A stretch of 64,000 nt of DNA from Oceanimonas pelagia (lineage in GTDB: Bacteria; Pseudomonadota; Gammaproteobacteria; Enterobacterales; Aeromonadaceae), in the NCBI RefSeq assembly GCF_030849025.1, contig NZ_CP118224.1, forward strand, positions 914,001 through 978,000, read 5' to 3'. Below the pieces are notes generated by a model that saw only the letters and a list, made by a program, of their open reading frames with translations, did no database searches and was not told the DNA's origin. Within the stretch, counting starts at the first letter, position 1, and the number at the start of each line of letters is the position of its first letter. This document shows, piece by piece, positions 1-64,000 of the stretch. The position numbers were made by a program, and so were the translations under genes.

Positions 1-54
1 GCCGCCGCTTGCGCTAAACTCGGCAACTGAACTCAAATACTCGGAAACATGAAC

Positions 55-552
55 ATGGTCACACTGCATACTACCTACGGCGACATTACCCTTAACCTGT
101 TTGCCGACAAGGCCCCGGAAACCGTTGCCAACTTTCTGCAATACTGCCGCGACGGTCACTACGACAACACCCTGTTCCACCGGGTGATTGACGGTTTCAT
201 GATTCAGGGCGGCGGCTACGGCCCCGGTTTTGAAGAAAAGGAAACCCGTGCCGCCATCAAGAACGAAGCCGACAATGGCCTGAGCAACAAGGTGGGCACC
301 ATTGCCATGGCCCGCACCATGGAGCCTCACTCCGCCACCGCCCAGTTCTTTATCAACGTCAACGATAACGACTTTCTGAACTTCAAGTCTGCCACCACTC
401 AGGGCTACGGCTACTGCGTGTTTGGCGAAGTGAGCGAAGGCATGGACGTGGTCAACAAGATCAAGGGCGTGGCCACCGGCACCCGCGGCTACATGCATCA
501 GGATGTACCGGTCGACGACGTGCTGATCACCGGCGTGACCGTCAGCGAATAA
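55..552 (+). CDS. ppiB: Peptidyl-prolyl cis-trans isomerase B (cyclophilin)
   Basis: This is a cytoplasmic cyclophilin-type prolyl isomerase that speeds cis-trans isomerisation of Xaa-Pro bonds during folding. The 165-residue protein begins [10 protein letters not shown] and carries the cyclophilin core [14 protein letters not shown] and the [10 protein letters not shown] segment, both typical of bacterial PpiB. Length and start match the E. coli family pattern. An ATG two codons earlier (position 49) is possible, but GGAAA at 41-45 is better spaced from position 55. A GC-rich hairpin follows, and lpxH lies next, an order common in gammaproteobacteria. No signal peptide is present, so this is the cytoplasmic form rather than PpiA. 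Confidence 0.96.
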
Positions 553-574
553 GGCGTTCCCGTTATTGCCTTGC

Positions 575-600
575 AATGCCCGCCCCGGCGGGCATTGTTG
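575..600 (+). terminator. Hairpin after ppiB
   Basis: Ten-base-pair inverted repeat AATGCCCGCC (575-584) and GGCGGGCATT (587-596), followed by GTTGTG. The T-run is weak, so termination may be partial. Confidence 0.6.
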
Positions 601-639
601 TGTTTGGAAGCGGACGGTGTGATACCGGATAGTTGATTA

Positions 640-1380
640 ATGCCCCATACCCTGTTTATTGCCGATTTGCACCTGAGTGCCGGCCGGCCCGATATTACCG
701 CTGCCTTTCTGCACTTTATGGAGCACGAAGCCCCCGAGGCCGATGCCCTGTATGTGCTGGGGGATCTGTTTGAATTCTGGATTGGCGACGACGAGCCGAG
801 CACACTGAACCGGCAGGTGGCGGCAGCGTTCCGGATCTGCCGCGAAGGTGGCACGCCGGTGTATTACATTCACGGCAACCGGGATTTCATGCTCGGCCGG
901 CGTTTTGCCGCCGAGGCGGGCATGACGCTGCTGCCTGAACACAAGGTCATTGACCTGTATGGCGAGCCGGCCCTCATCATGCACGGCGACACCCTGTGCA
1001 CCGATGACGCCGGCTATCAGCGTTTCCGGCGCATCACCCGGCTTGGCTGGCTGCAATGGCTGTTTCTGCGCCTGCCGCTGCAAAAGCGGCTGAAAATCGC
1101 CGACGGCATTCGCGGCAGAAGCGCCCGGTCCAAACAGGAAAAGAGCGTCACCATCATGGACGTAAACCAGGCCGAGGTGGAACGGCAAATGCGCCGGGCC
1201 GGGGTACGGCGGCTGATCCACGGCCATACCCACAGGCCCGCCGTTCATGACTTTGAGCTGGACGGCCGGCCGGTGCAGCGGCTGGTGCTGGGCGACTGGT
1301 ACACCCAGGGCAGCGTGCTGCGCATTGGCCCTGATAATACCGAGCTGCAACGCCGTGAACTGAACAAGGACATGCCATGA
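640..1380 (+). CDS. lpxH: UDP-2,3-diacylglucosamine diphosphatase
   Basis: LpxH hydrolyses UDP-2,3-diacylglucosamine to lipid X in lipid A synthesis at the inner face of the membrane. The 246-residue protein has calcineurin-like metallophosphatase motifs in order: FIADLHLS (D8, H10), LGDLFEFWIGDD, HGNRDFMLG, and the C-terminal HGHTHRP. These are the usual dimetal ligands. The start ATG at 640 gives MPHTLFIADLHLS, which aligns with the family N-terminus, although no strong ribosome-binding site precedes it. The 3' end overlaps dgkA by 4 bases, so the two envelope-lipid genes are probably translated from one message. Confidence 0.96.
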   Translation: MPHTLFIADLHLSAGRPDITAAFLHFMEHEAPEADALYVLGDLFEFWIGDDEPSTLNRQVAAAFRICREGGTPVYYIHGNRDFMLGRRFAAEAGMTLLPEHKVIDLYGEPALIMHGDTLCTDDAGYQRFRRITRLGWLQWLFLRLPLQKRLKIADGIRGRSARSKQEKSVTIMDVNQAEVERQMRRAGVRRLIHGHTHRPAVHDFELDGRPVQRLVLGDWYTQGSVLRIGPDNTELQRRELNKDMP

Positions 1381-1751
1381 AACCGGGCAAAACCGGACTG
1401 AAACGAGTGATTGCGGCCCTGGGTTATTCCCGCCAGGGGCTGGCGAGCGCCTGGCGCTTTGAGGCGGCCTTTCGTCAGGAATGCATGCTGGCGCTGGTGC
1501 TGGTGCCGGTTGCCCTCTGGCTGGAGCTGGGCCTGAGCGAAACCCTGTGGCTGGTGGTAAGCCTGATGCTGGTGCTGGTGGTGGAGCTGCTCAATTCCGC
1601 TATCGAGGCGGTGGTGGACCGCATTGGGCCCGAGCATCATGAGCTGGCGGGGCGGGCCAAGGACACCGCCTCGGCGGCGGTGCTGCTGACCCTGTTGCTG
1701 GCGGTGTTTGTCTGGGCCATGGTGCTGGGCAGGCATTTTCTGGCGGGCTGA
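1377..1751 (+). CDS. dgkA: Diacylglycerol kinase
   Basis: This small integral-membrane kinase recycles diacylglycerol to phosphatidate. The 124-residue protein has three hydrophobic helices and the family signature VVELLNSAIEAVVDRIG, which carries the catalytic glutamates and the metal-binding ELLNSAIE motif, followed by ELAGRAKDTASAAV. Length is near that of the E. coli enzyme (122 residues). It starts within the lpxH stop region (ATGA overlap), which indicates translational coupling. The pairing of lpxH and dgkA is functionally sensible because both act on envelope lipid turnover. Confidence 0.95.
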   Translation: MKPGKTGLKRVIAALGYSRQGLASAWRFEAAFRQECMLALVLVPVALWLELGLSETLWLVVSLMLVLVVELLNSAIEAVVDRIGPEHHELAGRAKDTASAAVLLTLLLAVFVWAMVLGRHFLAG

Positions 1752-2003
1752 AGCCGCGGCAGGCGGAGCCACACGGAAAGGAGCTTTCGCCAAACGGTAT
1801 TCATGAATGGTCACAAAGCGGTCCGAAGGGTAAAAATTTTGTGATCATTCTCGCTTTTTGAGCACCTTGCACTGGCGCCCTGGCCATGGAGAGTAACAAG
1901 GCATTAACAAGCTTAATGCGCCGATTTAAAGTATTCATTTCTGTTATGGGCGGCCAGCCTCTAGCATCAGGGACATGCGCTAATCAGCCATTCATGGGGC
2001 GCA

Positions 2004-2021
2004 GTTAACAACCCTGTTACC
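2004..2021. promoter_or_regulatory. Candidate operator upstream of creatinase copy 1
   Basis: Imperfect inverted repeat GTTAACA-ACCC-TGTTACC (6 of 7 positions pair) about 25 bases before the creatinase start. It is kept in copy 2 (9430-9447) although the flanking bases between it and the ribosome-binding site have diverged. A regulator is not identified. Confidence 0.4.
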
Positions 2022-2045
2022 AAGCTAGAAGGAAGGAGCCTTACC

Positions 2046-3257
2046 ATGCAGATGCCCAGCACCCTGACCATTCCCAACGGTGAAAAAGTTCGCGGCATGT
2101 TTTCCGAGGCGGAAATGCGGTCGCGCCAGCAGAAACTGCGCCAGTATATGGCCGCCAGCGATGTGGACGCCGTGCTGTTCACCTCCTACCACAACATCAA
2201 CTACTTCAGCGATTTTGTGTATTGCCGTTTCGGCCGGGATTATGGTCTGGCGGTGACCCAGGACATTCACACCACCATTACCGCCAACATCGACGGCGGC
2301 CAGCCCTACCGCCGCAACGCCCTGGGCGACAACCTGGTGTATACCGACTGGCAGAAAGACAACTTCTTCCGCGCCGTGCAGCAGCTGATTGGCGGCGCCA
2401 AGCGGGTAGGTGTGGAATTTGACCACCTGAGCCTGCAGAACCTGGACAAGCTCAAGGCGGCGCTGCCGGAAGCCGAGTTCGTGGACATCGGCGTGCCCAC
2501 CATGAAGATGCGCATGATCAAGTCGGCGGAAGAAATTGCCCTGATCAAGCAGGGTGCCCGGGTGGCCGATGTGGGCGGTGCCGCCATTCGCGACGCCATT
2601 GCCGTGGGCGTGCCCGAGTACGAAGTGGCGCTGGCCGGTACTCAGGCCATGGTGCGCGAAATTGCCCGCACTTTCCCCCATGCCGAGCTGATGGACACCT
2701 GGGTGTGGTTCCAGTCCGGCATCAACACCGACGGCGCCCACAACCCGGTGACCAGCCGCAAGATTGAAGCCGGCGACATTCTCAGCCTGAACACCTTCCC
2801 GATGATCGGCGGTTACTACACCGCGCTGGAGCGGACCCTGTTCAGCGAATACGCCTCCGACCGCCACCTGGAGCTGTGGGAAATCAACTGCAAGGTGCAC
2901 CGTCGTGGCCTGGAGCTGATCAAGGCCGGCAACCGCTGCTGCGACATTGCCGCCGAGCTGAATGAAATCTTCGCCGAGCACGACGTGCTGCAGTATCGCA
3001 CCTTTGGTTATGGCCACTCCTTCGGCACCCTGAGCCACTACTACGGCCGTGAAGCGGGCCTGGAGCTGCGGGAAGACATTGAAACCGTGCTGGAGCCGGG
3101 CATGGTGGTGTCGATGGAGCCGATGATCATGCTGCCGGAAGGCCTGCCGGGTGCCGGCGGTTACCGCGAGCACGACATTCTGGTGATCAGCGACAGCGGC
3201 GTGGAAAACATCACCCGCTTCCCCTTCGGCCCCGAGCACAACATCATCAAGGGCTGA
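2046..3257 (+). CDS. Creatinase (creatine amidinohydrolase), copy 1
   Basis: Creatinase hydrolyses creatine to sarcosine and urea in the cytoplasm. The 403-residue protein has the pita-bread peptidase M24-like fold, with an N-terminal domain to about residue 160 and a C-terminal catalytic domain. A histidine occurs at residue 232 within INTDGAHNPVT, the number of the catalytic base in Pseudomonas creatinase, and the protein length is also that of the Pseudomonas enzyme. The true aminopeptidase metal ligands are not conserved, as expected. GGAG seven bases before the ATG fixes the start. The gene is followed by a strong terminator and then the BCCT-creatininase pair. A second gene for the same protein lies at 9470. 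Confidence 0.95.
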   Translation: MQMPSTLTIPNGEKVRGMFSEAEMRSRQQKLRQYMAASDVDAVLFTSYHNINYFSDFVYCRFGRDYGLAVTQDIHTTITANIDGGQPYRRNALGDNLVYTDWQKDNFFRAVQQLIGGAKRVGVEFDHLSLQNLDKLKAALPEAEFVDIGVPTMKMRMIKSAEEIALIKQGARVADVGGAAIRDAIAVGVPEYEVALAGTQAMVREIARTFPHAELMDTWVWFQSGINTDGAHNPVTSRKIEAGDILSLNTFPMIGGYYTALERTLFSEYASDRHLELWEINCKVHRRGLELIKAGNRCCDIAAELNEIFAEHDVLQYRTFGYGHSFGTLSHYYGREAGLELREDIETVLEPGMVVSMEPMIMLPEGLPGAGGYREHDILVISDSGVENITRFPFGPEHNIIKG

Positions 3258-3267
3258 TAACAGACAG

Positions 3268-3293
3268 GCCTGCCCGCAAGGGCAGGCTTTTTT
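3268..3293 (+). terminator. Terminator after creatinase copy 1
   Basis: Stem GCCTGCCC (3268-3275), loop GCAA, GGGCAGGC (3280-3287), then six T. A textbook intrinsic terminator. Confidence 0.9.
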
Positions 3294-3429
3294 GGTTTTG
3301 ATGAATACCCGCGATGCAAGGAGAGTCTCGCGGTCTTGGCAACGAGATGTGTCTGCGGCGAATCATCGCCCGGGCATGTTGAAGTTAATGAGAACAGCTG
3401 TATTGAGCAGTTCTAAGGAGTTGGACGTT

Positions 3430-5031
3430 ATGGTTCTCAATAGTGGCCCATTGAAGGGCATTAATCCGCACATCATGTTTATTTCCCTGCTGATCACGGT
3501 AGGGTTGGTAGGGTTTGCACTGCTGTATCCCGGCCAGTCGGCCTTCCTGGTCGATGCTGTCAGAACGGTGATCACAGTGTCAGCAAACGCCTGGTATGTC
3601 ATATTGGCAGGCCTGTTCCTGATCTTTTGCGTCGGCATCGCCTTCAGCAAATATGGCAACATCAAGCTGGGTGACGACCATGAAAAGCCGGAATTCGGCT
3701 ACTTTGCCTGGTTCGCCATGGTGTATGCGGCCGGTCAGGGCATAGGCATTATCTTCTGGTCCATCGCTGAACCCATGTTCCATTTTTCCGGTGGGTCTCC
3801 CTTTTCTGCTGCCGTCGGCAACCAGGAAGCGGCCGAATCTGCCATGGCCATCGCCTTCTTTCACTGGGGCTTGAATGCCTGGGCCATCTACTGCGTGGTG
3901 GGGCTGTCACTGGCATTTATCTGTTATCGCCTGAAAAAACCGCTGAGTATTCGCTATACCCTTTATCCGCTGTTCGGTGACAAGGTGACCGGTCGCTGGG
4001 GCATACTGATCGATGTGATTGCGGTCTTTGCCACCCTGTTTGGTATCGCCACCTCCCTGGGGATGGGCGCGCAGCAAATCAACGCCGGCCTGGCGGAGAT
4101 TTGGGGCATACCGCAAAGCGAGAATGTTCAGCTGGTGCTGATCTCCGTGATTACCGTCTGTGCGCTGATTTCGGTGCTGACCGGTCTGAAACGCGGAGTG
4201 AAATACCTGTCGATTGGCAACATGTGGCTGACGGTGCTGCTGCTGGTGTTCTTTTTTGCCTTCGGTCCCACACTTTATATTCTGAAGACCCTGTTCGGTG
4301 TAACCTTTGATTATGTTGCGCAACTGGTCAGCTTCAACATCTACATTGAACCGGCACCAACCGATGCCGATGCCAGCTGGAAGAGCATGTGGCAAGGCTG
4401 GTGGACCGTGTTCTACTGGGGCTGGTGGATGTCCTGGGCTCCGTTTGTGGGCGTGTTTGTCGCTCGGGTATCCCGTGGTCGCACAATTCGGGAATTCGTG
4501 CTGGGCGTGGTCGGGGTCTCCTCTCTGCTGTCCTTCGTCTGGCTGGCAGCTTACGGCGGCACTGCACTCTACCAGGACCTGTTCAACAACGCCGGTATTG
4601 CGGCCGTGGTGAGCAATGATGTGGCCAAGGCATTGTATGCCACCTTCCAGAGCATGGATCTGGGCTATCTGTCTACCCTGGCGATGATCGTCGGCACCAT
4701 ACTGGTGGCCACCTATTTCATCACCTCATCCGACTCCGGCACCTTGGTGCTGACCACCATCATGAGTGAGGGTAATGAACATCCCTTGAACCGTCACCGG
4801 GTGGTCTGGGGAATTATGCAGGGCGTGGTGGCCGCCGTGCTGCTGGTGGTGGGAGGCGATGCGGCGCTGAGTTCGCTGCAAACCGCCTCCATTGCCGCCG
4901 CCCTGCCGTTCTCCCTGATCATGCTGCTGATGTGTTGTTCCCTGTATATGGGTGTTAAAAGCGAATACAGAAGAATGATCGAGAACAAGGCATATAACAC
5001 CGTTATTGTTGATTCCAAAGAGGTAAATTAA
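3430..5031 (+). CDS. BCCT-family transporter (candidate creatine/creatinine uptake)
   Basis: This is a betaine/carnitine/choline-type secondary transporter with about 12 membrane helices and 533 residues. The family core is clear: AAGQGIGIIFWSIAEP, then FHWGLNAWAIY, then the tryptophan-rich segment GWWTVFYWGWWMSWAPFVG followed by FVARVSRGRTIREF. The start is taken at 3430 because AAGGAG (3415-3420) precedes it. An in-frame extension to 3292 would begin on the preceding terminator. The gene abuts creatininase with no gap (stop ends 5031, ATG 5032). That tight pairing suggests it brings in creatinine or creatine, which is an inference since known BCCT substrates are quaternary amines and related osmolytes. 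Confidence 0.9.
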   Translation: MVLNSGPLKGINPHIMFISLLITVGLVGFALLYPGQSAFLVDAVRTVITVSANAWYVILAGLFLIFCVGIAFSKYGNIKLGDDHEKPEFGYFAWFAMVYAAGQGIGIIFWSIAEPMFHFSGGSPFSAAVGNQEAAESAMAIAFFHWGLNAWAIYCVVGLSLAFICYRLKKPLSIRYTLYPLFGDKVTGRWGILIDVIAVFATLFGIATSLGMGAQQINAGLAEIWGIPQSENVQLVLISVITVCALISVLTGLKRGVKYLSIGNMWLTVLLLVFFFAFGPTLYILKTLFGVTFDYVAQLVSFNIYIEPAPTDADASWKSMWQGWWTVFYWGWWMSWAPFVGVFVARVSRGRTIREFVLGVVGVSSLLSFVWLAAYGGTALYQDLFNNAGIAAVVSNDVAKALYATFQSMDLGYLSTLAMIVGTILVATYFITSSDSGTLVLTTIMSEGNEHPLNRHRVVWGIMQGVVAAVLLVVGGDAALSSLQTASIAAALPFSLIMLLMCCSLYMGVKSEYRRMIENKAYNTVIVDSKEVN

Positions 5032-5796
5032 ATGGTTAACCTGGAACTGATGGACTGGCAAAGTTACGCCGCCAAGGTCAAGGATGGTAATAGCGTTATC
5101 ATGCTGCCGATTGGCGCCATTGAGCAACACGGTCCTCATATGTCGATGAATCCGGATGTGCTGATCCCCAAGGCCATTTCCGAAGGAGTGGCGAAAAAGT
5201 CGGACTCCATCCTGGTGGCGCCCCCCATCTCCTACGGCTACAAGTCGCAGGTGAAGTCCGGTGGCGGCAACTTCTTCCCGGGTACCACCTGCATCAACGG
5301 CAAGACACTGATCGACGTGGTCAGGGACGTGCTGGTGGCCTATGCCCGCCACGGCAACAGAAAGTTTGTGCTGGTGAACGGCCACTTTGAAAACTCCATG
5401 TTTTTGGTGGAAGGCATTGATCTGGCCCTGGAGCACTTGCGCCATGAGGGCATTCAGGCCCAGGTGATGCTGCTGTCCTATTGGGACTATGTGACCAAGG
5501 AAACCATTGCAACCGTCTTCCCCGATGGCTTTACCGGCTGGGACGTGGAGCACGGCGGCGTGCTGGAAACATCGCTGATGCTTCATCTTCACCCGGATTG
5601 TGTCGACATGGATAAGGTGGTGCATCACCATCCGGCGACCTTTCCGCCTTACGATATCTTCCCGTCAGAGCCCAGTTGGGTGCCATCCTCGGGAACATTG
5701 TCATCGGCCAAGAATGCCAGTGAGGAATACGGGAAGTTACTCTTCGATGTGTGTGTCGATGGGATATACGGCTCGGTGTCAGAACGATTTATCTAG
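5032..5796 (+). CDS. Creatininase (creatinine amidohydrolase)
   Basis: This enzyme interconverts creatinine and creatine, feeding the adjacent creatinases. The 254-residue protein belongs to the creatininase/MftE family. The metal-binding set is visible: E31 and H33 in GAIEQHGPHMS, D42 in MNPDVL, H118 and E120 in VNGHFENSMF, and the WDVEHGG segment that supplies a further glutamate. The numbering lies 2-3 residues short of the Pseudomonas enzyme (E34, H36, D45, H120, E122). It begins directly after the BCCT stop codon, so the two genes form a transcriptional unit closed by the terminator at 5825-5851. Confidence 0.93.
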   Translation: MVNLELMDWQSYAAKVKDGNSVIMLPIGAIEQHGPHMSMNPDVLIPKAISEGVAKKSDSILVAPPISYGYKSQVKSGGGNFFPGTTCINGKTLIDVVRDVLVAYARHGNRKFVLVNGHFENSMFLVEGIDLALEHLRHEGIQAQVMLLSYWDYVTKETIATVFPDGFTGWDVEHGGVLETSLMLHLHPDCVDMDKVVHHHPATFPPYDIFPSEPSWVPSSGTLSSAKNASEEYGKLLFDVCVDGIYGSVSERFI

Positions 5797-5824
5797 ATAG
5801 GGTTTTCTTTTCTGTAAATACCAA

Positions 5825-5851
5825 CAAGCCACCCAGGGTGGCTTGTTTTTT
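5825..5851 (+). terminator. Terminator after creatininase
   Basis: Stem CAAGCCACC (5825-5833), loop CAG, GGTGGCTTG (5837-5845), then a T-run to 5851. It lies between creatininase and the asnS-like start at 5870, so transcription of the latter needs readthrough or an internal promoter. Confidence 0.9.
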
Positions 5852-5869
5852 AATGATGACGGTCAAGTT

Positions 5870-7267
5870 ATGCATACAGCCATTAAGGAAATTAAAAGCC
5901 ATCGCTACGGTGACGGTGATGCCATTGTGGTAAAGGGGTGGGTCAGAACAAGAAGAGACTCCAAATCCGGAGTGTCATTTATCAATGTTTATGATGGCTC
6001 CTGCTTTGAGCCCCTTCAGGTGGTCGCACCCGACAGCCTGAACAACTATGGTACAGAAGTATTGAAACTGACCACGGGATGCTCGTTGATTGTCTCGGGC
6101 AGGCTGGTTGAGTCTCATGGTAAACAGCAGGCGCTGGAACTGCGTGCCGAGCAGATCACTGTGGTGGGCTGGGTCGAGGATCCCGAGAGTTACCCGATGT
6201 CGCCCAAGCGACACAGCATCGAATACCTGCGTGAACATGCGCACCTGCGGCCAAGAACCAATGTTATTGGCAGCGTGGCCAGGATCAGAAACGCCATTTC
6301 CCAGGCGATTCATCGGTTTTTTAGCGAGCAGGGCTTTTTATGGGTGGCCTCACCCATTATCACCGCCTCCGATTGTGAAGGAGCGGGGGAAATGTTCCGG
6401 GTCTCTACCCTTGACCTGCAGCAGTTGCCACTGGATGAAAAGGGCGAGGTGGATTTCGACCAGGATTTTTTTGGCAAGGAGGCATTCCTGACCGTATCAG
6501 GTCAGCTCAATGCCGAGGCATATGCCTGTGCCCTGAGCAAGGTGTATACCTTTGGGCCGACCTTCAGAGCCGAAAACTCCAATACCAGCCGGCATCTTGC
6601 GGAGTTCTGGATGGTCGAGCCGGAAGTGGCTTTTTCGGATTTGGATGAAAGTGCTGCACTTGCCGAGTCCTTGCTGAAGGCGATCTGCCAGGCTGTGCTG
6701 AGCGAGCGCCGGGACGATCTGCAATTTCTGTCCGGCTTTGTGGATGCAGATCTGATTGGCAGGCTCGAGACGCTGGTGGGCTCAGACTTTATTCACATCA
6801 ACTATTCCGATGCTGTGGCCATTCTTGAACAGTCCGGGCGCGAGTTCGAATTTCCCGTGTTTTGGGGGGCGGATCTGTCCTCCGAGCATGAGCGTTATTT
6901 AACCGAGCAACACTTCAAAGCCCCCGTGGTGGTAAAGAATTATCCCAAGGACATCAAGTCTTTCTATATGAAGCTGAATGATGATGGCAAAACCGTGGCG
7001 GCCATGGATGTGCTGGCGCCGGGCATTGGTGAGATCATCGGCGGTTCCCAGCGAGAACACCGCCTGGATATTCTGGATGCGAGAATCCAAGAGCTTGGCA
7101 TGAAGCTCGAAGATTATGACTGGTACCGGCAACTCAGGCGCTACGGTACCGTACCACATGCGGGTTTCGGCCTGGGTCTGGAAAGAATGGTGGCTTATGT
7201 TACGGGGTTGGGTAATGTCAGAGATACCATTCCTTTTCCACGTACACCGCGTAACGCTAGTTTTTAA
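5870..7267 (+). CDS. asnS: Asparaginyl-tRNA synthetase, probably a second copy
   Basis: This is a full-length class IIb aminoacyl-tRNA synthetase of 465 residues that charges tRNA-Asn. It has the N-terminal OB-fold anticodon-binding domain ([16 protein letters not shown], to about residue 110). The catalytic core follows, with [18 protein letters not shown] (motif 2 region) and [14 protein letters not shown] (motif 3), ending [11 protein letters not shown] as in E. coli AsnRS. No catalytic truncation is seen. Its first ATG is only about 20 bases after a terminator and has no good Shine-Dalgarno sequence. Position inside a catabolic island and codon use with more A/T than the flanking genes suggest a laterally acquired paralogue, although a second asnS cannot be shown from this window. 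TrpRS- or AspRS-like identity is excluded by the ENSNTSRH motif. Confidence 0.93.
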
Positions 7268-7306
7268 TCATTGGTGTAAGAAGTTAAAGTATTGAGGCAT
7301 CGACCC

Positions 7307-7322
7307 TGGCGGAAATGTTGCT
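7307..7322 (+). promoter_or_regulatory. Candidate sigma54 promoter before second BCCT gene
   Basis: TGGCGGA-AATG-TTGCT has the invariant GG (7308-7309) and GC (7320-7321) exactly ten bases apart and a perfect TTGCT -12 half. The -24 half is weaker (TGGCGGA versus TGGCACG). It lies about 85 bases before the gene start at 7408. Confidence 0.4.
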
Positions 7323-7407
7323 TTAAAGCTCTGGGTGGAGTGTTTTTTAAAATGAATAGGCTAAATGGAATGTGGCAATGAATGACAGTAACAAGGAGGA
7401 GTACGGA

Positions 7408-9129
7408 ATGGTAAGTCATAATTCGGCGAACAATCATGCAGGTGCTTGTCAGCATGCCAGTAAGGAGTTGGCTATTCCGCGGGTAATGGGGTCTGACTTG
7501 TCAGTGATTAGCAGGTTAATTATTCAAGTGACTCCCCCTGTCGTTATTGTTGCCTTGATTGCCATGGTGTTAAAGAATCCCGAGGGCGTTGCAGATGTTA
7601 TTTTTGACTTGCGTACCTATGTGACCGGAGGGTTTACCTGGCTATTTATTTTATATTCCGTTTTTGCCGTGGCGGTATGCGGCTGGCTGGTTTTTAGCAA
7701 AGTAGGCAAACAGGTGCGATTGGGCGGGCCCGCCGCCAAACCTGAGTACAGTAATTTTGCCTGGTACTCGATGTTATTTGCCTGTGGGCAGGGGGTTGGC
7801 TTGATATTCTGGTCAGTCGCCGAGCCGATTATGTTGCGTGATGACAGTCCTGTCGTGCAGGCGGTGGAAGGTGACGTCGCTGCAGGAGGAATTGTATGGA
7901 CCTATTTCCACTGGGGATTCACTGCCTGGGCCATGTATTGTGTTGTTGCGGTATGTCTGGCTTACTCTCATCATAACCTGGGTAAAACCCTGACATTTCG
8001 TGAAGCCACAGTGGATATGTTGCCACCATGGGCTCAAGGGCCGGTTGGCGTGGGGGTTGAACTGTTGGCGATTATGGCAACCGTATTTGGGCTGTCAACG
8101 TCTTTTGCTTTTGCTGCCATGCAGTTTACTTCTGGTCTGGGCTCATTTACCTCCATTGATGGTGGTGCCAGCATCTGGTTTTTAGTGATACTTGCTTTGG
8201 GGCTTGCGGCTGCCATATCCGCTTTTTTTGGCATTAGTAAAGGCATGAAGCTGATTAGTGAAGCTAACTCGATTTTGAGTATTTTGCTTGTTGTTGCGGC
8301 CTTTGTATTTGGCCCAACTCTGTTTATCCTGTCCAATATAACCCAGACTTTCGGCTCATATTTTGACCATTTTATTTCAATGAGCTTCTGGACAGATGCC
8401 CCCAGCAGTGCGGAGCCACTGAGTTCCTGGCAGCAGAGCTGGAATGGCTGGTGGACTGTATTTATCTGGTGCTGGGTAATTGCTTTCTCACCTTTTGTTG
8501 CCGGGTTTATTGCCCGAATCTCACGCGGTCGTACTCTGCGAGAGTTTGTCGTAGGAGTAACCGTTATACCGTCATTGATTGTAATGATCTGGATTGGTGT
8601 GCTGGGTTCTGCCGCTATTTATTATGATGATAAAACCGGTCGTGGAATCTCTGCGGCTATTGGTGAAAATGTGTCCGGCGGACTGTTCGTTATGCTGGAG
8701 TCGATTCCTCTGGTTGGCAGTTTGTTGTTGGTGGTGGCCACGGTGTTGGTGGCAACTTATTATGTCACGTCGTTAGATGCCGGAACATATGCGTTGGCAG
8801 AGTTTGTTTCGGCACCGAAACGCTCAGGTGCCTGGTTTAGAGTGGCACTGGTTTTAAGTATTGGTGCTGTCGCCACAGTATTGCTGACCATTGGAGGGAG
8901 TGATGTAGTGGATACAGTACAGACAGGAACCATTATTGGTGCCTTTCCCTTTTCTATAGTTATCTTGATCATGATTGCCAACATGATAAAGCGGTTACTT
9001 GGCAGGGATAGGTCAGTAAAGGAGCTGGAGAAAGTAGTTAATAACCCAGATCCTAAGGTTGCGCTGGAAACTGACAGTAACGGTGATCTTCGAGCCGTTA
9101 CCAGTGCGGAGCCGGTGACAAACGCTTAG
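7408..9129 (+). CDS. BCCT-family transporter, A/T-rich paralogue
   Basis: A second betaine/carnitine/choline-type transporter of 573 residues with about 12 membrane helices. Family landmarks are CGQGVGLIFWSVAEP, FHWGFTAWAMY, the tryptophan-rich SWNGWWTVFIWCWVIAFSPFV and FIARISRGRTLREF. The start at 7408 is chosen because AAGGAGGA (7393-7400) precedes it at good spacing. A GTG/ATG pair upstream (7372, 7378) is in frame but poorly served. Codon use is clearly more A/T-rich than the neighbouring creatinase genes, pointing to separate ancestry. It has no adjacent enzyme of its own except creatinase copy 2, so a creatine-related substrate is only an inference. A long-armed hairpin (ACCCTGCC at 9146, GGCAGGGT at 9177) follows without a T-run. 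Confidence 0.88.
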   Translation: MVSHNSANNHAGACQHASKELAIPRVMGSDLSVISRLIIQVTPPVVIVALIAMVLKNPEGVADVIFDLRTYVTGGFTWLFILYSVFAVAVCGWLVFSKVGKQVRLGGPAAKPEYSNFAWYSMLFACGQGVGLIFWSVAEPIMLRDDSPVVQAVEGDVAAGGIVWTYFHWGFTAWAMYCVVAVCLAYSHHNLGKTLTFREATVDMLPPWAQGPVGVGVELLAIMATVFGLSTSFAFAAMQFTSGLGSFTSIDGGASIWFLVILALGLAAAISAFFGISKGMKLISEANSILSILLVVAAFVFGPTLFILSNITQTFGSYFDHFISMSFWTDAPSSAEPLSSWQQSWNGWWTVFIWCWVIAFSPFVAGFIARISRGRTLREFVVGVTVIPSLIVMIWIGVLGSAAIYYDDKTGRGISAAIGENVSGGLFVMLESIPLVGSLLLVVATVLVATYYVTSLDAGTYALAEFVSAPKRSGAWFRVALVLSIGAVATVLLTIGGSDVVDTVQTGTIIGAFPFSIVILIMIANMIKRLLGRDRSVKELEKVVNNPDPKVALETDSNGDLRAVTSAEPVTNA

Positions 9130-9469
9130 AAGAGCTAAATAAATCACCCTGCCGGGGAGCACATCAGTTGTAACCAGGCAGGGTAATTGTTATTGCGAAG
9201 AATTAAATTGGTGATGGCACAATGATATTAACAAGCTTGAGCTTTGTGGTTTATTGATCCTTTCGGTGACAGGCAGGCCCTATTTTAGGGCCAGTCAGAT
9301 GGCAATTGCATTATTGTGGTTACATCTCATTAACAATATAAATGTCATAATTTAAAGTATTCATTTCTGTTATGGTCGGCCAGGCTCTAGCATCAGGGAC
9401 ATGCGCTAATCAGCCATTTATGGAGCGCAGTTAACAACCCTGTTACCGATATAAGGAAGGAGCCTTACC
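9130..9469. other. Gene-free stretch between BCCT gene and creatinase copy 2
   Basis: No gene is seen in these 340 bases. The left part is A/T-rich and unique, with the hairpin arms at 9146-9153 and 9177-9184. From 9350 the sequence is the duplicated creatinase promoter region, including the operator-like inverted repeat at 9430-9447. Confidence 0.7.
9430..9447. promoter_or_regulatory. Candidate operator upstream of creatinase copy 2
   Basis: GTTAACA-ACCC-TGTTACC, identical to 2004-2021, just before the ribosome-binding site of the second creatinase gene. Confidence 0.4.
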
Positions 9470-10681
9470 ATGCAGATGCCCAGCACCCTGACCATTCCCA
9501 ACGGTGAAAAAGTTCGCGGCATGTTTTCCGAAGCGGAAATGCGTTCCCGCCAGCAGAAACTGCGCCAGTATATGGCCGCCAGCGATGTGGACGCCGTGCT
9601 GTTCACCTCCTACCACAACATCAACTACTTCAGCGATTTTGTGTATTGCCGTTTCGGCCGGGATTATGGTCTGGCGGTGACCCAGGACATTCACACCACC
9701 ATTACCGCCAACATCGACGGCGGCCAGCCCTACCGCCGCAACGCCCTGGGCGACAACCTGGTGTATACCGACTGGCAGAAAGACAACTTCTTCCGCGCCG
9801 TGCAGCAGCTGATTGGCGGCGCCAAGCGGGTAGGTGTGGAATTTGACCACCTGAGCCTGCAGAACCTCGACAAGCTCAAGGCGGCGCTGCCGGAAGCCGA
9901 GTTCGTGGACATCGGCGTGCCCACCATGAAGATGCGCATGATCAAGTCGGCGGAAGAAATAGCCCTGATCAAGCAGGGTGCCCGGGTGGCCGATGTGGGC
10001 GGTGCCGCCATTCGCGACGCCATTGCCGTGGGCGTGCCCGAGTACGAAGTGGCGCTGGCCGGTACTCAGGCCATGGTGCGCGAAATTGCCCGCACTTTCC
10101 CCCATGCCGAGCTGATGGACACCTGGGTGTGGTTCCAGTCCGGCATCAACACCGACGGCGCCCACAACCCGGTGACCAGCCGCAAGATTGAAGCCGGCGA
10201 CATTCTCAGCCTGAACACCTTCCCGATGATCGGCGGTTACTACACCGCGCTGGAGCGGACCCTGTTCAGCGAATACGCCTCCGACCGCCACCTGGAGCTG
10301 TGGGAAATCAACTGCAAGGTGCACCGCCGTGGCCTGGAGCTGATCAAGGCCGGCAACCGCTGCTGCGACATTGCCGCCGAGCTGAATGAAATCTTCGCCG
10401 AGCACGACGTGCTGCAGTACCGCACCTTTGGTTATGGCCACTCCTTCGGCACCCTGAGCCACTACTACGGCCGTGAAGCGGGCCTGGAGCTGCGGGAAGA
10501 CATTGAAACCGTGCTGGAGCCGGGCATGGTGGTGTCGATGGAGCCGATGATCATGCTGCCGGAAGGCCTGCCGGGTGCCGGCGGTTACCGCGAGCACGAC
10601 ATTCTGGTGATCAGCGACAGCGGTGTGGAAAACATCACCCGCTTCCCCTTCGGCCCCGAGCACAACATCATCAAGGGCTGA
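9470..10681 (+). CDS. Creatinase (creatine amidinohydrolase), copy 2
   Basis: The 403-residue product is identical, residue by residue as far as I can compare, to that of the gene at 2046, including histidine 232. Nucleotide differences are few and silent (for example GAGGCG to GAAGCG and CGTCGT to CGCCGT), so the pair is either recent or kept alike by gene conversion. It has its own promoter-proximal repeat, ribosome-binding site and terminator, so it should be expressed independently. It lies upstream of the tiny membrane protein and SSS symporter, which may share its regulation. Gene dosage, or use in two conditions, are possible reasons for keeping both. Confidence 0.95.
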   Translation: MQMPSTLTIPNGEKVRGMFSEAEMRSRQQKLRQYMAASDVDAVLFTSYHNINYFSDFVYCRFGRDYGLAVTQDIHTTITANIDGGQPYRRNALGDNLVYTDWQKDNFFRAVQQLIGGAKRVGVEFDHLSLQNLDKLKAALPEAEFVDIGVPTMKMRMIKSAEEIALIKQGARVADVGGAAIRDAIAVGVPEYEVALAGTQAMVREIARTFPHAELMDTWVWFQSGINTDGAHNPVTSRKIEAGDILSLNTFPMIGGYYTALERTLFSEYASDRHLELWEINCKVHRRGLELIKAGNRCCDIAAELNEIFAEHDVLQYRTFGYGHSFGTLSHYYGREAGLELREDIETVLEPGMVVSMEPMIMLPEGLPGAGGYREHDILVISDSGVENITRFPFGPEHNIIKG

Positions 10682-10687
10682 TAAACG

Positions 10688-10721
10688 CAGGCTCGCCCGC
10701 AGGGGCGAGCCTGATTTTTTT
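10688..10721 (+). terminator. Terminator after creatinase copy 2
   Basis: Eleven-pair stem CAGGCTCGCCC (10688-10698), loop GCAG, GGGCGAGCCTG (10703-10713), then ATTTTTTT. Confidence 0.9.
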
Positions 10722-10835
10722 AACGGCAATGAAGGGAATATTGTTGCCGTCCTACTTCTGGTGAGGCCGGCACGCCCGGTGGAATCAGGGACATCAAACC
10801 CGCTTCGCAAGAAGCCGCTCAATGAGGTAGAAGTC

Positions 10836-10949
10836 ATGCTAAATGAATCCTGGACCATGGAATGGTTCGTCTATCTGAACGCCATCATTCTTGCCTGGGC
10901 CGCCCTGGCCTATGTCTACCGGCAATACGTTCGTAAATCCGGCCATTGA
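10836..10949 (+). CDS. Tiny single-span membrane protein paired with SSS symporter
   Basis: A 37-residue protein beginning MLNESWTMEWFVYLNAI. It has one hydrophobic span (roughly residues 10-27) and a basic tail ending YVRKSGH, which predicts the C-terminus inside. It sits 36 bases before a sodium:solute symporter. A second, unrelated-looking tiny protein (33 residues, 15706-15807) accompanies the other SSS gene in this window. Small proteins beside symporters are known as symporter accessory proteins, and that is the likely class here, inferred from size, topology and position. The start has only a weak GAGG ribosome-binding site. An in-frame extension upstream runs back into the creatinase gene and is not credible. 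Confidence 0.7.
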   Translation: MLNESWTMEWFVYLNAIILAWAALAYVYRQYVRKSGH

Positions 10950-10985
10950 TGAACGACACGACCAAACGACCAAAGGGAATTTGTG

Positions 10986-12449
10986 ATGGAAAACTATTCA
11001 TTTCTGAACTGGGCCCTGCTGCTGGGCTCCTTCGGTGTGCTGATCTTTATCGGCTATCTGTCCAGCCGGGTGGTAAAAGACAGCGATGAAACCGGCTTTC
11101 TGGTGGCCGGCCGCAGCCTGGGCCCGTTCGTGGGCGCCGGCACCATAGTGGCCACCGGCTTCAGCGGCTGGGGTTTTATGGGCTCCCCCGGTGTGGCCTA
11201 TGAGTTCGGCTCGGTGGAAGTGCTGGGCAACTTCTTCTTTGCCCCGGCCATGGTGATTGCGGTGCTGTACTTTGCCCACTTTTTGCGCCGGCGTGCCGAG
11301 GAGCTGGGCAGCTGTACCATCCCTGAGTATGTGTCTCAGGTGCACGGCGGCGGCCAGCTGCTGGAGCGTTGGGTCAAGGGCGTGGCAGCCACCATTACCA
11401 TAGTGCTGCTGCTGGTGTTCCTCACCAGCCAGATCAAGGCGGTGGGTCTGCTGGGGGCGTCCTGGCTGGGGATTGAACTCACCGAAAGCGCCCTGCTGAT
11501 GATCTCGGTGATCATTCTCTACACCATGCTGGGCGGGCTGGCCGCGGTGGCCTGGACCGACACCCTGATGGTGGCGGGCATGGGCATTGGTGCCCTGGTG
11601 ATGATGGTGCAAATCTTCACCGACGTGAGCCTGACCGAGATGAGCGAGCGGCTGAACGCCATCGATCCCGAACTGCTTAACCCGAGCACCTCGGCCCCTT
11701 ACGGTGAGAGCAAGGGCTCGGTATTCCTGGTGCTGCCCTATGCCTTTTTGTTTACCGCCGTGCTGCCCTACATGGCGGTGCGTTTTCTGGCCTTTAAACC
11801 GACCGTGAAAATGCACCAGGTGGCCATTTGGGTAGCGCCCATGGGATGCCTGCTGAGTCTGGTACCCATTGTGGGCATGTATGTGCGCATCGCTCACCCC
11901 GAGCTGGCGGAAGCGGATCAGGCCATGCCGGTGTATCTGGCGACCTTCCTGCATCCGGCACTGGCGGGGGTGATCACCCTGTTTATTCTGTTCGCCATGA
12001 AATCCACCGCCAACTCGCTGCTGCACACGGTGTCGAGCGCCGCGTCCCACGATCTGCGTACCGCGCTGTTTCCCCACAGCAAGGCGTCGGGCGCCCGCAT
12101 TCTGTGGGTGAACCGCATCTGGGTGGCCATTCTCGGCTTTGTGGGTTTTCTGATGATGCTGTACGCGCCGCCCTTCATGCTGTCGTGGCTGGGCATTCTC
12201 GGCTCCGGCACCCTGCTGGCGGTGATGATAGGACCGGTGTTCATCTCCTCCTTCTGGCAGGGCAACGGTTATGGCGCCCTGGCATCCATGCTCACCGGCC
12301 TGGTCACCAGCGGCAGCTTCCTGCTGTTTACCGATGTGGGCTGGGTGGAAGGCCCGCTGTATGGCTGTCTGGCGTCTTCTCTTGTCTATGTGACCGTGAG
12401 CAGGCTGACACAGGGCGCCCCTGCCGGTGCCGTGGCGCGCAGCTGCTGA
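10986..12449 (+). CDS. Sodium:solute symporter (SSS family)
   Basis: A 487-residue polytopic transporter with about 13 membrane helices. Features of the SSS family include FLVAGRSLGPFVGAGTIVATGFSG near the N-terminus (helix 1 sodium-binding region), GFMGSPGVAYEFG, CTIPEYV, and KSTANSLLHTVSSAASHD in the helix 8 region. The start is placed at ATG 10986, with AAGGGA upstream. A GTG one codon earlier is possible. It follows a tiny membrane protein and a creatinase gene, so a substrate in creatine, creatinine or sarcosine metabolism is plausible but unproven. The more usual SSS substrates (proline, pantothenate, acetate, choline) cannot be excluded. A strong terminator follows. Confidence 0.88.
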   Translation: MENYSFLNWALLLGSFGVLIFIGYLSSRVVKDSDETGFLVAGRSLGPFVGAGTIVATGFSGWGFMGSPGVAYEFGSVEVLGNFFFAPAMVIAVLYFAHFLRRRAEELGSCTIPEYVSQVHGGGQLLERWVKGVAATITIVLLLVFLTSQIKAVGLLGASWLGIELTESALLMISVIILYTMLGGLAAVAWTDTLMVAGMGIGALVMMVQIFTDVSLTEMSERLNAIDPELLNPSTSAPYGESKGSVFLVLPYAFLFTAVLPYMAVRFLAFKPTVKMHQVAIWVAPMGCLLSLVPIVGMYVRIAHPELAEADQAMPVYLATFLHPALAGVITLFILFAMKSTANSLLHTVSSAASHDLRTALFPHSKASGARILWVNRIWVAILGFVGFLMMLYAPPFMLSWLGILGSGTLLAVMIGPVFISSFWQGNGYGALASMLTGLVTSGSFLLFTDVGWVEGPLYGCLASSLVYVTVSRLTQGAPAGAVARSC

Positions 12450-12472
12450 GCCCTTGCTGACCTGATGGATCA

Positions 12473-12497
12473 AAGCCCGGCTTGCCGGGCTTTTTTG
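12473..12497 (+). terminator. Terminator after SSS symporter
   Basis: AAAGCCCGGC-TT-GCCGGGCTTTTTT, a compact stem with a T-run, 25 bases after the stop. Confidence 0.9.
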
Positions 12498-12684
12498 CGT
12501 GGCCGCGGACGGCTCAGAGAGTTTCGTATGAGTATATTTGTGGGTGTTCCGGATCACATTTTTGTCATCTGCACATGGATAATAACCATTTTTATAATAA
12601 GGATATCTGTCTGCCGGCGGCATGCTCACGGGGAATAACGACATCGCCGGCGCCTCATGGACGAGACGACCGGAGATTCATGGA

Positions 12685-14265
12685 ATGCGCAATAATCAGC
12701 CCGTTACCGGGCGCAATGTGGAGTTGCCGGACGGCATCAACATTCTGTCCACCACCAGCCCGGACAGCCGGATCACCTATGTGAACCGGGCCTTTACCGA
12801 GGTATGCGGCTTTCAGCCCGAGGAGCTGATCGGCCAGCCGCACAACATGATCCGCCACCCGGACATGCCGCCTCAGGCGTTTGCCCATATGTGGCAGACC
12901 CTCAAGGCCGGCCGCTCCTGGATGGGGCTGGTCAAGAACCGGTGCAAGAACGGTGATCACTACTGGGTCAGCGCCTATGTTTCTCCCATCGTGCACAACG
13001 GTGAGGTGGTGGAATACCAGTCGGTGCGCACCAAGCCGGAGCCCGCCCGGGTCGCGGCGGCGGAGCGGCTTTACGCCCGGTTGCGGGCGGGCAGGCGTCT
13101 GGGCTCCCGCTGGGGGCGGCTGGGCCTGACGTTGCGCATGGCGCTGCTGATGCTGCCGCTCACCCTGCTGGCCGGGCTGGGGACGGCGGCGCTGTTTTCC
13201 GCCGCCTGGTTGCCGGTGCTGCTGGCAGCGGGGCTGACCGGGGGGCTGTGCATGCTGACTGCGGCGGTGATGCTCTCGCCCCTGCGCCGGCTGGCGGTCC
13301 GGGCGCGAAAGCAGGCCGACAACCCCCTCAGCCGGTTGGTTTATACCGGCCGGGAAGACGAGCTGGGGCAGATTGATTTTGCCCTGGCCATGGCACAGGC
13401 CGAGTCGGTTGCCCTGCTCGGACGCTTGTCTGACTCGGCTCAGCGCCTGGGCGGTCACAGCGCCGACTTGTTGCAGGAAATGGCCACCGGTCAGCAACTG
13501 ACCATGCGCCAGCAGGCCGAAACCGAGCAGGTGGCCACCGCCATCAACCAGATGGCCGCCAGCATTCAGCAGGTGGCGTCAAGCGCCCAGCAGGCTGCCA
13601 CCGCTGCCGAGCAGGCAAGGCAGGACAGCCGCGCCGGCCAGCGTCTGGTGGCCGGCACCAGCGAGTCCATTCACGCGCTGGATGACGAAATCCGGGAAGC
13701 GAGCCGCGTGATTCGAGAGCTGGAAAGCCATGGCCAGAGTATTTCCACCATTCTGGAAGTGATTCGGGGCATTGCCGAGCAGACCAACCTGCTGGCGCTC
13801 AATGCCGCCATTGAGGCGGCCCGGGCCGGTGAGCAGGGCCGGGGCTTTGCGGTGGTGGCCGACGAGGTGCGCAGCCTGGCGGGCCGCACCAGCGAGTCGA
13901 CCACGGACATTCAGAACATGATAAGCCAGCTGCAGCAGGGCACCCGCCTGGCGGTGTCGGTGATGGAGCGCAGCCGGGAGCAGGCCCGGCACTGCGTGGA
14001 TCATGCCCGGCAGGCGGCGGGCGCGCTGGATGGCATCGATCAGCGGGTGCAGGAAATTTCCGAAATGAACATGTGCATCGCCACCGCGGTGGAGCAGCAA
14101 AGCGCGGTCAGCGAGGATATCAACCGGGGCGTTGACACCATACGCGACGCCGCCGAGCACCAGGTGGCCACCGGCCGGCACAACCGTCAGCGCTGCGACC
14201 GGGTGGCGGAACTGGCCGAGGGGCTGAACGAGCTGTCACGCCAGCTCTGGCTGCGGCGGACCTGA
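12685..14265 (+). CDS. PAS-domain methyl-accepting chemotaxis protein (Aer-like)
   Basis: A 526-residue chemoreceptor. Residues from about 15 to 120 form a PAS domain ([31 protein letters not shown]), as in the energy-taxis receptor Aer. Two hydrophobic helices follow at about 150-200, then a HAMP-like region. The C-terminal half is a cytoplasmic signalling domain with the conserved tip [20 protein letters not shown] and [12 protein letters not shown]. No periplasmic sensing domain is present, so the signal is probably internal (FAD redox or metabolite). The start at 12685 has GGAG nine bases upstream. It lies between transport islands, and a role in taxis towards catabolised amines is conceivable only. 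Confidence 0.9.
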
Positions 14266-14362
14266 GCGCCAGTGGATACAGGCGGCATCAAGGGGAGATC
14301 AGGCACTGTGTGCCCTTAACCCGGCTGGTGATTGTTACCGGCTTGACGGAGTCCCGGCTAGC

Positions 14363-15601
14363 TTACAGAAAACGCGCGGGCGAGAGCTCAGAGTGCAGCT
14401 TGTCCGTCTGCCGGCCTGCCACGCAGTCGGCTACCAGCCGGCCGGTAATGGCGGCCAGGGTCAGGCCCAGGTGGCCATGGCCAAAGGCCAGTATGATGCG
14501 TTTGTGTTGCGGTAACCCGCCTATCACCGGCAGGGAGTCCGGCGTGCTGTGGCGCACCCCCATCCACTGTGACGACACCGACACCGGCTGGCCAAACAGG
14601 CTGGCGGCCCATTCCTGCATGTGTCGGTAGCGGCGCTGCGCGGCGGGGGCATCGGGCCGGGCAAACTGGGTGGTGCCGGCGATGCGAATGCCCTGGTCCA
14701 TGGGAGTGGCGTAAAAGTAGCGGGAAAGCCAGCCCACGGGCCGGTTCAGCGCCACCTGTTGCCGGTCCAGCATCAGGTGATAACCCCGCTCACTGACCAC
14801 GGGCAGGTTCACGCCAAGGGGGGCCAGCAGTGCCTGGTTGCCCAGGCCGGCACAGAGCACGACGGCATCGGCACCGAGTGTCTGGCCGCCGGTCAGCACC
14901 TGCACCCCGTTTTCGACCGGCTCAAGCCGGTCCAGCGGCGACGGTACATATTCCAGCCCCCGCTGCTGCAACTGCCGGAACAGCCGGACACAGAGACCTT
15001 GCGGATCGCGCAAGGACCAGGTGTTGGAATACCAGAGCCCGCCGGTCAGGCCCTGCGCGTTCAGCGCCGGCTCCAGTGCCAGCACGGCCTTCGGTGCCAG
15101 CGCCTCGCAGGCCACGCCATCCCGCCGCTTGGCGTTGGCCAGGGCAGCCAGTTGCTGCTCCGTTATCGCCGAATCGCGAAAGATCTGCAGGCAACCGGTT
15201 TGCTGGTACAGCCCGGGCGAGTTCAGGCTCTCCAGCAGGTCTTTTTGCAGTGCCGTCCCCCTTGAAACCAGGTCCACCAGGGTTTGCTTGTTGTTGTTGA
15301 AGGCCTCGCTGGTCATGGCCTGCAGAAAGCGCCGGCCAAAGCCGCCGAGGGCGGCCAGGTAGCGGGGCTCCACCGACAGTGCGGGCTGGCGGCGGGTCAG
15401 CTCCCGCAGCATGGCGCGCAGGCTGTCGGGGTTGGACAACGGCATGGTGGCATAGTCGGCGATGAGCCCGGCATTGCCGGCAGAGGTGCCGGATCCGGGG
15501 GCGTTGGCGTCCAGCAGGGTCACCCGGCAGCCCTGCTCCAGCAGGGCGTTGCAAACGGCCAGCCCCACAATGCCGGCGCCGGCCACAATAATATGTTGCA
15601 T
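14363..15601 (-). CDS. FAD-dependent D-amino acid dehydrogenase-like oxidoreductase
   Basis: A 412-residue DAO/DadA-family flavoprotein, likely oxidising a D- or N-substituted amino acid. The N-terminus has the dinucleotide-binding motif VAGAGIVGLAVCNALLEQG, then LLDAN and a GTSAGNAGLI segment typical of DadA. The C-terminal part has WMGVRHSTPDSLPVIGG and the FAD-contacting GHGHLGLTLAAITGRLVAD. It lies downstream of an SSS symporter and its tiny partner on the same strand, about 100 bases after the tiny gene, so import and oxidation of one amino acid is a sensible reading. DadA proper is usually next to alanine racemase, which is absent here. Substrate unknown. Confidence 0.85.
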   Translation of the reverse strand: MQHIIVAGAGIVGLAVCNALLEQGCRVTLLDANAPGSGTSAGNAGLIADYATMPLSNPDSLRAMLRELTRRQPALSVEPRYLAALGGFGRRFLQAMTSEAFNNNKQTLVDLVSRGTALQKDLLESLNSPGLYQQTGCLQIFRDSAITEQQLAALANAKRRDGVACEALAPKAVLALEPALNAQGLTGGLWYSNTWSLRDPQGLCVRLFRQLQQRGLEYVPSPLDRLEPVENGVQVLTGGQTLGADAVVLCAGLGNQALLAPLGVNLPVVSERGYHLMLDRQQVALNRPVGWLSRYFYATPMDQGIRIAGTTQFARPDAPAAQRRYRHMQEWAASLFGQPVSVSSQWMGVRHSTPDSLPVIGGLPQHKRIILAFGHGHLGLTLAAITGRLVADCVAGRQTDKLHSELSPARFL

Positions 15602-15641
15602 GGTAAATCAACCACTCTAATGAACCGAAGAAGAGGACGTT

Positions 15642-15662
15642 CCGGCCGGGCGCGCCGGCCGG
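15642..15662. promoter_or_regulatory. GC-rich inverted repeat between tiny protein and dehydrogenase genes
   Basis: CCGGCC and GGCCGG arms face each other around a GGGCGCGCC centre in the 104-base gap. With no T-run on either strand it may be an mRNA stabiliser or attenuator. Confidence 0.35.
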
Positions 15663-15705
15663 TTCACGAGTCCGGACGAGGTGGGGGAGTGCTTCCCCCT
15701 GCCGG

Positions 15706-15807
15706 TCAGTGGTCCTGGTAAAAGCGGTAAGACATGACCCCCACCGCCAGCGCGGTCAGAATGCAAATGGCGGATGTGGCATAAATAACGAGTTCAAACC
15801 AGTGCAT
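15706..15807 (-). CDS. Tiny membrane protein paired with second SSS symporter
   Basis: A 33-residue protein starting MHWFELVIYATSAIC and ending YRFYQDH, with a single hydrophobic span over roughly residues 5-25. Its ATG is three bases after the symporter stop codon. AAGGAG, read from the last codons of the symporter gene, sits six bases before the ATG, so translation is coupled. The spacing and signal make it a real gene despite its size. Like the 37-residue protein at 10836 it is placed next to an SSS gene, fitting a symporter accessory subunit, an inference from context. Confidence 0.75.
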   Translation of the reverse strand: MHWFELVIYATSAICILTALAVGVMSYRFYQDH

Positions 15808-15810
15808 AAC

Positions 15811-17232
15811 TCAGCTCCTTGCCCAGTCGTTGGCGGTGTGCAGCTTGCCCCGACGGGACTTGCAGATGTGGTAGATGATAAAGAAGGTCAGCAGGTTGGC
15901 GGAGACGCCGGCTACCAGCGCCGAGAGCCCGGTGACGTCGGCCAGTGGCCAGGGGCCCCATTTCCACACCAGGGTGATCAGGGCACCGGCGAGAATGGCG
16001 CCGATGGCCGATTTGCTGCATTTCAGATCCAGCAGCACACCCAGCACAAAGGGCACCAGAATGGTGGGGGCCCACAGAGAGTAGCTGAGCAGCAGGGCGT
16101 CGATAATGGAGGTGGCATAAAGGGCAAACACTATGGCACCGGCGCCGATCAGCAGGTTCATCAGGCGTTCAATCCACAGCTTTTTCCGTTCATCCACCTC
16201 GGGGTTGATAAAGCCCTGGTAGATATCCCGTACAAAGATCACCGTGGCCGAGTTGAGGTAGGAATCGGCGGTCGACATCACCACCGCCAGCAGTGAGGCG
16301 AGCACCAGGCCGGTAATGCCCAGGGGCAGGGCGCTACGGATCAGCTCGGGCATGGCCAGATCCGGGCTGATGTTCGGGTAGAGAATAAAGGCAACCAGGC
16401 CAATGGTGGAGCTGACGAAGTAAAACAAAAAGCCGAACAGCCCGGAGATGGTATAGCCAATTTTGGCATGGCGGGAGTCCGGGGCCGACAGCGCCCGCTG
16501 GGTATAGGGAGGCACCAGGGTCTCACCCAGCAAAAAGGCGATAAACAGGCTCAGGAACATGCCCGGGCCGTAATCGCCCATGATGCTGAAATGGCCCTCG
16601 GGCAGGCGGGCGATCAGGGCTTCGGCACCGCCCACTTCATGCACCCCAATCAGCAGGGTTACCGGCATAAAGATGGCCAGCATCAAAAACTGCACCACGT
16701 CGGTCTGGATTACCGCCCACATGCCGCCGATGGTGGAATACAGCAACACCACCCCCATGCCCAGCAAAATGCCGGTGGTGATATCGATACCGAGAATGGC
16801 GTTGAACACGGTACCCACGGCCAGGGCCTGGGCACCCAGAATACCCACGCAGAAAATCAGTGAAAAGATACCGGTGATCAGCCGGGAGTAGCGACCGAAG
16901 TGGTATTCCATGATATCCCCCACGGTCTGGGCGCCGATATAGCGCTTCAGCCGGGGAGCGATGAAGATGCCGGTCAGCACGGTGGCGATGGGAAAAGCGC
17001 TGGCGGCAAACATAAAGGCATAGCCGTGATCAAAGGCCTGGCCGGCCCGGCCCATGGAGGCGCCGCCACCGAGAAAAGAGGCGGCCAGGGTGGCAAACAG
17101 CACGGGCCAGATGATGCGGTTGCCGGCCACGGCAAAGTCGTCGCTGGAATTGACCTTTTTGATACTTCGGTAACCTATGTACCCCAGCAGTATGAAGTAA
17201 GCCAACAGGCCTGCTACGTCCAGGTAATGCAT
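15811..17232 (-). CDS. Sodium:solute symporter (SSS family)
   Basis: A 473-residue transporter with about 13 helices. SSS features are SSDDFAVAGNRI, FLGGGASMGRAGQAFDHGY, TVGDIMEYHFGRYSRLITG, and LLAVVMSTADSYLNSATVIFVRDIY, which is the helix 8 sodium-site segment with STADSYLN. The ATG has AGGAG upstream. The gene heads a three-gene unit with the tiny protein and the DadA-like oxidoreductase, and is divergent from a LysR gene with an operator-like repeat between, so amino-acid-type substrate uptake under LysR control is likely. The exact substrate is not deducible. Confidence 0.88.
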   Translation of the reverse strand: MHYLDVAGLLAYFILLGYIGYRSIKKVNSSDDFAVAGNRIIWPVLFATLAASFLGGGASMGRAGQAFDHGYAFMFAASAFPIATVLTGIFIAPRLKRYIGAQTVGDIMEYHFGRYSRLITGIFSLIFCVGILGAQALAVGTVFNAILGIDITTGILLGMGVVLLYSTIGGMWAVIQTDVVQFLMLAIFMPVTLLIGVHEVGGAEALIARLPEGHFSIMGDYGPGMFLSLFIAFLLGETLVPPYTQRALSAPDSRHAKIGYTISGLFGFLFYFVSSTIGLVAFILYPNISPDLAMPELIRSALPLGITGLVLASLLAVVMSTADSYLNSATVIFVRDIYQGFINPEVDERKKLWIERLMNLLIGAGAIVFALYATSIIDALLLSYSLWAPTILVPFVLGVLLDLKCSKSAIGAILAGALITLVWKWGPWPLADVTGLSALVAGVSANLLTFFIIYHICKSRRGKLHTANDWARS

Positions 17233-17298
17233 AACAATCTCCTACGTCCGTTGTTTGTTGCGAGAGTGTACCGATTATGTTAATCGTGAGGCCATAAA

Positions 17299-17318
17299 AT
17301 CAAATAATGCTTTTTGAT
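17299..17318. promoter_or_regulatory. Candidate LysR operator in divergent promoter
   Basis: Perfect inverted repeat ATCAAA-N8-TTTGAT containing a T-N11-A core, in the short gap between the SSS gene (start 17232) and the LysR gene (17378). This is the expected site for a divergently transcribed LysR-type regulator. Confidence 0.55.
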
Positions 17319-17377
17319 GAATGTATAAATGAAATTTGTACCCAGCTGGCATGAACAAGGACGCGGAGAAAGTTGCC

Positions 17378-18319
17378 ATGAACCCCAAGGTCAATGCGAA
17401 ACAACTGCACATTTTTCAGGAGGTGATCCGCAGTGGCAGCATCAGCAAGGCGGCACGCCGGCTGGGGCTGACACAGCCGGCCGTGAGCACCGCCATAGCC
17501 AACCTCGAAAGTGACATGGGGTTTATGCTGTTCCGGCGTAATCACTACGGCACCGAGATGACCGCAGAAGCCAAATCCTTTTCCGAGGGAGTGGAGCGTG
17601 CGCTCAAGGCCCTGAACAACCTGGAAGAGCTGGCATCAGATCTGAAGCACGGCCGCACCGGCAAGCTGCAGATTGGCTGCATGCCGGGCATGGCCACCCT
17701 GGCGCCCGCCATGGTGGCGGCCTTTATGGGCCATAACCCCGGGGTCAAGCTGTCGCTGCAGACCTTTCCGTCGGGCAAGGTGGAGGAGTGGGTGGCCGGG
17801 GGGCACTTTGATCTGGGGATAGTGGAAAAACCCCAGGCCAAAAACGAGCTGGAAATCTGGCCCTACCGTTTTCGCATGTTGTGCGCGCTGCCGGCGGGCT
17901 CACCCCTGGCGGAGCGGCGGGAAATCACCATTGACGATCTGGAAGGGCGGCCCCTGATCACCCTGGGGGACGGCCATCAGAGCACCATGCAGCTGCGCAG
18001 CCTGGCCCACCGGCACAACCTGGCCCTCAACGTGGTGGCCGAAACCCAGCTGTTTCCGTCGGCCATGGGCCTGGTCGACGCCGGCGTCGGTTATACCCTG
18101 ATCGACCCCATTACCGCCATGGAATACGGCAAGCGCCATGACTGCTCCGTGGTGCTGCGGCCGTTTGCGCCTCGGGTGGAGTTTGAAGTGGCCATTATTC
18201 TGCCGCGCTTTCACCTGACGTCACGGTTGTGCCAGCGCTTTCATGCCGCATTGAAGGCAGAGTTCGACGCCATGGCGGCGCGCTTTGCCTCGGCCGGGCA
18301 GGAGGCGGAACGGAACTGA
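17378..18319 (+). CDS. LysR-family regulator of the adjacent SSS/dehydrogenase unit
   Basis: A 313-residue LysR-type regulator. The N-terminal winged helix-turn-helix is visible (LHIFQEVIRSGSISKAARRL, then LTQPAVSTAIANLE), followed by a periplasmic-binding-protein-like effector domain. The start at 17378 has GGAG nine bases upstream and places the HTH at the usual distance from the N-terminus. Upstream in-frame ATG (17351) and TTG (17336) codons are alternatives. It is divergent from the SSS operon, the classic arrangement for autoregulation and control of the neighbour. The inducer is unknown. Confidence 0.88.
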   Translation: MNPKVNAKQLHIFQEVIRSGSISKAARRLGLTQPAVSTAIANLESDMGFMLFRRNHYGTEMTAEAKSFSEGVERALKALNNLEELASDLKHGRTGKLQIGCMPGMATLAPAMVAAFMGHNPGVKLSLQTFPSGKVEEWVAGGHFDLGIVEKPQAKNELEIWPYRFRMLCALPAGSPLAERREITIDDLEGRPLITLGDGHQSTMQLRSLAHRHNLALNVVAETQLFPSAMGLVDAGVGYTLIDPITAMEYGKRHDCSVVLRPFAPRVEFEVAIILPRFHLTSRLCQRFHAALKAEFDAMAARFASAGQEAERN

Positions 18320-18336
18320 AGCGTCCCGCTTCCGGC

Positions 18337-19194
18337 TCAGAGCGCCTTCAGCCCCTGCCGGAGGTAGTCGAGCAGCATATGGCCGGCGGAGGTGAGTTCG
18401 TTGGCGTCGTAACAAAAGCCGATGGATACGCTGCCCAGATCCGGGCAGTGGGCAAAGCTGGACGAGGCTTCCAGCCCCTCGGGCACGGTGCTCTTGGACA
18501 GCACGCTGATGCCGAGACCCGCCTTGATGGCGGAGTGAATGCCCAGCAGGCTGGAGGTGCTGTATACCACGCGCCAGGGCAGGTTGGCACGGGTGAGGGC
18601 ATTGATAATGGATTTGCGGTACAGACAACCCTTGGGATAGAGAATGAGCGGCAGGGGCGCATCCGGCGACAGCATGATGTTGCTGTTGCGCACCCACACC
18701 AGGGGCTCGGTAATGTAGTCGGTCAGTTGCGGGTGCTGCGGCCGGCTTTCTTCAATGGCCATCACCAGATCGTAGGCGCCTTTCTTGTAGTCACTGAGCA
18801 GGTTGGCACTGATGTCGCTGCTTACATCCAGGGTGACGCCCGGATAGGCCTGGGAGAAACGCCCCAGGGTGGTGGCCAGAAACGACACCTCAAAGTCGTT
18901 GGGAATGCCCAGGCGCACCGAGCCGCTCACCCTGGGGGTGCCCAGGCGGGAGATCAGGCCGTCGTTGAGCTCTAGCATTTTCTGGGCGCAGCTCAGCAGC
19001 AGCTGGCCTTCTTCGGTTAGCTGCAGGCCCTGGCCCCGGTTGAACAGCTTGACGTCAAGCAGCTCTTCCAGCCGCTTCATCTGCAGGCTTACGGCGGGCT
19101 GGGAGCGGCCGAGCCGCTCGCCGGCCTGGGTGAAGCCTCCCAGCTGGTTGATGGTGACAAAGGTACGCAGCAAATCCGTGGGCAGGTTCTTCAT
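18337..19194 (-). CDS. LysR-family transcriptional regulator
   Basis: A 285-residue LysR-type regulator with the N-terminal HTH (LLRTFVTINQLGGFTQAGERL, SQPAVSLQMKRLEELLDVKLF) and an effector-binding domain. The start at 19194 gives MKNLPTDLLRTF, the normal family spacing. The 25 upstream in-frame residues are A/T-rich and overlap the likely promoter. The HTH resembles the LrhA/PecT subgroup. It is convergent with the preceding LysR gene (17 bases apart) and no divergent target gene is present, since a helicase on the same strand lies upstream. Its regulon is unknown. Confidence 0.85.
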   Translation of the reverse strand: MKNLPTDLLRTFVTINQLGGFTQAGERLGRSQPAVSLQMKRLEELLDVKLFNRGQGLQLTEEGQLLLSCAQKMLELNDGLISRLGTPRVSGSVRLGIPNDFEVSFLATTLGRFSQAYPGVTLDVSSDISANLLSDYKKGAYDLVMAIEESRPQHPQLTDYITEPLVWVRNSNIMLSPDAPLPLILYPKGCLYRKSIINALTRANLPWRVVYSTSSLLGIHSAIKAGLGISVLSKSTVPEGLEASSSFAHCPDLGSVSIGFCYDANELTSAGHMLLDYLRQGLKAL

Positions 19195-19205
19195 GCTGGA
19201 AAATT

Positions 19206-19256
19206 CACTATTTAAAAGTTTAATGCATTTATTAATAGCATTAACTTTTAAAATGT
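19206..19256. promoter_or_regulatory. A/T-rich imperfect inverted repeat upstream of LysR gene
   Basis: Near-complementary arms TTTAAAAGTTTAATGC and GCATTAACTTTTAAA are separated by ATTTATTAATA just upstream of the start at 19194. It could be the regulator's own operator. Confidence 0.45.
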
Positions 19257-19263
19257 AAAATGA

Positions 19264-19282
19264 CCGCATTCAGAAAATGCGG
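19264..19282 (-). terminator. Terminator of the helicase gene
   Basis: On the minus strand CCGCATT-TTCTG-AATGCGG followed by TCATTTTACATTTT, just after the helicase stop. Moderate T-run. Confidence 0.6.
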
Positions 19283-19298
19283 CCTGGGCAACATTCCG

Positions 19299-20669
<1,371 letters not shown>

Positions 20670-20872
20670 GTCGCTGCTCCGGGAATATCGGGAAATGAGT
20701 GGCCGAGAACCGGCCCGAAAACGTTGGTCCGTATTGTATAAGAAAGCGAAGCGCTTGTAATGGCCGGCGGCAGGCAGGGGATGAAATCAAACAGAAAAAG
20801 CAATGGTTTACAAAAAGCAATAATTCGCAATAACATTGGCGCTCTTCTTCTTTCTGAGACTCGAGACCATTC
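20670..20872. other. Divergent promoter region, helicase and metal-chelate ABC operon
   Basis: About 200 bases with an A/T-rich right half (20780-20850). I looked for a Fur box and found none convincing. Confidence 0.5.
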
Positions 20873-21988
20873 ATGTTCAGAAAATGCCTGCTGGTACTCT
20901 GTGCCTGCCTGATGTCGGTGCCGGCCCTGGCCGGCGAGCGCCAAATTACCGATCTGTTGGGGCGCACCGTCACCCTGCCCGAGCGAGTGGATCGCATGAT
21001 CCTGTCGGAAGCCCGTTTGCTGTACATACTGATGCCGCTGCAAAAGGATGATCCCTTTGCCCATGTGGTGGCCTGGTCGGACGACATGGAGCGGGCCGAT
21101 CCCGATACCTATTTCAGGCTGGCCGAGGCCTTTCCCGGCACCGTGAACCGGCTGCCGCGTTTTGGTCATCCGGGCAAGGTGACCTTTGATGTGGAGCGAG
21201 CGCTGACCCTGGATGCCCAGCTGGTGGTGGTGAATCAGTCCTATTACCAGTTGTGGCAGGAAAACGGCACCCTCGACAAGCTCGACAAGGCCGGCATCGC
21301 GGTGGTGTTCGTGGACTTTCGCGATGAGCCGGTGGCCAACACCGGCCCCAGCATTCGCATTCTCGGCGAAGTGCTGCACAAGGAAAAAGAAGCCGAGGCG
21401 GTCAACACCTTTATCGAGCAGAAAATGGCCCGGGTGAACGAACGCCTGCGGGGGCTGGCCGACGAAGAGCGGCCGCTGGTACTGATGGAGCGGGCGTCCG
21501 GCATGGGCGACTGCTGCCGGGTGTTTGGTCCCAACAACTTTGGTCATTTCGTGGAACTGGCCGGTGGCCGCAACTGGGGCAGCGACAAAACCCGGGCGCT
21601 GTCGCTGGACATTAACCCCGAGGCGCTGGTGACCGAACCCTTTGATCTGATCATCGGTACCGGTGCCAACTGGCAGCTGGCCTATCCCGAAGTCACCAGC
21701 ATCAACCTGGGCTATGCCGCCGACAGCGACAACCTGCAGCAGGGACTGGCCGCCCTCAGCCAGCGTCCGGGCTGGCCCGCCATCGACGCCGTGGCCAACA
21801 GGCAGTTTTACGGCATCTGGCACCAGTTCTACAATCACCCGGCCTGGTTCGCCGCGGTGGAAGCCATGGCCCGCTGGATGCATCCTGAACGCATGCAGGG
21901 CATCGATGCCGAAGCCGACCTGCGGGAATACCATGAGCGCTTTATGCCCTTTGCCTATGAAGGTCACTTCTGGGTAAAAATGCAATGA
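20873..21988 (+). CDS. Periplasmic binding protein of metal-chelate ABC transporter
   Basis: A 371-residue FecB/BtuF-type solute-binding protein. A signal peptide is clear (MFRKCLLVLCACLMSVPALA, cleavage near residue 20). The mature part opens with RQITDLLGRTVTLPERVDRMI, the standard opening of this family, and ends with a long helical C-lobe. It binds an iron chelate, haem or cobalamin-like ligand for the permease and ATPase encoded next. It overlaps the permease gene by four bases. No outer-membrane receptor or biosynthesis gene is nearby, so the ligand cannot be named. Confidence 0.88.
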   Translation: MFRKCLLVLCACLMSVPALAGERQITDLLGRTVTLPERVDRMILSEARLLYILMPLQKDDPFAHVVAWSDDMERADPDTYFRLAEAFPGTVNRLPRFGHPGKVTFDVERALTLDAQLVVVNQSYYQLWQENGTLDKLDKAGIAVVFVDFRDEPVANTGPSIRILGEVLHKEKEAEAVNTFIEQKMARVNERLRGLADEERPLVLMERASGMGDCCRVFGPNNFGHFVELAGGRNWGSDKTRALSLDINPEALVTEPFDLIIGTGANWQLAYPEVTSINLGYAADSDNLQQGLAALSQRPGWPAIDAVANRQFYGIWHQFYNHPAWFAAVEAMARWMHPERMQGIDAEADLREYHERFMPFAYEGHFWVKMQ

Positions 21989-23058
21989 GTGAGCACGCCG
22001 GAGTGACGGCGCCGGATGCGCCCTTTCACTATCAGCGCCATCAGGGTAAACGCACACAATGGGTGGCCTTCGGGGCTGCCCTGCTGCTGGGTATTTTTCT
22101 GCTCGACATGACCATAGGGCCGGGGCAGCTGGGACTGGGGCAGGTGCTGAATACCCTGCTCAGCCCCGATAAGGCGGATATCAAGTCCCGCTTTATTGTG
22201 TGGGACATTCGTCTGCCGGTGGCGCTGATGGCCATACTGGTGGGAGCGGCCCTGGGCGGGGCCGGCGCCCTGATGCAGACCATTCTCAACAACCCCCTGG
22301 CCGAGCCCTTTACCCTGGGAGTGTCTCACGCCGCCGCCTTTGGCGCGGCCCTGGCCATTGCCTTTGGCACTTCTCTGCTGCCCTGGGAATGGGCGCAGGG
22401 CTATATCATCACCCTGAATGCCTTTGTGTTTGCCTGCCTGAGTGCCCTGGTGATTTTTCTGGTCAGCCGCATGCGCGGTGCCACTCAGGAAACCATGATC
22501 CTCACCGGCATTGCCATTCTGTTTGTGTTTTCGGCCCTGAACGCCATGCTGCAGTTTGCCGCCAGTGCCGAAACCCTGCAGCAGATCGTGTTCTGGGCCA
22601 TGGGCTCCCTGGGCCGGGCCACCTGGCCCAAGGTGGGGGTGGCGGCGGCCTTGCTGGCGCTGGCCTGCGCCCTGTTGTGGCGCAGCGCCTGGCGGCTGAC
22701 CGCCCTGCGCATGGGCGATGAGGCCGCCGAGGCCATGGGCGTGAACGTCACCCGTATTCGGCTGGTGGTGCTGATGCTGTCGTCGCTGCTGGCGGCGGTG
22801 GCGGTGGCCTTTGTGGGCATTATCGGTTTTGTCGGACTGGTGGGCCCGCATATGGCGCGCATGCTGCTGGGAGAAGATCAGCGCTTTTTCCTGCCCGGAT
22901 CCATGCTGTTTGGTGCCATTTTGCTTACCGTGGCCGAAATCCTGTCCAAGATCATCATTTCCGGCGTGCTGCTGCCCATCGGCATTACCACCTCGCTGAT
23001 CGGCGTGCCGTTTTTCGTGTTTTTGCTGGTGGTGGTCCGCAGAAGGAGTGCAGCATGA
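21985..23058 (+). CDS. FecCD-family ABC permease
   Basis: A 357-residue permease with about 10 helices. FecCD landmarks include VWDIRLPVALMAILVGAALGGAGALMQTILNNPLAEPFTLGVS, the LGxxA coupling-type region RMGDEAAEAMGVNVTRIR, and GFVGLVGPHMARMLLGEDQRFFLPGSMLFGA. It forms the membrane channel, probably as a homodimer, with the ATPase at 23055. Overlaps of 4 bases on both sides indicate one operon. Confidence 0.92.
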   Translation: MSEHAGVTAPDAPFHYQRHQGKRTQWVAFGAALLLGIFLLDMTIGPGQLGLGQVLNTLLSPDKADIKSRFIVWDIRLPVALMAILVGAALGGAGALMQTILNNPLAEPFTLGVSHAAAFGAALAIAFGTSLLPWEWAQGYIITLNAFVFACLSALVIFLVSRMRGATQETMILTGIAILFVFSALNAMLQFAASAETLQQIVFWAMGSLGRATWPKVGVAAALLALACALLWRSAWRLTALRMGDEAAEAMGVNVTRIRLVVLMLSSLLAAVAVAFVGIIGFVGLVGPHMARMLLGEDQRFFLPGSMLFGAILLTVAEILSKIIISGVLLPIGITTSLIGVPFFVFLLVVVRRRSAA

Positions 23059-23825
23059 GTCTTGTTCTGGAACAACTGAGCCTGGGCTATCGCCGGGAGC
23101 TTATCGTCAACGAGCTGAGTCTTGCCGCCGGCGCCGGCCGGCTCTGCGTGCTGCTGGGCCCCAATGGCACCGGCAAGTCGACCCTGCTCAAGGGCATTGC
23201 GGGTTTGCTGGCCCCGAAACAGGGTCGAGTACTGCTTAACGGTGAGGATCTGGCCGGCATGAGCCGGGCCCGCCGGGCGGGCAAGGTGGTGTATCTGCCC
23301 CAGATCACGCCGACCGGGGCCCGGATTACCGTGTTTGAGGCGGTGCTGATGGCGCTCAAGGTGCACGGTGCGGTGCGGGTGACAGAGGCGGATCTGGCGG
23401 CGGTACGCGATGTGCTCGACGAGCTGGGGGTGGCGCACTTGTCGGCCCGCTATCTGGAGCAGCTCTCCGGCGGCCAGCGGCAGCTGGTGGCCATTGCCCA
23501 GGCGCTGATCCGCAAGCCCGAAGTGTTGCTGCTGGACGAGCCCACCAGCGCGCTGGATCTGTACCATTCGCTGCATATCATGGCGGTGCTGCGGCGGCTG
23601 ACCAGAGCGCAGAACATGGTGACCCTGGTGGCCATTCACGATCTCAACCTGGCGGCGCGCACCGCCGATGACGTGCTGGCGGTCAAGGGCGGCAGCCTGC
23701 AGGCCTTTGGTCCACTGCATCAGTGCCTGAGTCCCGAACTGGTGCACACCCTCTACGGGGTGGAGGCGGATCTGCTGACCGGCCCAGACGGCAGCCTGCT
23801 GGTGCACCCCCGGCTGGCGGGCTGA
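23055..23825 (+). CDS. ABC transporter ATPase (FecE/BtuD type)
   Basis: A 256-residue ATPase powering the metal-chelate importer. Walker A is GPNGTGKST, the signature is LSGGQRQLVAIAQAL, Walker B is VLLLDEPTSALDL, and the switch histidine lies in AIHDLNLAART. It starts inside the permease stop (ATGA overlap). The short operon ends here and a regulator gene of a different pathway follows. Confidence 0.93.
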   Translation: MSLVLEQLSLGYRRELIVNELSLAAGAGRLCVLLGPNGTGKSTLLKGIAGLLAPKQGRVLLNGEDLAGMSRARRAGKVVYLPQITPTGARITVFEAVLMALKVHGAVRVTEADLAAVRDVLDELGVAHLSARYLEQLSGGQRQLVAIAQALIRKPEVLLLDEPTSALDLYHSLHIMAVLRRLTRAQNMVTLVAIHDLNLAARTADDVLAVKGGSLQAFGPLHQCLSPELVHTLYGVEADLLTGPDGSLLVHPRLAG

Positions 23826-23902
23826 CGTCAGAGCAGGATCACTCGAACTGACGCCGGCTTTTGGCTACCATCGGAGCCTACCTTCGCCAGGGAGTGCGTC
23901 TT

Positions 23903-25330
<1,428 letters not shown>

Positions 25331-25356
25331 AAACCGGACGCCTGTCCGGTTTTTGC
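25331..25356 (+). terminator. Terminator of the activator gene, also a possible activator site
   Basis: ACCGGAC (25333-25339), loop GCCT, GTCCGGT (25344-25350), then T's. It terminates the regulator gene and, as a palindrome, may double as an upstream activator-binding site (see 25384-25405). Confidence 0.75.
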
Positions 25357-25383
25357 TACACCTTTTTAAAGACCCATACGATA

Positions 25384-25405
25384 ACCGTCCTGAAAGCCGG
25401 ACGGT
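25384..25405. promoter_or_regulatory. Candidate enhancer site for the sigma54 activator
   Basis: Perfect inverted repeat ACCGTCC-N8-GGACGGT. Its centre is 53 bases (about five helical turns) from that of the related palindrome ACCGGAC-N4-GTCCGGT at 25333-25350, and about 87 bases before the predicted start of transcription. Confidence 0.55.
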
Positions 25406-25456
25406 GGTCTCCGCAGCCTTTGTGCAAGCCCTTGATTAACATATTGTTAACAGGTT

Positions 25457-25472
25457 TGGCATGGTTTCTGTA
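25457..25472 (+). promoter_or_regulatory. Candidate sigma54 promoter of the TRAP operon
   Basis: TGGCATG-GTTT-CTGTA. The -24 half matches 6 of 7 consensus bases. The -12 half is weaker (GT for GC), but its G is ten bases from the GG. Predicted start near 25482, about 65 bases before dctP. Confidence 0.5.
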
Positions 25473-25548
25473 TTGATAACGGCGAGCAGTTGGTGCGGGG
25501 CCGGTGAGCACCGTTACCAGGGACGTAACCAAACAGAAGGATGAACCC

Positions 25549-26619
25549 ATGTCGATAAACCGCAAAGTATCTGCACTGAGTATGGCCGCCCTGTTCTGCG
25601 CCGGTCTGGCCGCCACCCCCGCCATGGCGGAAAAGGTGCGCTGGCAGGTGCCGCTGGCCTTTCCGTCCCACCTGGTGGGGCTGACCACACCGGTGAAGCA
25701 CCTCTCCGAGTCGCTGGCGGCCATTTCCGGCGGCGATGTGCAGCTGCGCTATTACGAGCCCGGGGAGCTGGTGCCGCCCTTTGAGATCATGGACGCGGTG
25801 GGCTCGGGCAAGTATCCGGCCGGCTACACCTGGGTGGGTTACGATCAGGGCACCATTCCGGCCCTGCCACTCTATTCCGGCGCCCCCTTCAATATGGAGC
25901 CGCCCGCCTACCTGGCCTGGTATTACGAGGGCGACGGCAAGGCGCTGCTGGAAGAGATTTACGCCGAACGCAATATTCACCCTATGCTGTGCAGCATTAT
26001 CGGTCCGGAAGGGGCGGGCTGGTTCAAGCAGCAGATTTCCAGCCTGGACGATTTTCAGGGCCTGCGCATTCGCTTTGCCGGCATCGGCGGCAAGGTGCTT
26101 GAAGAGCTGGGCTCTTCGGTGACCATGGTGCCCGGCGCCGAGATCTTTCAGTCGCTGGAGCGCAACACCATAGACGCCACCGAGTTTTCCCAGCCCGCCA
26201 TCGACAAGATGCTGGGGCTGGATCAGATCGTGAAAAACTACATCATGCCCGGCTGGCACCAGACCCTGACCACCTCTCACCTGCTGGTGAACAAGGACGT
26301 GTGGAACAAGCTTGAGCCCGAAACCCGCGCCCTGGTGGAAATGGGCTGCGAGTCCGCCACCCTCAAGGGCTTTGCCCAGAGCGAATGGGCCCAGCCCACG
26401 GCGCTCAGGGACTATGAAAAGGAAGGGGTCACCGCCCAGGTGCTGCCCGAGCCGGTGCTGCGTGAGCTGGAAAAGGTCACCAACCGGGTGATGGACGACA
26501 TTGCCGCCGAAGACGAGATGTTCAAGCGGGTGCTCACCAGCCAGCGCGAGTTTATGAAGCACCATTCCATCTGGCACGGCAAGGGCTACCTGCCCCGCGA
26601 CTTCTATCAGTACAACTAA
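25549..26619 (+). CDS. TRAP transporter solute-binding protein (DctP type)
   Basis: A 356-residue periplasmic binding protein for a carboxylate. The signal peptide is MSINRKVSALSMAALFCAGLAATPAMA. The mature part has the DctP-family segments YYEPGELVPPFEIMDAVGSG and LRIRFAGIGGKVLEELGSSV, the latter holding the conserved arginine that pairs with a substrate carboxylate. The start at 25549 follows AGAAGG at good spacing. It heads an operon with both TRAP membrane subunits, 3-hydroxybutyrate dehydrogenase and acetoacetyl-CoA synthetase, so D-3-hydroxybutyrate is the likely cargo. Confidence 0.88.
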   Translation: MSINRKVSALSMAALFCAGLAATPAMAEKVRWQVPLAFPSHLVGLTTPVKHLSESLAAISGGDVQLRYYEPGELVPPFEIMDAVGSGKYPAGYTWVGYDQGTIPALPLYSGAPFNMEPPAYLAWYYEGDGKALLEEIYAERNIHPMLCSIIGPEGAGWFKQQISSLDDFQGLRIRFAGIGGKVLEELGSSVTMVPGAEIFQSLERNTIDATEFSQPAIDKMLGLDQIVKNYIMPGWHQTLTTSHLLVNKDVWNKLEPETRALVEMGCESATLKGFAQSEWAQPTALRDYEKEGVTAQVLPEPVLRELEKVTNRVMDDIAAEDEMFKRVLTSQREFMKHHSIWHGKGYLPRDFYQYN

Positions 26620-26628
26620 TCACGCCGG

Positions 26629-26654
26629 GGCGGGCACGGCCGTGCCCGCCTTTT
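26629..26654 (+). terminator. Hairpin between dctP and dctQ
   Basis: Eleven-base arms GGCGGGCACGG and CCGTGCCCGCC with almost no loop, then TTTT. Probably a partial terminator or 3' stabiliser that lets the binding protein be made in excess over the membrane subunits. Confidence 0.65.
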
Positions 26655-26678
26655 ATGGATTGAACTGACGAGGTCGCC

Positions 26679-27275
26679 ATGTCAAAACCAAAGGATTCAA
26701 CCCGGGAATTGCCCCATAACCGGCTGTCGGTCCGGCTGGACGCCCTGGTAGCGGGCATCGGCCGGCTCAGCGCCTGGCTGTGGCTGGCGGTGCTGCTGGT
26801 GGTGCTTACCAATGTGTTCAGCCGCTTTGTGCTGTCGGCGGGCTCCATTGCTCTGGAGGAGCTGTCCTGGCACCTGTTTGGCATCGCCACCATGCTCTCC
26901 CTGGGCTATGCGGTGGTGGAAGACGAGCATGTGCGGGTGGATGTGCTGCGGGAGCGGTTTTCCCTGCGCACCCAGGCCCGCATCGAGCTGGCGGGCATCC
27001 TGCTGCTGGCACTGCCGATCATGGCGCTGATGGTGGATACCCTTGTTCCCTACGCCTGGAAGGCCTGGGTCTATAGTGAGCGCTCCCAGGCCCCCAGCGG
27101 CCTGCCGTACCGTTTTATCTTCAAGAGCGTGCTGCCTCTGGGGCTGATGCTGGTAGCCCTGGCGCTGTTTTCCCGCGCCCTGCGCTGCGCCACCCTGCTG
27201 TTTGCATTTCCCCGCCGCCTGGGGGATCCCCCTCGGGCCAAATCCGGCGCCTGGCTGGCCAATACGGAGAAATAA
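26679..27275 (+). CDS. TRAP transporter small membrane subunit (DctQ type)
   Basis: A 198-residue protein with four hydrophobic helices, the size and topology of DctQ subunits. Recognisable pieces are LVVLTNVFSRFVL, ALEELSWHLFGIATMLSLGYAVVEDEHVRVDVL (the family's EE...HVRVD motif) and LGLMLVALALFSRAL. It bridges the binding protein and the large subunit and starts 60 bases after dctP, past a hairpin. The large subunit gene follows after two bases. Confidence 0.88.
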   Translation: MSKPKDSTRELPHNRLSVRLDALVAGIGRLSAWLWLAVLLVVLTNVFSRFVLSAGSIALEELSWHLFGIATMLSLGYAVVEDEHVRVDVLRERFSLRTQARIELAGILLLALPIMALMVDTLVPYAWKAWVYSERSQAPSGLPYRFIFKSVLPLGLMLVALALFSRALRCATLLFAFPRRLGDPPRAKSGAWLANTEK

Positions 27276-27277
27276 CC

Positions 27278-28648
27278 ATGGAGCTGGAAACACTGATGGT
27301 GGTGGCCATGTTTGCCACCTTTATGGGGCTGTTGCTGCTGGGCTTTCCCGTGGCCTGGGTGCTGGCCGGCACCGGACTGCTGTTTGCCCTGGCCGGCCAT
27401 GTGATGGTGGAGCAGTTCGACGCCAACCTCTGGTTTACCTGGAACGGCACCATCGGGGTGCTGGACGCCCGCCTGTTCGGCATTGTCGCCAACGAGCTGA
27501 TGGTGGCGCTGCCGCTGTTTATTTTCATGGGCATTATGCTGGATCGCTCCGGCATTGCCGAACGCCTGATGCACAGCCTGGTGCGGGCACTGGGGCCGCT
27601 GCGGGGCGGCTATGCGCTCACCGTGGTGATCGTGGGCATGCTGCTGGCGGCGTCCACCGGCATTGTGGGGGCGTCTGTGGTGCTGCTGGGCATGCTGTCC
27701 ATCGGCCCCATGCTGCAGGCCAATTACAACCGCAGTCTGGCGGTGGGCACCGCCTGCTCGGTGGGCACCCTGGGCATTCTGGTACCGCCCAGCATCATGC
27801 TGGTGCTGATGGCCGACCGGCTGGGCACGCCCTCGGCCTCGGTGGGCAAGTTGTTTATGGGCGCCCTGGTGCCCGGACTGATGCTGGGGGCCATGTATGT
27901 GCTCTATATCGTGCTGCTGGCCTGGTGGAAAAAGGACGCGGCGCCGGCCCCCGAGCGCAAGCAGGCCATGGACGTCCGGGCCTGGGGCGAGGTGGCGCTG
28001 GCGGTGTTGCCGCCATTGGTGCTGATCGGCGCCGTACTGGGCTCCATCTTTCACGGTATTGCCACCACCACCGAGGCCTCGGCGGTGGGCGCGGTGGGGG
28101 CGCTGCTGATGGCGCTGTGCAGCCGCCGGCTGGACTGGCAAGTGCTGCGTGATTCCCTCTACCAGACCAGTCGCACCACCGCCTTTATCTTCGGTATCTT
28201 TATCGGCGCCACCGTGTTTGCCGCCGTATTGCGGGGCCTGGGTGGCGACGACGTGATCCGTCAGGCCATTACCGGTCTGCCCTTTGGCACCACGGGTGTC
28301 ATGCTCACCATTTTGTTTATCACCTTTCTGCTGGGGTTCTTTCTCGACTGGGTAGAGATCACCCTGATCATTCTGCCGCTGGTGGCCCCCGTGGTGTTTT
28401 CCCTCGGGGTGGAGCCGGTGTGGTTCGCGGTGCTGTTTGCCCTGTGCCTGCAAACCTCCTTTCTCACGCCGCCGGTGGGTTTTGCCCTGTTTTACATCAA
28501 GGGCGTGTGCCCGCCGGAGATCACCACCAGAGACATTTACCGGGGGGTGGCGCCCTTTATCTGCCTGCAGTTGCTGGGTCTGGGACTGGTGTTTGCATTT
28601 GAACCCCTGGCGACCTGGTTGCCCGCCCATGTCTATGGCGGCCAGTAA
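27278..28648 (+). CDS. TRAP transporter large permease (DctM type)
   Basis: A 456-residue protein with about 12 helices, the ion-coupled channel of the TRAP system. Family motifs include LPLFIFMGIMLDRSGIAERLM, LLAASTGIVGASVVLLGMLS, GTLGILVPPSIMLVLMAD, and FLTPPVGFALFYIKGV. It lies two bases after dctQ and 26 bases before the dehydrogenase gene, so import and first oxidation are co-expressed. Confidence 0.92.
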   Translation: MELETLMVVAMFATFMGLLLLGFPVAWVLAGTGLLFALAGHVMVEQFDANLWFTWNGTIGVLDARLFGIVANELMVALPLFIFMGIMLDRSGIAERLMHSLVRALGPLRGGYALTVVIVGMLLAASTGIVGASVVLLGMLSIGPMLQANYNRSLAVGTACSVGTLGILVPPSIMLVLMADRLGTPSASVGKLFMGALVPGLMLGAMYVLYIVLLAWWKKDAAPAPERKQAMDVRAWGEVALAVLPPLVLIGAVLGSIFHGIATTTEASAVGAVGALLMALCSRRLDWQVLRDSLYQTSRTTAFIFGIFIGATVFAAVLRGLGGDDVIRQAITGLPFGTTGVMLTILFITFLLGFFLDWVEITLIILPLVAPVVFSLGVEPVWFAVLFALCLQTSFLTPPVGFALFYIKGVCPPEITTRDIYRGVAPFICLQLLGLGLVFAFEPLATWLPAHVYGGQ

Positions 28649-28674
28649 TCCGACTTTCACAAGGAGAGACAGTT

Positions 28675-29454
28675 ATGCGTCTTGAACACAAGGTGGCGTT
28701 GATCACCGGCGCCGGCCAGGGCATTGGCCGGGCCATTGCCCGGCACTACGCCCGGGAAGGTGCCCGGGTGGCGGTGGCGGATTTAAGCCTGGCCGGGGCC
28801 GAGCAGACGGTGCTGGGCATCGTCGCCGAGGGCGGCGAAGCCATTGCCCTGCAGATGGACGTGACCGACGAACAGGCGGTGAACGCCGGCGTGCAGCGGG
28901 TGGTGCAGCACTGGGGCCGGCTCGATATCGCCCTGGCCAACGCCGGCATTCAGCATATTGAGCCGGTGCACAAGCTGGACTACGCCGACTGGCGCCGGGT
29001 CATGAACGTGCACCTCGACGGCGCCTTTCTGCTCACCCGCGCCGCGCTGGCGGCCATGTATGAACACGGCGGCGGTGTCATGCTCTACATGGGCTCAGTG
29101 CACTCGCTGGAGGCGTCACCGCTGAAGGCGCCCTATGTGGCGGCCAAGCACGGCATGCTGGGGCTGTGCCGCACCGTGGCCCGGGAAGGGGCGGCCAGGG
29201 GCGTGCGCAGCAACATCATCTGCCCGGGCTTTGTGCGCACGCCTCTGGTGGAAAAACAGATTCCCGAGCAGGCGCGGGAGCTGGGCCTGAGTGAACAGGA
29301 AGTGGTGCAGAACGTCATGCTTAAACACACGGTGGACGGCGAGTTTACCACCCTGGAGGACGTGTCCGAGCTGGCGGTGCACCTGGCGGCGTTTCCGTCG
29401 GCGGCGCTCACCGGTCAGTCGGTGGTGGTCAGCCACGGCTGGCACATGCAATAG
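28675..29454 (+). CDS. bdhA: 3-Hydroxybutyrate dehydrogenase (SDR family)
   Basis: This 259-residue short-chain dehydrogenase oxidises D-3-hydroxybutyrate to acetoacetate with NAD. The cofactor motif is TGAGQGIG, followed by the NAG segment and the catalytic Ser-Tyr-Lys set in MGSVHS and YVAAKHG. CPGFVRTPLVEKQIPEQA is a strong signature of the 3-hydroxybutyrate dehydrogenase subgroup. AAGGAGA precedes the start. It is followed after nine bases by acetoacetyl-CoA synthetase, which uses its product, confirming the pathway. The glycine-rich C-terminal end seen in relatives is replaced by VVSHGWHMQ, a small deviation. Confidence 0.88.
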   Translation: MRLEHKVALITGAGQGIGRAIARHYAREGARVAVADLSLAGAEQTVLGIVAEGGEAIALQMDVTDEQAVNAGVQRVVQHWGRLDIALANAGIQHIEPVHKLDYADWRRVMNVHLDGAFLLTRAALAAMYEHGGGVMLYMGSVHSLEASPLKAPYVAAKHGMLGLCRTVAREGAARGVRSNIICPGFVRTPLVEKQIPEQARELGLSEQEVVQNVMLKHTVDGEFTTLEDVSELAVHLAAFPSAALTGQSVVVSHGWHMQ

Positions 29455-29463
29455 GAGGTCATG

Positions 29464-31434
<1,971 letters not shown>

Positions 31435-31450
31435 GGGCAAAGACAGCCGG

Positions 31451-31714
31451 CTACCTCAGCTGGCTGTCCTTGCTGGCGCGGCGGTTAATGCCGCTGCCCT
31501 GGCGCTGTTTTTCTTCCTTGCCCTGGCACTCAATGCACAGCCGAACCCCGGGCACCGCCTGGCGGCGGGCCTCGGGTATGGGGGCATCGCATTCCTCGCA
31601 GTGGCGCAGGCTGTCGCCGGCGCCCAGCCGGCGGCGGGCATTCTGCACCGCGTCTTCGACACTGGCGTCTATCTGATCCTGCACGGCGCCGTCCCGTGAC
31701 CATCCTCCTGCCAT
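31451..31714 (-). CDS. DksA/TraR-type zinc-finger protein (YbiI-like)
   Basis: An 87-residue protein resembling E. coli YbiI. The N-terminus (MAGGWSRDGAVQDQID) and tail (NRRASKDSQLR) fit this small family closely. The four-cysteine zinc finger is CEECDAPIPEARRQAVPGVRLCIEC (first pair C-x2-C, second pair C-x2-C). GGGAG lies before the ATG at 31714. A longer in-frame reading upstream has no support. Its function is uncertain; it may touch RNA polymerase like DksA but lacks the long coiled coil. Confidence 0.88.
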   Translation of the reverse strand: MAGGWSRDGAVQDQIDASVEDAVQNARRRLGAGDSLRHCEECDAPIPEARRQAVPGVRLCIECQGKEEKQRQGSGINRRASKDSQLR

Positions 31715-31896
31715 TCTGCTCTCCCGTGGTGTATTTATGCTCACCATAATGGCACCGAAGAAGACATCGCGCTGTGCGCCCGGCGGCACAATCGTCACTC
31801 GCCGGTGTTGCGATTCGCTGCGCTCACCGGCAACCTGCCCCGTGCTTACCGATGTCAGTCATGCCCGCGCTCCGGGGCATGAGCATTGTTTTTGAA

Positions 31897-31918
31897 GGCC
31901 TGCTCTTTACGGCAGGCC
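31897..31918 (-). terminator. Hairpin after betA
   Basis: GGCCTGC (31897-31903) and GCAGGCC (31912-31918) just after the betA stop. A second hairpin, CATGCCC/GGGCATG, lies at about 31860-31882. No good T-run on the betA strand. Confidence 0.45.
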
Positions 31919-31922
31919 GGGC

Positions 31923-33605
31923 TCAGCCCATCTTGCGCACCGGCTGGCCGGCGCGCTGGCGCTGTTGCCACTGTTGGTCCATGCCCACCTCCGCCGTGGA
32001 GGGGGCCAGGGGCGTCTTGCCCCTGATCAGATCCGCGGCCCGCTCCGCCACCATGATGGTGGGGGAGTTCAGGTTGCCGTTGGGAATGGTGGGGAAAATG
32101 GACGAGTCCACCACCCGCAGGCCGGTAATGCCGCGCACTTTGGCTTCCGGATCCACCACAGCCATGTCGTCGGTGCCCATGGGGCAGGTGCAGGACGGGT
32201 GATAGGCGCTTTCCACCGCCTGGCGCACAAAGGCGTCAATTTCCTCGTCGGTGCGAATGTGCTCGCCGGGCTGGATCTCTTCCGCGCGGTAAGGGTCCAT
32301 CGCCGGCTGGTTGATGATCTCCCGGGTCAGGCGCACACAGGCGCGAAAGCCTTCCCGGTCGTCTTCGTGCTCCAGGTAGTTGAAGCGAATGGTGGGAGCG
32401 GCCTTGGGATCGGCGCTGGCCACCTTCACATAACCCCGGCTTTTCGGCTTGTTGTGGCCGATATGCACCTGAAAGCCGTGGCCGGAAAAGGCTTCACGAC
32501 CGTCGTAGCGCATGGCGGCGGGCAGAAAGTGATACTGCAGATCCGGCCATTCCACTCCGGCCCTGGAACGAATAAAGCCGCAGGACTCAAAGTGGTTGGT
32601 GGCGCCCAGGCCGTCCTTGTTCAGGATCCAGCGGGTGCCAATTTTGAACTTGTTCCACAGATCGAGCTTGCCGTTAAGGGAGATGGGCTCCTTGCAACGG
32701 AACTGAAAATAGAACTCCAGGTGATCCTGCAGGTTTTCGCCCACGCCGGGCAGCTCGTGCCGCACCTCGATGCCGGCCGCTTCCAGGGTGCTCCTGTCGC
32801 CGATGCCGGACAGCTGCAGCAGGTGCGGCGAGCCGATGGAGCCGGCGCTGAGGATCACCTCCTTGTTGACCCGCATCTCCTGTACCCGGCCCTTGTGCTC
32901 AAAGCGCACCCCCACCGCCTGCTTGCCTTCCAGCAGCACTCTGTGCACCAGGGCATGGGTGATCACGGTCAGGTTGGGCCGGCTCATGGCCGGTCGCAGA
33001 TAGGCATTGGCGGTGGACCAGCGGCGGCCGTTTTTCACCGTCATGTGCATGGGGCCAAAGCCTTCCTGCTGACGGCCGTTGTAGTCGGGAGTATGAAAGT
33101 AACCCGCTTCCACCCCGGCATCCACAAAGGCCTGGTACAGGGGGTTTTGCATGTTGTTGCCGTTGTTCACTCCCAGCGGGCCGCTGTCGCCCCGGTAATC
33201 ATCACCGCCAAAGGCCCAGGTTTCGGCCTTTTTGAAGTAGGGCAGGCAGTGGGCATAGTCCCAGCCTTCGGCGCCGTGCTGCTGCCACTCGTCAAAGTCG
33301 CGGGCATGGCCACGCACATAGACCATGCCGTTGATGGAGGACGAGCCGCCCAGCACCTTGCCCCGGGGGCAGTGCATGCGGCGGTTGTCGAGAAAGGGCT
33401 CGGGCTCGGTGTGAAACTGCCAGGCGTATTTTTCGGTGTTCATGGGAATGGACAGCGCCGTGGGCATCTGAATAAAGATGCTCTTGTCGCTGCCGCCGGT
33501 TTCCAGCAGCAGCACCCGGGTGGTGCCGTCTTCGGTCAGCCGGTTGGCCAGCACGCAACCGGCGGAGCCGGCGCCCACTATGATGTAGTCAAATTCGTTG
33601 CTCAT
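31923..33605 (-). CDS. betA: Choline dehydrogenase
   Basis: This membrane-associated GMC flavoprotein oxidises choline to betaine aldehyde (and on to betaine). The 560-residue protein has the FAD motif [21 protein letters not shown], the GMC signature [34 protein letters not shown], and the C-terminal catalytic region HPSCTCPMG with [19 protein letters not shown]. The start at 33605 has AGGA upstream and matches the family N-terminus, so the five extra codons to 33620 are dropped. It is the last gene of betIBA, 21 bases after betB. Confidence 0.95.
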
Positions 33606-33626
33606 GGTGTTCCTCGTCATCGCCGG

Positions 33627-35080
<1,454 letters not shown>

Positions 35081-35090
<10 letters not shown>

Positions 35091-35686
35091 GGGGTTACTC
35101 CATGGTGCTGTAGCAAATCGGTGATAAAGGCCTTGCACAGTTGCTCGCCGTCGCGGAAATCCTGCTCGGGACTGGCGCTGAGGGCACTGCGCAGCCAGAA
35201 GCCGTCGATCATGGCGGCGGTCTGGCGGGCGGCAATGCGGGCCGGCTCCGCACCCAGCAGGGGGCGGAACGAATAGGTCAGGTTGCTGATCAGCCGCTGG
35301 CTGTTCACCTGCTGCAGCCGTGCCAGGCTCGGGTCGTGCATGGCCTGGGCCCAGAAGCTCAGCCACGACTTGGTGGCCGGGCGTGAACGCTGAAACTCGG
35401 TGAAGTTGGCTTCCACTATCATCATCAGCCGCTGTTGCGGGCTGGTGGGGGCACCCTCGGTGCGGGACAGTAGCGCCAGCTTGAGCTCGTCCAGCAGCTG
35501 GCGTACGGTGGCTTCAATCAGGCCCTGCTTGCCGCCGAAGTAATGGCTGATAATGCCGGACGACATGCCGGCCAGCCGGCTGATGCTGTTGATGGTGGTG
35601 TTCTGCAGGCCGTATTCGGCCACCGACGCCAGGGTGGCCTCGATCAGCTGTTTTTTACGGGTGTCCTTGATTCCGGTAATGGGCAT
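35081..35686 (-). CDS. betI: Choline-responsive repressor BetI
   Basis: This 201-residue TetR-family repressor releases DNA when choline is present. The HTH is near the N-terminus ([49 protein letters not shown]), and the rest is a helical ligand domain with the BetI-typical FWLRSALS segment. It heads betIBA and sits beside a perfect ATTGAACGTTCAAT palindrome 13 bases upstream, consistent with autoregulation. Confidence 0.94.
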
Positions 35687-35698
35687 GATTCTTTCTTA

Positions 35699-35712
35699 AT
35701 TGAACGTTCAAT
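35699..35712. promoter_or_regulatory. BetI operator
   Basis: Perfect 14-base palindrome ATTGAACGTTCAAT immediately upstream of betI, the expected place and form for a TetR-type operator. A 12/14 relative lies at 51538-51551. Confidence 0.8.
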
Positions 35713-35927
35713 AAAAATAAGGTTAGGGGTTTTGGCGCCGATGATCAAGGGGACCCGGCACGGAATTCCTTGCATGTCTTGTTTTGGCAAATCGGTGTCT
35801 TAATCAGGAATGTGGCCAAATGCATTCGGCAGTCTACTGGGAGCCGGCCTGTGAACCCATGATGTTGCCGCAGGCCGGGTGCGCTCACTGGTGAGCGCGA
35901 CACTCGTCAAGAACAAGGATGCTGATT

Positions 35928-37124
35928 ATGTGCGCAATACACGGTAACAGAGGGGTGGTCTACACCGGGCCGGGCAAGGTTGAAGTACAGTCCATTGCCT
36001 TTCCCGAACTGTCTCTGGGCAACCGGGCCTGCCATCACGGCGTTATTCTCAAGGTGGTGTCCACCAACATCTGCGGCAGCGACCAGCACATGGTGCGCGG
36101 GCGTACCACGGCGCCGTCCGGCCTGGTGCTGGGTCACGAAATTACCGGCCAGATCATCGAGTGCGGCCGCGACGTGGAATTCCTCAAGGTCGGCGATATC
36201 GTCTCCGTGCCCTTCAACATTGCCTGCGGCCGCTGCCGCAACTGCAAGGAAGGCAAGACCGGCATCTGCCTGAACGTGAACCCCGCCCGTCCCGGCGCCG
36301 CCTACGGCTATGTGGACATGGGCGGCTGGGTCGGCGGCCAGTCCGAATACGTGATGGTGCCCTACGCCGACTTCAACCTGCTGAAGTTCCCGGATCCGAA
36401 TCAGGCGCTGGAAAAGATCCGCGATCTTACCCTGCTGTCCGACATCTTCCCCACCGGTTTCCACGGCTGCGTGACTGCCGGCGTGGGCCCGGGCTCCACC
36501 GTTTACATTGCCGGTGCCGGCCCCGTGGGCCTGGCGGCCGCCGCCTCGGCCCAGTTGCTGGGCGCGGCCTGCGTGATCGTGGGCGACATGAATCCGGAGC
36601 GTCTGGCCCAGGCCCGCAGTTTTGGTTGTGAGACCATCGACCTGCGCGAAGACGGCTCCATGGAAGACAAGCTGGAAGTCATTCTGGGCGAGCGGGAAGT
36701 GGATGCCTTTGTGGACTGCGTGGGCTTTGAGGCGCATGCCTGCGGCTGCAATCACGGCAAGGAGGCGCCGGCCACCGTGCTCAACTCCGCCATGCAGGTC
36801 ACCCGCGCCGGCGGCCAGATCGGCATTCCCGGCCTGTACGTGACCGAAGATCCGGGCGCGGTAGACGAGGCGGCACGGGAAGGGGCACTGAGCATGCGCT
36901 TCGGCCTGGGCTGGGCCAAGTCCCACTCCTTCCACACCGGTCAGTGTCCGGTAATGAAGTATCACCGCCCGCTGATGCAGGCCATCCTGTTCGACAAGGT
37001 GCAGATCGCCAAGGCCGTGAACGTGCAGGTGATTTCGCTGGATCAGGCGGTGCAGGGCTATGCCGACTTTGACGGCGGCGTGGCCAAGAAATTTGTGATC
37101 GACCCCCATGGCATGGTGGCCTGA
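35928..37124 (+). CDS. fdhA: Glutathione-independent formaldehyde dehydrogenase
   Basis: This zinc- and NAD-dependent enzyme oxidises the formaldehyde released by betaine and dimethylglycine demethylation to formate. The 398-residue protein closely follows Pseudomonas FdhA: GNRGVVY, HGVILKVVSTNICGSDQH (zinc cysteine), GLVLGHEITG, the structural-zinc cysteines in CGRCRNCKEGKTGICL, and VYIAGAGPVGLAAAASAQL for NAD. The characteristic RFGLGWAKSHSFHTGQ is present. ATG 35928 is preferred, with AAGG nine bases upstream. ATG 35919 sits on the ribosome-binding site. Formate dehydrogenase genes follow in the same direction. Confidence 0.95.
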   Translation: MCAIHGNRGVVYTGPGKVEVQSIAFPELSLGNRACHHGVILKVVSTNICGSDQHMVRGRTTAPSGLVLGHEITGQIIECGRDVEFLKVGDIVSVPFNIACGRCRNCKEGKTGICLNVNPARPGAAYGYVDMGGWVGGQSEYVMVPYADFNLLKFPDPNQALEKIRDLTLLSDIFPTGFHGCVTAGVGPGSTVYIAGAGPVGLAAAASAQLLGAACVIVGDMNPERLAQARSFGCETIDLREDGSMEDKLEVILGEREVDAFVDCVGFEAHACGCNHGKEAPATVLNSAMQVTRAGGQIGIPGLYVTEDPGAVDEAAREGALSMRFGLGWAKSHSFHTGQCPVMKYHRPLMQAILFDKVQIAKAVNVQVISLDQAVQGYADFDGGVAKKFVIDPHGMVA

Positions 37125-37138
37125 CAACAGATAGGGTG

Positions 37139-37239
37139 AACCCTGCACCCTCAATGCGGGCGTGCAGGGTTGTCACCACGCCCGGCCAGGAGCGGCCGGG
37201 TTATACGCACTGTAAATGGCGGTGGTTCGATGCACCGCC
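37139..37239 (+). promoter_or_regulatory. Three hairpins between fdhA and fdsG
   Basis: AACCCTGCAC/GTGCAGGGTT (37139-37171), CCCGGCC/GGCCGGG (37181-37200) and GGCGGTG/CACCGCC (37218-37239) lie in the 143-base gap. None has a T-run, so attenuation, processing or mRNA stabilisation is more likely than full termination. Confidence 0.5.
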
Positions 37240-37267
37240 AGCACCGTTTTACAAGGTTGATACTGTT

Positions 37268-37759
37268 ATGGATGAGACTCAAGCAGGCGTTCCAGACACT
37301 GTTGAAACAATAGTGACGTCACTCAAACACAAACCCGGCGCCCTGTTGCCCATCCTGCATGGTATTCAGGACCATCTTGGCTACATTCCCGATGATGCCA
37401 TTCCCGTTATCGCCAGGGCCTTGCGCATTACCGCCGCCGATGTGCACGGGGTGGTGAGCTTTTATCATTATTTTCGTTCCGAACAGCCCGGCCGCCATGT
37501 GGTGGAACTGTGCCGGGCCGAGGCCTGCCAGGCCCGGGGCGCCCGCGCCCTTGAAGCCCACGCCAAAGCCAGGCTGGGCGTGGACTACGGCCAGACCACG
37601 ACCGATCGCAGCATTACCCTTAAACCGGTCTATTGCCTGGGCAACTGCGCCACCGGTCCCTCGGTGCGGGTAGGAGAGCACATCAAAGGCCGCATGGATC
37701 CGGCCCGCTTTGACCGCCTGGTGGACGACCTGACCACCTACAAACTGGAGCTGAACTGA
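37268..37759 (+). CDS. fdsG: NAD-dependent formate dehydrogenase gamma subunit
   Basis: A 163-residue thioredoxin-like [2Fe-2S] subunit homologous to NuoE. It transfers electrons within the soluble formate dehydrogenase. Cluster cysteines appear in CRAEACQARG and in YCLGNCATGPSV, and the N-terminal HGIQDHLGYIPDDAI segment is typical. The start at 37268 (MDETQAGV) is the first ATG compatible with family length. Earlier in-frame codons lie in hairpins. It overlaps fdsB by one base (TGATG). Confidence 0.92.
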   Translation: MDETQAGVPDTVETIVTSLKHKPGALLPILHGIQDHLGYIPDDAIPVIARALRITAADVHGVVSFYHYFRSEQPGRHVVELCRAEACQARGARALEAHAKARLGVDYGQTTTDRSITLKPVYCLGNCATGPSVRVGEHIKGRMDPARFDRLVDDLTTYKLELN

Positions 37760-39300
37760 TGAGCCTGCGAGTCTTTGTTCCCTGTGAGACCACGGCGCTG
37801 TCATTGGGCGCCGGGGATGTCGCCACCCTGATAAGCCGTGAGGCCGAGGCCCGTGGCCTGGAGATTGAGCTGGTGCGCAACGGCTCCCGTGGCCTGTTCT
37901 GGCTCGAGCCCCTGGTGGAAGTGGACGACGGCACCGGCCGCCGCGCCTTTGGCCCGGTAGACACCGCCGACGTGGCCTCGCTGCTGGACAGCCACTTCGG
38001 CGATGACCACCCCCTGGCCCTGGGGCCGACCGACGAGCTTCCCTGGCTGAAGCAGCAGCAGCGGGTCACCTTTGCCCGTCTGGGCGTAACCGATCCGGTA
38101 TCGCTGAACGATTACCGCGCCACCGGCGGCTTTGACGGACTGCATAACGCCCTTGAACTTACCCCGCAGCAGCTGGTGGACAAGGTCAAGGCGTCGGGCC
38201 TGCGCGGCCGGGGCGGGGCGGCGTTCCCCACCGGCATCAAGTGGCAGACGGTGCTGGATGCCGCCGGTGCACAAAAATACATTGTCTGCAACGCCGATGA
38301 AGGCGACTCCGGCACCTTTGCCGACCGGCTGGTGATGGAATGCGACCCCTACATGCTGATTGAGGGCATGATTATCGCCGGCCTCGCCGTAGGCGCCACT
38401 CAGGGCTATATCTACCTGCGTGAGGAATACCCGCTGGCCCACCGCCACCTTGACCTGGCCATTGCCCGGGCCGAGGCCGCCGGCTATCTCGGCAACAATA
38501 TTCAAAACAGTGGCCGCGCCTTTGCGCTGGAAGTGCGCCTGGGCGCCGGCGCCTATATTTGCGGCGAAGAAACCTCGCTGCTGGAAAGCCTGGAAGGCAA
38601 GCGCGGCATGGTGCGGGCCAAGCCGCCGCTGCCGGCCATCGAGGGCCTGTTTGGCCTGCCCACCGTGGTGAACAACGTGCTCAGTCTGGCGGCGGTGCCG
38701 TCCATTTTGCGGGACGGCCCCGAGCACTACGCCGGCTTTGGCGTGGAGCGCTCCCGGGGTACGCTGCCGTTTCAGCTGGCCGGCAACATCGCTCAGGGCG
38801 GCCTGGTGGAGCTCGCCTTTGGCCACAGCCTGCGCGAGCTGATTGAAGACTTTGGCGGCGGCAGCGCCAGCGGCCGCCCGGTGCGGGCGGTGCAGGTGGG
38901 CGGCCCTCTGGGGGCCTATCTGTCGCCGGCGCAGTTTGACACCGCCCTCGACTATGAGGCGTTTTCCGCCATTGGCGCCGTGCTGGGCCACGGCGGCGTG
39001 GTGGTGTTTGATGACAGCGTCGACATGGCCGAGCAGGCGCGCTTTTCCATGGAATTCTGCGTGGAGGAGTCCTGCGGCAAGTGTACCCCCTGCCGCATTG
39101 GCTCGACCCGGGGCGTGGAGGTGATCGATCGCATCATGCGGGGCGAGAACCGCGATGCCAATATGGCGCTGCTGGAAGATCTGTGCGACACCATGATACA
39201 GGGCTCGCTGTGCGCCATGGGCGGCATGACGCCCTTCCCGGTGAAAAGCGCCTATACCCTCTTTCCCGAAGACTTTCAGCGCCAGGGAGGCGAAGCCTGA
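37759..39300 (+). CDS. fdsB: NAD-dependent formate dehydrogenase beta subunit
   Basis: A 513-residue NuoF-like subunit carrying FMN, the NAD site and a [4Fe-4S] cluster. An N-terminal thioredoxin-like part precedes the NADH/FMN site GLRGRGGAAFPTGIKW, CNADEGDSGTFADR, and GAGAYICGEETSLLESLEGKRG. The cluster motif is EESCGKCTPCRIGSTRG. It delivers electrons from formate to NAD. The reading overlaps fdsG by one base and fdsA by one base (TGATG). Confidence 0.93.
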   Translation: MSLRVFVPCETTALSLGAGDVATLISREAEARGLEIELVRNGSRGLFWLEPLVEVDDGTGRRAFGPVDTADVASLLDSHFGDDHPLALGPTDELPWLKQQQRVTFARLGVTDPVSLNDYRATGGFDGLHNALELTPQQLVDKVKASGLRGRGGAAFPTGIKWQTVLDAAGAQKYIVCNADEGDSGTFADRLVMECDPYMLIEGMIIAGLAVGATQGYIYLREEYPLAHRHLDLAIARAEAAGYLGNNIQNSGRAFALEVRLGAGAYICGEETSLLESLEGKRGMVRAKPPLPAIEGLFGLPTVVNNVLSLAAVPSILRDGPEHYAGFGVERSRGTLPFQLAGNIAQGGLVELAFGHSLRELIEDFGGGSASGRPVRAVQVGGPLGAYLSPAQFDTALDYEAFSAIGAVLGHGGVVVFDDSVDMAEQARFSMEFCVEESCGKCTPCRIGSTRGVEVIDRIMRGENRDANMALLEDLCDTMIQGSLCAMGGMTPFPVKSAYTLFPEDFQRQGGEA

Positions 39301-42155
39301 TGGTTGAACATTTTTTTCCCGAAAAGGATCTGGGCACCCCGGCCCGCCTGTCGGACGTACAGATCAGCCTGACCATAGACGGGGTGGAAGTGACGGTGCC
39401 CGAAGGCACCTCGGTGATGCGCGCCGCCGCCCTGGTGGACATTAACATTCCCAAACTCTGTGCCAGCGACAACCTGGAGGCCTTTGGCTCCTGCCGGCTG
39501 TGCACCGTGGAAATTGAAGGCCGGCGCGGCATGCATGCCTCCTGCACCACGCCGGTGAGCGAGGGCATGGTGGTACGCAGCCAGACCGAGGCGCTGGCCA
39601 AGCTGCGCCGCAACATCATGGAGCTGTATATCTCCGACCATCCCCTTGATTGCCTGACCTGCCCGGCCAACGGCGACTGTGAACTGCAGGACATGGCCGG
39701 GGCCGTGGGCCTGCGCGAGGTGCGTTACGGCTTTGCCGGCGAGAATCACCTGAGCCTGCCAAAGGACGAGTCCAACCCCTATTTCACCTTTGACGCCAGC
39801 AAGTGCATTCTCTGCTCCCGCTGCGTGCGCGCCTGTGGCGAGGTGCAGGGCACCTTTGCCCTGACCGTGGAAAAGCGCGGTTTTGAGTCCAGGATTTCCA
39901 CCGGCAAGGGCACCGACTTTCTTAATTCCGACTGCGTGTCCTGTGGTGCCTGCGTGCAGGCCTGCCCCACCGCCACCCTCAGCGAGAAGTCGGTGATCGA
40001 CAAGGGCCAGCCCGAGCACAGCGTGATCACCACCTGCGCCTATTGTGGCGTGGGCTGCTCGTTCAAGGCCGAAATGAAGGGCGATGAGCTGGTGCGCATG
40101 ACCCCCTGGAAGGGCGGCCAGGCCAACCACGGCCACTCCTGTGTGAAGGGGCGGTTTGCCTTTGGCTACGCCAGCCATAAGGACCGGCTGAAGCACCCCA
40201 TGATTCGCGAGTCCATCGACCAGCCCTGGCGGGAAGTGGGCTGGCAGGAGGCCATCGAGTTTGCCGCCCGGCGCCTGCGCGAGGTGCAGCAAAAATACGG
40301 CCGCAACAGCGTGGGTGGCATTACCTCGTCGCGCTGCACCAACGAAGAAACCTACCTGGTGCAGAAGCTGGTGCGGGCCGCGCTCGGCACCAACAACACC
40401 GACACCTGCGCCCGAGTGTGCCACAGCCCCACCGGCTATGGCCTGAAGATGACCTTGGGCGAGTCGGCGGGCACCCAGGACTTTGATTCGGTGATGCAGT
40501 CCGACTGCATTCTGGTGATCGGCGCCAACCCCACCGACGCCCACCCGGTATTCGGCTCGCTGCTGCGCAAGCGGCTGCGCCAGGGCGCCAGACTGATTGT
40601 GGCCGACCCCCGTTACATCGATCTGCTGGACAGCCCGCATACCGACGAGGCCCTGCACCTGCCCATTCGCCCGGGAGCCAACGTGGCCCTGGTGAACGCC
40701 CTGGCCCATGTGATCGTGACCGAGGGGCTGGAAGACCAGGACTTTATCGCCACCCGTTGTGCCCCGGAAGAATACGCCGCCTGGCGCGACTTTATTATCG
40801 ATCCGCGCCATGCCCCCGAGGCGATGAGCGCCGTGATTGGCGTGCCGGCAGAAAGTCTGCGCGAGGCCGCAAGGCTTTACGCCACCGCCGGCAACGGCGC
40901 CATCTATTACGGCCTGGGCGTCACCGAGCACAGCCAGGGCTCCACCACCGTCATGGGCATTGCCAACCTGGCCATGGCCACCGGCAACATTGGCCGGCCC
41001 GGGGTGGGGGTAAACCCGCTGCGGGGCCAGAACAACGTGCAGGGCTCCTGCGACATGGGCTCCTTCCCCCACGAGCTGCCGGGCTACCAGCCGGTGACCG
41101 ACGCCGCCGTGCGTGCCCGCTTTGAAGCGGTATGGGGTGCCGGGCTGGATGCGGAGCCGGGGCTGCGTATTCCGGGCATGTTCGACGCCGCCATCGAAGG
41201 CCGCTTCAAGGCCATGTATGTGCAGGGGGAAGACATTGCCCAGTCGGACCCGAACACCCAGCATGTGGAGGCGGCACTGCGCTCCCTGGAGCTGCTGATC
41301 GTGCAGGATATTTTCCTCAACGAAACCGCCAAGTTCGCCCATGTGATTTTGCCGGGGGCCAGCTTCCTCGAGAAGAACGGCACCTTTACCAACGCCGAGC
41401 GGCGTATCAACCGGGTGCGCCGGGTGATGGCGCCCCTGGCGGGTAAGGAAGACTGGGAAGTGACCATGGCGCTGTCCAACGCCCTGGGTTACCCCATGCA
41501 CTACCGGCATCCGTCGGAGATCATGGACGAAATCGCCTCGCTGACGCCGTCTTTTGCCGGGGTCAGTTACGACCGGCTTGAAGCGTTGGGCAGCATTCAG
41601 TGGCCCTGCAACGACGAGCATCCCGAGGGCATGCCAATCATGCACGGCGACAGCTTCCCCATCGGGGAGGGGCGCATGGTGGTGACCGAGTTTATTCCCA
41701 CCACAGAGCGGGTGAGCGAGGCGTTTCCGCTGCTGCTGACCACGGGCCGCATTCTCAGCCAGTACAACGTGGGGGCCCAGACCCGGCGCACCGACAACAA
41801 CGTGTGGCACAGCGAAGACGTGCTGGAGATCCATCCCCACGACGCCAGTGCACGGGGCATTGCCGACGGCCAGCCGGTGAATATTCAGAGCCGCACCGGC
41901 AGCACCGTGCTGCGGGCCCGGCACAGTCAGCGCATGCAGCCGGGGGTGGTGTACACCACCTTCCACTTCCCCCACAGCGGCGCCAACGTGATCACCACCG
42001 ACAACTCCGACTGGGCCACCAACTGTCCGGAATACAAGGTCACGGCGGTGCAGGTCACCGGCACCACCGACCTGACCCTGTCGGACTGGCAACAGCGCTT
42101 TGAAGCCTTTACCGAAAAGCAGCTGGCCTATGCGGGGCAGGGGGAGACTCACTAA
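39300..42155 (+). CDS. fdsA: NAD-dependent formate dehydrogenase catalytic alpha subunit
   Basis: A 951-residue molybdopterin enzyme that oxidises formate to CO2. The N-terminal ferredoxin-like part (SLTIDGVEVTVPEGTSVMRAA, CRLCTVEIEG) holds a [2Fe-2S] cluster, then a NuoG-like His-Cys region (HPLDCLTCPANGDCELQ), two [4Fe-4S] motifs (CILCSRCVRAC, CVSCGACVQAC), the catalytic-domain cluster CAYCGVGCSF, and the molybdenum/tungsten ligand cysteine, residue 374, in ARVCHSPTGYG. It is cysteine-, not selenocysteine-dependent. The bis-MGD-binding GIANLAMATGNIG and QNNVQGSCDMG segments follow. FdsC and FdsD, usual partners for cofactor insertion, do not follow. A terminator does. Confidence 0.94.
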   Translation: MVEHFFPEKDLGTPARLSDVQISLTIDGVEVTVPEGTSVMRAAALVDINIPKLCASDNLEAFGSCRLCTVEIEGRRGMHASCTTPVSEGMVVRSQTEALAKLRRNIMELYISDHPLDCLTCPANGDCELQDMAGAVGLREVRYGFAGENHLSLPKDESNPYFTFDASKCILCSRCVRACGEVQGTFALTVEKRGFESRISTGKGTDFLNSDCVSCGACVQACPTATLSEKSVIDKGQPEHSVITTCAYCGVGCSFKAEMKGDELVRMTPWKGGQANHGHSCVKGRFAFGYASHKDRLKHPMIRESIDQPWREVGWQEAIEFAARRLREVQQKYGRNSVGGITSSRCTNEETYLVQKLVRAALGTNNTDTCARVCHSPTGYGLKMTLGESAGTQDFDSVMQSDCILVIGANPTDAHPVFGSLLRKRLRQGARLIVADPRYIDLLDSPHTDEALHLPIRPGANVALVNALAHVIVTEGLEDQDFIATRCAPEEYAAWRDFIIDPRHAPEAMSAVIGVPAESLREAARLYATAGNGAIYYGLGVTEHSQGSTTVMGIANLAMATGNIGRPGVGVNPLRGQNNVQGSCDMGSFPHELPGYQPVTDAAVRARFEAVWGAGLDAEPGLRIPGMFDAAIEGRFKAMYVQGEDIAQSDPNTQHVEAALRSLELLIVQDIFLNETAKFAHVILPGASFLEKNGTFTNAERRINRVRRVMAPLAGKEDWEVTMALSNALGYPMHYRHPSEIMDEIASLTPSFAGVSYDRLEALGSIQWPCNDEHPEGMPIMHGDSFPIGEGRMVVTEFIPTTERVSEAFPLLLTTGRILSQYNVGAQTRRTDNNVWHSEDVLEIHPHDASARGIADGQPVNIQSRTGSTVLRARHSQRMQPGVVYTTFHFPHSGANVITTDNSDWATNCPEYKVTAVQVTGTTDLTLSDWQQRFEAFTEKQLAYAGQGETH

Positions 42156-42170
42156 GAAGTAACCACTAAA

Positions 42171-42197
42171 AACGCCGGCGAAAGCCGGCGTTTTTTT
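42171..42197 (+). terminator. Terminator after fdsA
   Basis: AACGCCGGC (42171-42179), loop GAAA, GCCGGCGTT (42184-42192), T-run to 42197. Confidence 0.92.
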
Positions 42198-42343
42198 ATA
42201 GGAGAAAGGCTGAGTCTTGATTTGCTATTTCCGAATCTCATAAGTGAGGAGCTGGTGGTATTCCTGCAACTCAGCGTTCAGGTAACCAAGACATTCGTCC
42301 TTTTCTGTATAACGCTCCGCTTGATGATGCAGGCTGTAGGGTT

Positions 42344-43156
42344 TCAGAAATAATGCCTGGCCCGAAAGTGGTGTTCGTGGGGGGCCATGTCGTTGCCGAT
42401 GGCGTTAAGAATGGTGCCGGCGATCTGGCCGCTGTCGGCATCAAAGGTGCTGCACAGGGAGAGGGTGCGGCGAATGTCCACCTGCCGGCCCAGATATTCC
42501 AGTACCACCCGGGTACAGCTGGGAATGCGCTCGCCGCTGGCAGAAGCGCCCAGACGCAGGCCGCTGAGCCGGCCCACCCGGCTTTTAAAGGTGGGGATCA
42601 GAATGGTCTGGGTGATCTGGTTGCCGGTGAGCGATTCGTAGTCCACCAGAAAAATGCGATCCGCCAGCAGGTGGGCCATGCCCAGATATTTGCTGTGATA
42701 CACCCGCTCGCCCGGGGCCTGTTGCAGGCGCTCGGTGCGCTGGTAATACACGCCGTTGCCCCGGCGCTCCAGGCACAGCAGGTTGCGCAATATCTTGCCC
42801 GGAAAGGCCATGGAGTAATGGTATTCAAAGTAATACCCCAGGTACTTGTCCAGGCCCTGAGAGTTGGCCTGCAGCAGGCTCATGTGCTCGGTTTCCGGGT
42901 GCGCCTCTTCCGTTATCTGGGGCTTGGGCCGCACCTGGATCAGCAGCTCGAACTGGCTGTGGGGCATCAGAATTTCATGCTCCTCCACCCCGAAAAAGTC
43001 GCACAGCCGGCGCAGGCTGTGGGCCGAGGGTTTGTAGCGGCCGCTCAGATAGCGGTTGAACTGGGGGCGGTTAATCCTGAGCCGGCGACATACCTCGGCT
43101 ACCGACTTGTAGTAACTGCAGAGCAGGCGCAGGTTTTTGGCAAAGTCTTGGTGCAT
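42344..43156 (-). CDS. XRE-type HTH regulator
   Basis: A 270-residue protein with an N-terminal Cro/C1-like HTH (NLRLLCSYYKSVAEVCRRLRINRPQFNRYLSGRYKPSAHSLRRLCDFF) and a long C-terminal region with no domain I recognise, rich in aromatic residues (YLGYYFEYHYSMAFPGKIL). It is divergent from aspA with 189 bases between, so aspartate metabolism is the likely target. The direct repeat TGCAACAG-GG-TGCAACAG at 43202-43219 in that gap is a possible site. The C-terminal half may bind an effector. Confidence 0.85.
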   Translation of the reverse strand: MHQDFAKNLRLLCSYYKSVAEVCRRLRINRPQFNRYLSGRYKPSAHSLRRLCDFFGVEEHEILMPHSQFELLIQVRPKPQITEEAHPETEHMSLLQANSQGLDKYLGYYFEYHYSMAFPGKILRNLLCLERRGNGVYYQRTERLQQAPGERVYHSKYLGMAHLLADRIFLVDYESLTGNQITQTILIPTFKSRVGRLSGLRLGASASGERIPSCTRVVLEYLGRQVDIRRTLSLCSTFDADSGQIAGTILNAIGNDMAPHEHHFRARHYF

Positions 43157-43201
43157 AACGGCTCCATGAAACTGGGGTCAGTATACCGAAGGTTATTTTG
43201 C

Positions 43202-43219
43202 TGCAACAGGGTGCAACAG
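43202..43219. promoter_or_regulatory. Direct repeat in the aspA/XRE divergent promoter
   Basis: TGCAACAG, two bases, TGCAACAG. Ten-base periodicity places both copies on one face of the helix, as for a dimeric HTH regulator. Confidence 0.4.
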
Positions 43220-43345
43220 ATGCTTTGTGACGCAGTTAGTGCACCAGTCAGCATCAGGTGGATACAGAGCGTCAAATTTTCAGTGCGCGTGTGCACTGCT
43301 GTAATAGGGGCCTGAACCGCACAAACTCCACCAAGCAGGTAACCC

Positions 43346-44743
43346 ATGCAAACACGTATCGAAAAGGATCTACTGGGCGAACAAGCGGTGCCGGCCGAGG
43401 CCTGGTACGGCATTCAAACCCAGCGCGCGCAGCAGAATTTCACCATTACCGGCGTGCCCATCAGCCATTTTCCCGAGCTGATCAACGCCCTGGCCATGGT
43501 CAAGGCCGCCGCCGCCCGCGCCAACCGGGATCTGGGCCAGCTGGAGCCGCACAAGGCCGAAGCCATCAACGCCGCCTGTGCCGATATCATCAACGGCGCC
43601 CTGCACGATCAGTTTGTGGTGGATCTCATTCAGGGCGGAGCGGGCACCTCCACCAACATGAACGCCAACGAAGTCATTGCCAACCTGGCGCTGGCCAAGC
43701 TGGGCCATGCCCGGGGCGACTACAAACACCTGCACCCCAATAACGACGTGAACCGCTCCCAGTCCACCAACGACGCCTATCCCACCGCCGCCCGGCTGGC
43801 CATCGTGTTTGCCGCCCAGCCGCTCAAGCAGGCCATTGCCGCCCTGCAACAGAGCCTGGCGGCCAAGGCCGGGGAGTTTGCCCACATTCTCAAAATGGGC
43901 CGTACTCAGCTGCAGGACGCCGTGCCCATGACCCTGGGTCAGGAGTTCGAGGCCTTTGCCGTTAACCTGGGTGAAGAAGACGCCCGCATCGACGACGCCT
44001 GCCGGCTGCTGTGCGAGGTGAACCTGGGCGGCACCGCCATCGGCACCGGCATTAATGCCCACCCCGACTACGCGCCGCTGGCGGTGCAGCACCTGGCCAC
44101 GATCTCCGGCCAGCCGGTCAGCCTGGCCAGCAACCTGGTGGAAGCCACCTCCGACATGGGTGCCTTTGTCACCTTCTCCAGCGTGCTCAAGCGGCTGGCG
44201 GTGAAGCTGTCCAAGCTCAGCAACGATCTGCGCCTGCTGTCCAGCGGCCCGCGCACCGGTCTGGGCGAAATTCAGCTGCCCGCCATGCAGCCCGGCTCGT
44301 CCATCATGCCCGGCAAGGTGAACCCGGTGATCCCCGAGGCGATGAACCAGACCGCGTTTCAGGTGATCGGCGCCGATCTGGCGGTGACCCTGGCGGCGGA
44401 AGCCGGCCAGTTGCAGCTGAACGCCATGGAGCCGCTGATCATCTATAACCTGCTCAACTCCAGCCGCATGCTGGGCGAGGCCATTCGCATGCTCGACACC
44501 CGTTGTGTGCGCGGCATCAAGGCCAACGAGGCCCAGTGCGCCGCCCACCTGCACAACAGCATCGGCATCATCACCGCGCTGGTGCCCCACATCGGTTACG
44601 ACAACGCCAGCCGCATCGCCAACCAGGCGCTGATGACCGGCGCCACCGTGGCCGAGCTGGTGCGTGAAGAGCAGCTGCTCAGCGAAGAGCGCCTGGCGGC
44701 GGTGCTCAGCCCCGCCTCCATGGTGGCACCCTGCGTCGCCTGA
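43346..44743 (+). CDS. aspA: Aspartate ammonia-lyase
   Basis: Aspartase deaminates L-aspartate to fumarate and ammonia. The 465-residue protein has the superfamily signature GSSIMPGKVNPVIPEAMNQ and the substrate loops GAGTSTNMNANEV and NDVNRSQSTNDAYPTAAR, and MGRTQLQDAVPMTLGQEF. These favour aspartase over fumarase C, but the two are close and fumarase activity cannot be fully excluded. The racemase gene just downstream on the opposite strand and the acidic amino acid symporter nearby support aspartate. Confidence 0.9.
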   Translation: MQTRIEKDLLGEQAVPAEAWYGIQTQRAQQNFTITGVPISHFPELINALAMVKAAAARANRDLGQLEPHKAEAINAACADIINGALHDQFVVDLIQGGAGTSTNMNANEVIANLALAKLGHARGDYKHLHPNNDVNRSQSTNDAYPTAARLAIVFAAQPLKQAIAALQQSLAAKAGEFAHILKMGRTQLQDAVPMTLGQEFEAFAVNLGEEDARIDDACRLLCEVNLGGTAIGTGINAHPDYAPLAVQHLATISGQPVSLASNLVEATSDMGAFVTFSSVLKRLAVKLSKLSNDLRLLSSGPRTGLGEIQLPAMQPGSSIMPGKVNPVIPEAMNQTAFQVIGADLAVTLAAEAGQLQLNAMEPLIIYNLLNSSRMLGEAIRMLDTRCVRGIKANEAQCAAHLHNSIGIITALVPHIGYDNASRIANQALMTGATVAELVREEQLLSEERLAAVLSPASMVAPCVA

Positions 44744-44760
44744 TTGGTAGAGCAAAATTG

Positions 44761-44800
44761 GCCCGGGGCCTGATGCCGCTGCTGCATCAAGCCCCGGGCT
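44761..44800. terminator. Bidirectional terminator between aspA and racemase
   Basis: Near-perfect arms GCCCGGGGCCTGATGC (44761-44776) and GCATCAAGCCCCGGGCT (44784-44800) between convergent genes, preceded by AAAATT on one side. Confidence 0.75.
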
Positions 44801-44820
44801 TGTGGTGGGTGGCGGTGTGT

Positions 44821-45531
44821 TCAGGCCGCCACCGCCATTTGCTGCTGCTGGTGCCACTGCACGCAGGCCGCCGCCAGCGCCTTGGTGGCGTCCATGCCCA
44901 GATGGGCATGGGCCGAGCCAATGGAGTCCAGCGCGAAAGGAATTTCGGTGCAGCCCAGAATGACCCGCTCCACCCCCTGTTGCAGCATGCCGGCCATGCA
45001 GGCGTCCAGCACCTGAGCACCCTGCTCTACGGCGCCGGACTTGACCAGATAAATGCCTTCCATCACCCGGCGCTGCAGCTCCGCCTGCGGAAGGGTGAGG
45101 GTAATGCCGTATTCCGCCAGCTCCCGGGCATAAAAGCCGGCCTTGAGGGTGCCGTCGGTGGCCAGCAGGCCCACGGAAGTGATTTTTTCCCGTGCCAGCG
45201 CCGCGGCGCAGGCTTGAGCTATGTGCAAAATGGGCACGCTGCTCGCCCGGGCCAGCGGCTCATACCAGTAATGGGCGGTGTTGCAGGGAATGGCAATGCA
45301 GCCGGCGCCGCCGCCGATCAGGGTGTTCAGCCCTTTTAGCAGGGCCTCAAGGGGCGATTCCTTGTTTTCCAGCAGGCAGGCGGTGCGGTCGGGAATTTGC
45401 GGCACCGAGTGCACCAGCAGCGGCAGGTGATCCTGATCCCGGCTGGCCGGGGTCTGGTGAATGATCTTGGTCACAAAGTCGACGGTGGCCAGCGGGCCCA
45501 TGCCGCCAAGAATGCCAATCAGGGAACTCAT
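44821..45531 (-). CDS. Aspartate/glutamate racemase family protein
   Basis: A 236-residue cofactor-independent racemase. The two catalytic cysteines appear in AIPCNTAHYWYEP and VILGCTEIPFAL, and the N-terminus SSLIGILGGMGPLATVDFVTKI is the family start. The start at 45531 has GGAG upstream, and the 28 codons upstream in frame are not supported. Together with aspA it would allow D-aspartate to be used through L-aspartate to fumarate. The aspartate specificity is an inference, since family members also use glutamate or hydantoins. Confidence 0.87.
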   Translation of the reverse strand: MSSLIGILGGMGPLATVDFVTKIIHQTPASRDQDHLPLLVHSVPQIPDRTACLLENKESPLEALLKGLNTLIGGGAGCIAIPCNTAHYWYEPLARASSVPILHIAQACAAALAREKITSVGLLATDGTLKAGFYARELAEYGITLTLPQAELQRRVMEGIYLVKSGAVEQGAQVLDACMAGMLQQGVERVILGCTEIPFALDSIGSAHAHLGMDATKALAAACVQWHQQQQMAVAA

Positions 45532-45756
45532 AAGGGGTCTCCAGGCTGTTTTTTTGCAGCCTAAAACAGCCGGCACGGGCACCGACAATGCCGTTTGGGT
45601 ACCCCCTATGCGCAAGCCGCATAACCCCCGTGCCGGGGTTGCAAGATCAATAAGATGGCGCCGTTATGCCGCTTTGGTATCGCCGGTGCCGGGTTGGCAT
45701 GAGGCACCAGGGCCCTGAGCATCGGCGCCGGCGAGTGATATAATGCCGCCCGGAGC

Positions 45757-45772
45757 GGTCAGCAGGCTGACC
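45757..45772. promoter_or_regulatory. Candidate LysR operator before the HypT-like gene
   Basis: GGTCAGC-AG-GCTGACC, extended to AGCGG...CGACGCT, 12 bases upstream of a TATAAT (45784-45789). Two TATAATGCCG copies (at about 45740 and 45784) occur here. Confidence 0.5.
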
Positions 45773-45803
45773 GACGCTGTGGGTATAATGCCGAGGGTGG
45801 TGC

Positions 45804-46721
45804 ATGAACATAGAAACAAAATGGCTGGAAGACTTTCTCTCTCTGGCCCACACCCAGAGCTTTTCCCGCTCCGCCCAGGAGCGGCACATGACCCAGCCCG
45901 CCTTCAGCCGGCGCATTCGCGCGCTGGAAGCCGCCCTGGGCTGCGAGCTGGTCGACCGCACCAGCACGCCGGTGCAGCTCACCGATGAAGGACGGCTGTT
46001 TCGCATTACCGCGCGCAACCTGGTCACCCAGCTGGCCGACAGCATCGGCCACCTGCGCTCCATGAAACAGCGCGGTGCCCACACCATCGACTTTGCCGTG
46101 TCGCACACCCTGTCGCTGTCGTTGTTTCCCGCCTTTTTGCAGTCGTTCCGCCGGGAGCTGGAGGGCATCAGCACCCGTCAGCTGGTGGCCAACGTGGACG
46201 ACAGCGTGCAGGCCCTGAAAAACGGCATTTGCGACTTTTTGCTGGCGTTTGACGATCCCGGTCTGGCACCGGCGCAGTTTCACCGTTTTGAGCTGCAAAC
46301 CGAGCAGCTGGTGCCGGTGTGCCGGGCCGATGAGGAAGGCCGGCCCATTTTCGACCTGGACGCCGCCCATGGCGCCACCCTGCCTTATCTGGGTTATCCC
46401 GAGGAAATTTTTCTTGGCCGCTGCGTGGCGCGGCTGCTGCGCCGCCGGCCGCCTGCCCTTACCCTGCACCAGGCGTTTGAGTCACCCCTGGCCGACAGCC
46501 TGAAGGTGATGGCCATGCAGGGCATGGGCATCGCCTGGGTGCCGAGCTTTGCCATTCGCGAAGAGTTGCGCCAGGGCTTTCTGGTGATCTGCGGCGGTCG
46601 CCGCTGGCAGTGGCCGCTCAATGTGTGTCTCTACCGCTGCAGCCGGCCCCTGTCCGACACCGCCGAAGCCTTCTGGCGCGTGTGCGAGCAGAATTACGGC
46701 CGGGCGGAGCCGAAACCATGA
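45804..46721 (+). CDS. HypT-like LysR-family regulator
   Basis: A 305-residue LysR-type regulator. The N-terminus MNIETKWLEDFLSLAHTQSFSRSAQERHMTQPAFSRRIRALEAALG strongly resembles HypT/YjiE, the hypochlorite-responsive regulator subgroup, but the methionines and cysteines needed for that response were not checked. It is followed directly by the sensor-kinase gene (ATGA overlap), so it belongs to that operon, which is unusual for a LysR gene. Control of the aspartate or transport genes is possible. Confidence 0.85.
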   Translation: MNIETKWLEDFLSLAHTQSFSRSAQERHMTQPAFSRRIRALEAALGCELVDRTSTPVQLTDEGRLFRITARNLVTQLADSIGHLRSMKQRGAHTIDFAVSHTLSLSLFPAFLQSFRRELEGISTRQLVANVDDSVQALKNGICDFLLAFDDPGLAPAQFHRFELQTEQLVPVCRADEEGRPIFDLDAAHGATLPYLGYPEEIFLGRCVARLLRRRPPALTLHQAFESPLADSLKVMAMQGMGIAWVPSFAIREELRQGFLVICGGRRWQWPLNVCLYRCSRPLSDTAEAFWRVCEQNYGRAEPKP

Positions 46722-48394
46722 AACGGCTTTGCGCGTGTTTGCTGCTGTGGGGCCTGGCCCTGGGCGGCGCCATGGCGGCAGAGCCTTACCGGGAAGGCAT
46801 TATTCGCGTGGGCGGCGATCACGACTACCCGCCCTATGAATTTCTCAATGAAGACGGTGAGCCCGACGGCTACAACGTGGAGCTGACCCGTGCCATTGCC
46901 GAGGTCATGGGCATGCAGGTGGAGTTTCATCTCGGTGACTGGAATCGCATGCGCCAGGCCCTGAATGCGGGCGAGATGGATGTGCTGCAGGGCATGATTT
47001 TCTCCGACGAGCGCAGCGACGATTACAGTTTCTCGCCCCCGCACGCCATCGTGTATCAGTCCATTTTTGCCCGTAAGGGCGAGGACGAGGCCAGGGAGCT
47101 GGCCGACCTGCGCGGCAGGGAGGTGATCGTGCAGCGGGGCGGCATTATGCACGATCACCTGCTGCACAACGACGTGGGGGCGAAACTGGTGCTGGTCGAC
47201 ACTCATGCCACCGGGCTGCGCCTGCTGGCGGCGGGCAGGCACGATTATGCCCTGGTGGCCAACCTGCCGGGGCTGTATCTGGGCCGCGAGCTGGAGCTGT
47301 CCAATATAGTGCCGGTGGGCCAGCCCTTTCGGCCCCAGCGTTACGGCTATGCGGTGGCCAGGGGCAACGAGGCGCTGCTGGCGGGGTTCAGCGAGGGGCT
47401 GGCCATTCTCAAGAACACCGGCCGCCTGCAACAGATTTACGACAAATGGCTGGGGCCGCTGGAGCAGGATGGCTGGCCCTGGAAGAAAATCGGTCTGGCC
47501 GCCGCCCTGGTGTCGGCGCTGTTGCTGGTGGTGCTGGGCGGTATCGTCATCTGGAACCGCATGCTGGCCCGGGAAGTGGCCCGGCGCAGCGAGGAGCTGC
47601 AATTGCAGCAACAACAGCTGATCCAGGCCGACAAGATGTCGTCCCTCGGCATTCTGGTGGCGGGAGTGGCCCACGAAATCAACAACCCCAGCAGCCTGCT
47701 GCTGCTGAACCTGCCGGTGCTGAAAGATGCCTTTGCCGATCTGGAAGATCTGCTGGAGGCACAATATGAACAGCAGGGCGACTTTTACCTGGCCGGGCTG
47801 CCCTACAGCCGCATGCGCGAGGAGCTGCCGGCCATGCTCGACGACATGCAGACCAGCGCCGGTCGCATTCGCCGCATTGTGGATGATCTGCGGGACTTTG
47901 CCCGCCAGGGCCCGGCGGAGCTGAATGAGAACGTGGATCTCAACGCCCTGGTGGCCACGGTGATCCGCCTGGTCGACAACACCATTCGCAAGTCCAGCCA
48001 CCGGCTGGAGGTGGATTGTGCGCCGGACCTGCCGCCGTTCAGGGGTAACGCCCAGCGCATTGAACAGGTGCTGATCAACCTGGTGGTGAATGCCTGCCAG
48101 GCCCTCACCAGCCCGGAGCAGGGCATCTTTATCCGCACCGGCTACCGGGTCCGGGGCAACGAGCTGTATCTGGATATTACCGATCAGGGCGTGGGCATCG
48201 AGCCCCACAACCTGTCCCGGCTGAAGGATCCGTTTTTTACCACCAAGCGCGAGCAGGGCGGCATCGGGCTGGGTTTGTCCGTGTCGGCCGGCATCGTGCA
48301 GGAGCATGGCGGCCGGCTGGAGTATGACTCCGAGCCGGGCAGGGGCACCCGCGTGACCCTGACGCTGCCTGCGATAAAAGGAACCCCATCGTGA
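46718..48394 (+). CDS. Sensor histidine kinase with periplasmic binding-protein domain
   Basis: A 558-residue membrane sensor. A signal peptide (to about residue 20) is followed by a family-3 solute-binding domain (residues about 27-255, including DYPPYEFLNEDGEPDGYNVELTRAIAEVMG), typical of amino acid binding. One transmembrane helix lies at about 265-290. A coiled coil leads to the HisKA motif AGVAHEINNPSS with the phospho-accepting H319, then the ATPase G boxes (DQGVGIEPHNLSRLKDPFFTT, GIGLGLSVSAGIV). It should sense an amino acid or dicarboxylate in the periplasm and phosphorylate the regulator encoded next, which it overlaps by four bases. Confidence 0.9.
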   Translation: MKRLCACLLLWGLALGGAMAAEPYREGIIRVGGDHDYPPYEFLNEDGEPDGYNVELTRAIAEVMGMQVEFHLGDWNRMRQALNAGEMDVLQGMIFSDERSDDYSFSPPHAIVYQSIFARKGEDEARELADLRGREVIVQRGGIMHDHLLHNDVGAKLVLVDTHATGLRLLAAGRHDYALVANLPGLYLGRELELSNIVPVGQPFRPQRYGYAVARGNEALLAGFSEGLAILKNTGRLQQIYDKWLGPLEQDGWPWKKIGLAAALVSALLLVVLGGIVIWNRMLAREVARRSEELQLQQQQLIQADKMSSLGILVAGVAHEINNPSSLLLLNLPVLKDAFADLEDLLEAQYEQQGDFYLAGLPYSRMREELPAMLDDMQTSAGRIRRIVDDLRDFARQGPAELNENVDLNALVATVIRLVDNTIRKSSHRLEVDCAPDLPPFRGNAQRIEQVLINLVVNACQALTSPEQGIFIRTGYRVRGNELYLDITDQGVGIEPHNLSRLKDPFFTTKREQGGIGLGLSVSAGIVQEHGGRLEYDSEPGRGTRVTLTLPAIKGTPS

Positions 48395-49812
48395 TCAAAA
48401 GCAATTCCTACCCCAGCTTTGGTGTGCTGCTGGTGGATGACGAAGCCCCCTTTCTGCGCAGCCTCAGCATTGCCCTGGAGCGGCGGGGCGGCATTAATCA
48501 CATTTACCGCTGCGAAGACAGCCGGGAAGTGATGGACATCATTGCCCGGGAGCCCATCGGCCTGGTGCTGCTGGATCTGACCATGCCGCACCTGTCCGGC
48601 GAAGCCCTGCTGCAACAGATCGTGGAGGAATATCCCGAGATAGCGGTGATTATCATCAGCGGGCTGAACCAGCTGGAAACGGCGGTCAACTGCATTCGCC
48701 TCGGGGCCTACGACTATTTCGTCAAGACCACGGAAGAAGACCGGCTGATCGGTGGCATTCGCCGGGCCATTGCCAGCCAGGAAATGCGGCTGGAAAACCA
48801 GGAAATGCGCCGGCGCTTTCTCACCGACACCCTGGAGCGCCCCGAGGTGTTTGCCGGCATCATTACCCAGGACAAGGGCATGCGCTCGGTGTTTCAGTAT
48901 CTGGAGGCGATTTCCGCCAGCAGCCAGCCGGTGCTGATCTGCGGCGAGAGCGGGGTGGGCAAGGAGTTGATTGCCCATGCCATTCATGCCCTGAGCAACC
49001 GCGACGGCCCCGTGGTCAGCGTGAATGTGGCGGGGCTGGACGACAATGTGTTTGCCGACACCCTGTTCGGCCATCACAAGGGGGCCTTTACCGGGGCCGA
49101 GCGGGCCCGGGCCGGCATGATTGAACAGGCCGCGGGTGGTACCCTGTTTCTGGACGAGATAGGCGACCTGAGCCTGCCTTCCCAGGTCAAGCTGCTGCGG
49201 CTGCTGCAGGAAGGGGAGTATTACCCCCTGGGCAGCGACCGGCCCAAACGTCTGCGTGCCCGTGTGGTGGTGGCCACCCATCAGGATCTGGCCCGCAAGC
49301 AGCAGGACGGCAGCTTTCGCAAGGATCTCTATTACCGGCTGCGTACCCATCAGGTGGAGATTCCGCCGCTGCGTCAGCGCAAGGACGACATTCCCCTGTT
49401 GCTGGAGCACTTTCTTGCCGAGGCGGCGGCGGAGCTGGGTAAAACCGTGCCCACCGTGCCGCGGGAGTTGCCGGTGCTGCTGGCCAACTATGCCTTTCCC
49501 GGCAATGTGCGGGAGTTGCGGGCGCTGGCCTACGACGCCATGAGCCGGCACAAGTCGAAAATGCTGTCGATGGAGGTGTTCCGCCAGGCCTTGGGCCAGC
49601 AGGAAACACAGGTTCTGCCAACAGGCGAAGCCGAATCCGGCCCCTTCAGCCAAATGCCGACCCTGCCCAGGCTGAATGAAGTGGGCGACCTGCTGGTGGC
49701 CGAGGCCATGCGCCGGGCCCAGGGTAATCAGTCGCTGGCCGCCCGGCTGCTGGGTATTTCCCAGCCGGCGCTGAGCAAACGGCTGAAAAAGGCCGCGGCC
49801 GACGACGCCTGA
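48391..49812 (+). CDS. Sigma54-dependent response regulator (DctD/NtrC type)
   Basis: A 473-residue response regulator. The receiver has the acidic pair DD near residues 16-17 and phospho-acceptor D62 in VLLDLTMP, with K112 in FVKTT. The AAA+ domain has GESGVGKE, the sigma54 loop GAFTGAE and [11 protein letters not shown]. The Fis-type HTH at the end is [24 protein letters not shown]. It starts with GTG overlapping the kinase gene. A near-consensus sigma54 promoter 190 bases after its stop drives the symporter gene, so it probably activates that gene. Confidence 0.92.
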
Positions 49813-49815
49813 ACC

Positions 49816-49855
49816 CCTATAACCCGGGTGAAGGGTTATAACCCGGGTTTTTTTG
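49816..49855 (+). terminator. Terminator after the response regulator gene
   Basis: TATAACCC and GGGTTATA arms, then ACCCGGG and seven T's. Two alternative stems overlap (AACCCGGGTT palindromes). Confidence 0.8.
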
Positions 49856-49998
49856 CTTATCTCATTGATAAATCAATATTTGTTGTTTTTCGATAGCCTT
49901 TTCCATAACGCTGGTTATACCCCTTGCGCTTCTTTGCTTCGGCTGTTCTTCATTAAAAATTCATTAATAAACAGTTGCTTAATTGTGTTTGACGAAAC

Positions 49999-50014
49999 TG
50001 GCATGGCCCTTGCT
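49999..50014 (+). promoter_or_regulatory. Sigma54 promoter of the DAACS symporter
   Basis: TGGCATG-GCCC-TTGCT, 11 of 12 consensus positions, GG (50000-50001) and GC (50012-50013) exactly ten bases apart. Transcription would begin near 50025, about 100 bases before the ATG at 50127. Confidence 0.82.
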
Positions 50015-50126
50015 CTTGTCTGGGCAGGGATTGGCGAGTGAACGCCAGATACCGATGGTTCGGACCGCGCCCGCACGGGGCCGCGTCCGGCTGTATACCT
50101 CGACATCAAGAACCAAGGAACCGACG

Positions 50127-51404
50127 ATGGAACAGACAGTAGCAGTGCAGGGCCGTAGCGGCTTTTGGAGCGGACTGGCGCTCTGGAAAAAGATTCTCGT
50201 GGGCATGGTGCTGGGCGTGATCGCGGGCACCCTGTTGGGCCCGGACGCCGAGTTGTTAAAGCCGATTGGCACGCTGTTTATCAACGCGATTAAAATGCTG
50301 ATCGTGCCGCTGGTGTTCTGCTCCCTGGTGGTGGGTGTGACCTCCATGCAGGACACCCGCAAAATGGGTCGCATTGGCCTCAAGTCGGTGGTGCTTTACC
50401 TGGGCACCACGGCGGTGGCCATTACCATTGGCCTGGCACTGGCGTTGCTGTTTTCCCCGGGCGCCGGCATGAACATGACCATTACCGAGCCGGTGTCGGC
50501 CAGCGAGGCCCCCTCCCTGGTGGAGACCCTGCTGGCACTGATCCCGCAAAACCCCATCGGTGCCATGGCCGCCGGCAACATACTGCAGATCATCGTGTTT
50601 GCCCTGGGCCTGGGCATTGCCCTGACCCTGTGTGGCGACAAGGCGCAGCCGGCCGTCAGCCTGTTTGAGAGCCTGGCCGAAGGCATGTACAAGCTGACCG
50701 AGCTGGTGATGAAGCTCGCCCCTTACGGCGTGTTTGGTCTGATGGCCTGGGTGGCGGGCAAATACGGCCTGGAAGTGCTGCTGCCGCTGATCAAGGTGGT
50801 GGCTCTGGTGTATGTGGGCTCGCTGATCCACGTGCTGGTGGTATACAGCGGCCTGATCAGCGTGCTGGGCCGCCTGAATCCGGTGCGTTACCTGAAAGGC
50901 CTGATCAACCCGGCCGCCGTGGCTTACACCACCACCAGCAGCTCCGGCACCCTGCCGGCCACCATCAAGGCGGCCCGCGAGGAAATGGGCGTGTCTCAGG
51001 GCGTGTCCAGCTTTGTGCTGCCCCTGGGGGCCACCATCAACATGGACGGCACCGCTCTCTATCAGGGCATCTGTGCCGTGTTTGTGGCTCAGGCCTTTGG
51101 CGTGGATCTGGCCATGTCCGACTATATCCTGATCATTATGACCGCCACCCTGGGCTCCATTGGTACCGCCGGCGTGCCCGGCGCCGGTCTGATCATGCTG
51201 TCGCTGGTGCTGACCACCGTCGGTCTGCCCCTGGAAGGCCTGGCGATCGTGGCCGGCATTGACCGCATCCTCGACATGGCCCGCACCACGGTGAACGTGT
51301 GTGGCGACCTGATGGTGTCGGTGCTGATCGGCAAGAGCGAGAACGAGCTGGACGAAACCGTCTACAACCGCACCCGGCCCGCGACCGACGCTCACCGGGG
51401 TTAA
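50127..51404 (+). CDS. DAACS sodium/proton:dicarboxylate or acidic amino acid symporter
   Basis: A 425-residue transporter of the GltP/DctA/GltPh family. Landmarks are the serine-rich hairpin TTSSSGTLPATI, the cation motif NMDGTALY, and helix 8 MARTTVNVCGD, whose arginine recognises the acidic side chain in GltPh. ATG 50127 has AAGGA upstream. Expected substrates are aspartate, glutamate or C4-dicarboxylates. With aspA, the racemase and the two-component system, aspartate or fumarate-type uptake is favoured. A strong terminator follows (51416-51442). Confidence 0.9.
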   Translation: MEQTVAVQGRSGFWSGLALWKKILVGMVLGVIAGTLLGPDAELLKPIGTLFINAIKMLIVPLVFCSLVVGVTSMQDTRKMGRIGLKSVVLYLGTTAVAITIGLALALLFSPGAGMNMTITEPVSASEAPSLVETLLALIPQNPIGAMAAGNILQIIVFALGLGIALTLCGDKAQPAVSLFESLAEGMYKLTELVMKLAPYGVFGLMAWVAGKYGLEVLLPLIKVVALVYVGSLIHVLVVYSGLISVLGRLNPVRYLKGLINPAAVAYTTTSSSGTLPATIKAAREEMGVSQGVSSFVLPLGATINMDGTALYQGICAVFVAQAFGVDLAMSDYILIIMTATLGSIGTAGVPGAGLIMLSLVLTTVGLPLEGLAIVAGIDRILDMARTTVNVCGDLMVSVLIGKSENELDETVYNRTRPATDAHRG

Positions 51405-51415
51405 CCCCCCCAGAC

Positions 51416-51442
51416 AAAGGACGGCAAATGCCGTCCTTTTTT
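51416..51442 (+). terminator. Terminator after DAACS symporter
   Basis: AAAGGACGGC-AAAT-GCCGTCCTTTTTT. Confidence 0.92.
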
Positions 51443-51537
51443 ATACCCAGCTTACACTCCCCTTTGTCGCAAACAGCCAGGTCCCGGGTCGCAATCAGCA
51501 TATTCCGATTCTCTCCTGCTTTTACAGTGGGGTATTG

Positions 51538-51551
51538 ATTGATTGTTCAAT
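51538..51551. promoter_or_regulatory. BetI-like operator before the short BCCT gene
   Basis: ATTGATTGTTCAAT matches the betI-proximal palindrome ATTGAACGTTCAAT at 12 of 14 bases. It lies about 100 bases before the transporter gene at 51649, so choline/BetI control of that gene is suggested. Confidence 0.55.
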
Positions 51552-51648
51552 TAATGTGAGGTTTAAAGGCCAGCAAGGAGCATATGGATGGTCGCCGTGC
51601 CGGTGGGCGCGAGCCGATTGATGGAATCAACAAAAGAGGACCTTTGCC

Positions 51649-52803
51649 ATGGATAGGGTGTTGTCTGTTGCCATTGTGCTGACGCTGACCGCGTCGGTGT
51701 GGATACTGCTGCGTTACGGCCGGGTGCGCTGCAAGGGAGAGATGCCCACCTCCCTGTTTACCTTTATCGCCATTCTGTTTACCTCGGGCCTGGATGTGGG
51801 CCTGGTGATGTTTCCGCTCACCGAATTTCCCGTTTATGCCAGCGAGGCGGAATACGGCTTTGCCAGCCCGCTGGCCATCGAGTTTGGCTTCTGGGGCTTT
51901 CTGGTGTGGGGTTTTTACTTTTTCACCACCTTCTATTTTGTGCTGATCGAGCCCAGGGTCAGGCTGTTCGAGCTGCCGTTGGTCAAGCTGATCAATAACC
52001 TGGTGATTATCGGTACCTGTGCCTTTACCGGTTACCTGTTCCTGAGTTACCTGCCCGGTTATATCGAGGGTATTCCGCCCGCCATGGTCTACGGGCTGGT
52101 GGCACTGGTGGTGCTGGCAGCGGTCTGGTCCAGCTCCGACGTGCGTTATGTGAAGCTGCTGAGCGTGGCGTCAACCTGGCTGTTTATTGCGCTTATCCTT
52201 GCCATGTGGCTGAACACGGGGGCGGGGGTGCAGGGGCTGGGCAGCACGGTGGCCACCATTGGTGAGTACTTCACCCATATTCACCGGTTTGTGACGCCCA
52301 TTACCGACTACCATGCCTTCTATCTGTTCTGGTGGTTTTCCTGGAGCATCATGATCGGCCAGTTCGTGGCCCGCTTTGCCGGTGGCCTGCCGGCCTGGCA
52401 GCTGTGTATTGCCATGCTGGTGGTGCCCTCCATTCCCATTGCCATCTGGTTTTCCGTGCTCTATCTGCATTTTGAGCAGAGCCTGGCGATCGGCGGCTTG
52501 CTGAACCTGTCGATGGTGGTGGTGGGGGTGATTTTTGTGATTAACTCCCTCGACTCGCTGATCCGCCTCTATACTACCAACCTGGGTATTGAGGCCGAAA
52601 AGCTGGGGCAGGTACGTTACGTGGCCCTGAACTGGACACTGATGTTCGGCCTGGTGCTGCTGTTCCAGTTCACCCCGCTCAAAATCGAGTGGGTGGGCCT
52701 GGTGGTCATTGGCCTCTACGCCCTGATCGCCGTGCTGCTGTGGCAGCGCCGGGCGCAGTGTCGGGTATCTGCAGCCCCCGCCCGATGTGAAACCCGGAGC
52801 TGA
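51649..52803 (+). CDS. Short BCCT-like transporter, candidate choline/betaine uptake
   Basis: A 384-residue protein with about 10 hydrophobic helices. That is shorter than normal BCCT proteins (500-700 residues), and it lacks the usual GxGIGxxFWSxAEP region in recognisable form. The tryptophan-rich core is present but altered: YLFWWFSWSIMIGQFVARFAGG and FWGFLVWGFYFFTTFYFVLIEP. It begins MDRVLSVAIVLTLT, with AGAGGA upstream. It may be a divergent branch of the BCCT family, not a truncation, since start, end and operon signals look intact. The BetI-like site in front suggests choline or betaine as substrate. Moderately sure of the family, unsure of the substrate. Confidence 0.7.
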   Translation: MDRVLSVAIVLTLTASVWILLRYGRVRCKGEMPTSLFTFIAILFTSGLDVGLVMFPLTEFPVYASEAEYGFASPLAIEFGFWGFLVWGFYFFTTFYFVLIEPRVRLFELPLVKLINNLVIIGTCAFTGYLFLSYLPGYIEGIPPAMVYGLVALVVLAAVWSSSDVRYVKLLSVASTWLFIALILAMWLNTGAGVQGLGSTVATIGEYFTHIHRFVTPITDYHAFYLFWWFSWSIMIGQFVARFAGGLPAWQLCIAMLVVPSIPIAIWFSVLYLHFEQSLAIGGLLNLSMVVVGVIFVINSLDSLIRLYTTNLGIEAEKLGQVRYVALNWTLMFGLVLLFQFTPLKIEWVGLVVIGLYALIAVLLWQRRAQCRVSAAPARCETRS

Positions 52804-52806
52804 TGT

Positions 52807-52897
52807 TGTAGCTGCCGCTTTAGCTGGCAGGGCCTGCGCAGCAGGCCGTTAACACCGGTGTTGCTTGATTAACGTGCCAACTAAAGTGGCGCCTGCA
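52807..52897 (+). repeat. REP/BIME-like element, copy A (complete)
   Basis: Starts TGTAGCTGCCGCTTTAGCTG, has an internal hairpin GGCCTGC/GCAGGCC and ends with the inverted counterpart GCCAACTAAAGTGGCGCC. A long imperfect palindrome, typical of paired REP units. Copies B, C and D are at 53261, 59992 and 56227. Confidence 0.8.
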
Positions 52898-53260
52898 GCC
52901 TGCGCCCCATGAACTACACTGCGTCCCCCGACCCTCCACCTCATCATCTCCATGCCCTATCATCATGCCCTGGCTGCTGATGCCCGATCATCTGCACTGG
53001 CTGTTGCAACTGAATGAACCTGCTTCCCTTGCAGGTTTGATCCGCACCTTCAAGGGCCGTTCGGCCTGACGTGTGAACCACCATCTGGGACGAAGCGGCG
53101 CCTGCTGGCAAAGGGGGGGCCATGATCATGCCATCCGGCAGGAAGAAGACCTGCGGCAGATTACCAGATACATTATTGCCAACCCGCTCAGGGCGGGGCT
53201 GGTGAACCGGGTGGGTGATTATCCGTTGTGGGATGCAATATGGATTTGAAAGAGGATGTC
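52898..53260. other. Gene-free stretch holding a transposase remnant
   Basis: No intact gene. The piece from 52965 to 53249 is the RAYT remnant described separately. 52898-52964 shows no clear coding potential. Confidence 0.6.
52965..53249 (+). pseudogene. Degraded REP-associated tyrosine transposase (RAYT/TnpA-REP)
   Basis: An open frame of 94 codons is broken by one in-frame TGA at 53067 and lacks its N-terminus. The first part has the MPDHLHWLL segment (the HUH pair of Y1 transposases) and LIRTFKGRS. After the stop come VNHHLGRSGACWQRG, HDHAIRQEEDLRQITRYI and ANPLRAGLVNRVGDYPLWD, the characteristic C-terminus of RAYT proteins. It sits between two REP-like repeats, as active RAYT genes do. 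The TGA is a likely point mutation; with N-terminal loss it is not functional. Confidence 0.85.
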
Positions 53261-53332
53261 GGCAGGGCCTGCGCAGCAGGCCGTTAACACCGGCGCAGCC
53301 CGATAAACGCGCCGGCTGAAGCGGCGCCTACA
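53261..53332 (+). repeat. REP/BIME-like element, copy B (3' part)
   Basis: Begins at GGCAGGGCCTGCGCAGCAGG, then a CCGTTAACACCGGCGC bridge and the closing arm CGGCTGAAGCGGCGCCTACA. The 5' arm is missing, replaced by the RAYT remnant's end. Confidence 0.75.
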
Positions 53333-53353
53333 GCCCGAGTCCGTTGTGAACGC

Positions 53354-53386
53354 AAAAAAGCCCGGGCCAGACATGCCGGCGCGGGC
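53354..53386 (-). terminator. Terminator of gbcB
   Basis: On the minus strand, GCCCGC near-pairs with CCGGGC, followed by six T's (plus-strand AAAAAA 53354-53359). Confidence 0.7.
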
Positions 53387-53426
53387 AAAAGGGTGGACCT
53401 GTCAGTCCCTTGCAACCTCCGTGACT

Positions 53427-54533
53427 TCAGTATTCCACTTCAACGTCGCCGCTGGGCACGCTGCAGCAGCTCAGCACATAACCGGCCTCAATATCTTCAT
53501 CGGTAATGCCGCCGTTGTGCTCCATGGCCACCTGCCCTTTGGTGACCCTGACCTTGCAGGTGCCGCAGATGCCCATGCCGCAGGCCTTGGGAATGTGCAA
53601 ACCGGCCTGGGCGGCGGCGCTGTGCAGGGTTTCGCCGGGCAGAATGCTGGCCTGCAGATCGCTGTCGAGAAAGGAAATGGTCAGCCGCTCTTCGGTGCGC
53701 TCCAGTTCATCGGCCAGATCCGAGGCTTCCTGGGCCAGCAGCTCCACGTCTTCAATCACTTCCACCGGGGTGGCGCCAAAGCTTTCCTCGTGGTAGCGAT
53801 CCATGTCGAAACCGGCCTGTTGCAGCAGGTTGCGCACCGCCTTCATGTAGGGAGTGGGGCCGCAGCAGAACACTTCCCGCTCCATAAAGTCGGGGGAGAT
53901 CTGGCTGAGCATGGCGCTGTTGAGAAAGCCCCGGTAGCCGCTCCAGGTTTCACCAATGTCGGTGCGCTCACAGATCAGGCTGAGCTGAATATTGGACAGA
54001 CGCGAGTCCATGTGCTGCAGCTCCCGGTAGAACACCAGATCCTTGGGGGTGCGGGCGCTGTGCACAAACTGAATGTCGACATCGGCGTTGGTGTCGAACC
54101 ACCAGCGCAGCATCGACATCACCGGCGTAATGCCCACACCGCCGGAGAGCAACAGCACCTTGTCGCTGGGAAAGTCGATGCAGTTGAAGTTGCCCACCGG
54201 GCCGTGCACCGCCAGGGCGTCGCCTTCCTTGAGGTTGTCGTGCAGCCAGTTGGACACCACGCCGCCGGGCACTCGCTTGACGGTAATGGAAAAGCTGTAG
54301 GGCACCGAGGGTGAAGAGGCGATGGTGTAGCTGCGCATGACCGTTTGTTGGTCAATTTCCAGCTCCAGGGTCACAAACTGGCCGGGCTTGAAAAAAAACA
54401 GCAGCGGACTTTCGGCGGTAAAGCAGAAGGTGCGCACGTCCCAGGTTTCCTGGATCACGCGCACACAGCGCACCGGGTGGCGACCGTTGCTCCAGGTCTG
54501 GGTATTGATGGGTGAAATAAAGTCCTGATTCAT
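53427..54533 (-). CDS. gbcB: Glycine betaine demethylase reductase subunit
   Basis: A 368-residue flavin-iron-sulfur reductase that passes electrons from NAD(P)H to GbcA. The N-terminal part is a ferredoxin reductase module (RSYTIASSP for FAD, LLLSGGVGITPVMSML for NAD(P)H, VFCCGPTPYMKAV), and the C-terminal domain is a plant-type [2Fe-2S] ferredoxin with CGMGICGTCKVRV and a later cysteine in YVLSCCSVP. The start at 54533 (MNQDFISPINTQTW) is chosen from length and family. It is divergent from gbcA. Confidence 0.93.
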   Translation of the reverse strand: MNQDFISPINTQTWSNGRHPVRCVRVIQETWDVRTFCFTAESPLLFFFKPGQFVTLELEIDQQTVMRSYTIASSPSVPYSFSITVKRVPGGVVSNWLHDNLKEGDALAVHGPVGNFNCIDFPSDKVLLLSGGVGITPVMSMLRWWFDTNADVDIQFVHSARTPKDLVFYRELQHMDSRLSNIQLSLICERTDIGETWSGYRGFLNSAMLSQISPDFMEREVFCCGPTPYMKAVRNLLQQAGFDMDRYHEESFGATPVEVIEDVELLAQEASDLADELERTEERLTISFLDSDLQASILPGETLHSAAAQAGLHIPKACGMGICGTCKVRVTKGQVAMEHNGGITDEDIEAGYVLSCCSVPSGDVEVEY

Positions 54534-54693
54534 CGCTGTCCTCCGCAGGGGCGGTGCTGGGCCCCTTGTGTCCTTGTTTCCGGCATTCTTGATGAGTTTG
54601 GGGCGGGGCAATTGCCTGAAAGCGACACCGACATATCCGTGAGCCCCGCCTCGCCTGCCAGGAAGGGAAAGCCGCGTCGGGCCGCCGGTGTGC

Positions 54694-54731
54694 GGGTCGT
54701 AAAAGCCGGCGGCCCGGGTCGTTTTCAGACA
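54694..54731. promoter_or_regulatory. Candidate GbdR site in the gbcB/gbcA promoter
   Basis: GGGTCGT at 54694-54700 is repeated at 54716-54722, 22 bases apart. The right copy continues as GGTCGTTTTCAGACA, which matches 13 of 15 bases of 60144-60158 before the dipeptidase gene. The spacing is typical of AraC-family direct repeats. The 278-base gap has no gene. Confidence 0.5.
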
Positions 54732-54811
54732 ACCGGGGCCGCCCCGGTGGCATAACAATACGCCCATTAACGGGAGGGTTTTCCCGTTCTTTCAACTCAG
54801 CAAAGGAAGCA

Positions 54812-56092
54812 ATGCAGATGGAGCAGAGCAACACCACCGTTATCGGCACCGCCCCCGCACTGGCGGATACCGTTCAGCTGCTGCAGCAGCGTCGTCCCGG
54901 TTACTCCCTTCCCCAGGCCTGTTACAACAGCCAGTCGGTGTTCGAGGCCGACATGGAGCAGATCTTCAGCAAGGAATGGCTGTATGTGGGGCTGACCTGC
55001 GAAATTCCCAAAACCGGCAACTACATCACGGTGGAGGTGGGCAACAACCCCATTACCGTGGTACGCAACAAGGACGGCGTGCAGGCCTTTCACAATGTGT
55101 GCCGGCACCGCGGCTCGCGCCTGTGCACCGAGAAAAAGGGCAAGGTGGCCAAGCTGGTCTGCCCCTATCACCAGTGGACCTACGAGCTGGACGGTCAGCT
55201 GATCTATGCCGGCAACGACATGGGCGAGCAGTTCAACAAGGCCGATTTTCCGCTGAAAAAGGTGCACACCAAGACCGCCGGTGGCTACATCTTCATCTGT
55301 CTGGCCGACAACCCGCCCGAGATCGACGAGTTTCTGGCGGCGCTGGAGCATTACCTGGAGCCTTACGATCTGGAAAACGCCAAGGTGGCGGTGCAGTCCG
55401 AGATCGTGGAGGACGCCAACTGGAAGCTGGTGATCGAGAACAACCGGGAATGCTACCACTGCGCCGGCTCTCACCCCGAACTGCTCAATACCCTGCTGGA
55501 GTTCGACGACACCAATGATCCCCGTGCCACCGATGCCTTCAAGGCCCATGTGGCGCGCAAGGCGGCGGAATGGGACGCCGAGGGCATTCCCCACGAGCAT
55601 GTGTCGTTCGGTTTGCGCAACCGCATGGTGCGCATGCCCCTGGCCGAGGGCAAGGTGGCCATGACCATAGACGGCAGCGCCGCCTGTAACAAGACCCTGG
55701 GCCGGGTGCAGAACCGGGATCTGGGCTCGCTGCGCATTCTGCATCTGCCCAACTCCTGGAACCATGGCCAGAGTGATCATCTGATCACCTTCCAGGTGGT
55801 GCCGCTCGGCCCGCAGAAGACCAAGGTGATCACCAAGTGGGTGGTGCACAAGGACGCGGTGGAAGGCGTGGACTACGACGTGGAAAAACTGCGCCGGGTA
55901 TGGGATGCCACCAACGCCCAGGACCGTGCCCTGGCCGAGGAAAACCAGCGTGGCATCAACTCCATTGCCTACGAGCCCGGCCCCTATTCACCCACTTACG
56001 AGTTCGGGGTGGTGAATTTCGTTAACTGGTATGCCGACACCTTTGTGGCCAATGCCGGCGGTCAGACCCTGTCCGTCGAACTGCCGGAGTAA
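54812..56092 (+). CDS. gbcA: Glycine betaine demethylase, Rieske oxygenase subunit
   Basis: This enzyme removes one methyl group from glycine betaine as formaldehyde, giving dimethylglycine. The 426-residue protein has the Rieske motif CRHRGSRLC (C97, H99) and CPYHQW (C117, H120). The mononuclear iron site is in NNRECYHCAGSHPE. Length is close to Pseudomonas GbcA. The start at 54812 (MQM) is used; ATG 54818 is an alternative with AAGGA ten bases upstream. It is divergent from gbcB and close to gbdR, the usual activator. Confidence 0.94.
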   Translation: MQMEQSNTTVIGTAPALADTVQLLQQRRPGYSLPQACYNSQSVFEADMEQIFSKEWLYVGLTCEIPKTGNYITVEVGNNPITVVRNKDGVQAFHNVCRHRGSRLCTEKKGKVAKLVCPYHQWTYELDGQLIYAGNDMGEQFNKADFPLKKVHTKTAGGYIFICLADNPPEIDEFLAALEHYLEPYDLENAKVAVQSEIVEDANWKLVIENNRECYHCAGSHPELLNTLLEFDDTNDPRATDAFKAHVARKAAEWDAEGIPHEHVSFGLRNRMVRMPLAEGKVAMTIDGSAACNKTLGRVQNRDLGSLRILHLPNSWNHGQSDHLITFQVVPLGPQKTKVITKWVVHKDAVEGVDYDVEKLRRVWDATNAQDRALAEENQRGINSIAYEPGPYSPTYEFGVVNFVNWYADTFVANAGGQTLSVELPE

Positions 56093-56108
56093 GCCGGCGG
56101 TTTTGCCG

Positions 56109-56206
56109 CCCCCGCGAAAGCGGGGGCCCATAGCTGTCTTCACGCAGCGCCGGGTCTTAAGGTCTGTGCCCATGCCCTGGATTTCCGCCTTCACGGAAAT
56201 GACGGG
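56109..56206 (+). repeat. Hairpin and interspersed repeat after gbcA
   Basis: CCCCCGC-GAAA-GCGGGGG (56109-56126) is followed by a segment like a widespread bacterial repeat, TGGATTTCCG...CGGAAATGACG (about 56178-56204). It is probably a non-coding mobile repeat. No T-run is present. Confidence 0.5.
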
Positions 56207-56226
56207 GTTTATAAGGATACTCCGGT

Positions 56227-56274
56227 GTTAACGGCCTGCTGCGCAGGCCCTGCCAGCTAAAGCGGCCGCTACAG
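56227..56274 (-). repeat. REP-like element, copy D (inverted, partial)
   Basis: Reads on the minus strand as TGTAGCGGCCGCTTTAGCTG, then GCAGGGCCTGCGCAGCAGGC, the same 5' arm and internal hairpin as copies A and C. Confidence 0.7.
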
Positions 56275-56291
56275 ACCTTCCCTGTGCCGGA

Positions 56292-56519
56292 TCATCGGTT
56301 ATTCAGGCTTCTTTCCACCAGTGCCAGCACCTCGGGGTGCAGCAGTGCCCGCTGGGCCAGCAGGGCTTCAAGCCGTTCCTGCCACACAGCCCCTTCCTGA
56401 CCTTGCAACAGCGCCTCCAGCAGTGGCTCACAATCCGCCAGACTCGCCGGGGGAGAGAGCCCCCAGTCGCGCAACCGGGCCAGAAAGTCCTGCTGATCAA
56501 TCAGCTCGGTGATCATCAT
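56292..56519 (-). CDS. Small protein of unknown function
   Basis: A 75-residue protein beginning MMITELIDQQDFL, leucine-rich and predicted helical (LEALLAQRALLHPEVLALVERSL). AGGAG nine bases before the ATG supports it as real. It has no signal peptide and no membrane span. It lies on the opposite strand to gbcA and the BCCT gene in the 730-base gap between them and shares its upstream region with the BCCT gene. I do not recognise a family. Confidence 0.55.
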   Translation of the reverse strand: MMITELIDQQDFLARLRDWGLSPPASLADCEPLLEALLQGQEGAVWQERLEALLAQRALLHPEVLALVERSLNNR

Positions 56520-56821
56520 GATGGGAGTCTCCTGTATGGCGAAAAGCTCAGGCTAATCCCGGCCGCGGCGGGGAACAAGACCATTTGCGACATGCTGTCG
56601 CATTGAAAACAGAATATGCCGCTCGGGGCGGGACTGGTTAACTCGGTGTCGCATTGAAGAAGTTTTAATCAGCCGTTAGCTGTTGTTATAGAAGGCGCTA
56701 CTGCACCCACGGGCGTCCATGCGGATGCCTTGTTATCACTTGCAGTCGCGACCGGGGCCAGGGGGATGAGGAGGCCCGGGTGGCGGCTGACTCACAATCA
56801 ATCCGACGGAGATCTCTTGCT
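56520..56821. other. Divergent promoter region, small protein and BCCT gene
   Basis: 302 bases without a gene. They hold the palindrome TGCGACA-TGC-TGTCGCA (56586-56602), and TGTCGCATTGAA is repeated at 56596 and 56647. Confidence 0.6.
56586..56658. promoter_or_regulatory. Palindrome and direct repeats before the BCCT gene
   Basis: TGCGACA-TGC-TGTCGCA is a perfect palindrome. TGTCGCATTGAA at 56596-56607 and 56647-56658 is a 12-base direct repeat 51 bases apart (about five turns). It may be a regulator site for the BCCT gene. Confidence 0.45.
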
Positions 56822-58420
56822 ATGGTTGGCAAAGATGGAATGTTAAAAGGAATGAGTCCGGCGGCAACGATCAGCTCCATGATGATCGTTACCTTGTTTG
56901 TTCTGGGCGGCGCCCTGTATCCGGACGCCGCCGCCAGCCTGTTCGACACTGTGTCGGGCGGCATATTGTCTCACTTCAAGTGGTATTACATCGCCATTGT
57001 GGCGCTGATGCTGGTGTTTTGCGTGGTGCTGGCCTGCAGCCGCTTTGGCCGGCTGCGCCTGGGCAGCGACGACGCCCGGCCGGAATACGGTTTGTTTTCC
57101 TGGTTCGCCATGCTGTTCAGCGCCGGCATGGGCATTGGCCTGGTGTTCTGGTCCATCGCCGAGCCCATTTACCACTTTCAGAGCAATCCCTTCATTGCCG
57201 AGGGCATGACCCCGGAGGCGGCGGAAGTGGCCATGCGCATCACCTTCTTTCACTGGGGCCTGCATCCCTGGGCCATTTATGTGGTAGTGGGGTTGTCGCT
57301 GGCGTATTTCTCCTACCGGCAGAATTTGCCGCTGACCATTCGTTCGGCCCTGTACCCGCTGATTGGCCGGCGCATTTACGGCTGGATGGGCCATGCCGCC
57401 GACACCCTGGCGGTGTTTGGCACCGTGTTTGGCGTGGCCACCTCCCTGGGGCTGGGCGTCAGCCAGATCAATACCGGGCTGAACCACCTGTTTGGCATGG
57501 AAGTCAGCACCGGTAACCAGCTGGTGTTGATCCTGGTGATTTCGGCCATTGCCACCGCCTCTGTGCTCTCCGGCATTGGCCGGGGCGTGAAGTGGTTGTC
57601 GGAAATCAATATCTGGCTGACCGTGGCGATCCTGCTGTTCCTGCTGGTGTATGGCCCTACCCGTTACCTGCTGCAGAGCTATGTGCAGGGGGTAGGGGAT
57701 TACCTGGCCCATGTGGTGCCGATGAGCACCTGGACCGATGCCAGCAAGGACGGCCAGTGGCAGTCCTGGTGGACCGTGTTCTACTGGGCCTGGTGGATGT
57801 CCTGGTCGCCCTTTGTCGGCATGTTTATTGCGCGCATCTCCAAGGGCCGCACCATTCGCGAGTTTATCTGCGGTGTGTTGCTGGTGCCGACCCTGCTGGG
57901 CATGCTGTGGCTGACCTTGTTCGGCGGCTCGGCGCTGTATATTGAGCTGACCCACACCATCACCAACGCCGCCGGCGAGGCCAGTGCCGCCATTGGTCAG
58001 GCCGGTATAGTGGCGGCGGTCACCGACAACGTCACCTCGGCCCTGTATGCCACCCTGACCCTGCTTGACGACGGTGCCATGGGCTATGCGGCCTCGGTGC
58101 TGGCCACCGTGCTGGTGGCGCTCTATTTCATTACCTCGGCCGACTCCGGCACTCTGGTGGTGACCACCATTCTGTCGATGGGCAATGAGCATCCGCCCCG
58201 CAGTCAGCGGGTGTTGTGGGGCATGGCGGTGGCCGCCGTGGCGGCCATTCTGATGATGGCGGGTGGACTCAAGGCGCTGCAAACCGCGGCCATTATTGCC
58301 GCCTTTCCGTTCTCGGCGGTGATCATGGTGATGATGTGGGGGCTGTTCCGGGCCCTGCATCAGGAAATGCCGGTGGAAGAGCCGGTGACGGTGCCGGTGA
58401 AGCTGCCGCCATCGTCTTGA
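56822..58420 (+). CDS. BCCT-family transporter beside gbcA/gbdR
   Basis: A 532-residue betaine/choline/carnitine-type transporter with about 12 helices. Landmarks are SAGMGIGLVFWSIAEP, FFHWGLHPWAIY, SWWTVFYWAWWMSWSPFVGMF and FIARISKGRTIREF. GGAGA precedes the ATG at 56822 by nine bases, so the 14 upstream in-frame codons are dropped. It lies between gbcA and gbdR, so glycine betaine or choline is the likely substrate. Confidence 0.92.
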   Translation: MVGKDGMLKGMSPAATISSMMIVTLFVLGGALYPDAAASLFDTVSGGILSHFKWYYIAIVALMLVFCVVLACSRFGRLRLGSDDARPEYGLFSWFAMLFSAGMGIGLVFWSIAEPIYHFQSNPFIAEGMTPEAAEVAMRITFFHWGLHPWAIYVVVGLSLAYFSYRQNLPLTIRSALYPLIGRRIYGWMGHAADTLAVFGTVFGVATSLGLGVSQINTGLNHLFGMEVSTGNQLVLILVISAIATASVLSGIGRGVKWLSEINIWLTVAILLFLLVYGPTRYLLQSYVQGVGDYLAHVVPMSTWTDASKDGQWQSWWTVFYWAWWMSWSPFVGMFIARISKGRTIREFICGVLLVPTLLGMLWLTLFGGSALYIELTHTITNAAGEASAAIGQAGIVAAVTDNVTSALYATLTLLDDGAMGYAASVLATVLVALYFITSADSGTLVVTTILSMGNEHPPRSQRVLWGMAVAAVAAILMMAGGLKALQTAAIIAAFPFSAVIMVMMWGLFRALHQEMPVEEPVTVPVKLPPSS

Positions 58421-58424
58421 CATT

Positions 58425-58471
58425 CTCCCCGTTTCGGGGCGGGCGAGAACGTCCTGCCCCGAAACGGGGAG
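58425..58471. repeat. Sixteen-base perfect inverted repeat after the BCCT gene
   Basis: CTCCCCGTTTCGGGGC (58425-58440) and GCCCCGAAACGGGGAG (58456-58471), loop 15 bases, no T-run. Bidirectional stabiliser or weak terminator. Confidence 0.7.
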
Positions 58472-58536
58472 CCTTGAATCATAAAATTGTTGCTATTTGA
58501 CTCCTTACTGCCCATAACCCCTGTCTTTTAGCCCGC

Positions 58537-58563
58537 AAAGTCGCCTTTTAAGGCGACTTTTTT
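58537..58563 (+). terminator. Terminator upstream of gbdR
   Basis: AAAGTCGCC-TTTT-AAGGCGACTTTTTTG, a strong stem and T-run. Confidence 0.9.
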
Positions 58564-58587
58564 GTTATTTATCCGGGGCTTGCCCGT

Positions 58588-58603
58588 TGGCACAAAAGTT
58601 GCC
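58588..58603 (+). promoter_or_regulatory. Sigma54-type promoter upstream of gbdR
   Basis: TGGCACA-AAAG-TTGCC, with GG (58589-58590) and GC (58601-58602) exactly ten bases apart. Ten of 12 consensus positions match. The leader to the gbdR ATG would be about 260 bases. Confidence 0.65.
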
Positions 58604-58618
58604 GTTACCCACGGTAAC
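58604..58618. promoter_or_regulatory. Palindrome at the predicted gbdR transcription start
   Basis: GTTACC-CAC-GGTAAC directly after the -12 element. A repressor bound here could block transcription. Confidence 0.4.
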
Positions 58619-58874
58619 CCAATGTGGCTGCGCGAGTTTTCTGACCGGAAAGACCGGTTATTCGCCCTTGAAGCATACACTTTATGAGCTTGCTCACAGT
58701 TTGTTTTCGAGACAGGGAGAAAACCGATGTTAGAGATATTGCGCGGTACTCTGGTGTTATATATTTTTTAAATGTTTGCATCAGCAATGTAAATGTTCCC
58801 CAGGATGGCGCTGGACGGCCAGCGGCAGTACAAGGCTCACGCCTTGCACCTCGGCAGGGGCAGGAGGAAACGCA

Positions 58875-59927
58875 ATGAGTCAGCCACAACGTGTTGGTTT
58901 TTTGTTGGTAGAAAACTTCACCATGATCTCCCTGGCATCGGCCATTGAGCCGTTGCGCATGGCCAATCAGCTGTCGGGTAAAAATCTGTATGAATGGGTC
59001 ATGCTGAGCGAAACCGGCCAGCCGGTGCGGGCCAGCGACGGCGTGCAGGTAACGCCGGATCATGCCACCCACGACTGTGGTCACCTCGACATGATGCTGC
59101 TGTGTGGCGGGGTGGGCATTGCCAACGCCCGCAGCCGCCATTTGCGCGCCTGGCTGCAGCAGCTGGCTCACCGCAAGGTCAAGCTGGGGGCCGTGTGTAC
59201 CGGCAGTTTCCTGCTGGCCGACGCCGGCGTGCTCGACGGGTATCGTTGTACCATTCACTGGGAATACATGGCCGCGTTTAAAGAGGCCTTCCCCCGTCTG
59301 GAAACCAGCAATGCCCTGTACTGCATCGACCGCGACCGGCTGACCAGCAGCGGCGGCACCGCCCCCATTGACATGATGATGCATCTGATCGAAAAGGAGC
59401 ATTCCAGCGCCCTCAGCACCGCCATTTGCGACATGTTCCTGTGTGAGCGCATTCGCGATGGCCAGGAAGAGCAAAAGGTGCTGCTGCGCCACCTGGTGGG
59501 GCCGGCCCAGCCCAAGCTGGCGGAGGTGGTGGCGCTGATGGAGGCCAACCTGGAAGAGCCCATTACCCTGGATGAACTGGCTCACTATGTGGGGCTGTCG
59601 CGCCGCCAGGTGGAGCGGCTGTTCCAGCGCCATGTGAAATGCTCGCCGTCGCGTTATTACCTCAACCTGCGGCTGAAGCGGGCCCGCCAGTTGCTGCGCC
59701 AGACCTCAATGGCGATCATCGATATCGCCACCGCCTGTGGCTTTGTGTCCATGCCCCATTTCAGCAAATGCTATCGCGAATGTTTTGGCGTCCCTCCCCG
59801 GGACGACCGTTGCAGCCGCCCCGTGCCCAGGGCGGCCGAGGCTGCACCTGTCTTGCCCAGAACGGACTTTGCTGCCCACCTTGACACGGCGCGCAGCGAG
59901 CCTACCTTTGCGTCTGTGATCCTGTAA
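58875..59927 (+). CDS. gbdR: AraC-family activator of glycine betaine catabolism
   Basis: A 350-residue regulator with an N-terminal DJ-1/PfpI-like domain (residues about 5-190, with the nucleophile-elbow-like AVCTGSFLLADAGVLDG) and a C-terminal AraC HTH pair (ITLDELAHYVGLSRRQVERLFQRHV and MAIIDIATACGFVSMPHFSKCYRECFGVPP). This architecture and the surrounding gbcAB and dgcAB genes identify GbdR, which responds to betaine or dimethylglycine in Pseudomonas. ATG 58875 has AGGAGG upstream. A sigma54-type promoter 270 bases upstream could place gbdR under nitrogen or carbon control. Confidence 0.92.
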   Translation: MSQPQRVGFLLVENFTMISLASAIEPLRMANQLSGKNLYEWVMLSETGQPVRASDGVQVTPDHATHDCGHLDMMLLCGGVGIANARSRHLRAWLQQLAHRKVKLGAVCTGSFLLADAGVLDGYRCTIHWEYMAAFKEAFPRLETSNALYCIDRDRLTSSGGTAPIDMMMHLIEKEHSSALSTAICDMFLCERIRDGQEEQKVLLRHLVGPAQPKLAEVVALMEANLEEPITLDELAHYVGLSRRQVERLFQRHVKCSPSRYYLNLRLKRARQLLRQTSMAIIDIATACGFVSMPHFSKCYRECFGVPPRDDRCSRPVPRAAEAAPVLPRTDFAAHLDTARSEPTFASVIL

Positions 59928-59945
59928 CTGTTCTGACACTTTATA

Positions 59946-59978
59946 AGCAACAAGCCCCGCACTGCGGGGCTTGTTGCT
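59946..59978 (+). terminator. Terminator after gbdR
   Basis: Fifteen-pair stem AGCAACAAGCCCCGC-ACT-GCGGGGCTTGTTGCT, then TTTT. Confidence 0.92.
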
Positions 59979-59991
59979 TTTTGACTTTTTT

Positions 59992-60082
59992 TGTAGCTGC
60001 CGCTTTAGCCGGCAGGGCCTGTACAACAGGCCTTGAAGACATCTTTGTCTGTGAGTCTGCGCCAACTGAAGTGGCGCCTACA
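59992..60082 (+). repeat. REP/BIME-like element, copy C (complete)
   Basis: TGTAGCTGCCGCTTTAGCCG, then the hairpin GGCCTGTACAACAGGCC, ending GCCAACTGAAGTGGCGCCTACA in inverse orientation to the start. Same arms as copy A with a diverged centre. Confidence 0.8.
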
Positions 60083-60123
60083 GTAAGTAGCAGCCTGCTG
60101 GTAAGTCACAAGGTATGACAGGT

Positions 60124-60158
60124 GACGCTTTTAACTATGCCCCGGTCGCTTTCAGCCA
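60124..60158. promoter_or_regulatory. Candidate GbdR site before the dipeptidase-dgcA operon
   Basis: GACGCTTTT (60124-60132) and GTCGCTTTC (60145-60153) are 21 bases apart. The right half continues as GGTCGCTTTCAGCCA (60144-60158), 13/15 identical to 54717-54731 in the gbcAB promoter. Confidence 0.5.
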
Positions 60159-60244
60159 CAGCGCCCCCATTGGCGCGGGATAGACTGCCCCTGAATCCGG
60201 TGAACCCCGTGTCACCGCTAACCGAATGCGAGGAAGGGCAGGCT

Positions 60245-61225
60245 ATGCACAACGCAGCAGAAGTACACAATCAGGCCATTGTCATTGACGGCCTCATTAT
60301 CGCCAACTGGGGGCGCGAACTGTTTGAAGACATGCGCCGGGGCGGGCTGACCGCCGCCAACTGCACCGTGTCGGTGTGGGAGGGGTTTCAGGCCACGGTC
60401 AACAACATTGCCGAGTTCAACCGCTACTTTCAGGAGCATGCCGACCTGATCCGGCCGGTGCGCACCACCGCCGACATTCTGGCCGCCAAGGAAGAAGGCC
60501 GCACCGGCATTATTCTCGGTTTCCAGAACGCCCATGCCTTTGAAGACCAGCTCGGTTACGTGGAAATTTTCAAGCAACTGGGCGTGGGCATCGTACAGAT
60601 GGCCTACAACACCCAGAACCTGGTAGGTACCGGCTGTTACGAGCGCGACGGCGGCCTGTCCGGCTTTGGCCGCGAGGTGGTGGCCGAAATGAACCGGGTC
60701 GGCATTATGTGCGATCTGTCCCACGTGGGTGCCAAGACCTCGGAAGAGGTGATCCTCGAGTCCAAAAAGCCGGTGTGCTATTCCCACTGCCTGCCCGCTG
60801 GCCTGAAGGATCACCCGCGCAACAAGTCGGACGCCGAGCTGCGTTTCATCGCCGAGCACGGCGGCTTTGTGGGCGTGACCATGTTTGCCCCCTTCCTGAA
60901 GAAAGGCATTGAGTCCACCGTCGACGACTACGTCGAGGCCATTGGCTATGTGCTGGACATAGTGGGTGAAGACGCCATCGGCATCGGCACCGACTTTACC
61001 CAGGGGCACGATCAGAACTTCTTCGAGTGGCTCACTCACGACAAGGGCTATGCCCGCCGCCTGACCCGTTTTGGCGAAATCATCAACCCCGAAGGCATTC
61101 GCACCATAGGTGAATTCCCCAACCTCACCGAGGCCCTGCTGCGCAATGGTTATTCTCCGCGGCTGGTGGAGAAGATCATGGGCGGCAACTGGGTTCGTGT
61201 GCTCAAGGACGTCTGGGGCGAATAA
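60245..61225 (+). CDS. Renal-dipeptidase-type (M19) membrane dipeptidase homologue
   Basis: A 326-residue amidohydrolase-like protein of peptidase family M19. Visible features are VIDGLIIANWGRELFEDMRRGG (metal-binding region), QNAHAFEDQLGYVEIFKQLGVGIVQMAYN, CDLSHVGAKTSEEV, and GIGTDFTQGHDQ. It matches the Pseudomonas gene found beside dgcAB (PA5396 type), which supports a role in betaine-pathway induction or metabolism, though its exact reaction is not known to me. The start at 60245 has AGGAAGG upstream. It leads the operon to dgcA. Confidence 0.85.
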   Translation: MHNAAEVHNQAIVIDGLIIANWGRELFEDMRRGGLTAANCTVSVWEGFQATVNNIAEFNRYFQEHADLIRPVRTTADILAAKEEGRTGIILGFQNAHAFEDQLGYVEIFKQLGVGIVQMAYNTQNLVGTGCYERDGGLSGFGREVVAEMNRVGIMCDLSHVGAKTSEEVILESKKPVCYSHCLPAGLKDHPRNKSDAELRFIAEHGGFVGVTMFAPFLKKGIESTVDDYVEAIGYVLDIVGEDAIGIGTDFTQGHDQNFFEWLTHDKGYARRLTRFGEIINPEGIRTIGEFPNLTEALLRNGYSPRLVEKIMGGNWVRVLKDVWGE

Positions 61226-61256
61226 GCAGAATCAAGGAAGCAAGGGAGAAACAACA

Positions 61257-61787
61257 ATGTCAGTACATGCACCCGAAATGCCGATTGAAGTAGATGCCGA
61301 CACCGGCGTCTGGACCACAGACGCCCTGCCCATGCTCTATGTGCCGCGTCACTTCTTCGTGAACAACCATATGGCCATCGAGGAAGAGCTGGGCCCGGAG
61401 CGCTATGCCGAAATCCTGTACAAGGCCGGTTACAAGTCGGCCTGGCACTGGTGTGAAAAAGAGGCCGAGTGCCACGGCATCAGCGGCGACGCCGTGTTTG
61501 AGCACTACATGAAGCGCCTGTCTCAGCGTGGCTGGGGCCTGTTCACCATTGAGCAGCTGGATATTGCCGCCGGCACCGCCCGGGTTCGCCTGGATCACTC
61601 CGCCTTTGTCTATCAGTACGGCAAGGTGGAGCGCATGGTGGATTACATGTTCACCGGCTGGTTCGCCGGCGCCATGGATCAGATTGCCCAAAGCCTGGGT
61701 TATCCGGTACGCACCCGGGCCCGCCAGGTGCAAAGCGGTGCCCAGACTGGTTGCGATTACGGCCTGTTTGAAGTGAGCCCGCTGTAA
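61257..61787 (+). CDS. DUF5943/V4R-like protein of the dgc operon
   Basis: A 176-residue cytosolic protein (MSVHAPEMPIEVDADTGVWTTDALPMLYVPRHFF). It corresponds to the small gene next to dgcA in Pseudomonas (PA5397 type) and is 31 bases after the dipeptidase gene. It has a V4R/4-vinyl-reductase-like region in its C-terminal half (LGYPVRTRARQVQSGAQTGCDYGLFEV). No catalytic residues are assigned. A role in DgcAB assembly or regulation is possible. Confidence 0.8.
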   Translation: MSVHAPEMPIEVDADTGVWTTDALPMLYVPRHFFVNNHMAIEEELGPERYAEILYKAGYKSAWHWCEKEAECHGISGDAVFEHYMKRLSQRGWGLFTIEQLDIAAGTARVRLDHSAFVYQYGKVERMVDYMFTGWFAGAMDQIAQSLGYPVRTRARQVQSGAQTGCDYGLFEVSPL

Positions 61788-61861
61788 GGCGCGCTCCTGG
61801 CAAGTATTAATTTTCGGTGGGCCGGGAGCACGGCCCGCCGCATGTACAAGAGGATTCCAGG

Positions 61862-63925
61862 ATGGGACAGTTCGACGCCTTGTTTCAACCCATGAACATC
61901 AACAAGCTCACCATTCGCAACCGGGTGGTGAGCACGGCCCATGCCGAGGTGTATGCCACCGACGGCGGCATGACCACGGATCGCTACGTTAAGTATTACG
62001 AAGAAAAGGCCAAGGGCGGCCTGGGCCTGGCCATTTGTGGCGGCTCTAGCGTGGTGTCCATCGACAGTCCCCAGGCCTGGTGGAGCTCGGTTAACCTGAG
62101 CACCGATCGCATTATTCCTCACTTTCAGAATCTGGCCGACGCCATGCACAAGCACGGCGCCAAGATCATGATTCAGATCACCCACATGGGCCGGCGCTCC
62201 CGCTGGGACGGTTACAACTGGAGCACCCTGGTGTCGCCCTCCGGCATTCGCGAGCCGGTGCACCGCGCCACCTGTAAAACCATTGAGCCGGAAGAAATTC
62301 AGCGCATTATCGGCGACTATGCCCAGGCCGCCCGCCGCGCCAAGGAAGGGGGGCTGGACGGGGTGGAAGTGTCCGCCGTGCACCAGCACCTGATCGATCA
62401 GTTCTGGAGCCCGCGGGTCAACAAGCGCACCGACGAGTGGGGCGGCAGCTTTGAAAACCGCATGCGCTTCGGCCTGGAAGTGCTCAAGGCCATTCGCGCC
62501 GAAGTGGGTCCCGACTTCGCCGTGGGCCTGCGCATCTGTGGTGACGAGTTCCACCCCGACGGCCTCAGCCACGACGACATGAAGCAGATCGCCAAATACT
62601 ATGACGACACCGGCATGGTGGACTTCTTTGGCGTCATCGGCTCCGGTTGTGACACCCACAACACCCTGGCCAACGTGATCCCCAACATGAGCTACCCGCC
62701 GGAGCCCTTCCTGCACCTGGCGGCGGGCATCAAGGAAGTGGTCACAGTGCCGGTGATCCACGCCCAGAACATCAAGGATCCGAACCAGGCCCAGCGCATT
62801 CTGGAAGGCGGCTACGTCGACTTCGTGGGCATGACCCGGGCGCACATGGCCGATCCGCACCTGATCACCAAAATCAAGCTGGGTCAGGTCGACCAGATCA
62901 AGCAGTGCGTGGGCGCCAACTACTGTATCGACCGTCAGTACCAGGGCCTGGACGTGCTCTGTATTCAGAACGCGGCCACCTCCCGCGAGCACCTGGGCAT
63001 GCCCCACATCATCGAGAAAACCGACGGTCCCATTCGCAAGGTGGTGGTGGTGGGCGGCGGCCCCGGTGGCATGGAGGCGGCCCGGGTGGCGGCCGAGCGC
63101 GGCCATAACGTGGTGCTGTTTGAAAAGGCGCCCGAGCTGGGCGGTCAGATCACCCTGGCGGCCAAGGCGCCCCAGCGTGACCAGATTGCCGGTATTACCC
63201 GCTGGTACGCCCTGGAGCTTAACCGCCTCAAGGTGGATGTGCGTCTGGACACCGCCGCCGATCTGCCCGCCATCATGGGCGAGCAGCCCGACGTGGTGAT
63301 CCTGGCGGTGGGCGGCACTCCCTTCCTGGAGCAGAACCCCGAGTGGGGCGCGGAAGAAGGCCTGGTGGTGAGCACCTGGGACATTCTCTCCGGCAAGGTA
63401 GAGCCGGCCAAGAACGTGCTGGTGTACGACACCATTTGCGAGTTTTCCGGCATGTCGGCGGCGGACTACCTGGCCTCCAAGGGCAGCCTGGTGGAACTGG
63501 TGACCGACGACATCAAGCCCGGCGCGGCCATTGGCGGCACCACCTTCCCCACCTATTACCGCTCGCTCTATGAGCGCGAGGTGATCATGACCTCCGATCT
63601 GGCTCTGCACAAGGTCTACAAGGAGGGCGACAAGCTGGTGGCGGTGCTGGAAAACGAATACACCGGCCAGCAGGAAGAGCGGGTGGTGGATCAGATTGTG
63701 GTGGAGAACGGCCTGCGTCCGGACGAGCGGCTCTATTACGAGCTGAAGGGCGATGCGGTCAACAAGGGCCAGATCGATCTGGAGGCCCTGTACGACGCCA
63801 AGCCTCAACCGGCCCTGGCCGAGCACGGCAAGGGCTATCTGCTCTACCGTCTGGGCGACTGCGTGTCCCAGCGCAACACCCACGCCGCCATCTACGACGC
63901 CCTGCGTCTGTGTAAAGACTTCTGA
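61862..63925 (+). CDS. dgcA: Dimethylglycine demethylase subunit A
   Basis: A 687-residue flavoprotein demethylating dimethylglycine to sarcosine with release of formaldehyde. The N-terminal half (to about 340) is an FMN-binding TIM barrel of the old-yellow/TMADH family (GLDGVEVSAVHQHLIDQFWSPRVNKRTDEWGGS). Around 349-367 is an iron-sulfur segment with cysteines at 349, 355 and 367, but alanine at 352 where TMADH has its second cysteine. The C-terminal half has the FAD/NAD motif VVVVGGGPGGMEAARVAAERG. AAGAGG precedes ATG 61862. dgcB begins 42 bases later. Confidence 0.93.
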   Translation: MGQFDALFQPMNINKLTIRNRVVSTAHAEVYATDGGMTTDRYVKYYEEKAKGGLGLAICGGSSVVSIDSPQAWWSSVNLSTDRIIPHFQNLADAMHKHGAKIMIQITHMGRRSRWDGYNWSTLVSPSGIREPVHRATCKTIEPEEIQRIIGDYAQAARRAKEGGLDGVEVSAVHQHLIDQFWSPRVNKRTDEWGGSFENRMRFGLEVLKAIRAEVGPDFAVGLRICGDEFHPDGLSHDDMKQIAKYYDDTGMVDFFGVIGSGCDTHNTLANVIPNMSYPPEPFLHLAAGIKEVVTVPVIHAQNIKDPNQAQRILEGGYVDFVGMTRAHMADPHLITKIKLGQVDQIKQCVGANYCIDRQYQGLDVLCIQNAATSREHLGMPHIIEKTDGPIRKVVVVGGGPGGMEAARVAAERGHNVVLFEKAPELGGQITLAAKAPQRDQIAGITRWYALELNRLKVDVRLDTAADLPAIMGEQPDVVILAVGGTPFLEQNPEWGAEEGLVVSTWDILSGKVEPAKNVLVYDTICEFSGMSAADYLASKGSLVELVTDDIKPGAAIGGTTFPTYYRSLYEREVIMTSDLALHKVYKEGDKLVAVLENEYTGQQEERVVDQIVVENGLRPDERLYYELKGDAVNKGQIDLEALYDAKPQPALAEHGKGYLLYRLGDCVSQRNTHAAIYDALRLCKDF

Positions 63926-63967
63926 GTCCGGGGCCGGGGGCAACCCCGGCCCTGCAAGGAGCCCGCT

Positions 63968-64000
63968 ATGTTTGAGCCTGTGATCCCTTATTTGTTAACG
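63968..64000 (+). CDS. dgcB: Dimethylglycine demethylase subunit B (5' end only)
   Basis: AAGGA, seven bases, then ATG and MFEPVIPYLLT run off the end of the window. Only 11 codons are seen. The assignment rests on position after dgcA, as in Pseudomonas, and on a hydrophobic start compatible with a membrane-bound iron-sulfur protein. Confidence 0.6.
   Translation, partial: MFEPVIPYLLT

Follow-up and report, generated by a model that had tools for sequence, protein, structure and literature searches.

Two creatinase genes around a creatininase-transporter block in Oceanimonas pelagia: a probably old pair whose near-identity is best explained by recent inter-copy exchange

In Oceanimonas pelagia, two creatinase genes with identical products stand in direct repeat around a block that encodes two BCCT transporters, a creatininase and a second asparagine--tRNA ligase (Table 1). 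We analysed this locus in a 64,000-nt stretch of the genome (the window) and compared the window's own genome (G000) with 22 same-genus relatives (G001-G022). Judged by the sequences that surround the copies, the double-creatinase arrangement is older than the split between G000 and G004, and it probably predates the split of G016 too. The near-identity of the copies in G000 is best explained by recent gene conversion or an equivalent inter-copy exchange.

Self-BLAST of the window yields one long direct repeat, 1924-3283 against 9350-10706, with 98.4% identity over 1360 aligned positions; the two creatinase starts are separated by 7,424 bp. The coding sequences are 99.3% identical, and all eight differences among 1209 sites are silent. 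This bears out the original prediction of a direct repeat of two creatinases, promoter included, with identical proteins and silent differences, with the refinement that the leader is less alike: copy-to-copy identity is 97-100% by segment in the coding sequence, 92% in the 122-nt leader, 67% in the first 45 nt 3' of the stop codon and 40% in the upstream spacer. The hairpins 3' of the two genes are unlike each other. A genome-wide DNA search gives long matches for the two copies alone (two other matches span 40-46 bases), and the last 17 bases of the promoter core have exact matches at two places only. By full-length match, both genes are creatinase (creatine amidinohydrolase) rather than other M24 peptidases, as the solved enzyme 1chm is matched over residues 2-402 with an E-value of 1.9e-196 and the next-best M24 entry reaches 1.5e-25. 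An assembly artefact is an unlikely source of the pair, because the G000 assembly is a single 3.59-Mb contig and the assemblies of three relatives (G004, G014 and G016) also have two creatinases on one contig.

Table 1. Features of the creatinase locus, in window coordinates
Feature	Position	Strand	Basis
dgkA (prokaryotic diacylglycerol kinase), left outer flank	1377..1751	+	Pfam PF01219
Creatinase-1 upstream region	1902..2045	+	Dyad CATTAACAAGCTTAATG (1902-1918), core ATTTAAAGTATTCATTTCTGTTATG (from 1924), leader; read from sequence
Creatinase copy 1, 403 aa	2046..3257	+	Direct repeat, 1chm match
Terminator-like hairpin and T run 3' of creatinase 1	3268..3293	+	Read from sequence, unscored
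BCCT transporter 1	3292..5031	+	PF02028
Creatininase, 254 aa	5032..5796	+	TIGR04448, 343.5 bits (cut-off 235); 1j2t, E 2.4e-96
asnS2, second asparagine--tRNA ligase	5843..7267	+	TIGR00457, 650.6 bits
BCCT transporter 2	7372..9129	+	PF02028
Creatinase-2 upstream region	9328..9469	+	Imperfect dyad (9328-9344), core from 9350, leader
Creatinase copy 2, 403 aa, protein identical to copy 1	9470..10681	+	Direct repeat
Terminator-like hairpin and T run 3' of creatinase 2	10688..10721	+	Read from sequence, unscored
37-aa ORF before symporter	10836..10949	+	Read from sequence
Sodium:solute symporter (SSS family), right outer flank	10983..12449	+	PF00474

Two creatinases around a block recur in 3 of the 22 relatives. 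The order is CRE-BCCT1-CRN-asnS2-BCCT2-CRE-SSS in G004, the same without an intact asnS2 in G016, and CRE-BCCT2-CRN-CRE-SSS in G014; the creatinase copies differ at 78 nucleotides in G004 and at 50 in G016. Outside the repeat, the sequences around both copies match by position between G000 and G004. The 110-nt upstream spacers are 0.69 identical at the first position (G000_1/G004_1) and 0.59 at the second (G000_2/G004_2), with values of 0.37 and 0.41 within genomes and 0.39 and 0.48 crosswise between the two. Given the order shared by G004 and G016, with copies that far apart, and the positional likeness of the flanks, the earlier proposal that the duplication is recent or arrived in G000 together with the block is not supported.

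The coding sequences group differently from their surroundings. At four-fold sites (G006a removed before these comparisons) the copies diverge by 0.25 in G004, 0.14 in G016, 0.19 in G014 and 0.03 in G000; housekeeping genes of G000 and G004 differ by 0.29. Both G000 copies group together with a support of 100/98, and tree tests reject a clade of the first copies of G000 and G004 (p 3.7e-7) as well as one of the second copies (p 0.001). Placing the two copies of a genome as sisters is rejected neither for G004 (p 0.076) nor for G016 (p 0.175). The leader of G000 copy 1 differs from that of G004 copy 2 in 0 of 124 columns and from that of G004 copy 1 in 10; the G000 copy-2 leader is equidistant from both (8 and 8 differences), and therefore a leader swap is visible on one side only. 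In a longest-run mosaic test the G014 copies appear mosaic (p 0.00135), with p-values of 0.48, 0.056 and 0.45 for G000, G004 and G016, respectively. In a control with a sum-of-squares measure, 14.6% of 206 between-genome pairs fell at p<=0.05 and 1.0% at p<=0.002.

The block itself (3284-9349) has a G+C content of 51.5% versus 60-62% around it, and every one of the lowest-G+C 6066-bp stretches of the window (scanned in 100-nt steps) overlaps it. The gene content and the A/T-richness stated beforehand (BCCT, creatininase, asnS and a second BCCT) are all found. The label "foreign-looking" holds for the composition, but three of the four block genes are G+C-rich in the G+C-rich relative G018 (GC3 0.85-0.88 for BCCT1, creatininase and asnS2; BCCT2 is absent there), and a creatininase next to a BCCT gene is common elsewhere: outside the genus, a BCCT gene lies within 400 bp at 22 of 29 creatininase-bearing loci (hits below 50% identity dropped, seven same-genus loci set aside). 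The start of BCCT transporter 1 is likely ATG 3430, judging from an AAGGAG upstream and the onset of homology, and that of asnS2 is likely ATG 5870. On the left, dgkA lies 5' of the creatinase in 13 of 17 relatives' stretches (exceptions G001, G006, G018 and G020); on the right, the SSS symporter, a candidate creatine importer, follows the creatinase in all nine block-less relatives.

In these nine, half of the 18 creatinase-bearing genomes and 9 of the 22 relatives, the symporter comes after a lone creatinase; five same-genus genomes have no creatinase. Creatininase is absent from the whole genomes of the nine, and their fetched stretches contain no short remnants of block genes that we could find and only one creatinase promoter each. 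Outside the genus, 9 of 73 creatinase loci have a symporter and no creatininase in the stretch examined. Five of the nine block-less genomes were aligned with a virtual deletion product, the predicted recombinant of 6876 bases: G009 aligns in one piece (query 1-6841 of 6876, 86.9%), and G002, G003, G007 and G013 cross the junction with breaks elsewhere. The one-copy, block-less state that had been predicted is thus present in relatives, with the junction crossed in 5/5 alignments. By these alignments, there are single creatinases flanked on the left as copy 1 is and on the right as copy 2 is; an ancestral single copy would be expected to have the same flanks. Between absences by deletion and presences by gain, we infer deletion. 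In five genomes (G001, G018, G020, G016 and G006) the symporter is preceded by a creatinase-type promoter that no creatinase follows, which suggests that a second creatinase formerly stood there and that the orphan promoter is its scar; in G006 the creatinase is split over two contigs, within the gene. At the 78 sites that separate the G004 copies, both halves of the G003 creatinase resemble copy 1 more (24/12 and 29/8). At the 50 sites that separate the G016 copies, the creatinases of G003 and G009 are nearer to copy 1 over the 5' half and to copy 2 over the 3' half, a pattern that G004 copy 1 shows as well; among the single-copy creatinases compared, no clear breakpoint of a chimeric survivor was found.

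Deletion between direct repeats by homologous recombination is a known geometry. The locus has this geometry, and the predicted single-copy product is present in relatives; unlike such a deletion, the product is known here from the states of different species and not from an event. The "built-in loss switch" of the original prediction is a consequence of the repeats.

We consider it probable that two adjoining modules, an old creatinase pair, conversion and repeat-mediated loss or exchange together account for the locus. A putative creatinine module would comprise creatinase 1, BCCT transporter 1, creatininase, asnS2 and BCCT transporter 2, and a putative creatine module creatinase 2, the small ORF and the sodium symporter, each with its own creatinase under the same type of predicted promoter. 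Creatininase would convert imported creatinine to creatine, and creatinase would convert creatine to sarcosine and urea. The G000 copies would recently have been made alike by gene conversion or equivalent recombination, which would keep a nearly perfect 1.2-kb homology arm at each side of the block. Recombination from arm to arm could then remove the creatinine module, so that a lone intact creatinase precedes the symporter, an outcome that the block-less relatives resemble.

Among other origins of the pair, a recent tandem duplication in G000 alone would readily give identical proteins and coding sequences at 99.3% identity. We regard it as quite improbable, since G004 and G016 share the arrangement, the surroundings of both copies match in G004, and leader (92%) and 3' end (67%) are far more diverged than the coding sequence, which one recent event would not produce. 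Hardly more credible, and if anything slightly less so, is that purifying selection keeps the copies identical with no conversion: the identical proteins and the low dN/dS between copies (0.017 in G004 and G016, 0.029 in G014) fit, but selection at the protein level leaves the silent divergence of 0.03 in G000 versus 0.25 in G004 unexplained. That the repeats are the passive ends of a transposon-like or integrative unit is the reading to which we give least credence. The deviating composition and the patchy occurrence of the block would suit such an element, but no transposase, integrase or recombinase is encoded among the eight ORFs scanned between 1377 and 14262, and a tRNA scan of the window found no tRNA gene. 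An Rfam scan of the window at the gathering threshold also found nothing.

A possible but less probable course than the model above is gain, in which creatinase-symporter is ancestral and incoming creatinase-block DNA recombines with it, making the direct repeat in one step. It differs from the preferred explanation in direction only, and our confidences in the two overlap; if it is true, the identity of the copies in G000 implies that the donor belonged to the same strain or a near one. Exchange of the locus is suggested by G018 and G020, which diverge by 0.02-0.04 over the whole locus versus 0.18 for housekeeping genes, and therefore point to recent lateral exchange. Between G000 and G004, the block genes also have a high silent divergence (dS 0.90-1.98) relative to two housekeeping genes (0.33 and 0.65) and the symporter (0.42); the block may therefore have passed from lineage to lineage and not been inherited in place. 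The low G+C content of the block and its patchiness favour gain as well. Parsimony on the species tree, in which G000 and G004 are not sisters (p 0.0495 for forcing them together), requires six block changes, with gain and loss indistinguishable. For this tree, marker hits below 70% coverage or 60% identity were dropped (below 80% coverage in the later tree), G022 was left out (no rpoB found), one locus was used for the G012 rpoB, which is in two pieces, and an antisense shadow ORF overlapping asnS was omitted. Against gain stand the five genomes in which an orphan creatinase promoter precedes the symporter, the match of the sequences 5' of copy 2 between G000 and G004, and a creatininase tree that broadly tracks the species tree, except for the grouping of G006 with G012. 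Lateral exchange of the locus between lineages may have occurred, and the high silent divergence of the block genes and the likeness of the G018 and G020 loci weigh against the preferred model.

The second AsnRS is by NCBIfam cut-offs and conserved core an asparagine--tRNA ligase (674 and 651 bits at cut-offs of 414 and 342.6). It is 71% identical to the genome's other asnS (G000:C1:1228024-1229418) and deviates at 7 of 173 near-invariant columns, with a median of 0 and a maximum of 8 in 52 housekeeping control rows. A search of a sample of 369 genomes of the class gave matches at E 1e-100 in 55, with a best identity outside the genus of 70%. In a quick tree, the asnS2 sequences form a single clade close to the asnS of the genus itself and to a genome of the same order. 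By its asnS2, G000 falls nearer to Zobellella-type genomes than G004 in the DNA tree (96/99), but not in the protein tree. A plasmid origin of the block was rejected, as creatininase and asnS2 have no near plasmid relative: creatininase has matches on 388 plasmid records, of which 2 reach 60-80% identity and the others less, and asnS2 on 93, of which 17 reach 60-80% and the others less.

In this context, the pair can be compared with tuf-type concerted evolution, in which, according to two papers, gene conversion acts on duplicated bacterial genes (PMC6053082; PMC5485169). As in that system, old duplicates in unlike surroundings are closer within a genome than between species; unlike tuf, the creatinase genes lie close together as direct repeats on either side of a catabolic block, and therefore a crossover would also delete the block. 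PMC6053082 names independent tandem duplication as an alternative for tandem copies; "creatin" is not present in its main text. A report on Corynebacterium glutamicum covers, going by its title, creatine utilisation genes and their regulation (PMC8864220); different from what that title describes, Oceanimonas has two creatinases, two BCCT transporters and a second AsnRS. A full-text search of one paper library found no paper that combines creatinase, creatininase and BCCT, and no description of the arrangement was found in titles and abstract openings.

The same double-creatinase layout exists in another genus, which lies outside the group of Oceanimonas. At locus L053 of Marinobacterium profundum the order is CRE-BCCT1-CRN-CRE-SSS, the copies are 54 nt and 4 aa apart and the repeat measures 1381 bp, leader included; unlike in Oceanimonas, no asnS2 or BCCT2 lies in the 18.4 kb examined there. 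It is tempting, though doubtful, to see in the creatinase pair a self-maintained exchange cassette, with the module deleted, regained and swapped from species to species by homologous recombination at creatinase. Conversion would keep the arms matched, loss of creatinase 2 (the promoter scar) would lock the module in, the Marinobacterium locus would be an independent second case, and asnS2 would serve a block-specific function of yet-undefined use in growth on creatinine.

One genus-level group offers a natural series of states, from two creatinases plus block, through one creatinase plus block and promoter scar and one creatinase lacking the block, to none. It allows repeat-mediated loss, exchange and gene conversion to be traced for a catabolic module. 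This could explain why creatinine use varies among close species, and it draws attention to a second AsnRS, as yet unexplained, that accompanies creatininase. The 37-aa ORF before the symporter had no match in a Pfam search, and the same protein start is readable in G013 and G016.

The creatinase pair and the block of genes between its two members form a real structure, whose parts are ordinary. Self-comparison of the window shows one long direct repeat of 98.4% identity that includes both creatinase genes; the encoded proteins are identical and silent differences are found at 8 of 1209 sites. Identity varies by segment, from 40% in the upstream spacer to 92% in the leader, 97-100% in the coding sequence and 67% in the first 45 nt past the stop, and each copy ends in a terminator-like hairpin, as read from the sequence, the two hairpins being unlike each other. 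Family profile matches identify the enclosed genes as BCCT1, creatininase, asnS2 and BCCT2, and solved-structure matches are 1chm for creatinase and 1j2t for creatininase. The genome (G000) is a single contig (C1) of 3,592,406 bases, in which the window occupies positions 914001-978000. The nearest named matches of its creatinase come from Oceanimonas, Zobellella and Oceanisphaera, which points to an Oceanimonas-like bacterium. The foreign character originally ascribed to the block is borne out in part only, by a G+C content of 51.5% versus 60-62% outside.

Features of the creatinase locus and of other parts of the window
Feature	Position	Remark
Direct repeat	1924-3283; 9350-10706	
Creatinase 1; creatinase 2	2046-3257; 9470-10681	
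Block	3284-9349	BCCT1 to BCCT2
asnS2	5843-7267	71% identity to the genome's other AsnRS
Dyad and 25-nt core	1902-1948; 9328-9374	5' of each creatinase
37-aa ORF	10836-10949	directly 5' of the sodium symporter
Two LysR-type genes	17336-19269	candidate regulators, by position only
Glycine-betaine-like cluster	53427-59927	creatinase locus lies about 40 kb away
Short repeats	52807-53335; 56207-56273	two direct copies, one inverted

Among 23 genomes (G000 and 22 same-genus relatives), two full creatinases surround a block in four (G000, G004, G014, G016) and one accompanies a block in another four (G001, G012, G018, G020); in G006 a block is present and contigs break inside the creatinase. The one-copy state predicted for relatives was indeed found: nine genomes (G002, G003, G007, G008, G009, G013, G015, G019, G021) carry a single creatinase, followed in all by the symporter, and no block. 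Five have no creatinase (G005, G010, G011, G017, G022). In whole-genome searches, creatininase occurred in 9/9 genomes with the block and in 0/14 others. We aligned the virtual recombinant, i.e. the predicted single-creatinase product of a crossover between the copies, to five of the nine block-less genomes: G009 aligned in a single piece (6841/6876 bases, 86.9%), and in G002, G003, G007 and G013 the alignment spans the junction and breaks elsewhere. The examined stretches of the nine block-less genomes yielded neither short block-gene remnants nor a second creatinase promoter, and those of G001 and G020 neither lpxH nor dgkA around the creatinase.

Block presence requires six changes by parsimony on the 22-genome tree, and likewise six among creatinase-bearing genomes alone. 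Forcing the G000 clade's five block-less genomes into one group was rejected on a quick tree (p 3.7e-56), and therefore block presence changed more than once there. An orphan creatinase-type promoter 5' of the symporter in G001, G018, G020, G016 and G006 suggests that a second creatinase formerly stood at this site; the symporter of G012 lacks its front part as well. After creatinase 2 of G016, a stretch of 53 nt matches the end of G018 asnS2 at 85% in blastn and appears to be the 3' end of such a gene; tblastn did not report it. Loss of the block would presumably not have to be lethal, since the genome has another asnS. Gain of the block by homologous recombination stays a strong rival to loss, because simple inheritance is argued against by a silent-site divergence of block genes exceeding that of housekeeping genes, by conflicting asnS2 trees and by the G018/G020 locus. 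Judged by its sequence, this last locus was recently exchanged between species, with a divergence at 4-fold sites of 0.02-0.04 across the creatinase-to-symporter genes (L126 and L129) versus 0.18 in housekeeping genes.

A recent duplication is not supported, given that the copies have diverged in other genomes and the flanks match by position between G000 and G004. At 4-fold sites the copies differ at 5/199 in G000, 49/198 in G004, 27/197 in G016 and 35/181 in G014, with 318/1107 between G000 and G004 in six pooled housekeeping genes. Immediately beyond the repeat, stretches of 110 nt at the same position in G000 and G004 have identities of 0.69 and 0.59; such stretches give 0.37 and 0.41 when compared within one genome, and 0.39 and 0.48 when compared crosswise. 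The repeat itself behaves otherwise: a tree test rejects positional pairing with G004, and the copies of G000 group as sisters. Sequence seems to have moved between the two creatinase positions, because G000 copy 1 and G004 copy 2 have identical leaders; the reverse pair differs in eight columns, so this is no neat swap. Such a pattern would be the expected trace of conversion, or of excision and re-entry, between copies. The G014 pair shows a mosaic pattern, and the G000, G004 and G016 pairs fall short of significance in the longest-run test. As an explanation, the known processes of gene conversion and recombination between repeats suffice.

Outside the genus we compared 73 loci, some of which end early at contig ends. 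BCCT lies within 400 bp of creatininase in 22 of the 29 creatininase-bearing loci, and 9/73 have the symporter without creatininase; these arrangements suggest two modules, one for creatinine and one for creatine, with substrates inferred. The sole two-creatinase locus, in Marinobacterium profundum (L053), reads creatinase-BCCT1-creatininase-creatinase-symporter, its copies differing by 54 nt and 4 aa; descent, transfer or convergence may have produced this layout. The 37-aa ORF, whose start is readable in G013 and G016 too, is possibly a small membrane partner.

asnS2 adjoins creatininase in G000, G001, G004, G012, G018 and G020, the G004 copy bearing one in-frame stop, and in 0/73 of these loci outside the genus. 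Its dN/dS ratio (0.085, G000 vs G018) may be taken as a weak sign of present use, since comparison with the stop-bearing copy gives 0.066 too. Of 173 AsnRS columns that are nearly invariant, it departs from 7; among 52 housekeeping rows, one departs from 8. Positions 144, 406 and 430 set all six examined copies apart from 52 other AsnRS.

The 25-nt core precedes 21/21 full creatinases examined in the genus, with four mismatches at G016 copy 2. Its last 17 bases match the genome exactly twice, both times at creatinases, and with up to three mismatches eight times versus three for a backward control. A related element (≤3 mismatches) lies 5' of creatinase in 8 of 40 loci (L046-L085), including Marinobacterium and Amphritea.

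The ORFs of the glycine-betaine-like cluster, named by eye from translations (ferredoxin-type, Rieske-type, BCCT, AraC-type), resemble a demethylation cluster, and this route and the creatinase route could meet at sarcosine. By eye, the short repeats surround an apparent decayed transposase fragment and resemble a REP/RAYT element.
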